From: Symbiodinium natans
Taxonomy: Eukaryota; Sar; Dinophyceae; Suessiales; Symbiodiniaceae
NCBI GenBank assembly: GCA_905221605.1
Contig: CAJNDS010001413.1
Location: 67,501-131,500 of the forward strand
DNA length: 64,000 bases
Direction of reading: 5' to 3'
Within the stretch, counting starts at the first letter, position 1. Every line of letters begins with the position of its first letter. This document shows, one piece after another, positions 1 to 64,000 of this stretch. Position numbers and translations under genes: made by a program. A model generated the notes under the pieces. The model searched no databases. It saw only the letters and a list, made by a program, of their open reading frames with translations, and was not told the DNA's origin.

Positions 1-862
1 ATAGTGGCCCAGCTAAGCTTTGTAATATGTGGCCGTGTCCTTCTCACTTAATTATTGCTTGCTTTCCAACCATGGCAAGTAACATCCCGCTGTGTCATTT
101 TACCATCGGGTTCTCACAAAACCGAATTGAGAGCACGGCTGACTGTCCATCTCGATGAGTCACTTCTCAGAACGTGGACGCACAGCTGCACGTTCACAGG
201 CGATGTGCAGGTGATGTTTTTTTCACGATAAGGAGCATGCAAGGACCCATTCTGAATGGGCAACAAATGCATCTCTCAACATTCGGTTGTGAGTCATCCA
301 GCAGCTCCCTCTTGACCAGCACAATCTGTCTTTGTTGTTTACAGCACTGAGTTGTATGGAAACACATAATAAGGCTCCTGAATGGAGTGTCGCTCATGAA
401 GGATCGTCCTTGTCAAAAGGCGAGGACTGAAACAAGCAAGCTCACTCAGCGTGGGCTTCAGGCCTTCGGTATTCAGTGTTTGGACAGGTGCCGGAAGTTC
501 GGATACAGAAGCACCCCTCGAATCCAGAACCACAAGCCCTGTCCATGCCAAAGGATGGCAACTAGTAAGAACCAGAGACGCCATGAGCCTCAAGTCACAC
601 TGATGCAGCCTCAGGACGAGCAGGTCCGAGATTCTTCAACATCGGACTCCTCCGACATGGACAGGTGAAAGGAATGGCCTTTGGGCGCAAACAGGCCTGA
701 GCTGCAGCGTCAGTTGCATGACGTTTCTATGCGCATGGTTGGCTAAGACATGGCTCAGAAGTCTCTCGAAACTGCCTGGTGTCCTTCAACACCCTGTGTC
801 CAAGAGACTCACAGCTAGCAACGCCAGGCCAAAAAGCCTGGGCCACATGCATATGGCTGGGC
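1..862. other. Leading stretch, no gene recognised
   Basis: I see no recognisable protein, RNA gene or repeat array here. Open frames on both strands are short and lack family motifs. The region lies downstream of the last exon of the minus-strand transporter gene and may hold its 3' untranslated region. Confidence 0.4.
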
Positions 863-1039
863 TCATGAGCAGGTAACCCTCCACCGCTTGCCAAAGCCTG
901 TCCACACATGTCCCCACGCCCCGGCAGCCCTGGCATCCTCAAATCTCCTCAAAACCGCCGCAAGTCCTTCACGTGGCTCTTTCAGAAGCTTAGTGAAGCG
1001 ATAGATGAAGCACAGCATGACGATAACCAGGAATAAGCC
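863..1039 (-). CDS. Probable last exon of the MFS transporter
   Basis: The exon reads GLFLVIVMLCFIYRFTKLLK and then an Arg/Lys-rich tail, ending in TGA at 865-863. It looks like a last transmembrane helix plus cytoplasmic tail. It directly abuts a CCCTAAA block: on the minus strand the last telomeric unit, TTTAG, forms the AG acceptor. Linkage to the transporter rests on position and hydrophobicity, not on a family motif. Confidence 0.45.
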   Translation of the reverse strand, partial: GLFLVIVMLCFIYRFTKLLKEPREGLAAVLRRFEDARAAGAWGHVWTGFGKRWRVTCS

Positions 1040-4000
1040 CTAAACCCTAAACCCTAAACCCTAAACATTAAACCCTAAACCCTAAACCCTAAACCCATTC
1101 TGCAAAACATCTGCAATCCAGGAGGCCCACCCGAGAGGATCCAGGCAGCTTTCGGGTGACCCGTCTGGAGAAGCTGTCCCAGGATCAGGGTCTGACCTTC
1201 TGGCTGGTTCTTAGCTCAGGGTTTAGGGTTTAGGGTTTTGGGTTTTTGGGTTTAGGGTTTAGGGTTTAGGGTTGAGGGTTGAGGGCTTAGGGTTTACAAG
1301 GATTCTCAGAAGGCAATCCACGAAATTAGGGGGCCCCTTTCTGCTCCCTTTAACATTATACGTAGGGCCCGAAGTCCCTCATGCAGTCCCTACTAAGAAC
1401 CAGGGTTTAGGGTTTAGGGTTTAGGGTTTAGGGTTTAGGGTTTAGGGTTTAGGGTTTAGGGTTTAGGGTTTAGGGAGACCTCTGCGAGCTTCTGTGGCTC
1501 AGTTGCTTCGAGTGTTGGTGCCAATGGCTTCTAGGCAAGCCCTTGAGGGGTGGTGGGGAGGGTGGAGGAGCGAATGCACTCTACAGGTATGGGAACTGCA
1601 GGAATGGCTGCTCGCATGGCAACTCAAGTCAACTCGTGTCAGCTCATGCCAAGCATTGCCAAGCTGCCTATGCCCAGGATCTGGCCGCCTGACATGCAGA
1701 GGCCGGCCAGCGTTCCCTCGCCGGTGGGATGTCCAACCACGACAGCCGCCTCGAAAGAGATGGGCATCAGAGGTGTCGCTGAGAAGCCAAGGCCTGCAAA
1801 GGCCAGCAGCAAGAGCTGCATGCCTCCAGAACCATGGCCCACGTAGATCACGGTCAAAGCGGCGAGGGCGGCGAAGAGCACACAGAACACGCAACACAAG
1901 CTGAGGACGGCCTTGTGCTTCCCAGTCAGGCCCACGAGCACAGACATGACGAGGGCGCCAAGCACGCCACAGACCGTCACGGCCACTCCAAAGATTGAGG
2001 CATCATCGGCGCTGTACCCGAACGGGGCCACGAGCTGGGCGGCCAGGGTGCTCAAGGTGTTGAAGGATCCCAAGCTGCAGCTGAAGGACAAGATCAAGCA
2101 CCACCTCACATTGCAAGCTACGAGTATTGTACGGATGCAAGCCTTGCTACCGTACGTTCTGCCATTACTTCCCATTAAGTGCTCAGTGCTATCATGTGGT
2201 GTGCCCGAGCCGCAAATTGCCATTTGACAGCGCCGCACCCAGCTCCTGCGTGAACGACTTGCCCTGACAAGGAGGCTTCTCACACATCAGACCTCTCAGG
2301 CTTCTTGCTTGCTTCCGGCGAGATCCTGCGCTTGAGAGCTGAGGGTTTCTCAGCATGCGGCGGCATGTTAGATAGATGTCATGGTATCATTTCTCGGAGA
2401 CCCTGGACTGAGTGCTTCAGCCGCGTCGAGCACATCTGCCTGCCCTGCGTCTACGGCGGAACTTGCATGGCGCGCGCTGGTTGCGAATAATGGTTCAGGA
2501 GATCAGGCTGTTCAAAATTCCAGCTGATGCATTCCATGTAGACCCCTGTGGATGCCAAGCTGCGCTAAACCGATGGCAAAGGTTTGGCAACACAAGGCGC
2601 TCCCAACGGAAGAGTCTTTTCGGAGTGAAGGAAGCTGGAGAGACTGTGAGACTTTGATTATTGCCATATTATATATCATCCATCTATCTATCTATCCATC
2701 TATTCCTATTTTGTGTATTGTGTATTGTATACTATATGTGTGTATATTATATATATATGGTCAGCCCCCCCCCCCCATGATCCACACCTATGGTTTTCTT
2801 GTCTTCGTCTTTGTCTGATTTTCTGCTTTTTCCTCGGAAAAATGCAGTCAAAACTGCACTGGAATACAAAAAGCTCTAGTATATTATCCTCTATAAAAAC
2901 ACTAGTGTTTTTATGGGCATTTTGCTTCTGAAACTTGTGTCTTGCGGCCCCATGAAATTTTAGAAAGGTAGCAATTAGAAGTTTAAGGCTTTTCAGGGTT
3001 TAAGGGGTTTGTAAAATGTAGATGATCTGTGGAAGGCACCGGGGCTTCCCCAGACCATTTGCAATTTTAAAAATCCTTTAAAGGGGCAGCCCTTTTCAAA
3101 TTTGAAGGGTTTTAAGGTACTTAAAGCCTTTCAAAAATTTCAAGATTTAGAGGATCTTAAAAGGCTTTAAAGCCCTTAAAAACCTCGAAGCGTTTATCCC
3201 TTAAAAGTCTAAAATTCCTTAAAAATTAAAAACGGGCAGCCGTTTAAAATTAAGGAAGTTACGGATTTTAGAATCGAACATCCTAAAAACTTTAAACTTC
3301 AAAAGGACAGCCATTTACAACTGCAAGAATTTCAGGGTTTTACGGATTTGTAAAAATCTATATGGTCTGGGGAAGGCACCGGGGCTTCTCCAGACCATTG
3401 GCAACTTCAAAAATCTCTAAAATCCGCAAAGGGCAGCCACTTAAATACGTAAGCAATTTAAGGTCTTTAATAGGCTTAAAAGCCTTAAAACCTTCAAAAT
3501 CCTGAGAATGATTAAACAGAAGCTTAAAGATTTTTATAAGATTTTAAGGATTTTCAAAGTTTAGATGGTCTGGGGAAGCCCCAGTGCCTTCCCCAGATCA
3601 TGTAAACTTGCAAAAACCCTTAAACCCTTAACCCTAAAAACTTAACACTAAGCCCGTAGCGCAAACCCCAAACACTTAACATGAAAGCCTAAACACTAAC
3701 CCTAAACACTTAACACTAAGCCCTTAGCACAAACCCCAAACACTTAACATGAAACCCTAAACATTTAACTAGACCCTAAACACTAAACCCTAAACACGTA
3801 AACACTACACCCGACTCTAAAAACTAAACCCTAAACACTAAACCCTAAACATTACACACTAAACCCTACACACTAAACCCTGAACACTAGTAAAAATCCT
3901 TAAAACCCTTAATCCAAAAAACCAAACCCGAAACCCTTAACACTAAACCCGAAACACTCAGCACTAGACCCTAAAGAGTAACCCTAAAAAACTTAACACT

Positions 4001-5788
4001 AGGCCCACGAACCCCAAACACTTGACACGAAACCCTAAACACATAAGCACTACTAAACCCTAAAAACTCAGCACCAGACCCTAAACACGAACCCTAAAAA
4101 CTTAAGACTAAGCCCTTAGCACAAACCCCAAACACTTAACAGGAAACCCTAAACACTTAAGCACTAGACCCTGAACACTAAACCCTAAACCCTTAAACAC
4201 TACACCCTAAAAACTAAACCCTAAACATTACACACTAAACCCTACACACTAAACCCTGAACACTAGTAAAAACCCTTAAAACCCGTAACCCAAAAAAGAA
4301 ACCGAAACCCTTAGCACTGAACCCTAAACACTCAGAAGTAGACCCTTAACACTAAGCCTAAAAGCTTAACACTAAGCCCTTAGCACGAACCCCAAACACT
4401 GAACACGAAACCCTAAACACTTAAGCACTAATCCCTTTCTAAACACTAAACCCAAAACACTTAAACACTACACCCTAAAAACTATGCCCTAAACATTACA
4501 CACTAAACCCTACACACTAAACCCTGAAAACTGAACCCTAAACCCTAAACAGAAGGATTTTCAAGTTGTCAATGGTCTGGAGAAGCCCCGTTGCCTTCCA
4601 CAGGTCATTTAAATTTGTAAAAATCCTTAAAACCCTTAACCCTAAAATACCAAACCCGAAACCCTTAACACTAAACCCTAAACACTAACCCTAAAGCTTA
4701 ATACTAAGCCCTTAGCACAAACCCCAAACACTTAGCACGAAACCCTAAACACTTTAGCACTTAACCCAAAAACTAAACCTTAAACATTTCAAACTAAACC
4801 CTAAACGTTAGACATTAAACCCTGAACACTAAACCCTAAACCCTAAACAGTAAACCCCAAAGCCGGAACCTCGAGCCCTACTAAATCTAAACCTGAAACC
4901 AAAAACCCATCGGGGTTTCAGATGCTTACTGTTTGGATATCAGAGTTTAGGGTTTTTTGGGTTTTAGCCGAGCCGCTTGACCCTAAACCCTAAACCCTAA
5001 ACCCTAAACTTAACGCTCAACCCTAAACACAAAACACTAAACCCTGAAACCTACACACCAAACCCTAAACACTAGATTTCCAGAAAAAGTCTGGCGTACC
5101 CGGGCCCCGGACTCCAGACTCCAGATTTCCAGAAAAAATCTGGAGTACCGGGGCCCCGAACTCCAGACTCCAGATTTCCAGAAAAAATCAGGAGTACCGG
5201 GGCACCGGACTCCAGACTCCAGATTTCCAGAAAAAATCTGGAGTACCCGGGCCCCGGACTCCAGACTCCAGATTTCCAGAAAAAATCTGGAGTACCCGGG
5301 GCCCCGGACTCCAGACTCCAGATTTCCAGAAAAAATCTGGAGTACCAGGGCCCCAGACTCCAGACTCCAGATTTCCAGAAAAAATCTGGAGTACCCGGGG
5401 CCCCAGACTCCAGACTCCAGATTTCCAGAAAAAATCTGGAGTACCCGGGGCCCCAGACTCCAGACTCCAGATTTCCAGAAAAAATCTGGAGTACCCGCGG
5501 CCCCAGACTCCAGATTACAGACTCCAGAATCTGGAGTCCAGGGTCCCGGTACTCCAGATTTTTTCTGGAAATCTGGAGTCTGGAGTCCGGGCCCCGTACT
5601 CCAGATTTTTTCTGGAAATCTGGAGTCTGGAGTCCGGGGCCCGGTACTCCAGATTTTTTCTGGAAATCTGGAGTCTGGAGTCCGGGGGTACTCCAGATTT
5701 TTTCTGGAAATCTGGAGTCTGGAGTCCCCCCCCTCCCAAAACCCCCTTCTCGAGGCCAAATGTGTGGATCATGGGGGGGGGGGCGAGC

Positions 5789-5821
<33 letters not shown>

Positions 5822-5865
5822 ATGTTGTATTATGTATTATCTATTACATGTTCTAGATTGTATTA

Positions 5866-5900
<35 letters not shown>

Positions 5901-8846
5901 GCTACCACATACTATATACTATATTTTATATATTATTTCTCCTATATTCTATATTATATATTATATATTACATATTATATATTATATACTATATACTATA
6001 TATATATATATATGATATATTAGAAACTACAGATTGTATAGTCTAAATCAAATATTTCATATTCCAAGGCCACCTCGTGGCGATGCTTGGACGGGCTCGG
6101 AGGTGTTATGGGCGCTGCTCGGAAGAAGGCGAAGATCAGCCCAAGAGACCTCGACTTTGGGGGCTTTAGGGGCTGTGGGGATTTTACGGGTTTTAGGGGC
6201 TTTAGGGGCTTTAGGGGTTACCTCAAACCCCCTCAAACCCCCGCAAGTGCTTCAAAGGAGAGGGTCGCATGCTAGTGCTGCTCGTGAGACTGTGGGGCCC
6301 ACTTTGACATGACCCGTTCAAGTCCTCTTACCCCAAGGCCAAAATATGCCGCCCCCCCCCCTCCTAGGGTTTAGGGTTTAGGGTTTAGGGTTTAGGGTTT
6401 AGGGTTTAGGGTTTAGGGTTTAGGGTTTAGGGTTTAGGGTTTAGGGTTTAGGGTTTAGGGTTTAGGGGTAAGTATCCTCCACTTAGCCCAGACCGACATC
6501 AAGCCGGTCGCGGGCGGCTACAAGTGTTCTGTGCACAGTAGCGCCGAGTCAAACTTAAGACATGCGCTGACAAGCCCGTGATTTGCTTGTCCCACCATGG
6601 CTCCAGAAAACACACACACACACACACATTGTCGGGCAGAAAGCCATGGCATCGAAAACACACAAACCGAAGGGCATAGGCGCTCTATGAGTCAGAACTG
6701 CTGCAAAGCACCTTCTCTTAGGGGGGGGGGGGGGGGAACCCTAAACCCTAAACCCTAACCTAGGGGGGGGGGGGGGGGGGGAACAGACGCGCCCGAGTCA
6801 GAGCCAAAGCACGAAGCCGCCCAAATGAGCTGCACCCAGAGCATCTCATGAAGGCCCAGGACAGCTGGCAGGATGAAGCCCAGCGCCGCACCGACTGAGA
6901 TTGAAAGCCTCAAGGTTTAGGGTTTAGGGTACGCCAGCGCATCAACAATTGAAGGCAAAAAGCCTCGTTCAACAGCCCTATTGATGTCAGGCAATTTGAT
7001 ATCCCACGCCAAGAGTCGAGGCCAGCGTGTCTGCCAGCACACGTTGGTAGGCCGGAAACCAATCCGCTGCAATCCTGGAAAAGAAGTGCGGTGCTAGGAA
7101 GTGCGGTGCTGCGTGTGACAATACAGCGGTGCTTTACTGTTGGCTGGCTTCTCATGTTCTTAATTCCAGGCGTGCCCCAAGAAACCACAGCTCAACAATG
7201 CCAGGATGGCTTTGGCGGCATATCAGTGAAGAAAGGTTGCCCCAGAGCTGCCAGTGCTTGCCCAGCCATCACCTCAAGTTTGCGAGCACTTAAGGCTTAG
7301 GCGCCCTTTGGCAATACTCTCAAGCAAAAGCTGCAAATCCATTATATAACTAGAGCAACTTGCGACGGGGAAAAAACAACGAGCGCACACACGCATGCAC
7401 GCATGCACGCATGCACGCACAACGCACAACGCCCAACGGCACAACGCACACCGCACACCGCACAACGCACAGCGCACAGCGCACAGCGCGCAACACGCAA
7501 CGCACGCCCGCACGCCCGCGCACGCCTGCCCGCCCGCAAGCAAACCCGAGAGCAACAACGCGCGAGCACGCGCACCCGCTCCGGCATCGGCACCACCAGC
7601 ACCACCCGGCACCGACAGTGGCCCAGAACTCTATGTAGATTGTAAGTTGACTCAGCAGACTTTGCCCATCATGGCTAAGCGGTTGAGGATGCAACTTGCA
7701 CTTAGCCATGTGCGCTGCTTCACAGGAGTCGCATCTCGTCCAATCTCCTTCTTACTGTGACAGAAACTGACTCGCAGCGCCAACTCACCCCGAACTCGTC
7801 CGAGGTGCCGTGTACCATGCAGTTGCAGGGTCGACTGGCAGGCACCTTCAAGGGTGTCCGGCCACGCATGCACCTTCCTTCTTGCAACCCTAAACCCTAA
7901 ACCCTAAACCCTAAACCCTAAACCCTAAACCCTAAACCCTAAACTCCCCCCCCATCTTTCCAGGCTCTCTCTTTAAGTTCTCGAGGCTTTTTGAGCTCGA
8001 CTTAAAGGGACCTGAGGACAGCCCCGACAGTCTGGAGGCAGCCACCAATCAGCAGAGCCGATCCTCGGGTGTGCGAAGAGAATCTGAACGCATCGGAACA
8101 CACAAAAAGAGCTTCAAAAGACTTTTAAAGGTTTAAGGCTCTAAAAAAAGCTAAGGCTTAGAATTACTTAGTTGAGGCTCGACAGCCCAACACGTCCATG
8201 GCGTAGGAGGCTGGGAAGTTCGCTGGAAGGTATACCTGAGCCCAGCTGCAAGATGTCGCGGCGAAGGTCACACGGCGGCGCTCTGCCTCTCCGTTCCCTG
8301 CAAGACGCTACCGCAGAACATCGGAACCTCTCTGGAAGATTCGGGAACGACGCTGACACACGAGTATATGTACGTGGCGAGCTAGTTTATAGGGATGTCA
8401 AGACAGCCAACCTTCAGACAAGTAGCAATCATGAATACCAAGGACAGGAAGTTCACATACGTTGCAGATACTCCGAGCTCCTTCATCACGTCGGATTGGA
8501 TTGGAGCAAAGCCAATCCATATGGCCTGCACGTGAGATACAGATACGTGTCCCTGCATGAGGACTTTTCTCAAGCCGCCGACAGTTTATTATTTGTTTTT
8601 TGATTATTATTTTTATCATTATTTTTATTATTGTGATTATTATTGTTATTATTATCATTATTATTATCATTATTATTATTACCATTACTATTATTATTAT
8701 TATTATTATTAATATCTTACCATGAGATTTAGAAGTGGCTTATTGAGCACATGCCCTGTCCCAACCTGGTTCGACATGCAGCCCAGCATGAAGAGCAGCA
8801 GCATCCGCCAGCGAGCCGGGTCAGGGCGCCATGTGGGAGGGGAAGC
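863..8846 (-). CDS. FLVCR-like major facilitator superfamily transporter, multi-exon
   Basis: Membrane transporter of the MFS, closest by motif to the FLVCR family (heme or choline/ethanolamine transport in animals; substrate here unknown). Seven exons at the 5' end, listed in transcript order, join in phase: 8846-8766 (TM1, RWRMLLLFMLGCMSNQ), 8525-8412 (AIWIGFAPIQSD), 8235-8181 (NFPASYAMDVLG), 8063-8012 (SALLIGGCLQTVGAVL), 7288-7211 (AGQALAALGQPFFTDMPPK), 7074-6989 (IAADWFPAYQRVLA) and 6894 to about 6797 (GAALGFILPAVLG). A longer exon at 2117 to about 1668 carries the C-terminal half (SFNTLSTLAAQLVAP, then HPTGEGTLAGLCMSGGQ). A probable last exon at 1039-863 carries a final TM and basic tail ending in TGA. 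Donors are GT, GT, GA, GT, GC and GA; all acceptors are AG. The initiator exon, one exon between 6797 and 2117, and possibly one before 1039 were not found. It could be another MFS subfamily. Confidence 0.75.
1038..1096 (-). repeat. Interstitial telomeric repeat, about 8 units
   Basis: Tandem CCCTAAA with one variant unit (CATTAAA). It ends exactly at the putative acceptor of the 1039-863 exon. Confidence 0.95.
1216..1294 (+). repeat. Interstitial telomeric repeat, degenerate
   Basis: TTTAGGG units mixed with TTTTGGG and TTGAGGG variants. Opposite orientation to the 1038-1096 block. Confidence 0.9.
1402..1475 (+). repeat. Interstitial telomeric repeat, about 10 units
   Basis: Nearly perfect TTTAGGG tandem array, in the same orientation as the block at 1216-1294. 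Confidence 0.95.
1668..2117 (-). CDS. MFS transporter, C-terminal-half exon
   Basis: This is the longest exon of the transporter gene. It encodes several hydrophobic helices and the FLVCR-type stretch PISFEAAVVVGHPTGEG followed by TLAGLCMSGGQILG. The acceptor is TAG at 2120-2118. The 3' limit is approximate: the frame stays open to 1639, but family similarity stops near 1668. The spliced product continues either at 1039 or at an exon I missed. Confidence 0.7.
3024..4606. repeat. Dispersed GGTCTGGGGAAG/CTTCCCCAGACC hairpins (4 copies)
   Basis: Four hairpin-forming copies lie near 3024-3057, 3362-3396, 3566-3600 and 4573-4606. The stem is close to GGTCTGGGGAAG paired with CTTCCCCAGACC around a GC-rich loop. 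The loop is inverted in the last two copies relative to the first two. Confidence 0.6.
3610..5075. repeat. Degenerate telomere-derived repeat field
   Basis: Long run of CCCTAAA-like units drifted to AAACACTAAACCCT, AACACTTAACACTAAGCCC and similar. Higher-order segments of a few hundred bases recur two or three times, for example the block containing CTTAGCACAAACCCCAAACA. A short perfect CCCTAAA tract lies at 4980-5009. Confidence 0.85.
5085..5735. repeat. Palindromic minisatellite, unit about 60 bp, with array inversion
   Basis: About eight tandem units containing CCAGATTTCCAGAAAAAATCTGG plus a C/G-rich spacer run to about 5520. They are followed by about four units in the opposite orientation (5530-5735). 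Each unit is itself partly palindromic, and the whole array forms a large inverted repeat. Frames that read through it are repeat artefacts. Confidence 0.9.
5788..6025. repeat. AT dinucleotide and AT-rich low-complexity DNA
   Basis: (AT)n at 5788-5818, then TATA-rich sequence to about 6025. Confidence 0.9.
6366..6468 (+). repeat. Interstitial telomeric repeat, about 14 units
   Basis: Nearly perfect TTTAGGG array inside a transporter-gene intron. Confidence 0.97.
6721..6782. repeat. Telomeric repeat sandwiched between two G-runs
   Basis: A run of about 16 G, then about three CCCTAAA units, then a run of about 18 G. Confidence 0.9.
7383..7545. repeat. CG-rich short tandem repeats
   Basis: GCATGCAC units grade into GCACAACGC-type and GCACGCCC units. 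Overlapping frames on both strands are open only because of the repeat. It lies in the intron between transporter exons 8063-8012 and 7288-7211. Confidence 0.85.
7888..7944 (-). repeat. Interstitial telomeric repeat, 8 units
   Basis: CCCTAAA array ending in a C-run, in the same intron as the repeat at 7383-7545. Confidence 0.97.
8586..8711. repeat. ATT trinucleotide repeat
   Basis: Imperfect (ATT)n in the intron between transporter exons 8846-8766 and 8525-8412. Confidence 0.9.
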
Positions 8847-9586
8847 CTGGAAGACCGGCGTGCAACATCGAAGAAGGAGGCTTGGTGGGTGGATGCCCAG
8901 CTTGGACCCCCAGATGTTCTTGGTGTTAGGGCGGTTTAAGGTCTGACGTGCATGTCACGGCACTAACAAGCTCGCGCAACCGCCTGAATCCTGAAGCTAC
9001 AAACTGCGGGGGCTGCTGCCTCATCGGCAGGACCAGCTGACGCGACCTCGTCCTTGCCAACCTGACCACATCAGAACATGTCAAAGCAACACATCGACTC
9101 TCCGGGATCTGCTGTTTCGGGAGCGCGCACAACAACACAACTCACAGCACTTCTGACATCCACAGAGCTAGGCCTCAGCTATGCCTTGCGAAGCAACACC
9201 AAACAGCAATGCTCCTGGGCTTCTCATTCTAATTTTACATGTCCGAGCCACGAGCAGCTCAAGAGCTGCTGGCAGCACGCGGATGCGGAGGAGGCCATCA
9301 TGCTCCAGAACCTTCTGATTTCTCTGTCCAGTTTTGGCCATCGTAGGTGTTGTCCATTGGTCCAGGGATGCTCGTTTACGGAAACTCTTACGTTCCAGCT
9401 TTGAGTGAAATAGATGGCCGATCACTACGCAAGGGAGAGCGAGGAGGGGGGGGGGGGGGCTGCAATCCCCGCTGCCTCACCGTCGACATTGAAAATGCCA
9501 GGGCCGTCGAAGGTCAGCTCTGCGCTGGTGACCTGCTTGGAGTCCCATACGTCCTGCTCGGAATAGGCCCCCTTTCTGAAGCTGGC

Positions 9587-9741
9587 TCACACTGCTCACA
9601 CTGCTCACACTGCTCACACTGCTCACACTGCTCACACTGCTCACACTGCTCACACTGCTCACACTGCTCACACTGCTCACACTGCTCACACTGCTCACAC
9701 TGCTCACACTGCTCACACTGCTCACACTGCTCACACTGCTC
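9587..9741. repeat. 9-bp minisatellite (CTCACACTG)n, about 17 units
   Basis: Perfect tandem 9-mer, hence Ser-His-Cys or Cys-Glu-Gln repeats in translated frames. No unique spacers, so not a CRISPR array. Confidence 0.97.
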
Positions 9742-9794
9742 CCTGCGTATATTTTGCGCTGCACCAGCAGAGAAGAAAAGGGAGTCTTCCCTCA

Positions 9795-9833
9795 ACCCTA
9801 AACCCTAAACCCGAAACCCCAAACCCTAAACCC
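9795..9833 (-). repeat. Short telomeric block
   Basis: About five CCCTAAA units with CCCGAAA and CCCCAAA variants. Confidence 0.85.
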
Positions 9834-9951
9834 TTCCCAAGATGTTCATTCTGGGCTGTGGCCACCAAACCACCAAACCTCGACTCCCGAATCGACCCTT
9901 CTCCTGTCCTTGTCCCCGGTGTGTGCTCCATTCGGCAGTTTCAAAAATCCT

Positions 9952-9998
9952 GGGTTTAGGGTTTAGGGTTGAGGGTTTAGGGTTTAGGGTTTAGGGTT
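9952..9998 (+). repeat. Short telomeric block
   Basis: About six TTTAGGG units. It ends where the small dispersed repeat at 9997 begins. Confidence 0.9.
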
Positions 9999-10089
9999 CA
10001 TGGTTGGGATAATGTTTAAGAATTAAACTGTTATTCCTTATTGGGTTTAAGTACCCTTAAAAATGTAAAATGTTACCCAACTATGACAA
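9997..10089. repeat. Small dispersed repeat, copy 1 (partner at 11183)
   Basis: Starts TTCATGGTTGGGATAATG, has a core near TTATTCCTTATTGGGTTTAAG, and ends in AAATGTTACCCAAC. The ends form an imperfect inverted repeat (TTGGGATAATGTTT against TTGGGTAACATTTT). The second copy lies in intron 3 of the lipid-kinase gene. Confidence 0.75.
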
Positions 10090-10756
10090 AGAATCCTGCA
10101 ACTGTCTGGTCGACTGTGGCGCCTGATGCGAGTGCCTTAGGCTGCAGAAGATAGGAACTTATAGGCCGGGAGATTTTTCCCGAAGATGTTTTAAAGCTGT
10201 CCCGCCGCCGCCGCCGCTTTCTGCAGCAAAAGCAGAGAGTAAAGGCGGCGCGCGCGCGCGCCCCTCCAACAGAAAAATCTCAAAACCTTGAACAAGCGAT
10301 GCAAAATTAACGGACAAGCTCCGCCAACCCTAAACCCCAAACCCTAAAACCTCATCTTATCTAGTGGCCGCCTTCTACCGTAGACTCCTACGAAAGGAGA
10401 CTTGAAGACTTTGAAGGGGGCTACGAAACCTGCTTGCGCGACCTTCAAGGGCGGGTTTACGAATCTACTGCTGTGTTCCAGTAAGCCTGCTAAACAAGAA
10501 AGACTGGGTAAAAAACAAAGATGAACGGTTCCGATCTGCCGAAAAGTCACGCATGGGTTGCGGTATATCTTGTGAGTCTACGCAGGGACAGCGCCCGCTT
10601 ACCCGAACCATCGGAATCTAGCAGCATCCTGCAGGTTAAAAAAAAGTTGCACAAAATTTTCGGTGCCAGCAAATCCCACAGCACCGCTCTCCCGGGCCGA
10701 GGTGGGGCATAGCATGTACAATGATTCGGACGCGCACAGTTCAAGGCAAGCCACCG

Positions 10757-12349
10757 AAAACTCCGCCAGACCGTCATCGAGCTGTGCCTGCCCATCTTTC
10801 CAGCCACTGACTTTAATTCTGTCGGATGGTGCAAGGAGAGTGACTGGGCTACATTCACCAGCAAGCAAGGAACTCTCTGGGCTTCTTTCAGCGTCACTGA
10901 GAAAAAGACAACAACAGCTCTGGTCATGAATCCTTGCTTCGCCTGTGGCACAGACCGCAGTTTGTCCGAGAAGTGCTGGCACAAGCCCACGCAAGCTCCG
11001 ATGGTAGACAAGCTCTCCTCCTGGATGGTCCCGTCCGCAAGGGTCAGTTTGCACCTGTGCGCTCAGGGTCACAGAGTGCAATCGCATGCCAGTATCAAGG
11101 ATACAACATGTCACGACATCTTGCAAAGTAGAAGTACGCAAACGCAGGACGGAACATGCCAGAACCAGGCCAGCTGACCTAGTTCATGGTTGAGATATTG
11201 TTAAAATGTTACATGTTTATTCCTTCTTGGGCATAAGTACCCTTAAAAATGGTAAAATGTTACCCAACAATTACAAAAAGACCTGAGAGTCTGCGGCTGC
11301 TGCTTCAGGATCATGAGCACGCTCGCGAGGTCGAAGCGCGCCGGTCCGAGCCATCTCAGCGGCTCCGCCACGACATCCACTTCGGCAAAGAGCCCAACGT
11401 AAACCTATGCTCCCCTTCGAACCTCAATAAAAAACAATATTTTTAACATCCTCTTGGGTTTTTTTATAAACAAAAATATGTATAAAAAAGAAAAAAGAAA
11501 TCCCAAGGGGGGATATAGAAACCATCATCACTGCCAGCAGGCGCCGGTTCATGACCTCCACCTCCAAGAGGTCGATGCAGGAGACCTGGCCGCCCGCGAG
11601 CCGGGCGAGGGACCACTGGAGCACCGCATCCATCCTCTACTCCCCTTTAGAACCTTCAAAAGAATAATGTGTTTCTTAATATCCTCTTAAATTTTATATA
11701 AACAAAAATAAAAAAAATAATTCCCAAGGGGGATAGAGCATCTCCGACCACACGGACACTTCCTCGCCTTGTCGCTGCATGTTCTGGCGCAGGGTCGCCG
11801 ACAGGCCGTTGCCGGTGCCCAAGGGGATCAGGCTCACGGGGATTCGCTGGGAATCCTCTCGCGCGAACATGCCATTCACAAGCTCGTGAAACGTGCCGTC
11901 GCCCCCAAGTGTCACTGCCGCCTGAAAATCTGTCAGCGGGAGGGTCATTCCCAGCTCGCGCGCGTGCCCTACACTCTCAGTGGCAATTGCTGTGCAATCG
12001 ATCCCGCGACGCCTCAAGCCTGGTAAGATCAGTTCCTTCAGAATCTTTTCCGACTGCCGCTTCCCGGCGTTGGGATTGTAGATAAGCAGCAGCTTCTTGA
12101 TCTGTATTTTCCTCGCACCGGGCATTTTGGACAGTGGGGGTACCAATGGCGCTGGCTCCGGCGGATTGAAAATGCCCTCGCAGCAGGTGCGCCGCAGCGA
12201 GAAGCAGCAGACGCAGCAGAAGACCACAAGGAACACCAATCCAACTGCCAGCACGATGTCTCGGTAGCTCGATTCTCGAAACTGGCTGCCGCAAATGAGA
12301 AGGCCTGCTGGCACCAGGACCTTGACCGGAGTGTCAACTTTCAACAGCA
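10757..12349 (-). CDS. Sphingosine kinase / DAG-kinase-catalytic-domain lipid kinase, multi-exon
   Basis: ATP-dependent lipid kinase of the sphingosine-kinase/DAGK_cat family. Exons in transcript order: 12349-11743, 11634-11523, 11404-11283, 11054-10943 and 10787 to about 10757. The first has an N-terminal membrane anchor (DIVLAVGLVFLVVFCCV), then LLLIYNPNAGKR, the nucleotide-binding GGDGTFHELVNGM, and PLGTGNGLSATL. The second gives SCIDLLEVEV; the third VGLFAEVDVV and RWLGPARFDL, matching the family block after the WG(F/L) motif; the fifth gives AQLDDGLAEFS, like the family APxAxLDDGLLD. Phases agree at every junction. Donors are GA, GT, GT and GC. The anchor suggests an ER or endosomal membrane location. 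The start codon and the last exon were not found. Lipid specificity cannot be read from sequence. Confidence 0.82.
11183..11279. repeat. Small dispersed repeat, copy 2, within kinase intron 3
   Basis: Clearly homologous to 9997-10089 (shared TTCATGGTTG, GTACCCTTAAAAATG, AAAATGTTACCCAAC). It occupies about half of intron 3 (11282-11055) and ends next to the GT donor. Confidence 0.75.
11405..11522 (-). mobile_element. Introner forming lipid-kinase intron 2 (GT-AG)
   Basis: A 118-bp intron in the same family as intron 1. The element begins CTATATCCCCCCTTGGG and ends GAAGGGGAGCATAG, with a GTTT target-site duplication (11519-11522 and 11401-11404). The duplication supplies GT and the element end supplies AG. 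The interior shares AAGAGGAT(A/G)TTAA and TTTGTTTATA blocks with intron 1. Confidence 0.82.
11635..11742 (-). mobile_element. Introner forming lipid-kinase intron 1 (GA-AG)
   Basis: A 108-bp intron. The inserted element begins CTCTATCCCCCTTGGG and ends AAAGGGGAGTAGAG, giving an inverted repeat of about 13 bp. It is bounded by a GATG target-site duplication (11739-11742 and 11631-11634). The duplication supplies the GA donor and the element supplies the AG acceptor. Removing it restores the reading frame across the kinase. Confidence 0.8.
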
Positions 12350-13386
12350 CTGACCTTCAATAGTACAGATTAGTACAGTACGAAACTGCGGTTCGTGGGA
12401 TATTAAACCAAAGCTTAACGATGCGGGCGGCCAGCGATGACAAGTGCTGATGTAATTTGTCACAAACCCTGTCTAAAGCCTGCGAGGTCCGCGCGCACCT
12501 TAAATGCATACACAACACATGTGAGTTAGGGGCCCGCATTGGTGCAAGGTTCGGTAGCTGTGTTCAGTGCTGTGCCAGGCCGCTCCCAAAGTGCAGCAGG
12601 CACAGCAGCTTCGGAGGAGCCGCATGGTCCGGTCGCAGCACCCCAAAATTCCCAGTCGCTGACAGTCTGCATCCTGCAGATCTTCCACCTCTTGGCACAG
12701 CTTGGCAACACTTCTACTCGTTGGGGAGGCTCGTGCTTTGCAGTTTACACATGATCCCTCCAAGGTCCCAAAGCTCCGTGCCAAGGGGCGTTGACAGTGA
12801 TGTCAGATATTTGAGCTCCCCACCATTGCCTGTCTCATAGAATGCATCCGTCTTGCTTTGGCGTATCGATCTTGACAACTATTTGAAGACTGGCAAAATT
12901 AAAATTAGCCGGCAACAGCAGGGCCTGGTACCCAGCTCGATGCGGGGATTTGGTAGGCCGGATGCATCGGCCAACAGCGCCATGCTACGTACCAGCACTG
13001 CCAGGAATAACGTCGCTACTTGTGTCTGCTCGCCAATTTCTTCTGAAATGCAGGGTTTGAAGGAAACAATCTGACCACACTGTCTGTTCCTGCACCGATG
13101 TACCAGTCAGAAATCCCTCTTCGACATGCGTTGTACAGTGTACACCATATGCGCTAAAACTAATTTCACACATAACACGAGAGCTACGTTGTATACTTCA
13201 CATGATGAAAAGCAGCTACTGCCATGTTCCAGGGTGCGCGTGTCGCAATTACAGTTTATGACCCGGTCGACTTCCTCTAATGTCCAAGTAGGCCATAGTG
13301 AAAGGCACCCCCAACTACACACATACTCTCGTTGCAAACACCTGACGGATCAATGGCGGGCTGGTAGAAACCAGCATTCTGTACAT

Positions 13387-13465
13387 GTTTACGAAAATAA
13401 GGTACCCCTCTTATAGCCTCCCAAATAGATTCCCTAATAAGATACCCCTAATATCGTAAACCCCC
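13387..13465. mobile_element. MITE-like element, family A
   Basis: Starts GTTTACGAAAATAAGGTACC and ends ACCCCTAATATCGTAAAC plus a C-run, giving inverted terminal repeats of about 13-20 bp. Related copies lie near 32361, 49251, 53653 and 55323. Confidence 0.7.
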
Positions 13466-14739
13466 ATGTTGTGCGGTCTTTGGGCACCTATCCCTCGCCC
13501 CGAAAGTTTTGGTTCCATTGGTTTTTCTTTGTTGCGAGCTCTCGTGCGGCTGCAAAACCCGGAAAAGATGAGATCTCTTTGTGCTTCACATAGTGGCAAG
13601 GCACTTTGAGGCTTGGGAGCAAGTGGGGCCTGCAGATCCCCCAAACATTGGCTTTTACACAGCCGGCTTGGCACATTCTTTGAACCCCGAAACCGACACA
13701 GTGGGACCTCTCCAGGGGCTTGGAATTTTGGAAGGCCCGAGGAGGCGCCGAGGAGGCTCCGGCGAGACCAACGCATTGGTTCTAACCCGGGCTTTTGTTG
13801 GGGTTATCCAGGATCCCCAGTGGCGTGGGGGCGGAGGTGTTATGAAGCGTGGGGCTTCCGCCTCCGCCCCGTGTTTTGGGAGTTGGGGCTTGCGTGGGTT
13901 CCGGGCTTGGGTTTGGGGCTTCGATTGACCTTGTTTGGTTTGGGTTTAGGGCTTATAGGCTTACCCTTTTTATAAGCTGTATAAGGTTACTGGACCTTGA
14001 AGTCTTACAGGGCGAAAAGGGTTCATGAAATTATATAAGGTTTCCGGGCTTATAGTTCATAGGGCGTACAACGATAACCAGGTCCAGATCATGTGCTCAC
14101 TGTGTTTGACTGAAGTCCAATTCTTTTTTCCCAGAACGAACGAGTCCTAAGCCCAGTCTTGCCCTTCCAGGCCTAAGGCTCAGCCTTCCCCTTCGCCCTC
14201 GCCTTCATGTCTCGACACTCTCAAACATCCCTCACAATCTTCGATCTTCGTTCCTTTCGTGCCATCGATCGAAGATCGTGGCTCTCCTGGAACCCAGGTA
14301 CCCCAAAACAGTTGGAGTAAAACAGCTCTACGCCAAACTTTCTGATGGACACGAATGATGCCATTTTTGCCTCGTCCGGCAACAACTCATCCTCAACGGC
14401 TAAGACTGAATTGCTAATTTCCTTCCTTTCCACGAAGTAGACGTTTCCCCCTTCTCGTTGTAGCCCTTGTGCCCGCTTTCAACATGGATACTCCTTGTGA
14501 ACACAGTAAAAACGTTCAATCTGATTTGCCACTCCGCCCGCCCGGCGTCCGGGTCTTCCTTGGTCTGGGGCTCCTTCCTTCCCTCGACATCCTCCTCTTG
14601 AAGAATCGACCTTTGCCCCTTCCTGCCCTTACGGCGCTGCCACGTAAACAGTGGATGACTTTACACCCTCACTCCTCCCGACGTAGACAGGGGAGGACGG
14701 GGGGCCTGGAGACGCCAGATGCCAAACCACGGATCTGCA

Positions 14740-14802
14740 TGTGTATATATATATATATATATATTTATTTATATATACATGTGTACACATATATATATAT
14801 AT
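14740..14802. repeat. TA dinucleotide-rich repeat
   Basis: (TA)n with TATTTATT and ACATGTGTACACA interruptions. Confidence 0.85.
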
Positions 14803-15395
14803 AATTTTTCAAGAATCCACTACATTGGAAGGTCATGACACACCCATGAAACCTGCCGTGAAACCTACAAATTTCAGAGCCAGAACAGCGTAGAGACCCT
14901 CTCGCTGCAAAGAGGAACCTCTGCAAGGCTACAATTGTCTGGACGGTTGGTGCCTGACGCGCTTCTGAAGCCCCCCAAACCAACTTGAAATCCCAAGCCA
15001 CATGTCGCTGCAGCTGAAAGATAAACCCAGAGCTAGCTGCTTTCAGGTGAAAATGGGTCAGGGGATACAGCCAAACGAGGGCCTGGCGAAGTTTGGGAAG
15101 CAGCGCGTTGCCGGTCTTTTCTGCTGCGCAATTCAGCAATAAAACGAGTAGCAAACATGAAGATAATGCCCAGCGACTCCAAAAAAAATGTGAACCCTAG
15201 AAGGCCTCAATTGCCAATCTCATGCCATGTCGGCTTCTACATCTCCTTAAGAAACATACACCATCTCAAGCTTTATAGCGCCCTAGGCCGACATATACAT
15301 CTCTTGCTGCGGCTGCCCCCTCACTGAAGTGATGGAGCCGCAAGTCTCAGTTCCTTCGTGGATTTGCTACTGGGCGTTGGCTCTGAAGAAATGAC

Positions 15396-15461
15396 GTTTA
15401 GGGTTTAGGGTTCAGGGTTCAGGGTTCAGGGTTTAGGGTTTAGGGTTTAGGGTTTAGGGTT
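15396..15461 (+). repeat. Interstitial telomeric repeat with TTCAGGG variants
   Basis: About nine units; three consecutive TTCAGGG units lie among TTTAGGG. Confidence 0.93.
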
Positions 15462-16142
15462 GCTAAATACCCTGAAGAACCTGCAGTAACCGGCCCATCG
15501 CATCCCAACGCGGAAGAAGAGGAAAGGTTGCCCAAGGCAGACTTGGTGTCGGTCTGTGGCTTCGTCTTGGCGTGGGTGAAGCTCTCATACACCTCAACTC
15601 TGCTTCAGACGAAGTTGGGCACCAGAAGCTCTCAGCGGGTGAGGCTTCAGACTTCAGCGCACCCCGGCGCCACTACCCCAAAGCGAATACCGCTTAAGCA
15701 CTTTGGGTGGTCCGGGGGGAGGGGGCCTGCATCAGCGTGCAGCCAAGATTCCGCATCGCGTGAGAAAAAACGCATCGACTCCTTCACCTTCAAGCTGTCG
15801 TCTCGGGCCCATAACCGCCTAATCCCTGAGCTCCAAGAACTACGGTATGTTTTGTGACTTGCGAAAGGGCTCGCGATCTTTAGGGACCTGTAGCTTGAGG
15901 TGCTGGACCCTACCCAAAGAGATCCTCCAACGTAAGCTAGGACCCGCGAAACAAGACACAAGAGAATCGCGGCAACAATGAAACTGAGTCTGCTCAGACC
16001 TTCGCCTAAAGAGGAAGAAACACCAAACGTCACACATGGCAGAGTCTCGAAGAATTGCGAAGAAGGGACGCTCAACAAGGGAGGGCTTTGGCATAGTTCC
16101 AGGGTCACCCCCTTCGCTAGGAGCAGCCGAACTTAATCCCAA

Positions 16143-16167
16143 AAACACACACACACACACACCCACG

Positions 16168-16208
<41 letters not shown>

Positions 16209-16283
16209 ACGCACGCACGCACGCACACACACACACACACCCACCCACCCACCCACCCACCCACCCACCCACCCACCCACCCA

Positions 16284-16343
<60 letters not shown>

Positions 16344-16375
16344 CCCACGCACACACACACACACACACACACACA
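16143..16375. repeat. Compound microsatellite (CA)n/(CCCA)n/(GCAC)n
   Basis: Blocks of CA, CCCA and GCAC repeats just upstream of copia copy 1. Long open frames here are repeat artefacts. Confidence 0.95.
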
Positions 16376-16417
16376 AAACTCAGAATCATGTGCCTTGAAC
16401 AAAGACCCTAAACCCTA

Positions 16418-16514
16418 TGCGGAGCTGCAACTGGTATTGTAGAAAGGAGTTGGTGATGGGAGTTGAAAGGGTCAACGTACCCGGAAATCTTTTTTGGCTC
16501 GGTTGCCCCCCGTA
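16418..16514 (+). repeat. Copy 1 5' LTR, 97 bp, internally deleted
   Basis: Begins TGCGGAGCTGCAACTGG and ends GGTTGCCCCCCGTA. Relative to the 219-bp 3' LTR it lacks about 122 bp between GGCTC and GGTTGCCCCCC. The junction has 1-2 bases of microhomology. The rest is identical to the 3' LTR. Confidence 0.92.
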
Positions 16515-16526
16515 GGTTATGAGCCC
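16515..16526 (+). promoter_or_regulatory. Primer-binding site, half-tRNA-Met type (copy 1)
   Basis: GGTTATGAGCCC follows the LTR directly. It is complementary to GGGCTCATAACC, the anticodon stem-loop region of a tRNA-Met (CAU anticodon). This is the same kind of site as in Drosophila copia, which uses a 5' half of initiator tRNA-Met as primer. It does not match a tRNA 3' end. The primer identity is inferred. Confidence 0.65.
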
Positions 16527-16576
16527 AAATTAGGCTTCCTGCGGAATAGGTAAAGATTTTTCGTTTGTTTAACGCC

Positions 16577-19500
16577 ATGGACATGATGCGGCGTCGCTCT
16601 GAGCCTGGACTGTCGCCAACGGCCAATGAAGCCGAAGGAAATCGCGGTGATGGGGGTGATGAACGACAACAAATGGTACAAGCGCTGACAGATGGTAGGG
16701 AGGTTGCAATGATACAACCAACGCCTCAGGTGGAAAACGAAGTGGTTCCGGTTCAAGCAGCAAATCCTTTCTGGAGCGAGCGGGCTCAAGAAGAAATGAG
16801 ACTTAGGCAATCAAGGCCGGCAAGTCTTCCTGCGAGCGGAGGGGATAGAAGTGGTGAAGGTACGAGGAGGCCGCCTTCGCTGCAAGATCTTTTGGGTCAG
16901 GAACCTGCACCTGTTGAGAGACCATCGTCAGGCTTAATGGGCCAGATGGAACGAGGTACTATTGGTGGAGTGCAAGCAGACGAAGAGCTCATTCCTGATG
17001 TTAGTGGTGAAGAGCAAACTGAAGATATGGCGGTGGTAAAGCGTGCGCTGAAAGAGTTGCTTGTGCAAACAAAGGAGCTGGGGAACAGGTTGCATCGGGT
17101 GGAGGAGAAAAGCTATACCTCTGCTGCATCTGGGTCAGCTTCAAGGGCACGGAGCTCTGGAGTGGTGGACGCAAACACGGCATATCCTCTAGGAATGACT
17201 CCAGAGAAGCAGTACCTGCCAGGACAAGTTTTCTACACGGATGGTATGGGTGGTTTTTGGACTGTGTTGCCTGATGGGACATGGCTGCCTATTGAGGGCT
17301 ACGACCTGCCAAAGGGTTGTGATCTTCAATCCTTGCCTGGGTCCAGGAAGGGGGATGTTCAAGTGGAGGATGAAAAAGAAGTGCCAATGATGCATGTAGC
17401 TGAAGGGAAGAAACCCTCCAGATTGCCTCCATTGAATTACCCCACGGGAGGTCCTGCAAGTGGTGGATATGCAAGTGGACCACCTGGTTTAACACATGTT
17501 CCGATTACTTCCGTGCCGTCGGGTGTTGATGGTTCTGCCGCACCTGTGGGGAACCAGCCCGGTTTTGTTTCAGCTCGGGAAACTGCAACGCAAGAGAACT
17601 CAGCAGGATCGGGTGGATATACAATGGTGGATGATGTTCCGTATCGGTGGAAAATGGTCGCTGGGAAGTTGGAATTGGAAAAGGTTCCGCTCACAGCTGT
17701 TACGCCCGGTATAGGACATGGACGACCTCAAGGGCCTGGTGGAAGGGTCAGTTTACCTCCTGGAGCAGTGGTGCCACGTGGTATGCCAATCATTGGTGAT
17801 AGTTCTGGAACCGAACGTCCGGAGGCTCTCGGGAAGCATGTGATGAGCCTTCCAACTTTGGCAGACTACACACCAAGCAATCCGACGGCACTGGGTGATT
17901 GGATCGCAATGATCGAACCAATGTTGTCTTCGCTGACAGATACAGGAAGAGTGTGGTGGCAATGCGTCTACTCAAAGGCGTATCAGGCGTATGCCAAATG
18001 GTTGAGTGTTTCTCCGCTGGAAAGGTTGGGCATCAAGGCTGAGCTGGAAGGGCTCAAAGTGGTTCAAACTGTGCATGTTTTGTTGGAGCAGAGAGCGGTG
18101 TCTTTGCTGTTACAGGCGATCCCGGAGAGATTGAAGACCGAGATCGTTTCCACTCGAATGTTGGGGTCAGTGATGATATTTTACAAATTGCTGACGGTCT
18201 ACCAACCAGGTGGAGCAAATGAGCGCAGCACAATGTTGAACTTCTTGGTGCAACCATCTCCAGCAACCTCGATTTCAGAGGCCATAAAGGGAGTGCGTCA
18301 ATGGGCACAATGGCGTTCCCGATTAAGGGAGTTGAGAGCGGCCGAGCCGGACGCTACCTTGCTTATCAAGGGATTGGATGGTTTATCATCCGCGTTGCTG
18401 GCAAAACACCCTACGGTTCATTTCAGAGTGGCATCCTTTCGGGAGAAATTGGGGGTGGACTACTCGCCGACCTCTGAAACTGCGACAAAACTAGCTGAAA
18501 TGTTACAGGCAGAGTTTGAACTGCTATTGCATAGTGCTGGTGAACAAGAGGTGAAGCAGGACTCGGACGCCAAGAAAAGGGCCAGGTTAAACAAGGCCCA
18601 AAAGGGAACTGGTGACGAGACAGAGGAGGGTGACAAAGGCAAAGGGAAAGGAAAAAGGTACAGCGGAGATGGTGACCGTCCTTTCTGTTGGATATATGGG
18701 AAGACTGATGCAGGTTGCAAGTTCGGATCCCGCTGCAAATTTCGCCATGACAAAGACTCCCTTGAGCGAGGAAGATGTTTTGAGTGTGGGGCCGTTGGCC
18801 ATCTGCAGCCGCAATGTCCATATAAGGATGGTGCAAGTTCCAATGTGGACTCAAATCCTGAGAGGAGTAGATCTAAAGGGAATTCTCCCAAAGGGGGAAA
18901 GGGCGGCAAAGGTGCGAAATGGGGAAATGCCAAAAAGGCAGAGGTAGCTGAAGGGGGAGATGAGACGGCTAATGCGGGATTGGATAAAGGTTCTGCAAGT
19001 CCCTCATCGCCATCAACGGCCAATCAGGTCCTTGTTGAAGCGTTAAAAGCGCTGAAATCTATGAAGCTGTCATCAGAACAGTCGGCATCAGGCGGGGATC
19101 CCAGTGTTCGAATGTTATGTGGCTCTGGGCTGCTTCAGCAGGAAGGGAGAGTGGCGTTGGTGGATACAGCTGCTACGCATCTTGTGCGGACGCTTTTTCC
19201 ATGGGAATGTTTACCCGACACTACTGTTATGGTGCAAAGCGCGCTTGGTGGTGTGACAATGAGGATTACAGAGAAAGGGACGTTGATTAGGGAAGACAAT
19301 GGGCCCCTGATTATCCCTCTCTGGTTGATTTTGGAGTTTGGGGCGAACCTCACTGTGATCAATGGGATGTGTCACGTGGGTGCAAAATCTTCGCTGGACC
19401 AGCTCTTGTGGTTTGAACATGGCTGTTTGGTTATGGATTACAAAACAGCTGAAAAAATGGTTTTGCATGCTGAAAGGCAGCGTGCGTCTTGGTCCCATTC

Positions 19501-21100
19501 TCAATGGAGGAATGGAAGGGCGGACTGTGGAGTCGGTTCGTCGGATGCCACGTTGTTGCCGAAGCAGGGAGAAGGCCGAGGAGTATGCGTTCTACATGTG
19601 GCCAGGGTTTCTGACACCAATGAGTGTTCGGGAATGGGCATGTTGGACTCGGGAGCATCACATCCTCTCAGATCACTTCGTCCTGGTGAACAGCTTCCGC
19701 AGCAAAAGGTGTTGGTGTCTTTAGCTGTTGGATCTCGGGAGATGTGTATTACCCCAGGTGGGACCCTGGTAACTCCTGAAATGGTAGATCCACTAGTGCC
19801 AATTGGCAAAGCGAGCGCCTTGGTTGGTCTCAGAGTTCAGTGGCGTGGTGGCAAGTGCACAGCCTCACATCCTGTTCTGGGGGAACTTCGCGTTCGTGAT
19901 CTGAATGGGTGCCCTTGTTTAGAAAAGGAGGTGGCGCTTCAGATCATTGATGAAATGGATTGGTGCTCACCAAAGCAAGCTTTGAAGGTGGCACGTATGG
20001 TTCAAGGGTGTCCGAATACGGACAACGAGGTGGCTGTAAAAACGTCGTTGCAAAGCGCAGCGCGGACAGCGTCAGCGAATGAGGAGGAGTTCGTCCAGGC
20101 ATGCTGGAGATTTCTTCGGTGGTATTATGGGGATATACCAGAAAATATGCTGATGGAGCTGTTGCCACGTGGAGATATTGCGGCGTTGCCTTTCAACCGT
20201 CATAAAAGGAGACGGCTGGCACGAGCAAAAAGGGTGGTGGTACACCTATTTTCGGGGAAACAAAAATGGCATTTTCCCAGTCGGGATGTGGAGGTACTGG
20301 AGCTGGATTTGACAAAAGGCGGTGACCTACATAATTCGAGCGTCTGGAAGTATCTTCTGCATCTGGCGGCTGAAGGAAAGGTGGTTGCTGTGGTTGGAGG
20401 ACCTCCATGCAGGACAGTGTCAAGGTTGAGAGGTGAAGACGGTGGTCCACCTGTATTACGCCGACGCTGTGGGCCTGAACGGTTGGGATTAAAAAGTCTT
20501 CCTTGGCCACATCAAGAATTAGCTCAAAAGGATGGTGTTTTACTTCTGAAGATGCTTTTCCTATATGACGTGGCGGTGCATTCAAGGTGTGGAACTGCTG
20601 AAGTCATCAATGGAAGTTCTGTCTTCTTTGGCATGGAAAGCCCTGGGGACCCTGAACTCATAGGGAAAGATTTCTCTCAGAACGGCAAAACGGTCTTGAG
20701 TGCTGAGGATCTGGTGGATGGTTCTCAGGAAGGGCTCTCAAGTCCTACCTTCTGGAGTTGGCCAGAGGTGAAAAGCTTTTGTGAGCGTTATGGAATGTAC
20801 GCTGCACATTTTGATCAAGGAGCACTGGGACATGCTCTGGTGAAACCTACGACTTTCCTGGTGTCTGATATGGAACTATGGGAATCGTTGGAACAGGTTC
20901 GCGTGGTTGTTCCGTGGTCAGCAACATTCGCTTCTACCCTGGAAGAGCGGATTGGACAATCCTCCATATGGGCGCGATGGGCGTTTGGATTGGTTAAAAG
21001 AATACGTCACAGGTTGGCACAATGGTTGCATGAGAGCGATGCTGAACGGGAAGCTATGGTGTTAAAAAAGAAGAACGAGAAGGGACGTTACGGAGGTTGA
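16577..21100 (+). pseudogene. Copy 1 gag / protease / methyltransferase-like segment
   Basis: First open segment of the copy 1 polyprotein. I start it at ATG 16577 (CGCCATGG context), although the frame is open slightly upstream. In order: low-complexity gag; CCCH finger (18686-18748, C-x9-C-x5-C-x3-H); CCHC knuckle (18776-18817, C-x2-C-x4-H-x4-C); first protease-like motif VDTAATH (Asp codon 19163); second protease motif LDSGASH (Asp codon 19646); C5-methyltransferase-like block with HLFSG and GGPPCRTVS (Cys codon 20408). A one-base loss in an A-run near 21065 shifts the frame into TGA at 21098-21100. This copy keeps the 16 bases missing from copy 2's gag. Confidence 0.9.
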
Positions 21101-21103
21101 CAG

Positions 21104-22213
21104 ACTGAGGAGCGAGCTTTCCGTGACCATTGCCTAAGGGGGCATATTCCTTTCAGACGTGATTGTCAAATCTGTGTGTCTGCCGCTGGAAAAGAGCGTC
21201 GCCATTTGAGGCGGAAGCATGGGGATGCTTACACTTTATCATTGGACTTAGCGGGTCCATACAAGTGTTCAAAGGATGCTCACCAGCAGAAGCCACGACA
21301 CGCTGTTATTGGTGTGTATCAGTTTCCAATGTTGGATCCCAATGTGGGTCGCCCTCCAGAAAAGGAGGGAGATGCGGATGAGGTGGAAGATCAGGTGGCA
21401 GATGATGGTGCTGGTGTCGGAGAATGGTTAGGCGATGCAGTCGCTAACTTCGAGGAGGAAGACTCTGCGCCGGTGGAACCTGCGCCAGTTCTGGAGGCAG
21501 AGGTGTTGAAAATCCAAGCTTCTGAAAAATCCTGGAAGGAACTGAAGGACCACTTGACCCAACCTGTCCGTATGATCAACTTCGTTATGGTGGAGCCGAT
21601 TATGGACAAACAGCAAACAACTGTTTTGTCGGCAGTTCAAAGAATGATGGTGCGCTTGCAGAGACATGGGTATCCGGTGTTGAGAATCCACTCAGATCGA
21701 GCGGGGGAGTTTGTCAATGCACGCTTCCGGTCCTTTTGTGAAACTCGTCTGATATATAGGACCACTGGTGATCCTGGAGTCCCGCAAACAAATGGGCGCG
21801 CTGAAGCATGTGTGGGTTTATTCAAACGTGGTGTCAGGTCGCTCTTAAAGGAGGCGCGACTCGGGCCGGCGTACTGGGCACTGGCTGCTCGCCATTGGTC
21901 AATGTTACGGTGGCAGAAAGCTGAAAGGGAGTTGGGGTTAAATCCTAAAGCATTGCTTCCCTTTGGTGCTCAGATTCAAGTCAAACGTCGTCCGTGGGAG
22001 TTGCTGGGTCCGGATGGAACAAAGAAAGGTCGGCAATGGGTCGATCGTACGCAGCCCGCGCTTCTTTTGGGTCCATGCGATGACCTACCTGGTGGTTATT
22101 GGGTGGAAGCTCAAGGGACTGCAAAAGATCCGGATGAACTGGTGTTATTTCCCTGCACTACGATTTTTTCCAATATAAAGGAACCGCCTGAGTTGGAGCT
22201 GGAAGGGGTGGTA
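21104..22213 (+). pseudogene. Copy 1 integrase segment
   Basis: A one-base gain just after the stop returns the sequence to the original frame. It encodes a His/Cys region (about 21120-21185) and an integrase core with Asp in LDLAGP (21245), Asp in HSDRAGEF (21695) and Glu in NGRAEAC (21803). A one-base deletion near 22213 (GTAGAGAAC here, GTAGAAGAAC in copy 2) ends the frame; the shifted reading stops at 22336. Confidence 0.88.
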
Positions 22214-25200
22214 GAGAACAGGAGCCTTCTCCTCCAGAGCATCGTCTCAGGGGGAAAAAACCGGCGCTTCGGTTCGCTGATGAGGAAGGTCCTCCTTTAC
22301 CTCCGCCTCGCGATCCTCCAGTTCGCCATCGGTTGATGGAGAAAAGCCCGGCCTCTTCACTGCGTGGTCATGTGGGTTCCTTGCGCTTGCTTCGCAAGCG
22401 GGGGGAGAGTCCGCCCTTAGAAATTTTTGAGGATGACATGCAGGGTCTGGGGGAGCTGGAAGAAAATGCAGATGTTGAGGACAATGTTCCTGGTGATGAG
22501 TATTGGCCGACTTGCTGTTCTCCTCATGAAAATGCTTATTTGGTCTGCAAAAGTGAGACTGCTGAGGATGGAACACAGTTGGACAAAGAAGAGCAAAAAG
22601 CCAAGTCAATGTATGAAAGGTCTATGTATGATTACGTGGACTGTGAGGAGCTTTTGGAAGGGATTGTATACCCAAAGAGGGTGAATCGAAGAGGTGGTAT
22701 CAACAATTGGTGTACAAGTACGCGAGCTCTGGCGTTGGGCCACTATACTCATGGCGGAGTGTGTGGTATTACAAAAGAGACTCATCGAAGACCATGGCTA
22801 TGTCGTTATTTGGCATCATTCGTGAGGCACCACAATCCTGAAGCCAAATTTTCTGCTCTTCAGATCTCGTGCAATGCTCCGGTGTCATTGCATAGGGATA
22901 GTCACAATGAAAAGCACTGCTGCAATTATGTGTGTGGCTTTGGTGACTATAAAGATGGTCAGCTGTGGGTTGAGGATGAAAAGGTTTTAGAGGAAGGAGC
23001 TGAAGTGGTGGAGCAATCCTATGGGAAGAAAGTCTTACCTGGAAAATTGGTGGATATCCACTGGAACTTCATGTCGTTCTTTCCGAGAAAACTGCATGGT
23101 CCTATGCCTTGGAAAGGGAACAGGGTATCCTTGACAGGGCACACACCTGTTTTTATGGAGCGTTTGAGCTACAAGGATAGGTGCTATCTTCTCCAATGCA
23201 AGTTTCCTCTTCCAGAACCACAAGCTGAAGAAGGTGAAAAAAGGAAATGGTTAAAAATGACGTTGAAAGAAACCTCGCTGGACGACCTTGCAGAGGAAGT
23301 CGACTACGCTGTGTTCGAAGCGCATCAATGGGCTCTAGAGGAGCATTTGAGTATTCGGCGCCTAATTGCTGAACAGGAATGTTGCATTTTGGACGAGTTC
23401 CATGGATCGGCCAATGAGTCGAATGAGGAAAAAGGATCAGAAACTAGAGAATGGCTGGTTAAAGCGAAAAGGGCTGAGGAACAGCTCTCGAAGTTTTTGG
23501 TCAAAGCAGCTCAAGTTCAGCAAATGGTGCAAGAAAATACCGCGCTTGAGGCAGCAGAGGAGGTTGAGTTCCTGCAAACAAAAACAATCCCTACACAAGA
23601 AGCCATGCAAGAGCTGGAAAAGTGGAGGGAATCATTGTCGGACGAGGTGACGTCTTTGGTGAAAGAGTTGGAGGTGGTGGAACCAACAACTCAAGAAAAG
23701 CTGGACAAATTGGCGGAAGAGCCTAATGCACCGGTGATTGAGTACGTTCCCAGTCTGGTGGTGTTTACCCGGAAGCAAGGGACAGGGAGGCGACGTGCCC
23801 GTATCTGTGCATGTGGAAACTTCATTTCGTCAACGGCAGCTACAGAATATGAAGGGCCGAGGTCACTCAGTCGTCACTCGCTGTACGCTCCAGGTTTAGA
23901 TTCAACTACATTCAGGTGTCAAGTGAGGCACGCAGCATATATGGTGTGGATCATCGCTGGTTTAGACATTTCCAAAGCTTTTCTGACGGCGCCGATGAAT
24001 AGGGCGCAAAGAGAAGGGCGTCTGGTGGTGGTGCAGCCCCCAAGGGCGGCGGTGAAATTGGGTCTTTGCACAAAAGAGGAGCGGTGGATTGTGAGAAAGG
24101 CCTTGTACGGTTTGGCCGAAAGTCCTGCAGCATGGGTGGAGTGGCGAGACCAACGTCTTCAAGGTATGTCTTGGGTATCAAAGGATGGACAAGCAATGAG
24201 CTTTCAGAGGTCCAATGCAGACCCAAGTCTGTTCCTTATTATGGCGCAAGAGAAGCCGGAAGGTGCAAGCAAGTTGGTAGGGACAATGGGTCTTTACGTG
24301 GATGATTTTTTGATGGCTGGGACTATGACAGTGCTCCGGGAAGCCTTGGAACAGATTAGGAAGGAGTGGAAAACTTCTGAACCCGAGTTCTGTGGTCCAG
24401 GCTGTGGTGATGGATTCCTGAAGTTTTTGGGTGTCCAAATCTGGTATCGAAATGGCAGCTTCTTTCTCAACCAGGAGGACTTTGTGAGAGATTTGCTGAA
24501 CCGAAGAGGGTGTCAGATTGATGAAACTGGAAAAGGTAGTAACCTGCCAATGGTGAAAGAAACTCCAGGTGAAGAAGAGGAGGTGGATATTCCTTCCTTA
24601 CGAGCGGCTCAAGGTGCCGTAGGGGAGTTCCTCTGGGTGGCAATCAAAACTCGACCTGATTTGGCGTTCTGCACGAGCCAGTTGTCTTTGTGGACATCCC
24701 GAAGGCCGCGATTTGTGGTTAAAAAGGCTGAGGAGGTTTTTCGATACCTTGCTGCAACTCCAATGTTAGGCCTGACGTTCGGAGCAATCGCAACATGCGA
24801 AAAAGAAAGGAATGAGGTGTTGCGTTATGGACGAGGCGTCAAGGTGGTGGAGTCCTATGCGGATGCCAGCTTTGCAGCAGGTGAAAATGAAAAGAGCCAC
24901 TCAGGAGCGGTGGTGGTGTGGGGTGACTGTCCAGTGATGTGGGCAACACAGAGACAATCAACGGTGGCTTTAAGTACAGCTGAAGCTGAATTACATGCGT
25001 CCATAGAGGGAGCAACGATGATTCAGTCGTGCACCCCTATAATTGCCGCTTTGGTTGGAACAGGTGAAGAATCGCTGCAAAAAGTGCTGTATACAGATTC
25101 GGTTTCAACGTGCTCGATCATTCAATATCCTGCTGGAAGCTGGAGGACAAGACACCTGAGAATTCGAGCAGCCGGTGTCAGGTCTCTGGTGGACCGTGGT

Positions 25201-25797
25201 TATATGGTGATAGCGCATCTTCGCGGTGAGTATATGATCGCTGACCTGTTGACCAAGTTGATGAGTGGACAGGTGTATGCAAAGCAAAAGGCACTTTGGG
25301 GTCTCCGACTGTTGGTACAAGGGACTGACTTGAAGAGGGCCTCGCTTGCAATGGCGGTCATGATGGTGGCTGCATCTCTGCAAGGGATGGCAACTGGTGG
25401 CGAAGAAGTGTCAACTGCTGGTTTCTTTTGCTCGGAAGAAGGGGTGTGCAAGGTCGCCAACACATCTACGGTGATGGTTCTGGCTCAAGGTATTGAAATG
25501 GTTATCAACAATTCAGACCTTGTTGCGTATTTGGTGGCAGCAATTATACTCTGGGAATTGGCATGGTGCCTCTTTCGGCAGCTGTATAAATGGCTGTGGG
25601 TTAAGAAAGTGGTGGTTATTCCTGCGAGTGCCACTTTGTATACAACAGTGGGTGGGAACTGTATGCACGCAAGCAGTGACTGTGATGTTCTGCGATATTC
25701 ACAGCCCAGGGCTAAGACGCTTTGTAAGCATTGCCTCAAGGATGGCTGGGTGGTGAATGCCGAGTTCCTTGGTGAGGAACGGGCCGCTGGAACGTGA
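22214..25797 (+). pseudogene. Copy 1 2OG-dioxygenase-like / RT / RNase H segment
   Basis: Third segment, open to TGA at 25795-25797. It carries a 2OG-Fe(II)-oxygenase-like domain with His-x-Asp (HRD, 22891-22899), distal His (23095) and Arg (23122). The reverse transcriptase follows, with GLDISKAFL (Asp 23965), ALYGLAESPAAW and YVDD (24301). RNase H has Asp (24862), STAEAELHA (Glu 24988) and YTDS. A C-terminal extension contains a transmembrane stretch (VAYLVAAIILWELAW) and a Cys/His cluster. Nearly identical to copy 2. Confidence 0.9.
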
Positions 25798-25982
25798 ATT
25801 TTTCAAGTGCGAGGGGAAGAAATCCTCAATGGTAAGGGATTCGGCCAATGAGCTGAAGGTTCGTCCTGGATGACGTAAAACCATAATGTGCATTTTAAGC
25901 AGCTGGCTACTGCCTAAATGGCGGTTTTTGGCCAAAGATCTGCACCTCCAATGTGTCCTAGGAAATCCTAGGACAGGGGGAG

Positions 25983-26201
25983 TGCGGAGCTGCAACTGGT
26001 ATTGTAGAAAGGAGTTGGTGATGGGAGTTGAAAGGGTCAACGTACCCGGAAATCTTTTTTGGCTCAAGATGACAGTGCACTTAGTGAGAAAAGGGTGCTT
26101 GGTCTTTTGGGTTTGGTTTGGTGTTGGTTGGTCCAGGGGATCAAGGGCTTCTGTTGGGGTTGACTGTTTTGTTCCCTGTCCTCCTTCGGTTGCCCCCCGT
26201 A
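25983..26201 (+). repeat. Copy 1 3' LTR, 219 bp
   Basis: TGCGGAGCTG...CCCCCCGTA. Purine-rich AGGACAGGGGGAG lies directly before it (25970-25982). The central part (AAGATGACAGTGCACTTAG and on) differs strongly from copy 2's LTR, while both ends are alike. Terminal dinucleotides are TG...TA rather than TG...CA. Confidence 0.92.
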
Positions 26202-26261
26202 CCCTAAACCCTAAACCCCAAACCCTAAACCCCAAACCCTAAACCCTAAACCCTAAACCCC
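26202..26261 (-). repeat. Telomeric tract holding copia copy 1
   Basis: CCCTAAA and CCCCAAA units directly after the 3' LTR. The same repeat (ACCCTAAACCCTA) precedes the 5' LTR, so the element split a telomere-type tract. Confidence 0.93.
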
Positions 26262-26284
26262 CTGAGAGAGAGCCGGCATGGCCT

Positions 26285-35051
<8,767 letters not shown>

Positions 35052-38000
35052 CTCCGGGCAAAATGTCTCTCTTGCTTGTCGGGCATCGACAAGGGTTGAA
35101 CGTTCATGCTGGGTTTTTTTTGCATGCCAGAAGGTCGAGGCATAGGAGTACAGTAACAGTAGCAAACCACACAGAATGTGAAACACACATGCCTCATCAT
35201 AAGATGCGCAAGTTTTGTGGCAGGCGCACTGCATTGGCAGTTCATCATCGCTGGTGCTATTGTTTGATGAGTCGGACGCGAGAAGTGTTGCTTTGCTTGA
35301 CCGGTGCCATGGAGTCCGACATTACCATTCACCTGAGCATGTCCCTTATGACAGTAATCAGCAATGCCATACTCTCCATAATCAATATCAGCACGTGTCG
35401 TGGTGCTCAATATCTTTATGATTCTCGCGCATAGGCTCTTCGCATCGTCATCATGATCTTAGCCTTGCTTCGAGACCGACATCAAGCTAAACGATGTCAC
35501 ATGCCGTCATACACTGATAAACATAAGTGGTGGTTCGTTTTTTGGGGTGGGGCAAGCCTAAATTGTTGGGAAAGGCTTGGGCCACCAAGCAAAAAACCGG
35601 CCTCCTGCGCCGTCTTCTGGGCGGCCATGTACTCATTGCGCCGGCATGTCCTGGGGCTCGAAGCCATCCAATCATGGCCGAGAAGCATTTGGGGTTTAGG
35701 GTTTAGGGTGAAGATTTGAAGATTGCAGATCGAAACCTCAAACTCCTCTGGCCCATGACTGGCACAAAAAGAGGAGACTATCCTACTGATATTGACTGCC
35801 AAGGGCAACTGCCAGTTGAATGCCAGGAATTCTAACCTTCCTGGACGACACTTCACTCCTTAGTCGCCAGTCCATTTGGGGACGACCTTTCTCACATCTA
35901 CCACATGCGTCCCCATACTCATCCTTCGTAAGTCTAGCAGACCTGAAAACCAAAGAGTCCCGACCACGAAAGAGCAACATCATAAGCTGGAGGGCCTTGA
36001 AACCAAATACGCGCCCCTGAACATGGAGAGAATCCTTTACTTCGAGTGATGCCCATCCTCTCAAAATTTGGAGTTCCCTCAGGTTCCTAAACCACGTGAA
36101 TCTGGATTTTTCTCGCACTTGGCACATGAGACACTCCCAAAGCATCCTGAAGATGTCAGCTCGACACATGTGAGAAACTCAGGTCAAGAACAGGTGCAGC
36201 AAGGGCTGAGGCTCGGGGCTCATGCCCCCAACATGACAACATGGCCGGGGTGTGGGGAGACTTAAGGCGTTCAGCATGGCTCAGTTGGGGATTCGGGTTC
36301 GGACAAGAGGGGCCGGGGTCCGGGTTAAGTGAGAGGGAGATCAGGGAATCTGAAGATGCCATGAGCTGCAGCCACGAGTCTTTGCCACAAGGCGGTTCAG
36401 GACGTGCCACATGGTGTAGCACCACCTTGATGCGTTCCAGGCCTACTACACGGACATCGTGAATCTCCCAACCAGAAGCAAAACAATAAACCAGAGCAGT
36501 ACCAAAAAAAGGGATCAGAATGAGAATGACGATTTGTGGATTCAAGGTGCCGTATCCGTGTATAGTCGTCAGGGGGAAGTGGAGTTCACACTTACTGCTC
36601 AAGACTAAGGCTAAAGTTTAAAAGGCTTGGGCTTGGGCCGGGGGCTTTCGGATTTCGGGGCTGGTTCCTGAGACAGGCTTCCGACTATGGGACTATTAGC
36701 ACCAACTGCATCAAACTCCGGCACAGGTCCATCGCAATGGGCCTTTGTTTGTTCAGTTTGTGGGCCAGTACCGGACGACGTCTCATTGCACTGGGGCAAA
36801 TTGGGCCATTGCTGTATGCTCAAGCAGTGGCGCAGGACTAATGTCGGGGTTGAGCCTGCATTAGATCGTAGAAGCTCCAACACGATATCACTCTTGCCCC
36901 TGAGAAACTTTCACTGTCTCCCCCCAAATCTTGACAAGTGCTGCAATGTTGCTGAGAGGCTCAGTGAGATAGCCGCCGTTTTCAGTACATATAATGCTCA
37001 AGGGCTGTGTGCAGCAGTGACACCAAAAGCCATGCATCGTCTAGAAGCCGAAGCCCTCTAGTCTAAACTGCACAAAAACCTATAGAAGGCTACATCATGT
37101 GACTTAATCCTCGAGATCCGCCAACCTGAACCAACTTTACACTTTCCTTACACCACAAATGCGACATTTCAACTAAACCCTCAAGTCAGCGCATAAACTC
37201 TACACTCTAAACCTTCCATACTTCAGCCATAAAAGCTCCAGTCTCAATAGCAGTCAGGCGGCATGGAGGTTCCGAAGACCTTGACACCTGCATGCTGCAA
37301 CCGCCACGAGCACGCGAGCACCGGGAACAGCGCGAGCACCGGGAACACCGGGAAACTGGGAACAACGCAAACAACGTGAACGGCGCGAAGACCGCGAACA
37401 CCGCGAACATGGCAACCGAGCGTTCATAAGTCCACTCATGCTGAGCCGATTCTGGTCCGACCCATCACATCATCCACTCGCCTGTTAGAGCTTCCGAGTT
37501 CGCTTGGGGGAGCTGCAATCCGATGCTGCCCACGGAACCCCCCTCCTCCCTCTCCTGCCGAAACCGCCTCGAAACCGCCTCCTAACAACCCCTACACTGC
37601 TTTCTTCACTTCTTCGCAGCTCCCATGCTTGACAACAAGCAAACGACCACGGATAACAAGTGCACCGAAGGTTTTGCACCTCCTGCTGACACTGCAAGCC
37701 TCTACCGTTAAGCACGGCAAACTCCTCCAGCAAAGGCCCATACATCCCCCCAGCAAACTCGCGCTGCAGGTTCAAGGGTTCGGGTTTAGCGGGTTTACTG
37801 GTCGATCGCTCTCCGGCATCTTGTTCCTCGACTGCTCCCCCTCACCAAGAGTCGACGACGACCACCACCACCACCACCACCACCACCACCACCACCACCG
37901 CGCCGACCCCGACGATTTCAACTACGATGGCCCAAACTCTTCGCGACCCTGAACCTAAACACTGCGCGTAAATCCAGAAGCTACGGCTTCTCGCCCGTTC

Positions 38001-38335
38001 TGACGGACAGGCAAGAATGTAGAGGCCCCGGCCCCAGTAGTAGTTGAAGAAGGGGAAGGTCTTGAAAATGAAGAGACCGGTGCCAAAGATCCTCGGATAA
38101 AGTTTGCTCAGGGTCCAGAACCGCTTACTGGCGTGGACTCTAATCCTCGGGAACGCCCTCCAAGACAGGTTTCCCCCACCGCTCCCGCCTCCCCAATTCC
38201 AGGCTTAAGCCTTTGTGGCAAGAGTAGGTGGGCCGAACGCATTGCTTGAGCACATTGGTCAACGTAGATTGGGGGTTCAGGAACGTGGCCCTCGATTCAT
38301 ACCATCACCAGAACCACCACCTCTTCCCGTCCATT
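35052..38335. other. Interval upstream of the unrecognised gene
   Basis: No recognised domain. A coding-like minus-strand patch near 35590-35640 (NEYMAAQKTAQEAGF) may be an upstream exon of the unrecognised gene. Other contents: a short telomeric patch at 35692-35708, GC-rich degenerate repeats (37310-37410) and (CAC)n at 37860-37899. Confidence 0.35.
37860..37899. repeat. (CAC)n trinucleotide repeat
   Basis: About 13 CAC units; His runs in one frame. Confidence 0.95.
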
Positions 38336-38340
38336 CCCCC

Positions 38341-38690
38341 TGCGGAGCTGCAATTGGTATTGTAGAAAGGAGTTGGTATTGGAGGTTGAAGGGTCAATGA
38401 ACCCGGTAATCTTTGGCTCAAGCCATGACCAAAGCGGTCGAAGGTTTCGTAAAAAGTGTACCCTTGGTTTGGGGTCTTGCTGTTCGGTTGTTGGTTGTTC
38501 CAGGGGTAATAAGGGCTTCTGTTGGGGTTGACTGTCTTGTTCCCTGTCCTCCTTCGGTTGCCCCCCTTCGTAAAAAGTGTACCCTTGGTTTGGGGTCTTG
38601 CTGTTCGGTTGTTGGTTGTTCCAGGGGTAATAAGGGCTTCTGTTGGGGTTGACTGTCTTGTTCCCTGTCCTCCTTCGGTTGCCCCCCGTA
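38341..38690 (+). repeat. Copy 2 5' LTR, 350 bp, with 121-bp tandem duplication
   Basis: Starts TGCGGAGCTGCAATTGG and ends TTGCCCCCCGTA. A block from TTCGTAAAAAGTG through GGTTGCCCCCC occurs twice in tandem (about 38447-38567 and 38568-38687). The 3' LTR has it once. Confidence 0.93.
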
Positions 38691-38702
38691 GGTTATGAGC
38701 CC
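38691..38702 (+). promoter_or_regulatory. Primer-binding site, half-tRNA-Met type (copy 2)
   Basis: GGTTATGAGCCC abuts the LTR, identical to copy 1. It is complementary to a tRNA-Met anticodon region. Confidence 0.65.
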
Positions 38703-38752
38703 AAATTAGGCTTCCTGCGGAATTGGTAAAGATTTTTCGTTTGTTTAACGCC

Positions 38753-39446
38753 ATGGACATGATGCGGCGTCGCTCTGAGCCTGGACTGTCGCCAACGGCC
38801 AATGAAGCCGAAGGAAATCGTGGTGATGGGGGTGAAGATCGACAACAAATGGTACAAGCACTGACAGATGGTAGGGAGGTTGCAATGATACAACCAACGC
38901 CTCAGGTGGAAAACGAAGTGGTTCCGGTTCAAGCAGCAAATCCTTTCTGGAGCGAGCGGGCTCAAGAAGAAATGAGACTTAGGCAGTCAAGGCCGGCAAG
39001 TCTTCCCGCGAGCGGAGGGGATAGGAGTGGCGAAGGTACGAGGAGACCGCCTTCGCTGCAAGACCTTTTGGGTCAGGAACCTGCACCTGTTGAGAGACCA
39101 TCGTCAGGCTTAATGGGACAAATGGAACGAGGTACTATTGGTGGAGTGCAAGCCGATGAAGAACTCATTCCTGATGTTAGTGGTGAAGAGCAAACTGAAG
39201 ATATGGCGGTGGTGAAGCGTGCGCTGGAAGAGTTGCTTGCGCAGACAAAGGAGCTGGGGAACAGGTTGCATCGGGTGGAGGAAAAAAGCTATACCTCTGC
39301 TGCATCTGGGTCAGCTTCAAGGGCACGGAGCTCTGGAGTGGTGGACGCAAACACGGCATATCCTCTAGGAATGACTCCAGAGAAGCAGTACCTGCCAGGA
39401 CAAGTTTTCTACACGGATGGTATGGGTGGTTTTTGGACTGTGTTGC
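38753..39446 (+). pseudogene. Copy 2 gag N-terminus, frameshifted
   Basis: Starts at ATG 38753 (GCCATGG), as in copy 1, and is nearly identical for about 230 residues. A 16-bp deletion near 39446 relative to copy 1 then shifts it out of frame with the remainder. The out-of-frame reading ends at 39550. Confidence 0.85.
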
Positions 39447-42400
39447 CCCCATTGAGGGCTACGACCTGCCAAAGGGTTGTGATCTTCAATCCTTGCCTGG
39501 GTCCAGGAAGGGGGATGTTCAAGTGGAGGATGAAAAAGAAGTGCCAATGATGCATGTAGCTGAAGGGAAGAAACCCTCCAGATTGCCTCCATTGAATTAC
39601 CCCACGGGAGGTCCTGCAAGTGGTGGATATGCAAGTGGACCACCTGGTTTAACACATGTTCCGATTACTTCCGTGCCATCAGGTGTTGATGGTTCTGTCG
39701 CACCTGCGGGGAACCAGCCCGGTTTTGTTTCAGCTCGGGAAACTGCAACGCAAGAGAACTCAGCAGGATCGGGTGGATATACAATGGTGGATGATGTTCC
39801 GTATCGGTGGAAAATGGTCGCTGGGAAGTTGGAATTAGAAAAGGTTCCGCTCACAGCTGTTACGCCTGGTATAGGACATGGACTACCTCAAGGGCCTGGT
39901 GGAAGGGTCAGCTTACCTCCTGGAGCAGTGGTGCCACGCGGTATGCCAATCACTGGTGATAGTTCTGGAACCGAACGTCCGGAGGCTCTCGGGAAGCATG
40001 TGATGAGCCTTCCAACTTTGGCAGACTACACACCAAGCAATCCGACGGCACTGGGTGATTGGATCGCAATGATCGAACCAATGTTGTCTTCGCTGACAGA
40101 TACAGGAAGAGTGTGGTGGCAATGCGTCTACTCAAAGGCATATCAAGCGTATGCCAAATGGTTGAGTGTTTCTCCACTGGAAAGGTTGGGCATCAAGACT
40201 GAGCTGGAAGGGCTCAAGGTGGTTCAAACTGTGCATGTTTTGTTGGAGCAGAGAGCGGTGTCTTTGCTGCTACAGGCGATCCCGGAGAGATTGAAGACCG
40301 AGATCGTTTCCACTCGAATGTTGGGGTCGGTGATGATATTTTACAAATTGCTGACGGTTTACCAACCAGGTGGAGCAAATGAGCGCAGCACAATGTTGAA
40401 CTTCTTGGTGCAACCATCTTCAGCAACCTCAATTTCAGAGGCTATTAAGGGAGTGCGACAATGGGCGCAATGGCGTTCCCGATTAAGGGAGCTGCGAGCA
40501 TCCGAGCCGGACGCTACCTTGCTTATCAAGGGATTGGATGCTTTATCATCCGCGTTGCTGGCAAAACACCCTACGGTGCATTTCAGAGTGGCATCCTTTC
40601 GGGAGAAATTGGGGGTGGACTACTCGCCGACCTCTGAAACTGCGACACAACTAGCTGAAATGTTACAGGCAGAGTTTGAACTGCTATTGCATAGTGCTGG
40701 TGAACAAGAGGTGAAGCAGGACTCGGACGCCAAGAAAAGGGCCAGGTTAAATAAGGCCCAAAAAGGGACTGGTGACGAGACAGAGGAGGGTGACAAAGGC
40801 AAAGGGAAAGGAAAAAGGTACAGCGGAGATGGTGAACGTCCTTTCTGTTGGATATATGGGAAGACCGATGCAGGTTGCAAGTTCGGATCTCGCTGCAAAT
40901 TCCGCCATGACAAAGACTCCCTTGAGCGAGGAAGATGTTTTGAGTGCGGGGCCGTTGGCCATCTGCAGCCGCAATGTCCATATAAGGATGGTGTAAGTTC
41001 CAATGTGGACTCAAATCCTGAGAGGAGTAGATCTAAAGGGAATTCTCCCAAAGGGGGAAAGGGCGGCAAAGGTGCGAAATGGGGAAATGCCAAAAAGGCA
41101 GAGGTAGCTGAAGGGGGAGATGAGACGGCTAATGCGGGATTGGATAAAGGTTCTGCAAGTCCCTCATCACCATCAACGGCCAATCAGGTCCTTGTTGAAG
41201 CGTTAGAAGTGCTGAAATCTATGAAGCTGTCATCAGAACAGTCGGCATCAGGCGGGGATCCCAGTATTCGAATGTTATGTGGCTCTGGGCTGCTTCAGCA
41301 GGAAGGGAGAGTGGCGTTGGTGGATACAGCTGCTACGCATCTTGCGCGGACGCTTTTTCCATGGGAATGTTTACCCGACACTACTGTTATGGTGCAAAGC
41401 GCGCTTGGTGGTGTGACAATGAGGATTACAGAGAAAGGGACGTTGATTAGGGAAGACAATGGGCCCCTGATTATCCCTCTCTGGTTGGTTTTGGAGTTTG
41501 GGGCGAACCTCACTGTGATCAATGGGATGTGTCACGTGGGTGCAAAATCTTCGCTGGACCAGCTCTTGTGGTTTGAACATGGCTGTTTGGTTATGGATTA
41601 CAAAACAGCTGAAAAAATGGTTTTGCATGCTGAAAGGCAGCGTGCGTCTTGGTCCCATTCTCAATGGAGGAATGGAAGGGCGGACTGTGGAGTCGGTTCG
41701 TCGGATGCCACGTTGTTGCCGAAGCAGGGAGAAGGCCGAGGAGTATGCGTTCTACATGTGGCCAGGGTTTCTGACACCAATGAGTGTTCGGGAATGGGCA
41801 TGTTGGACTCGGGAGCATCACATCCTCTCAGATCACTTCGTCCTGGTGAACAGCTTCCGCAGCAAAAGGTGTTGGTGTCTTTAGCTGTTGGATCTCGGGA
41901 GATGTGTATTACCCCAGGTGGGACCCTGGTAACTCCTGAAATGGTAGATCCACTAGTGCCAATTGGCAAAGCGAGCGCCTTGGTTGGTCTCAGAGTTCAG
42001 TGGCGTGGTGGCAAGTGCACAGCCTCACATCCTGTTCTGGGGGAACTTCGCGTTCGTGATCTGAATGGGTGCCCTTGTTTGGAAAAGGAGGTGGCGCTTC
42101 AGATCATTGATGAAATGGATTGGTGCTCACCAAAGCAAGCTTTGAAGGTGGCACGTATGGTTCAAGGGTGTCCGAATACGGACAACGAGGTGGCTGTAAA
42201 AACGTCGTTGCAAAGCGCAGCGCGGACAGCGTCAGCGAATGAGGAGGAGTTCGTCCAGGCATGCTGGAGATTTCTTCGGTGGCATTATGGGGATATACCA
42301 GAAAATACGCTGATGGAGCTGTTGCCACGTGGAGATATTGCGGCGTTGCCTTTCAACCGTCATAAAAGGAGACGGCTGGCACGAGCAAAAAGGGTGGTGG

Positions 42401-45400
42401 TACACCTATTTTCAGGAAAACAAAAATGGCATTTTCCCAGTCGGGATGTGGAGGTACTGGAGCTGGATTTGACAAAAGGCGGTGACCTACATAATTCGAG
42501 CGTCTGGAAGTATCTTCTGCATCTGGCGGCTGAAGGAAAGGTGGTTGCTGTGGTGGGAGGACCTCCATGCAGGACAGTGTCAAGGTTGAGAGGTGAAGAC
42601 GGTGGTCCACCTGTATTACGCCGACGCTGTGGGCCTGAACGGTTGGGGTTAAAAAGTCTTCCTTGGCCACATCAAGAATTAGCTCAAAAGGATGGTGTTT
42701 TACTTCTGAAGATGCTTTTCCTATATGACGTGGCAGTGCATTCAAGGTGTGGAACTGCTGAAGTCATCAATGGGAGTTCTGTCTTTTTTGGCATGGAAAG
42801 CCCTGGGGACCCTGAACTCATAGGGAAAGATTTCTCTCAGAACGGCAAAACGGTCTTGAGTGCTGAGGATCTGGTGGATGGTTCTCAGGAAGGGCTCTCA
42901 AGTCCTACCTTCTGGAGTTGGCCAGAGGTGAAAAGCTTTTGTGAGCGTTATGGAATGTACGCTGCACACTTTGATCAAGGAGCGTTGGGACATGCTCTGG
43001 TGAAACCTACGACTTTCCTGGTGTCTGATATGGAACTATGGGAATCGTTGGAACAGGTTCGCGTGGTTGTTCCGTGGTCAGCAACATTCGCTTCTACCCT
43101 GGAAGAGCGTATTGGACAGTCCTCTATATGGGCGCGATGGGCGTTTGGATTGGTCAAAAGAATACGTCACAGGTTGGCACAATGGTTGCATGAGAGCGAT
43201 GCTGAACGGGAAGCTACGGTGTTAAAAAAAGAAGAACGAGAAGGGACGTTACGGAGGTTGACGACCGAGGAGCGAGCTTTCCGTGACCATTGCCTAAGGG
43301 GGCAGATTCCCTTCAGACGTGATTGTCACATCTGTGTGTCTGCTGCTGGAAAAGAGCGTCGCCATTTGAGGCTAAAGCATGGGGATGCTTACACTTTATC
43401 ATTGGACTTAGCGGGTCCATACAAGTGTTCAAAGGATGCTCACCAGCAGAAGCCACGACACGCTGTTATTGGTGTGTATCAGTTTCCAATGTTGGATCCC
43501 AATGTGGGTCGCCCTCCAGAAAAGGAGGAAGATGCGGATGAGGTGGAAGATCAGGTGGCAGATGAAGGTGCTGGTGTCGGAGAATGGTTAGGCGATGCAG
43601 TCGCTAACTTCGAGGAGGAAGACTCTGCGCCGGTGGAACCTGCGCCAGTTCTGGAGGCAGAGGTGTTGAAAATCCAAGCTTCTGAAAAATCCTGGAAGGA
43701 ACTGAAGGACCACTTGACCCAACCTGTCCGTATGATCAACTTCGTTATGGTGGAGCCGATTGTGGACAAACAGCAAACAACTGTTTTGTCGGCAGTTCAA
43801 AGGATGATGGTGCGCTTGCAGAGACATGGGTATCCAGTGTTGAGAATCCACTCAGATCGAGCGGGGGAGTTTGTCAATGCACGCTTCCGGTCCTTTTGTG
43901 AAACTCGTCTGATATATAGGACCACTGGTGATCCTGGAGTCCCGCAAACAAATGGGCGCGCTGAAGCATGTGTGGGTTTATTCAAACGTGGTGTCAGGTC
44001 GCTCTTAAAGGAGGCGCGACTCGGGCCGGCGTACTGGGCACTGGCTGCTCGCCATTGGTCAATGTTACGGTGGCAGAAAGCTGAAAGGGAGTTGGGGTTG
44101 AATCCTAAAACATTGCTTCCCTTTGGTGCTCAGATTCAAGTCAAACGTCGTCCGTGGGAGTTGCTGGGTCCGGATGGAACAAAGAAAGGTCGGCAATGGG
44201 TCGATCGTACGCAGCCTGCACTTCTTTTGGGTCCATGCGATGACCTACCTGGTGGTTATTGGGTGGAAGCTCAAGGGACTGCAAAAGATCCGGATGAACT
44301 GGTGTTATTTCCCTGCACTACGATTTTTTCCAATATCAAGGAACCGCCTGAATTGGAGCTGGAAGGGGTGGTAGAAGAACAGGAGCCTTCTCCTCCAGAG
44401 CATCGTCTCAAGGGGAAAAAACCGGCGCTTCGGTTCGCTGATGAAGAAGGTCCTCCTTTACCTCCGCCTCGCGATCCTCCAGTTTGTCATCGGTTAAATG
44501 AAAAAAGCCCGGCCTCTTCACTGCGTGGTCATGTGGGCTCCTTGCGCTTGCTTCGCAAGCGGGGGGAGAGTCCGCCCTTGGAAATTTTCGAGGATGACAT
44601 GCAGGGTCTGGGGGAGCTGGAAGAAAATGCAGACGTCGAGGACAATGTTCCTGGTGATGAGTATTGGCCGACTTGCTGTTCTCCTCATGAAAATGCTTAT
44701 TTGGTCTGCAAAAGTGGGACTGCTGAAGATGGAACACAGTTGGAAAAAGAAGAGCAAAAAGCCAAGTCAATGTATGAAAGGTCTATGTATGATTACGTGG
44801 ACTGCGAGGAGCTTTTGGAAGGGATTGTATACCCAAAGAGGGTGAATCGAAGAGGTGGTATCAACAATTGGTGTACAAGTACGCGAGCTCTGGTGTTGGG
44901 CCACTATACTCATGGCGGAGTGTGTGGTATCACAAAAGAGACCCATCGAAGACCATGGCTATGTCGTTATTTGGCATCATTCGTGAGGCACCACAATCCT
45001 GAAGCCAAATTTTCTGCTCTTCAAATCTCGTGCAATGCTCCGGTGTCATTGCATAGGGATAGTCACAATGAAAAACATTGCTGCAATTATGTGTGTGGCT
45101 TTGGTGACTATAAAGATGGTCAGCTGTGGGTTGAGGATGAAAAGGTTTTAGAGGAAGGAGCTGAAGTGGTGGAGCAATCTTATGGGAAGAAAGTCCTACC
45201 TGGAAAATTGGTGGATATCCACTGGAACTTCATGTCGTTCTTTCCGAGAAAGCTGCATGGCCCTATGCCTTGGAAAGGAAACAGGGTATCCTTGACAGGG
45301 TACACACCTGTTTTTATGGAGCGTTTGAGCTACAAGGATAGGTGCTATCTTCTCCAATGCAAGTTTCCTCTTCCGGAACCACAGGCTGAAGAAGGTGAAA

Positions 45401-47958
45401 AAAGGAAGTGGTTAAAAATGACGTTGAAAGAGACCTCGCTGGACGACCTTGCAGAGGAAGTCGACTACGCTGTGTTCGAAGCGCATCAATGGGCTCTGGA
45501 GGAGCATTTGGGTATTCGACGCCTAATTGCTGAACAGGAATGTTGCATCTTGGACGAGTTCCATGGATCGGCCAATGAGTCGAGTGAAGAAAAAGGATCA
45601 GAGACTAGAGAATGGCTGGTTAAAGCAAAAAGGGCTGAGGAACAGCTATCGAAGTTTTTGGTCAAAGCAGCTCAAGTTCAGCAAATGGTGCAAGAAAATA
45701 CCGCGCTTGAGGCAGCGGAGGAGGTTGAGTTCCTGCAAACAAAAACAATTCCTACACAAGAAGCCATGCAAGAGCTGGAAAAGTGGAGGGAATCATTGTC
45801 GGACGAGGTGACGTCTTTGGTGAAAGAGTTGGAGGTGGTAGAACCAACAACTCAGGAAAAGCTGGACAAATTGGTGGAAGAGCCTAATGCACCGGTGATT
45901 GAGTACGTTCCCAGTCTGGTGGTGTTTACCCGGAAGCAAGGGACAGGGAGGCGACGTGCCCGTATCTGTGCATGTGGAAACTTCATTTCGTCAACGGCAG
46001 CTACAGAATATGAAGGGCCGAGGTCACTCAGTCGTCACTCGCTGTACGCTCCAGGTTTAGATTCAACTACATTCAGGTGTCAAGTGAGGCACGCAGCATA
46101 TATGGTGTGGATCATCGCTGGCTTAGACATTTCCAAAGCTTTTCTGACGGCGCCGATGAATAGGGCGCAAAGAGAAGGGCGTTTGGTGGTGGTGCAGCCC
46201 CCAAGGGCGGCGGTGAAATTGGGTCTTTGCACAAAAGAGGAGCGGTGGATTGTGAGGAAGGCCTTGTACGGTTTGGCCGAAAGTCCTGCAGCATGGGTGG
46301 AGTGGCGAGACCAACGTCTTCAAGGTATGTCTTGGGTGTCAAAGGATGGACAAGCAATGAGCTTTCAGAGGTCCAATGCAGACCCAAGTCTGTTCCTTAT
46401 TATGGCACAAGAAAAGCCGGAAGGTGCAAGCAAGTTGGTAGGGACAATGGGTCTTTACGTGGATGATTTTTTGATGGCTGGGACTATGACAGTGCTCCGG
46501 GAGGCCTTGGAACAGATTAGGAAGGAGTGGAAAACTTCTGAACCCGAGTTCTGTGGTCCAGGCTGCGGTGATGGATTCCTGAAGTTTTTAGGTGTCCAAA
46601 TCTGGTATCGAAATGGCAGCTTCTTTCTCAACCAGGAGGACTTTGTGAGAGATTTGCTGAACCGACGAGGGTATCAGATCGATGAAACTGGAAAAGGAAG
46701 TAACCTGCCAATGGTGAAAGAAACTCCAGGTGAAGAAGAGGAGGTGGATATTCCTTCCTTGCGAGCGGCACAAGGTGCCGTAGGGGAGTTCCTCTGGGTG
46801 GCAATCAAAACTCGACCTGATTTGGCGTTCTGCACGAGTCAGTTGTCTTTGTGGACATCCCGAAGGCCGCGATTTGTGGTTAAAAAGGCTGAGGAGGTTT
46901 TCCGATACCTTGCTGCAACTCCAACGTTAGGCTTGACGGTCGGAGCAATCGCAACATGCGAAAAAGAAAGGAATGAGGTGTTGCGTTATGGACGAGGTGT
47001 TAAGGTGGTGGAGTCCTACGCGGATGCCAGCTTTGCAGCAGGTGAAAATGAAAAGAGCCACTCAGGAGCGGTAGTGGTGTGGGGTGACTGTCCAGTGATG
47101 TGGGCAACACAGAGACAATCAACGGTGGCTTTAAGTACAGCTGAAGCTGAATTACATGCGTCCATAGAGGGAGCAACGATGATTCAGTCGTGCACCCCTA
47201 TAATTGCTGCTTTGGTTGGAACAGGTGAAGAATCGCTGCAAAAAGTGCTGTATACAGATTCGGTTTCAACGTGCTCGATCATTCAATATCCTGCTGGAAG
47301 CTGGAGGACAAGACACCTGAGAATTCGAGCAGCCGGTGTCAGGTCTCTGGTGGACCGTGGTTATATGGTGATAGCGCATCTTCGCGGTGAGTATATGATC
47401 GCTGACCTGTTGACTAAGTTGATGAGTGGACAGGTGTACGCAAAGCAAAAGGCACTTTGGGGTCTCCGACTGTTGGTACAAGGGACTGACTTGAAAAAAG
47501 CCTCGCTTGCAATGGCGGTCATGATGGTGGCTGCATCTCTGCAAGGGATGGCAACTGGTGGCGAAGAAGTGTCCACGGCTGGATTCTTTTGCTCAGAAGA
47601 AGGGGTGTGCAAGGTCGCCAACACGTCTACGGTGATGGTTCTGGCTCAAGGTATTGAAATGGTTGTCAACAATTCAGACCTTGTTGCGTATTTGGTGGCA
47701 GCAATTATACTCTGGGAACTGGCATGGTGCCTCTTTCGACGGCTGTATAAATGGCTGTGGATAAAGAAAGCGGTGGTTATTCCTGCGAGTGCCACTTTGT
47801 ATACAACAGTGGGTGGGAACTGTATGCACGCAAGCAGTGATTGTGATGTTCTGCGATATTCACAGCTCAGAGCTAAGACGCTTTGTAAGCATTGCCTCAA
47901 GGATGGCTGGGTGGTGAATGCTGAGTTCCTTGGTGAGGAACGAGCCGCTGGAACGTGA
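39447..47958 (+). CDS. Copia polyprotein: gag-PR-PR-MTase-like-INT-2OG-like-RT-RH-TM
   Basis: One open frame of about 2,840 codons to TGA 47956-47958; typical copia polyproteins are about half this length. Numbering from codon 39433: CCCH finger 472-492; CCHC knuckle 502-515; protease-like Asp 631 (VDTAATH) and Asp 792 (LDSGASH); C5-methyltransferase-like HLFSG near 991, GGPPC with Cys 1046, MES near 1121; integrase Asp 1325, Asp 1475, Glu 1511; 2OG-oxygenase-like HRD from 1874, His 1942, Arg 1951; reverse transcriptase Asp 2232 and YVDD at 2342-2345; RNase H Asp 2531 and Glu 2573; C-terminal membrane helix about 2752-2776 and a Cys/His cluster. It probably acts in cytoplasmic particles and the nucleus. 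As it stands the gag N-terminus is lost, so this copy needs frameshifting or trans help. Function of the two extra enzyme-like domains is inferred from motifs only. Confidence 0.92.
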
Positions 47959-48130
47959 ATTTTCCAAGTGCGAGGTGAAGAAATCCTCAATGGTAAAGGA
48001 TTCAGCCAATGAGCTGAAGGTTCGTCCTGGAAGACGTTAAACCACAATGTGCATTTCAAGCAGCTGGCTGCTGCCTAAATGGCGGTTTTTGGCCAAAGAT
48101 CTGCACCTCCAATGTGTCCTAGGAAATCCT

Positions 48131-48143
48131 AGGACAGGGGGAG
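48131..48143 (+). promoter_or_regulatory. Polypurine tract (copy 2)
   Basis: AGGACAGGGGGAG immediately precedes the 3' LTR, as expected for plus-strand priming. Copy 1 has the same sequence at 25970-25982. Confidence 0.7.
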
Positions 48144-48372
48144 TGCGGAGCTGCAATTGGTATTGTAGAAAGGAGTTGGTATTGGAGGTTGAAGGGTCAA
48201 TGAACCCGGTAATCTTTGGCTCAAGCCATGACCAAAGCGGTCGAAGGTTTCGTAAAAAGTGTACCCTTGGTTTGGGGTCTTGCTGTTCGGTTGTTGGTTG
48301 TTCCAGGGGTAATAAGGGCTTCTGTTGGGGTTGACTGTCTTGTTCCCTGTCCTCCTTCGGTTGCCCCCCGTA
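48144..48372 (+). repeat. Copy 2 3' LTR, 229 bp
   Basis: Single-copy version of the 5' LTR and identical to it outside the duplication. Ends CCCCCCGTA, followed by the CCCCC target-site duplication. Confidence 0.94.
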
Positions 48373-48652
48373 CCCCCAACCCTTCTCCCCATGACTGTCA
48401 AGATGCAAAACAATCAGCTCCTCCGTTCCTTCTCAGGTTTTTAGAAGGGGGGAGTGGCTTTGCCGGGTGAGCTTTGACTTGCCTGGAGGGTTCGTCTGCG
48501 ACTGACGCGCATGCAAGCGTGACAGCAATGGCCCCCCAAATGTGGCTTTTGAACTTTACCGCGTCAAGGTGTTTGCACTTGCTGGGACCCCTGAATCCCA
48601 TGTCAGTAACCACATGCCACCAAGCTTGGACTTCGGAGAATCCCACCACGCC

Positions 48653-48824
48653 TCAAGCCTTTAAGCCTTTAAGCCTTTAAGCCTTTAAGCCTTTAAGCCT
48701 TTAAGCCTTTAAGCCTTTAAGCCTTTAAGCCTTTAAGCCTTTAAGCCTTTAAGCCTTGAAGCCTTGAAGCCTTTAAGCCTTTAAGCCTTGAAGCCTTGAA
48801 GCCTTGAAGCCTTGAAGCCTTGAA
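48653..48824 (+). repeat. AAGCCTTT(A/G) short tandem repeat
   Basis: About 20 units of an 8-9 bp repeat. It changes from TTTAAGCC to TTGAAGCC toward the right and then runs into CCCTAAA-type units. Confidence 0.95.
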
Positions 48825-48929
48825 CCCTAGACCCCTAACCCCTAAACCCTAAACCCTAAACCCTAAACCCTAAACCCTAAACCCTGAACCCTGAACCCTA
48901 AACCCTAAACCCTGAACCCTGAACCCTAC
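48825..48929 (-). repeat. Interstitial telomeric repeat with CCCTGAA variants
   Basis: CCCTAAA and CCCTGAA units directly continuing the AAGCCTTT array. Confidence 0.94.
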
Positions 48930-49250
48930 ACCGGTCGCAAGACAAGAGGCAGCCAGTGGTCTCGAATGAGTCCTTCCCGCTTCACCTAGTAGGTGAGAAC
49001 CGATGAGCTGGCTCTTTCAGACTCAGACCCTGAGCGTAGGCAAATTTTCTCGATTTTCCGGCCACTTTTTGCGTTTTTTTTGGGCAGCATATGCAGTTTA
49101 GAGAGGGGCGATAGGTTCAGGGCAGAAGTCCAGGCTTCTGCTGAGGCATGCCGCCTTTTCCTTGCAGTAAAGCCGTGGCCACAGGCTTCGATCTCAAGAC
49201 ACTCGAACGCTGAGGCCTAAAACACTTGGGCGTTTACGAGATAGACCACT

Positions 49251-49316
49251 TGGGCGTTTACGATACTAGGGGCACCGTAATATAAGGGAATACTATTTGG
49301 GGGTTCGTAAACCCCC
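49251..49316. mobile_element. MITE-like element, family A (short copy)
   Basis: GCGTTTACGATACTAGGGGC at the left and GGGGGTTCGTAAACCCCC at the right, with the shared inner AAGGGAATACTATTTGGGGG. Confidence 0.65.
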
Positions 49317-49448
49317 ACTTCGATGAAAGATAACGGTTTTCCATGGTTTTCTTACAAGGAAGCTGGAACAGGAGAGAACGGGCACGCCCTGATCATGCTC
49401 AACATATGCTACGCACCCCCAAGTCTAACCCTACACCCCAGACCGTCT

Positions 49449-49516
49449 AACCCTAAACCCTAAACCCTAAACCCTAAACCCTAAACCTTAACCCTAAACC
49501 CTAAACCGTCCAGCCC
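49449..49516 (-). repeat. Interstitial telomeric repeat
   Basis: About nine CCCTAAA units with one CCTTAAC and one CCGTCCAG interruption. Confidence 0.94.
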
Positions 49517-50439
49517 TAAACCCGAAGTTGCAGCCCTCGTTGGTGCAGACGGGCCTTGGAGTGATCTAGCTCACCGATGTGGCCTCGGCGGGTTTAAGAT
49601 GCTCAGGTGTTGGGACCTCAAAAAGATACAAAGATTGAGCCTTGGGAAACATGACTCGAACAGCAAGTTCAATAACACGATAGATGGCATGTTTCAATCG
49701 CATGCTAGATCACATGCTAATGCCCAATAACGTGTCAGAAAGAAAACTAAATATCATGTTCTGCTCAACCCATAACCTCCACATGCCTCCACCGTACAGC
49801 CTGCCCGCATTCCTGGTGCCCGAGTCCGAAACTCTGCAAGCCACTTCATGCTAGGCTTCAGATTAGTCGGCTGGGCTTTATAGACTGAATAATTTATAGA
49901 CTTGCGCAAGTTGAGTTCCGGAGCTTTGCGCTTGCAATGCGGTGCAGCCCAGCAGCTGTTCTCCATGCGTGTGCGCATGCAGAACTTATACCTCACAGGG
50001 AAGCTTCTCAGGGATCGGAAAAGAGTTCTGCAAGCTTTCTCTGAACATCACTGGACGTTTTTGGAGGGACCCTACTTTCTAGTTGACCCTTGAAATCTGG
50101 CGCGGACCGGATCCAGGGCTTAGGGAAAGGAACACAAGGAACAGGAAATTGCTAATTTTGCAACCTCAGCTTCTGTCTCCAAGATGAGGAATGACAGTAA
50201 AGGCAGCAAAGTGCAAGCCCCGGAACAACTCCGAACCCACAAAAGATGCCAGCACAGAATCCTTGGTGTCTAACGCCACTTAGGAGCAAATCCCCTTAGG
50301 CTGCGAACGAACGGATCGGCAAAAAGGGACGAGGGAAGCACGTCCCTGACCGACGTTTTCGCGACAGTAGCGAGGGCTCGCTTTGCATCATGGATCCACC
50401 AATGCTTTTCAATTTCACTCCCAACACAGCCCCATAAAG

Positions 50440-51225
50440 TGTTTGTGTGTGTGTGTGTGCGTGTCTCTCTTTCTCGTTGTCTCTCTGTCTTCGCGTCTCT
50501 CTGTCTCTCTGTCCCTCTGTCTCTCTGTCTCTCTGTCTCTCTGTCTCTCTGAATCTCTGTCTCTCTGTCTCTCTGTCTCTCTGTCTCTCTGAATCTCTGT
50601 CTCTCTGTCTCTCTGTCTCTCTGTCTCTCTCTGTCTCTCTGTCTCTCTGTCTCTCTGTCTCTGTGTCTGTGTGTCTGCGTGTCTCTCTGTTCCTCTTCTT
50701 CTTCTACCGGGCATGGAGGACAGGGCAGAAGTCCCTGAACCTCCGCGCGCTGGGCGCGCCCTTCAAGTCTCGGGTCACGTCGGCGAGAAACGAAGAAAAC
50801 ACGCGAGTCGCACTTGTTTCCCACACGTGTCTCTCTGTCTCTCTGTCTCTCTGTCCCTCTGTCTCTCTGTTCTCTGTCTCTCTGTCTCTCTGTCTCTCTG
50901 TCTCTCTGAATCTCTGTCTCTGCGTCTGTGTGTCTGCGTGTCTGCGTGTCTGTGTCTCTGGGTCTGTGTGTCTGCGTGTCTGCGTGTCTGTGTCTCTGGG
51001 TCTGTGTGTCTGCGTGTCTCTGTGCCCGTGCGCTGTGTGTCCGTGTGTCTGCGTGTGTCTGTGTCTCTGCATCCCTGCATCCCTGCGTCCCTGCGTCCCT
51101 GCGTCTCTGCGTCTCTGCGTCTCTGCGTCTCTGCGTCTCTGCGTCTCTGCGTCTGTGTCAGTGTGGCTGTGCGTCTGTGTGTCTCTGTGTCTGCGCGTCT
51201 GTGTATCTGTGGGTCTGTGTGGTCT
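50440..51225. repeat. (TCTCTCTG)n and TCTGTGTG/TCTGCGTG tandem repeats
   Basis: Two tracts (50440-50690 and 50820-51225) flank about 130 bp of unique sequence. All long frames here (Leu-Ser-Val or Arg-Asp-Glu-Thr repeats) are repeat artefacts. Confidence 0.95.
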
Positions 51226-51589
51226 GTGTCCGGGGCGCGTGCGCATGCGCGGGTGTGCGTGCATGCGCTGCGTGCTGCTTGGGGGAACAACCAAATGAAT
51301 ACAATGAAAGAGCAACCGCTTCTTTAACTCCAATGTGTTGCCAGCTGCCTTCTGCTGCTGTCACTTTTTGGGCACAGACTCTGATTGTTGCGCCGATGAG
51401 CTCAGGCAGCCGCACACCAACCCAAAAGATCTTAAAGGAACTAAACGCCACATTACGAATGGTGCACACACGCCTTGGGAAATAAATACACAATTCTACC
51501 CCGCCCCCCCCCCCCCCAACATTAGTACCCGAACCATGCAACGTTCGTGCTCTCCCCCGATCCCTCCCCTCTTCCCGTCCACAGCCGGG

Positions 51590-54500
51590 TCACGTGTCTT
51601 CTTCGGGGATGTCAAACATCACGGACAGCTCAGGGTAGTGAAACTTGTAGTCGCTGGGGAAAGTGAACCTTTGGCAGCCCCCCAAGCCCTGGACTCGAGG
51701 GCCTTGCAACAGACCTCTCTCCGCTTTCCCTCAGTTCATGCCTTAGAGGTGCCTCCGAATGGTTCCGATGTTTCCCCCACAAGCGGCCAGATAAGATGAT
51801 CGCAGAAACGCTGGCAAGACCTGCAGGCTCTTAAATTTGCCCCAGACATCACCAGCGGCCAGCTTCGGGGGCTTCAAATTCTCAACCCTCAAGTCGTGAC
51901 TTGCAGAACCAGGGCTGTTGACCGAAAGTGTGATGCAAGCTTAGCTTAGGGTCGAGGGCTGCATGAGATGGAGGAGCTAATCCAATCACATCAGGGCATC
52001 CACGTTCTCCCTCCACTCCATGCCTGGCGATATATCAACCATGTCGAACCCCTCACAGAGACTTTCGAGCACTCCTGCGTGACTGCACTTTGACCCGGCA
52101 CCTATTCATACCCAACACACAAAATGCTCCTCCTTGCTCCACCTCACCACAATCCCCCTTTCGTCTCCCCAAGAGGACTCTGGTGCCGTGGAGCTGGACC
52201 GCATTGCGCTCCGCATCCGAGTAGCCGTTCTTCCACATGATGGCCTGGGCAGTCTCGGCGCTACTCTTGGTCCGTTCCCTACAGAACAGATGTCATCTTG
52301 AAGTAGGGTTTATATTTCTTGTACCCCCAACCCAAAAGGACACCCAGTATATACACTCACCAATATTAAAAGGAACCGTATATACACTCACCAATAGCCG
52401 TAAATAAGAACCCTGCTTCAAGTAGGCATAAGAATGCCAACAACCACATAACTTCATGACATCATGATGCCACCGCCACCGCCTCGCCTTGCACAAAACA
52501 TCAGGGGTAAGGACCACAAGAACGCAAAAACATGTAGGGTCGAAATGGCTGAACCAAAGGCTTCTCTTGTCGAGTTTCAGGTTGGGGCCTCGGGCCTTCA
52601 ATCCTGAGGGTCTTTGTTCAGCGGCTCCGAGGAGATGAGGGTTTCAGGGTTCAGTGGGTTTCAATGGATGCAGGTGTAAGATTGAGGAGACCGAGTGTCG
52701 ACTAATTTCTGGTTGAGGCGCACACACACACACACCAAACATCAGTCTTTCAAACCGGCGGACCTCTTCAAAGGTCACCGCAACCCGAATACAACAGAAC
52801 TGCTCCTTGAACCTCCCTCCTCCACCCCCAAAAAAACAAGTGATGCGTCGGCAAAGACACCAGGAGCTCGTCCGACGTGATGAAGACATCGCTCTCAACC
52901 TCTGGCTTCGGGGCATGAGAACGAGGGAATAAGACCTTAGGATGACAAGACCTTCGGATGACAGTCTAGGTTTTCTCGCCTCAGTACCCATTTCCAGCAG
53001 AAGCCTCGGAGCTCGGAGGAGGTATGACGTGCCTCTAACAGAGGATCTGGGGGCTTTGGAGCGGTGCTTCGCACAGGCGAGTGGAATTCCTTGCGTTTGG
53101 AGAGGATGACTTCGGCGTTGGCTCCGGGGTTGCAGGACTGTGGGGTCGGCTGCATGTTCGAGGGGCCGCGGAGTTTCATCAGGACGTTTTGTTCCTGTCC
53201 CTGCTGCAGAGGAAATTTTGAAAGAGGACAGCGGGCAAGCGCAAGGTTTGCGTTTGGGTCTTTGGCTGAGAGCCGATGAGTAGCAGTAGCAGCGATACTG
53301 GCCTGCATTCGAGCTGCCACTTGTCTCGATCATCAGCACATAAAATGAAGCCTTCTCAACCGTGCGGTCACATCGTCGCATGTCGAAGAATGTACTGCCG
53401 ACCCAAACATGCTCAGGATCCTATATAAACCCTAAACCCTAAACCCCAAAGTTTTGAAGGAGCCCTTGGAATCCAAACTGGTAACGCGCCGGGTGGGGGG
53501 TGGGGAAGCGGAAGCCCAGAAGACCTAACCCTACAACGTCTACCGCCCCAATACCAATACACGCAACTCCGACGCCTAAATCAAAGTTCTGCAGTGGCTG
53601 AGGGTACTGAGGTTAACATCAGGACCTCAAGAACCCGAACCCAAATCTTTATGGGGGTTTACGATACTAAGGATACCTTATTGGGGTACTTTGTAAAGAA
53701 GGGAATCCTACTCTTCAGGGTCTATTTTAGGGGGCCCCCCCCCCTTATTTTCGCAAACCCTCAACCCTAAACCCTAAACCCTAAACCCTAAACCCTAAAC
53801 CCTAAACCCTAAACCCCCTTAAAGGGGGGGGCACCGGCCATCCCAATGAGGCCGCGACAACGAGCCCACTCTTTGCCCGCTCGAGGAAGGCCGCAAAGGC
53901 ATCGCCTCGGCCCTCTTGGTCGGTCACGACCTGGACATAGGGGGGCCGTTTTTTCTAAGGACTTAGGGGAGCAGGGTACCCTAAAGCCTAAACCCTAAAC
54001 CCTAAACCCTAAACCCTAAACCTGGAGGGCACAGGGAACTGAAGGGCTTCTAGATTGTGCTCATGCACTTGTGAACCCTCGGACGGCCACACAGGTTCTA
54101 AAGTTGACCTGCTTGCGCTGGGCAACGTTGCGATGCGTGAGTTGACCTTTGGGGCTTCGGGGTTTAGGCTTAAACGGTTGCAGCTTCGTGCTCAGAATTC
54201 ATGGGGGGAGGGGGGGGGGGCAAACGGGTCATTTGATTGCTGCCCGCAAGAAACTAGAAACTAAAGCTCGAACCACTTCATTGTTAATCCATAAACAGAC
54301 CTTGGTCGTCCAAGTTGGAAGCCAGCATGAGGAGATACGACGTAAGCGCTCCAGATGCTCTCCTGTTGCAACCATGAAAACCAAAATGGGCACCTCAACC
54401 CTAGTTAGACACCCCCTGACTCCCATCCCCAACCCCGGATCAAGCCCCCTTTGCCTTCAGGTAGCGCAAGAAGAGCGGCACCTCCTTTGTGAAACCTCGT

Positions 54501-55250
54501 CTCCACTGTCATCGGGCTCTCCCCGTCACCCTTAAACCTCTAGCCCTAACCCTACACTTCTGCTTGCAGTAGTTCTTCTCGGCTGCTGTACCCACAGCAT
54601 GCCTTTTGAGAACAAGTTTCTCTATACATACACACTTTAATGTGCGCTTGCATTTCTCCGACAGCAAAAATGCGGGTTGTGCTTGCACATTTGACGTTCG
54701 CAAGCGTGCGTGAGCATTCGCTCATGACAAACTCGTGACTTCTGTCACTATCGAAGCATCTTAAAGTTGTTCTTGCGCTTCGAAGGCCAAAAGAGATGAC
54801 AATCGTAAAAATCGTGCGTGTCGCTTTCGCGTCGGGGTCGCCATCCTCCTATCTGTCGGTATTGCTCAAGCTTTGGCAAAGCTTCTTCAACACCGAAGTG
54901 CTGACACTTTCCAGGACGGTGAACGTCGGAGTCCCCATCCTCGTGACTGCCGCAGCTGTTGAAGCTCCTTTGAAGCTTCGCGCGCCTATAAAGTGCTGAC
55001 AGTCGCAAGGATGGCGTCTGTTGGGCAACAGTCAGCACTTTGCTTAAGCCTCGTGCGGAAAAAATGGGTCTTGGATGATCTAGGCAAAGCTACCCTGAAC
55101 CAGCCAAGCTACTGGACAGATGGTCTCGCTCGGGCAGCGCGATGAGGAAGTCGTCATAGTCCACCTAAGGGGGGGGGAGTGGTGTCGCAGGCCCGGATGC
55201 AGCACCGTACTCTTTATAGTTGCGGGGAATGTCAAGTTTGAAGTGAAGGC
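51590..55250 (-). CDS. Unrecognised protein, partial chain of short exons
   Basis: I do not recognise the product. The 3' end is the best supported: exon 52278-52168 (SSAETAQAIMWKNGYSDAE) joins in phase, through a GA-AG intron, to terminal exon 51668-51590 (FPSDYKFHYPELSVMFDIPEE, then DT and TGA). Further upstream on the same strand are in-phase candidates: 55250-55204 (KLDIPRNYKEYG), 55164-55126 (VDYDDFLIALPER), 53930-53835 (GDAFAAFLERAKSGLVVAASL) and 53203-53075 (GQEQNVLMKLRGPSNMQ, after a clear pyrimidine tract and CAG). The first two would be separated by a 39-nt GC-AG intron. At least one exon between 53075 and 52278 is missing. That all belong to one gene is inference. Confidence 0.42.
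52297..52422. mobile_element. MITE-like element, family C, copy 1
   Basis: 126 bp with terminal inverted repeats CTTGAAGTAGGGTT / AACCCTGCTTCAAG. The interior contains two ATATACACTCACCAATA repeats. It lies just upstream (minus strand) of exon 52278-52168. The second copy is near 60829. Confidence 0.75.
53653..53760. mobile_element. MITE-like element, family A
   Basis: Starts GGGGGTTTACGATACTAAGG and ends TTATTTTCGCAAACCC. The interior AATCCTACT and GGGTCTATTTTAGGGG matches the 55323 copy. A telomeric block follows immediately. Confidence 0.75.
53763..53815 (-). repeat. Interstitial telomeric repeat, 7 units
   Basis: CCCTAAA array between a family A element and coding-like exon 53930-53835. 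Confidence 0.96.
53978..54021 (-). repeat. Interstitial telomeric repeat, 6 units
   Basis: CCCTAAA with one CCTAAAG variant. It lies on the other side of coding-like exon 53930-53835. Confidence 0.94.
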
Positions 55251-55322
55251 CTTGGGGCAACTTCGGCTGTTTGGGATGGTTCGAAGGCCGTAGGCTTCTC
55301 ACCTGCCCCTGGTGCTCAAAAT

Positions 55323-55426
55323 GGGGGGGTTTTCGATATTAGGGGTACCTTATTAGGGTCCTTATTATAAGGGGATCCTACTATTTGGGGGTCTATTTTA
55401 GGGGTCCCTATTTTCGTAAACCCCCC
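55323..55426. mobile_element. MITE-like element, family A (best copy)
   Basis: 104 bp. It starts GGGGGGTTTTCGATATTAGG and ends CCCTATTTTCGTAAACCCCC, an inverted repeat of about 20 bp. The core is GGTACCTTATTAGGGTCC and GGATCCTACTATTTGGGG. No open frame, so non-autonomous if mobile. Confidence 0.78.
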
Positions 55427-55725
55427 AAATGGGAGCTGCTGGTTTAGTTGACATTGCAGGGAGGTTCGGATCACCTGGGGTTGAGGGTTGCGGGTCTTGG
55501 GGTAAGCTGCCGAACAGACGCTTGCGCAACGCGCAAGGCCCTGACCCGAACTGGCAGCCCGAATGCCTCCAAACGAATTCTACCCTTCGAAAACTGGTGG
55601 AACCCACAGGGTTGAGCACCGACCATCCACACGAAGGCCAAAACCTCTATCTCATCTAAATCTCAACCAGGCACCCATAGTTGACATGCATTGACATAAT
55701 TCCAATTTCCTCAAGCCGTAGGGTG

Positions 55726-55785
55726 ATATAATATAATATAATATTATATTCTATGATATAATATAATATAATATAGTATAATAAG
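55726..55785. repeat. (ATAAT)n AT-rich repeat
   Basis: Tandem ATAATAT units on both strands. Confidence 0.9.
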
Positions 55786-56555
55786 CCAAGCAGCGCCATC
55801 CTTGTAGGGTTTCACGATGTGATACTTTGTAATGTGGGCACCTGTTGCATCGTCTTCAGTGCATCGAACCTCTAAGTTGCACTCGGCGGCAGTGCATCCA
55901 GCAAAAGGAAAAGCGCAGACTTGTGCGGTTTCCTGGTCGACATTCATCTCCAACTCCTTTGCACCCATAGAACTCCTCTACGACTCTACAAGATTCTATA
56001 TGTAATGTTCGGAAGGAATAGTACCGAAGGATACAAGCCTGCTCGCTTTTGGCAACATGCTCTCACGTCATGGAAGATCCAGGATTTCTATTTGGCAGAG
56101 TCCACACAACAAACATCAACAGCCGTACACAAGCTGCACTTCATGGTGGTTTGGGGCATGTATGGCATCAGAAGAAGAAGAAGCTGTCTCCTGGGTTCAA
56201 AAACCCTGAAAACCAGAGGAAGGTGGGGCTGGCATGGAATGCAGGGTCCAGCTGATGATAATCGGCACAACCGCCCTCCCTCTCCAACATCGACGTACAC
56301 AGTTTTCATCGCAACGAATAGCCGCACATGACATTGGGACTTTGTAGGTGTTCAAGCCAATGATGCACTGGCTATGCACACGAGCTGGTGATGGTACATT
56401 CAGTCATACAGGAAGCCAAAAGAGGGGCCTCAAGAAACCACAAAAACACAAGCATTCTACAAGTATGGTTTTCCGGAAACCCCTCCTATAAGGGGCCCGT
56501 ATCAAAATACCCCAACAGTAGGATCCTTATGTTTATGTTTTTGGGGCTCCTAACA

Positions 56556-56602
56556 ACCCTAAACCCTAAACCCTAAACCTAAACCCTAAACCCTAAACCC
56601 TG
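56556..56602 (-). repeat. Interstitial telomeric repeat
   Basis: About six CCCTAAA units. A truncated family A-like sequence (GTAGGATCC region, about 56471-56530) lies just before. Confidence 0.92.
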
Positions 56603-56706
56603 AAAGGCCCTGGAGACTGGGAGTGTTCGTGCTGGCCGGAGGCCTCCAGGGCTTTTGAGCACGGGCAGCGACCTGGAACGGCTCACGGTGGAGGGGCTTG
56701 GGATGT

Positions 56707-56803
56707 TAGGGTTTAAGGTTTAGGGTTTAGGGTTTAGGGTTTAGGGTTTAGGGTTTAGGGTTTAGGGTTTAGGGTTTAGGGTTTAGGGTTTAGGGTTTAG
56801 GGT
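56707..56803 (+). repeat. Interstitial telomeric repeat, about 13 units
   Basis: TTTAGGG array in opposite orientation to the block at 56556-56602, 105 bp away. Confidence 0.96.
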
Positions 56804-57250
56804 TGAATGCCTTGTATGCACATGTAATTCAGCACATTTTGTGGATCTGCGAAGACGAGCTCGGCGTTCAGGGCAAGCACAGCAAGCGAACATGGAGGTC
56901 CCGCGTGAAAGGATCTTGCTTACAAGCCTGTTTCGGGGCGCTTCGAAACCAACTGTTGAACGTCAAGCTTGGACGGTTTGGGGTCGAGGGCTCAATTTCT
57001 ACAGGCTCCTTCGGGCAGGCTGAAAAGCTCTTCGAAGTGCGCTTCGGCTCGAGATCGGCGGTTTGCACTTTCAGCTACGTTCTGCAACGAAGCAACGGAG
57101 TCCCCTCAAATGTAAGCTCAGGGAAACCTTGTGCTAAAATCACAAAGTCTCCGTGAAGCTTGCATCACACCGGGGCCGGGACACATTCCAAAACGCCCGA
57201 GACTGCGTGGCTGCCATGGCTACAACACCTGGCACCACTGCTCCAAGAGA

Positions 57251-57404
57251 GTAACCCTAGACCCCAAAACCCCAAGCCCTAAGCCCTAAGCCCTAAACCC
57301 AAACACGGACTACAACCCTAAACCCCAAACCCCAAACCCCAAACCCAAAACCCAAAACCCAAAACCCAAAACCCTAAACCCTAAACCCTAAACCCTAAAC
57401 CCTG
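57251..57404 (-). repeat. Degenerate telomeric block
   Basis: CCCCAAA, CCCAAAA, CCCTAAG and CCCTAAA units. Confidence 0.9.
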
Positions 57405-59168
57405 ACCATCAAGCCCCGAAGCTGCGCAAAGCCTGAAGCCCAAACACCCTCATGCACCAAATGAGAAGCCCTGAGCTGCCACATTTCTTTGGCTTCTGCA
57501 AGGGGCTTACGTAGCAAAGGGCCCTCAAAATGGCGCAACCCTACATGTGGTCCGCGGAATGCTTACCAGAGGATTCAGAAGCTTGAAGTGAGATCTCCTG
57601 AGAGTGAGGGTCCAGGGTTACGATCTGGAGCAAAACCTTCTTCGAAGTAGCAGGATGGCTTTTCCTCAGATTTGAGTAGCGTACGGACAACGATGAGGGG
57701 CTTCAGGGTTGAGGTTGAGGAACTCAAAGCGTCGAACCTTGCTCTAGGTTTAAAACGGGTCAGTTTCACCTCGAACGGCAAACACACAGCGATGCACCAC
57801 ACAGCCATGCGTGTGCCCCGCAACTATGCATCCTGAAACTTTTACCCACGTTCATCCGCGGCGACTCAAATTCCTGTTGGGTCTGCTGTCTGCTTACCGT
57901 TTGCCGTTGGGGGGTGTCGCTTTTCATGCTCTGAAAACTCCAACCCGGGGACATGGATGAGACCAAGTTCCCGGCGGCCGCTGCCGCGAGCGCTAATCGC
58001 TCGGTAGGCATGGGAGGCCTGAGAAGGGAGGAGGGAGGTGCGTAACATGGCGCGGGTCTTCGGATGCTTCAAATCTCTTCGGGTAGGGAGGGTCAGAGCA
58101 GGGTTTCGAGCCGTAGGAGCCTCGCTGGTCAGTGCTATTCAAGGGGCACTTCGAAACTTAGGGGGGTGGCGGTTCCAGTGCAAACGAACTTTGCCTGGGT
58201 GGCTCGAAACCCCGCAGGACTAGCTTAACAAATTCTTAAATTTGGCTGGGTGGGGTAGGACTTGGGTATGGCTGCGGGCTTCGGGGTGAGTAGATTCTTG
58301 GGGGGCTATGGGCTCAAATCAAGCCCTGCTGAGCCCGCCACGAGCATCGTGTCTGTGTGAGCCTCGGAGACAGCTCGCAGCTCGCAGGAAGGGTTGCAGG
58401 CGGTTTCTGGGGCAAGCTTGTTTAGAGTTTACCTGACACCTTGAGGACAAGAGGTTGAGATCGAAAGCTCAAAGCCCAAGCTCTTCGTCAGAAACTCTGC
58501 AAAGAACGTGCAAACTGACAGGGTTGACACCCCCGCGACAAAAAGCGCTGAGCCGTGAACTGCGACTCTCTCTGCTGCAAGAACATTACACTGACCCTGC
58601 GCAAGCAGCAACTTGAATCTTCCCCCTTATGCCCAGCACTCAGGCGCGGACAGTGCCCGTCGCCGTCTACCACAGGTTCAGGTGACTTTGGGCCGACGTC
58701 ACAAAGTCTGGTCCGCGGCTGAACAAGGCCGGTTTGGGGGGTGGGGGGAGGGGAGGGGGGCAAGTGGGAGGGGGAGGGGGGCAAGTGGATTTCGAGAAAC
58801 ACCGTTTGCAAAACACTGTAGCACAAGTTTGCCAAACCCGTGAGAGTCACGGGACTTTGCCACTTGCGTGCATCATGGCTTGCAGATTCAACAGTCATCG
58901 CTCACAACCAGCGCTCGCGCCCGAATCAAAGTTTGTGTGTGTGTTTTTTTTTGTTTGGGGGGGGGGGGGGGGGGGGGGTTGGGGCTTTTTTTCACCAGTG
59001 CACTCAGTCCAACCTCACGGTGCGGGATTGCTTCTGCACGAGATGGCAAACTAACCGCACAGAAGAAGTCTGAGCCTGGCCAGCCCTCGCAAAGTCTTTC
59101 CAAAGAACCGCTGTATCTCAACTCTGCAGCAGCCTAATCTAGAAGGCCTTCATAATTTGAATAGAACT

Positions 59169-59240
59169 TTGGGGGCTATTCTAGTAGAAGTATAAGGGGA
59201 CCATAAGGGAATATAGTATTAGTAATGATTCCGACCCCTG
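59169..59240. repeat. Dispersed repeat family B, copy 3
   Basis: TTTGGGGGCTATTCTAGTAG, then CATAAGGGAATATAGTATTA and GATTCCGACCCCT. Confidence 0.65.
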
Positions 59241-59329
59241 TATTTCACCTGAACCGCTGAACCTTGAAAGGAGGACCCTGGGTTGACAGCTCCAAGCCAG
59301 TCTTAGGCTTAGCTTTTCTGATTTTGTTT

Positions 59330-59596
59330 GGGGTTTAGAGTTTAAGGGATTAAGGGATTAAGGGTTTAAGGGTTTAAGGGTTTAGGGTTTAGGGTTTAGG
59401 GTTTAGGTTGTTGGGTTTAGGGTTTAGGGTTTAGGGTTTAGGGTTTAGGGTTTAGGGTTTAGGGTTTCGGGTTTAGGGTTGAAAAGTTTAGGGTTTAGGG
59501 TTTAGGGTTTAGGGTTTAGGGTTTAGGGTTTAGGGTTTAGGGTTCAGGGCTTAGGGTTTAGGGTTTAGGGTTTAGGGTTTAGGGTTTAGGGGTGGG
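59330..59596 (+). repeat. Long interstitial telomeric array
   Basis: About 265 bp of TTTAGGG with TTTAAGGG, TTTCGGG and TTCAGGG variants and a short GTTGAAAAG interruption. Confidence 0.97.
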
Positions 59597-60308
59597 GTTT
59601 GGAGCTTGGCGTTCTGGATGTGGCCGGGGGGGGGGGGGGTTAACTCCGGGTAGATCATCCACGGACCCTAAACCCTGAGATTGGACGTTTGGGTGTTTAC
59701 CCTTCATGCCATGATGCCTGAATCGAAACCTTGTCTTTGCCGCAGCTTAATCACCAGTATCTGACTCGCTCTAGCTTCTCTTAACGATGGTCTTCCCCAG
59801 GTCGAATCTACTTGTTCTCCCCACGTTAAGGGGAGTAGAGGGGTTTGGTCCTGGCTCACACTTTTCGACACAGATGCCGGCTAGCTTTCGAAATATTCTG
59901 CCGGACAGCGGTAGGCGACAGCAGGCCCAAGTTGTTCCGTTGCGATATTCGGGTTGGAGGCTAGTACACACCTACCTCCTGCTTGATGCCCTGGACTTAC
60001 ATCGAGCATCCTCAAGTCGGAGCTCTCGAAATGGCAGGGGAAGGCGCTTACCTTAAAGGCATACATTCGGACACCTTTCTTGCAGACCCTAGGCCCAAAT
60101 GCTACCCCCAGGCTACATGAACCAACATGAAGCAACCAAGATGGTGGTCTTGCCTTTCGTGTCTTGCGGTCTGGTGTGGACATCGGGTGGCCTCAATCCG
60201 GATCTACATTTACCAAACCCTGACATACGCAAAGCCCGCCCAAAGCCTGCCAAAGCTAATTTATTACTCACGGACTGATTGCAGTCAAAGTGTCAAGTGC
60301 AGGGTAGT

Positions 60309-60339
60309 ATACCCTAAACCCTAAACCCTAAACCCTTTA
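60309..60339 (-). repeat. Short telomeric block
   Basis: Four CCCTAAA units. Confidence 0.92.
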
Positions 60340-60729
60340 GGACAGAACTTCTATCACAGGTTAACACGTCATGAGTTCACTGACCAAAAGACCGTAACTT
60401 CTGTCTCACCGTGTAACCCTTCCCTAGAGTCTAGTTCTAATGTTCACTCCTTGGGAATCTTCTCTCTTGTTCACCCATCACACCTTGAGACCCAAAAGCC
60501 CACACTCGCCGACCGTACCATCTTGACTTAGAAACCGTACCATCATGAGTCTTTCTACAAGCTAGACCACGTACCTCTATCTCCAGCTCATTAACCTCTT
60601 TCTCTCGCCCGTGAATACCCTGGGTTACGAAACGGCCCTGCAGTCCGGCTTGGACCGACCCTGCGATTTCCAGGTCTTCGTGTGAGACAGCAGCTGGCAG
60701 AGCTGGACCGAAATGCATTGGACATGAAG

Positions 60730-60834
60730 TAGGGTTTAGGGTTTAGGGTTTAGGGTTTAGGGTTTAGGGTTTAGGGTTTAGGGTTTAGGGTTTAGGGTTT
60801 AGGGTCTAGGGTCTAGGGTCTAGGGTGTAGGGTT
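60730..60834 (+). repeat. Interstitial telomeric repeat with TCTAGGG variants
   Basis: About 14 units. The last few are TCTAGGG and TGTAGGG, merging into the family C element. Confidence 0.95.
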
Positions 60835-60943
60835 TATATTTCTTGTACCCCCAAAGGGACACCCAATATCTACACTCACCAATACTAAACAGGAACCTTA
60901 TCTACACTCACCAAAGACAGTGATATATACCCTGCTTCACATC
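60829..60943. mobile_element. MITE-like element, family C, copy 2
   Basis: GTAGGGTTTATATTTCTTGT, then ACACCCAATATCTACACTCA twice-repeated motif and ATACCCTGCTTCAC. Homologous to 52297-52422; the left inverted repeat has been overwritten by telomere-like units. Confidence 0.7.
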
Positions 60944-61623
60944 AGTGTTGCACGCTTGGGTTTGGGGATCAGGCAACATGTTAGGATCATAGGTCTTTCG
61001 GGTCAGGGTTTTAAAAAGGCTTATGGGCTTCTAGGGCTGAACTACTCAAGATCTTAGGTTTGGATGCCTCAACAGTTCGAGCATCCAGGGCAGAGGAGTT
61101 TACATGTTCAAGACGTACTTACGGGCCGGGCCTTCGATTGAGCTTCCGTCGTTTTATCATGCCTTGAAGATGGAAAGACCGTCGATCCTTTTCGGGCTAG
61201 GAAACTCCAAGGATCTAAGGGGAGGGCTGCATCGCAGAATGCTGTCCAACATCTGCTAGCAGAGGGGCCCTGCTATCCCTGCCGGAGCTCAATGCGTCAC
61301 AAACGCGGAAAAAGCATCGATGTCCACCGGGTTCTCAGCCTGCCAAGGGTAACGACAACTTGGAACACACAAAACTCCAACACCCGACCGTACGCTTACA
61401 CTCCTGAGGATCCCTTTTCGGCAACCTTCACTCAAAACGTTCAGAACTCTCCCCCAAGCGCCCAAAGCGACTTTTCACCCCACCTTCGCATCCTCTTCCA
61501 TCGATCGTGCGTGGAAGCCGTTGCCTGGAGATGCCTCGCAAGTGCTACAGAACTGTGCCAGTGAGGGTTTAGGGCTTCTGGATGTTCGAGGTAAAATAAT
61601 TTTGCTTTCTTTTTGGGGCACAC

Positions 61624-61696
61624 CCTGGGCTTCCACTGTGGGAATCATCACAGCTTCATCGCAGGCAAGGATCCAAAGAGGATTCGAACTATCGAG
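61624..61696 (-). CDS. Isolated coding-like exon
   Basis: It has a strong acceptor (CTTCCCTTCCAG) and reads LDSSNPLWILACDEAVMIPT plus VEAQ, with a GT donor. No family recognised, and neighbouring exons were not found. Confidence 0.35.
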
Positions 61697-63631
61697 CTGG
61701 AAGGGAAGCCGAGGGCCATGATGGGTGTCCACAGGTCCATTGGGGGTTGAATATGCTTCAACATTCCTTCGCTGTGGCTCGGGAGTGACAGCCCACTACA
61801 TTCTGTGATTCCATGATCTAGGACAGCTGGATTGAGGCATAAACCTAAACACTGCTCGAACCTCTTGAGAACGAACCTGAAACCCTGAACCCACCCTCTG
61901 GGTAGAGATACTCTGGGGCTGGGCACTCCATGGACACTCTGGGGAAACACTCTAGGTTTGGGCACTCCAAGAGGGGTTGGGCACTCCAGGGACACTCTGG
62001 AGGTACTCCAGGCATATTCTGGGGTTGGGCAATCCAGGGCACTCTGGACACTTTGGGATTGGACACTCCAGGGACAGTCTGGGGTAGGGCACCCTGGGGT
62101 TGGGTGAGGAGTAGACCGGAGAAGAGTTGAGTTGAAATTCTAACAGCCCCACACCGAGGGTGGGGAACTAGGGCCTATCTAAGGGCACACGCACCTTCTA
62201 TGCAGTCCAAATCTCAAATAAATGCTCCCCCGGTCAACATGAAGGTGAAGCCTTACACCGTGCACTGTGCACAACTCACAACACCTCAAAGAAACCACCC
62301 GGGCCTTGCACAGACCCTCTCATCCCTCAACAGTCCCAAACCCCTCAATTCGTGCCCGTGCCTGGGGCCCACCCGGAGCCGCCTCAGCAGAGCATCAGGG
62401 CGACCGCCAGCTTAAGTCTTGGGTTTTAGGGTTTAGGGTTTAGGGTTTAGGGTTTAGGGTTTAGGGTTTAGGGATTTTACGCATGAAGAATGGCCATAAA
62501 ACGAAGGCCCAGCGATCCAGCTCATGATTGCGTTTCAAGAAAACTGGTGCTTTCGCTTGGCGAACGAGCCAGAACAAAGAACAGCTACTGTAGATCCACT
62601 GCCTCCATCAATGGTGAGGAACCCGACAAAAATGTGCTGTCTTTGATGGTGCTGCCGTTCTTGCTCTTGCTGTTGGCATTCTTGGTTTTGCTGTTGTGTT
62701 GATGTTTGAATCTTGCTGCTACGTAGCGTTGCTCTTGACATTGTTGATGCGGTGTTACTGCTCTTTTTCTTTTTAGTTTTTGTTTGCTGTGGCTGTCTGT
62801 TGTTGAATCTAAATAATAGCTGATCTTGCTGATGGTCCACGTAGGCACTGGGAACAGCTTTGCGAAGTGGCCACCATCCGGCTGACATTGCGAGTTCCAA
62901 ATATGGGTTGAGGCGGGCTTTGCTCGGCTTCCGCAAGGCGAAAAGAGCCGACATCACTTTGTGAAGTCGTAATTTGTTTCGAAACTGTAGCCGGAGGAGA
63001 CGCACCAGGCGTCGGGCGGCTTGAAGAGGGGCAAGATGATGCACCCGATGCATCGTGGCGGGCTGGGCACGCAACTCTTGCATGAGCCGCAAGGACTCAA
63101 CCATCGGGCCGGGACGTGGTATTGATTGAGGAGACGCACTGGTCGGGCTCCTCACAACTCAAAGATGCTCAAGACGCAGGGCTGGACAGTTGTCACTGCT
63201 GGGATGACATCCACGGCAGCCATGCAGGCCCAAGGCACCTTCCTCGCCAGCGGAACTGGCCGTGCAAGCTGCTCATCTGCTAATGAATCCCTTGCTGGCT
63301 TTCTGAGAGAGGGCCGTTTTCGGGAGGTGTACTTTCAGCACCGAGGCGCTGTCAGCACGCCAAGCAATGGAAAGCCACATCCTAAACGTGAAGAAAACAG
63401 TTACAAAGGTGTCTCAATACAGTTGCTTGCACGTGTTAGGTCAACAAGGGCTTTCGACAAGTGAGTGCCCAGCTGCACTCCGAAGCGAAGCAGTCCAGCT
63501 ACAGAAACTGCACAGGAGCGACACCTGGAGTCCTCAAAAAAACTCAAAGAAGATTCGCGCCGAGCCACAGAGCCGAGGGAGTCGAGGACATTTCGCATTG
63601 CCTTGCAGTGGATACCAGCAGGTCGTGTAAC
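61697..63631. other. Interval with an unassigned minus-strand open frame
   Basis: Contains a CACTCCA/GGGACACTCTGG degenerate repeat (about 61910-62105) and a telomeric block (62423-62474). A minus-strand frame (63155-62535) begins with a basic, leucine-rich part and ends in Gln-rich low complexity. Two of its frames look equally plausible near 63000-63130, so I do not call a gene. Confidence 0.35.
62423..62474 (+). repeat. Interstitial telomeric repeat, 7 units
   Basis: TTTAGGG array. Confidence 0.95.
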
Positions 63632-63736
63632 GCTCTTGAGTTTTGCCTTTTTGGGCTTGGACTGCTTATTCATCTGACGACTTGCTGCATCCCAGTCCGT
63701 CAGGTTGTTCAGATGTTCCTGCTTCCAGATCTCAAA
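63632..63736 (-). CDS. Isolated coding-like exon
   Basis: 105 nt, phase 0 to phase 0, between acceptor GCACGACAG and a GT donor. It encodes FEIWKQEHLNNLTDWDAASR followed by a Lys-rich run. No family recognised. Confidence 0.4.
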
Positions 63737-63852
63737 CTGTCGTGCTTGCATCGCAAGCTAGCTCCTGAATGGACGTATAATATACGCCATCGTCACACGG
63801 GTTTGGGTTCAGGCTCTCAAGCTTCGGAGCTGATGTGATTTTGGCTTGCCCG

Positions 63853-63959
63853 ACCCTAAACCCTAAACCCTAAACCCTAAACCCTAAACCCTAAACCCTA
63901 AACCCTAAACCCTAAACCCTAAACCCTAAACCCTAAACCCTAAACCCTAAACCCTAAAC
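63853..63959 (-). repeat. Interstitial telomeric repeat, about 15 units
   Basis: Perfect CCCTAAA array near the window end, followed by unique sequence, so it is not a chromosome end. Confidence 0.97.
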
Positions 63960-64000
63960 TGAATCCAGACATTTTGCGAGCGCAAGTCCATAACTGGAAA

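Follow-up and report, generated by a model that had tools for sequence, protein, structure and literature searches.

A TET/JBP-like oxygenase domain predicted between integrase and reverse transcriptase in a high-copy Ty1/copia retrotransposon of Symbiodinium natans

What is a domain with the residue pattern of an Fe(II)/2-oxoglutarate (2OG) oxygenase doing between the integrase and the reverse transcriptase (RT) of a retrotransposon polyprotein, and is it such an enzyme at all? The question is raised by a window of 64,000 nt from Symbiodinium natans (GCA_905221605.1, contig CAJNDS010001413.1, 67,501-131,500, forward strand), by which we mean the whole stretch of DNA that was analysed, and in which one LTR retrotransposon is present in two copies. 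The element can be assigned to Ty1/copia by a Pfam match to RVT_2 (40 bits against a cut-off of 31.6), by an integrase lying upstream of the RT, by its LTRs and by a 5-bp target-site duplication. Its domains follow each other in the order Gag with zinc fingers, methyltransferase-like domain, integrase, oxygenase domain, RT, RNase H and C-terminal extension, the latter and the protease having been placed in the polyprotein by eye. The features are as follows, in window coordinates.

16418..26201, + strand: copy 1 of the element, 97.2% identical to copy 2, with frame breaks near 21.1 kb and 22.2 kb
22585..23223, + strand: oxygenase domain of copy 1, 211/213 residues identical to copy 2
38341..38690, + strand: 5' LTR of copy 2, containing a 121-bp internal duplication
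39199..47958, + strand: copia-type polyprotein ORF of copy 2, stop to stop, 2919 aa (P0001)
40864..40980, + strand: zinc fingers of CCCH and CCHC type in the Gag part, below the Pfam cut-off (zf-CCCH_4 E 0.0041, zf-CCHC E 0.027)
42322..43197, + strand: C5-methyltransferase-like domain with HLFSG, GGPPCR (Cys codon 42568-42570), ESP and KPTT
43357..44160, + strand: integrase, coordinates from the profile (rve E 0.0025, below the Pfam cut-off)
44746..45384, + strand: predicted TET/JBP-like Fe(II)/2OG oxygenase domain of copy 2 (aa 1850-2062 of P0001), from the AF2 model and PDB folds
45052..45060, + strand: His-Arg-Asp (HxD), two predicted iron ligands, H and D in 37/37 distinct domain strings
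45067..45069, + strand: Asn at Asp+3, aligned with Asn1387 of human TET2, 37/37 distinct domain strings
45256..45258, + strand: distal His, predicted third iron ligand, 37/37 distinct domain strings
45283..45285, + strand: Arg, expected to bind 2OG, 33/36 rows covering the site, both window copies included
45898..46920, + strand: reverse transcriptase (Pfam RVT_2, E 4.6e-10), coordinates from the profile
46879..47358, + strand: RNase H, approximate extent overlapping the end of the RT profile, from motifs and a match to relatives
48144..48372, + strand: 3' LTR of copy 2, from LTR comparison

The LTRs of copy 2 are 100% identical over their aligned pieces (226 and 124 bp) and its target-site duplication is CCCCC (38336-38340 and 48373-48377); at copy 1, CCCTA was found by eye on both sides (16413-16417 and 26202-26206). 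Reading frames are broken in both window copies, and the start of Gag in copy 2 lies in another frame (38699-39550) than the main ORF of 2919 aa. The RNase H stretch, which was picked by eye, matches two relatives (L021 and L029) at the equivalent position following their RT. No spliced-leader relic was found in the window with up to three mismatches allowed.

A preliminary description of this DNA had drawn attention to three peptides, reading them as His-x-Asp, 68 residues, His, nine residues, Arg. All three are indeed located in the ORF 39199-47958 (+), at 45037, 45103 and 45238, and the order of the residues stands, the exact spacing being His1952-x-Asp1954, 65 residues, His2020, eight residues, Arg2029, so that the figures 68 and nine are to be read as residue offsets. 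The start proposed for the interval, 44661, has to be abandoned, as frame 1 there is full of stops and the frame of the domain is that of 44662. The motif occurs in both copies, as had been claimed, the first and third peptides recurring at 22876 and 23077 and the middle one being recognisable by eye, and the conservation reported between the copies is borne out over the whole domain. Its placement between integrase and RT is likewise right for the window element, according to the profile-mapped domain order.

A motif of this kind is weak evidence when taken alone, because the integrase of this protein contains a loose version of the H-x-D...H...R pattern as well (aa 1551/1619). We compared domains from relatives and from the own genome, 37 distinct strings in all, several of which are nearly the same. 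Left out were the incomplete P0006 and P0007, P0008, which nearly duplicates the window family, the gene model P0009, which is truncated and lacks its distal half, and repeats of identical sequence. The His/Asp/His triad, the loss of which in most other copies had been named as evidence that would count against the first interpretation, is retained in every one of the 37 strings, and the 2OG Arg is replaced only in three short ORFs, by Met (3/36 rows). In the first alignment, A1 (10 rows, both window copies included), ten columns are invariant (H, R, D, N, W, G, H, R, L, F), and in a further alignment, A3 (19 members), the 18 other rows are 23-40% identical to the window copy. A chance motif was considered and rejected, because invariance extends to all 37 strings, including divergent relatives, and is accompanied by a predicted fold and by purifying selection.

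The AF2 model of the domain (pLDDT 83.1, pTM 0.83) takes the form of a 2OG-oxygenase beta-helix, the fold on which the first interpretation had been made to depend, with TET and then AlkB enzymes as the best solved matches. Among the matches listed, the best PDB folds are NgTET1, CcTet, TET2 and AlkB, NgTET1 being the best VIA match, and the closest solved fold is that of a TET enzyme. In the 50 Foldseek rows listed the query-normalised TM-scores are modest, at 0.35-0.50 with an rmsd of 5.0-13.1 A, and TET folds are closely followed in score by those of AlkB, FTO and PHD. Both the double-stranded beta-helix, as predicted, and the HxD...H triad with a downstream Arg that characterise the Fe(II)/2OG superfamily are present, and the initial interpretation as a 2OG oxygenase of a nucleic-acid-modifying superfamily is thus supported at the level of sequence and model.

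The window domain itself has no Pfam match at E 10. Tet_JBP is matched weakly by two of the ten A1 members (E 0.039 and 0.17) and by 11 of the 19 A3 members (best E 6.4e-7), the latter count being biased towards Tet_JBP because 10 of the 19 rows were obtained by searching with Tet_JBP or by fetching the neighbourhoods of its matches. A scan of the own genome (2543 contigs, 759 Mb) with Tet_JBP gave 32 matches at E<=10, the best with 26.7 bits and none reaching the curated cut-off of 34.9 bits; at the same loose E 10 it was also matched in one of 14 control genomes. Ten Tet_JBP loci that were fetched can be considered the same family because all were found by the pre-existing A1 profile (89-139 bits). 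For an AlkB-type profile no match is listed among the 10 A1 members at E 10 or the 19 A3 members at E 1, and one A3 member also matches a different oxygenase family, Asp_Arg_Hydrox (E 0.016). Comparison of the A3 profile with all PDB sequences resulted in six matches at E<=10, of which five were TET2 or CcTet (E 0.12-0.9, not significant on their own), TET2 being aligned through HRDxHN (HRDLHN in TET2). The single sequence and the first profile retrieved only unrelated weak matches from the PDB by sequence, and PHROGs and NCBIfam gave nothing useful for the window domain or for P0005.

Individual residues may be compared with those of TET enzymes, in which an aromatic residue stacks on the base and, in TET2, Asn1387 is described as contacting N4 of 5-methylcytosine (5mC) and excluding 6mA (PMC11040006). 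The polar residue expected of TETs at Asp+3 is Asn in all 37 strings; at Arg+6, 34 of 36 rows have Tyr or Phe and the other two, window copy 1 among them, have His. The position Arg+8, which we take to be that of the substrate-contacting His in TET2 and NgTET1, is His in none of the 36 rows covering the site and Pro in 23 of them. Because the cut-off of the family profile is not reached, the domain is filed here, on sequence grounds, as TET/JBP-like and not as a curated member of PF12851.

A search with the RT recovered 19 proteins at E<=1e-10, two of them named Symbiodinium sp. CCMP2592, and it was through this search that divergent relatives were reached, unlike direct homology searches with the domain, which were narrow, yielding three matches and one match that all belong to this family or a close one. 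The oxygenase domain is present in nine of the 19, eight by a profile that was itself built from such domains and is therefore partly circular (the truncated P0009 among them) and P0008 by motif. Ten are without it, an absence which says less for P0014 and P0016, which have no integrase, and for P0022, which starts inside the RT. Viral contigs gave no match with either the single sequence or the alignment as query.

In the own genome the domain recurs in several element lineages. In one arrangement, seen in a strongly diverged copia clade (L019, L020, L028 and L030), it precedes an integrase with weak matches (15-16 bits or Pfam E 0.06-0.13); L023, L024 and L026, which have no integrase match, are placed with these elements because their domain and RT are similar. 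In other arrangements it precedes a methyltransferase-like domain and a weakly matching RVT_1 (L022 E 0.002, L025 E 0.27), follows the RNase H, as seen by eye, of a copia-like ORF (L047, 1-6588, - strand; RVT_2 E 0.0063), or makes up the greater part of short ORFs of 217-273 aa (L043-L045), all three with Met for the 2OG Arg. A DIRS label for the RVT_1 elements was dropped, as four neighbouring ORFs scanned had no tyrosine recombinase Pfam match. Further on, L047 also matches the RNA 2'-phosphotransferase Tpt1/KptA (E 6e-5, 23.6 bits against a cut-off of 26).

In the tree of the domain the pre-integrase rows form one clade (98/97), as do the short ORFs (100/100), and the RVT_1 rows form a weakly supported one (88/53). 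On the RT tree presence and absence are scattered, with five changes over 32 rows, two labels being flawed: the 'no' given to L026 arises from an RT and an oxygenase that are in separate frames, and the label of P0007 concerns a piece of only 32 residues. Such a pattern fits either an early gain followed by losses or repeated transfer.

Comparison of the two window copies (16499-26212 with 38675-48383) reveals 13 silent and 2 replacement differences within the oxygenase domain, giving a dN/dS of 0.037 (nonsynonymous 2/15 against about 79% expected, binomial p 8.6e-8), similar to the 0.040 obtained for a 300-codon RT stretch. At the sequence level this demonstrates purifying selection on the domain. 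Silent divergence is uneven along the element: dS is 0.07-0.15 near the oxygenase and the RT and in the methyltransferase-like domain, and 0.018-0.022 in the integrase and the Gag-protease stretch. A mosaic of element lineages is suggested by this unevenness. The 15 differences within the oxygenase domain are all transitions, as are 180 of the 228 substitutions element-wide.

The own genome contains 1581 candidates for the window family, of which the best 150 were scored; each of these has an identity of 99% or more and a match free of stops, and 17 of them are contained in open frames of 3087-3091 aa, so that uninterrupted copies seem to exist. A search with a distant member as query returned 1600 candidates, a set that mixes families, and the best 150 scored were again stop-free in the match (E<=5.3e-18). 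Since only the best candidates were scored, these copy figures are lower bounds, and by sequence matching the element is present in well over a hundred near-identical copies. The list from the distant-member search also includes numerous open frames of 197-298 aa.

The upstream domain deserves separate consideration. Its HLFSG, GGPPCR, ESP or EQP, and KPTT, which to our understanding resemble C5-methyltransferase motifs, recur in relatives, and its dN/dS between the window copies is 0.021; the AF2 model has a pLDDT of 71.8 and a pTM of 0.79, and the domain has no Pfam or PDB sequence match. Profile comparison relates it to the corresponding domain of the two RVT_1 elements (probability 97.7, E 1.9e-12). 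A methyltransferase-like domain noted by eye in the pre-integrase elements was rejected (hhalign E 0.47 against the window, 0.018 against the RVT_1 elements), these elements having no match to the window domain. L021 has weak split matches without the Cys, the Cys is lost in P0026, and five proteins (P0010, P0015, P0018, P0020 and P0025) carry the methyltransferase-like domain without the oxygenase. The motifs offer a lead towards a methyltransferase identity. The copia superfamily of Symbiodinium is described as being without any DNMT domain in an earlier report (PMC5890265).

Our preferred explanation, which we consider probable, is that a TET/JBP-like Fe(II)/2OG oxygenase is carried in the Pol of an abundant dinoflagellate Ty1/copia element, is selected for the benefit of the element and oxidises a 5-methylpyrimidine. 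The sequence comparisons and the model supply its basis, namely the fold, the iron and co-substrate residues, the position between integrase and RT, the purifying selection and the high copy number; whatever goes beyond the fold and the conserved residues, the activity included, we infer. The oxygenase would be released with, or remain tethered to, the integrase or RT, and beside these two enzymes it would be well placed for acting on cDNA or at the integration site, where it might oxidise the 5-methyl group of a pyrimidine in element cDNA or in integrated copies. The Asn signature, together with the affinity to TET, favours a 5-methylpyrimidine in DNA. Since heavy CG methylation is reported for dinoflagellates, in Symbiodinium across the greater part of the genome (PMC5890265), 5mC would be the likeliest substrate, and the element may in this way loosen or pre-empt silencing by cytosine methylation; thymine, converted to 5-hydroxymethyluracil (5hmU), is the second choice because of the 5hmU of the host. 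The upstream methyltransferase-like domain may act together with the oxygenase.

The most serious rival, which we regard as possible though doubtful, makes the domain the thymine hydroxylase of the element, placing 5hmU in new element DNA so that the copy comes to resemble the 5hmU-rich chromatin of the host, in the manner of JBP1/2 of kinetoplastids. That 12-68% of T is replaced by 5hmU in dinoflagellate DNA, with a function described as unknown, and that most repeats are 5hmU-enriched in Breviolum minutum (PMC11071213) agree with it, as do the reports that JBP1/2 are thymidine hydroxylases (PMC11065753) and that NgTET1, the best VIA match, is active also on thymine (PMC12344493). It is also favoured by the lack of a canonical host TET/JBP gene among the genome Tet_JBP matches, none of which reaches the curated cut-off, exon-split genes being such as may escape a search of this kind. 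Against it, the Asn at Asp+3 is described as a contact to cytosine N4 (PMC11040006), genome-wide 5hmU would hardly require an enzyme in each element, and the present evidence does not separate T from 5mC. A link of this domain to hydroxymethyluracil, on which the preliminary description had touched, is a guess.

Activity on RNA, with an AlkB-like demethylase removing m6A or other marks from element RNA as a counterpart of the AlkB of an orchid Ty3/gypsy element, appears unlikely to us. Least credible of all is a non-catalytic relic of the fold or a structural linker of the polyprotein: ten of the 19 copia relatives manage without the domain (three of them, as noted, without a visible integrase or starting inside the RT) and in three stand-alone relatives Met takes the place of the 2OG Arg, but the iron ligands are invariant in 37/37 distinct strings, the dN/dS is 0.037 and the domain recurs at several positions in different elements. 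A broader reading, which we put forward tentatively, is that more than one class of dinoflagellate retrotransposon carries a self-contained kit for base modification, a C5-methyltransferase-like and a TET-like domain in the same polyprotein, with which marks on the element would be written and rewritten. If this were true, the elements, with their well over a hundred near-identical copies in the genome, could supply oxidised pyrimidines of dinoflagellate DNA.

The domain shares with TET/JBP enzymes (PF12851; NgTET1, CcTet, TET2) the predicted fold, the HxD...H...R residues, the HRDxHN of TET2 and a polar Asp+3, and differs from them in scoring below the Pfam cut-off, in lying inside a retrotransposon Pol and in having no His at Arg+8. 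Mobile carriers of TET/JBP oxygenases that pass between element lineages are known from fungi (Kyakuja, Zisupton, Helitron and others), these being DNA transposons whereas the window element is a retrotransposon; according to a December 2025 survey, a TET/JBP gene was found in no fungal retrotransposon, for which high copy number was offered as a possible reason (PMC12730594). A 2OG oxygenase in an LTR retrotransposon has been described in Phalaenopsis, but there it is an AlkB-type 2-ODD encoded by an additional ORF of a Ty3/gypsy element, with RNA m6A activity in vitro, and the same source reports no domain gain in copia elements over 121 angiosperm genomes (PMC9289625). SymbioLINE-Dnmt and SymbioDIRS-Dnmt3 are dinoflagellate retrotransposons with a DNA-modification enzyme, differing in that the enzymes are methyltransferases and the carriers LINE and DIRS elements (PMC5890265). 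Here a TET/JBP-like domain is found in a high-copy retrotransposon, the known mobile carriers being fungal DNA transposons. With roughly 210 residues it is a directly testable candidate for pyrimidine oxidation in dinoflagellate DNA, and the retrotransposon setting makes an arms race over DNA marks testable; heat-activated copia elements have been reported for Symbiodinium microadriaticum, as cited in PMC11453091.

As a minor observation, the insertion of copy 1 adjoins CCCTAAA-type repeats. Arrays with a spacing of mostly 8 bases are located at 16088-16430, 31523-31727 and 50408-51030; one array runs up to the 5' end of copy 1.
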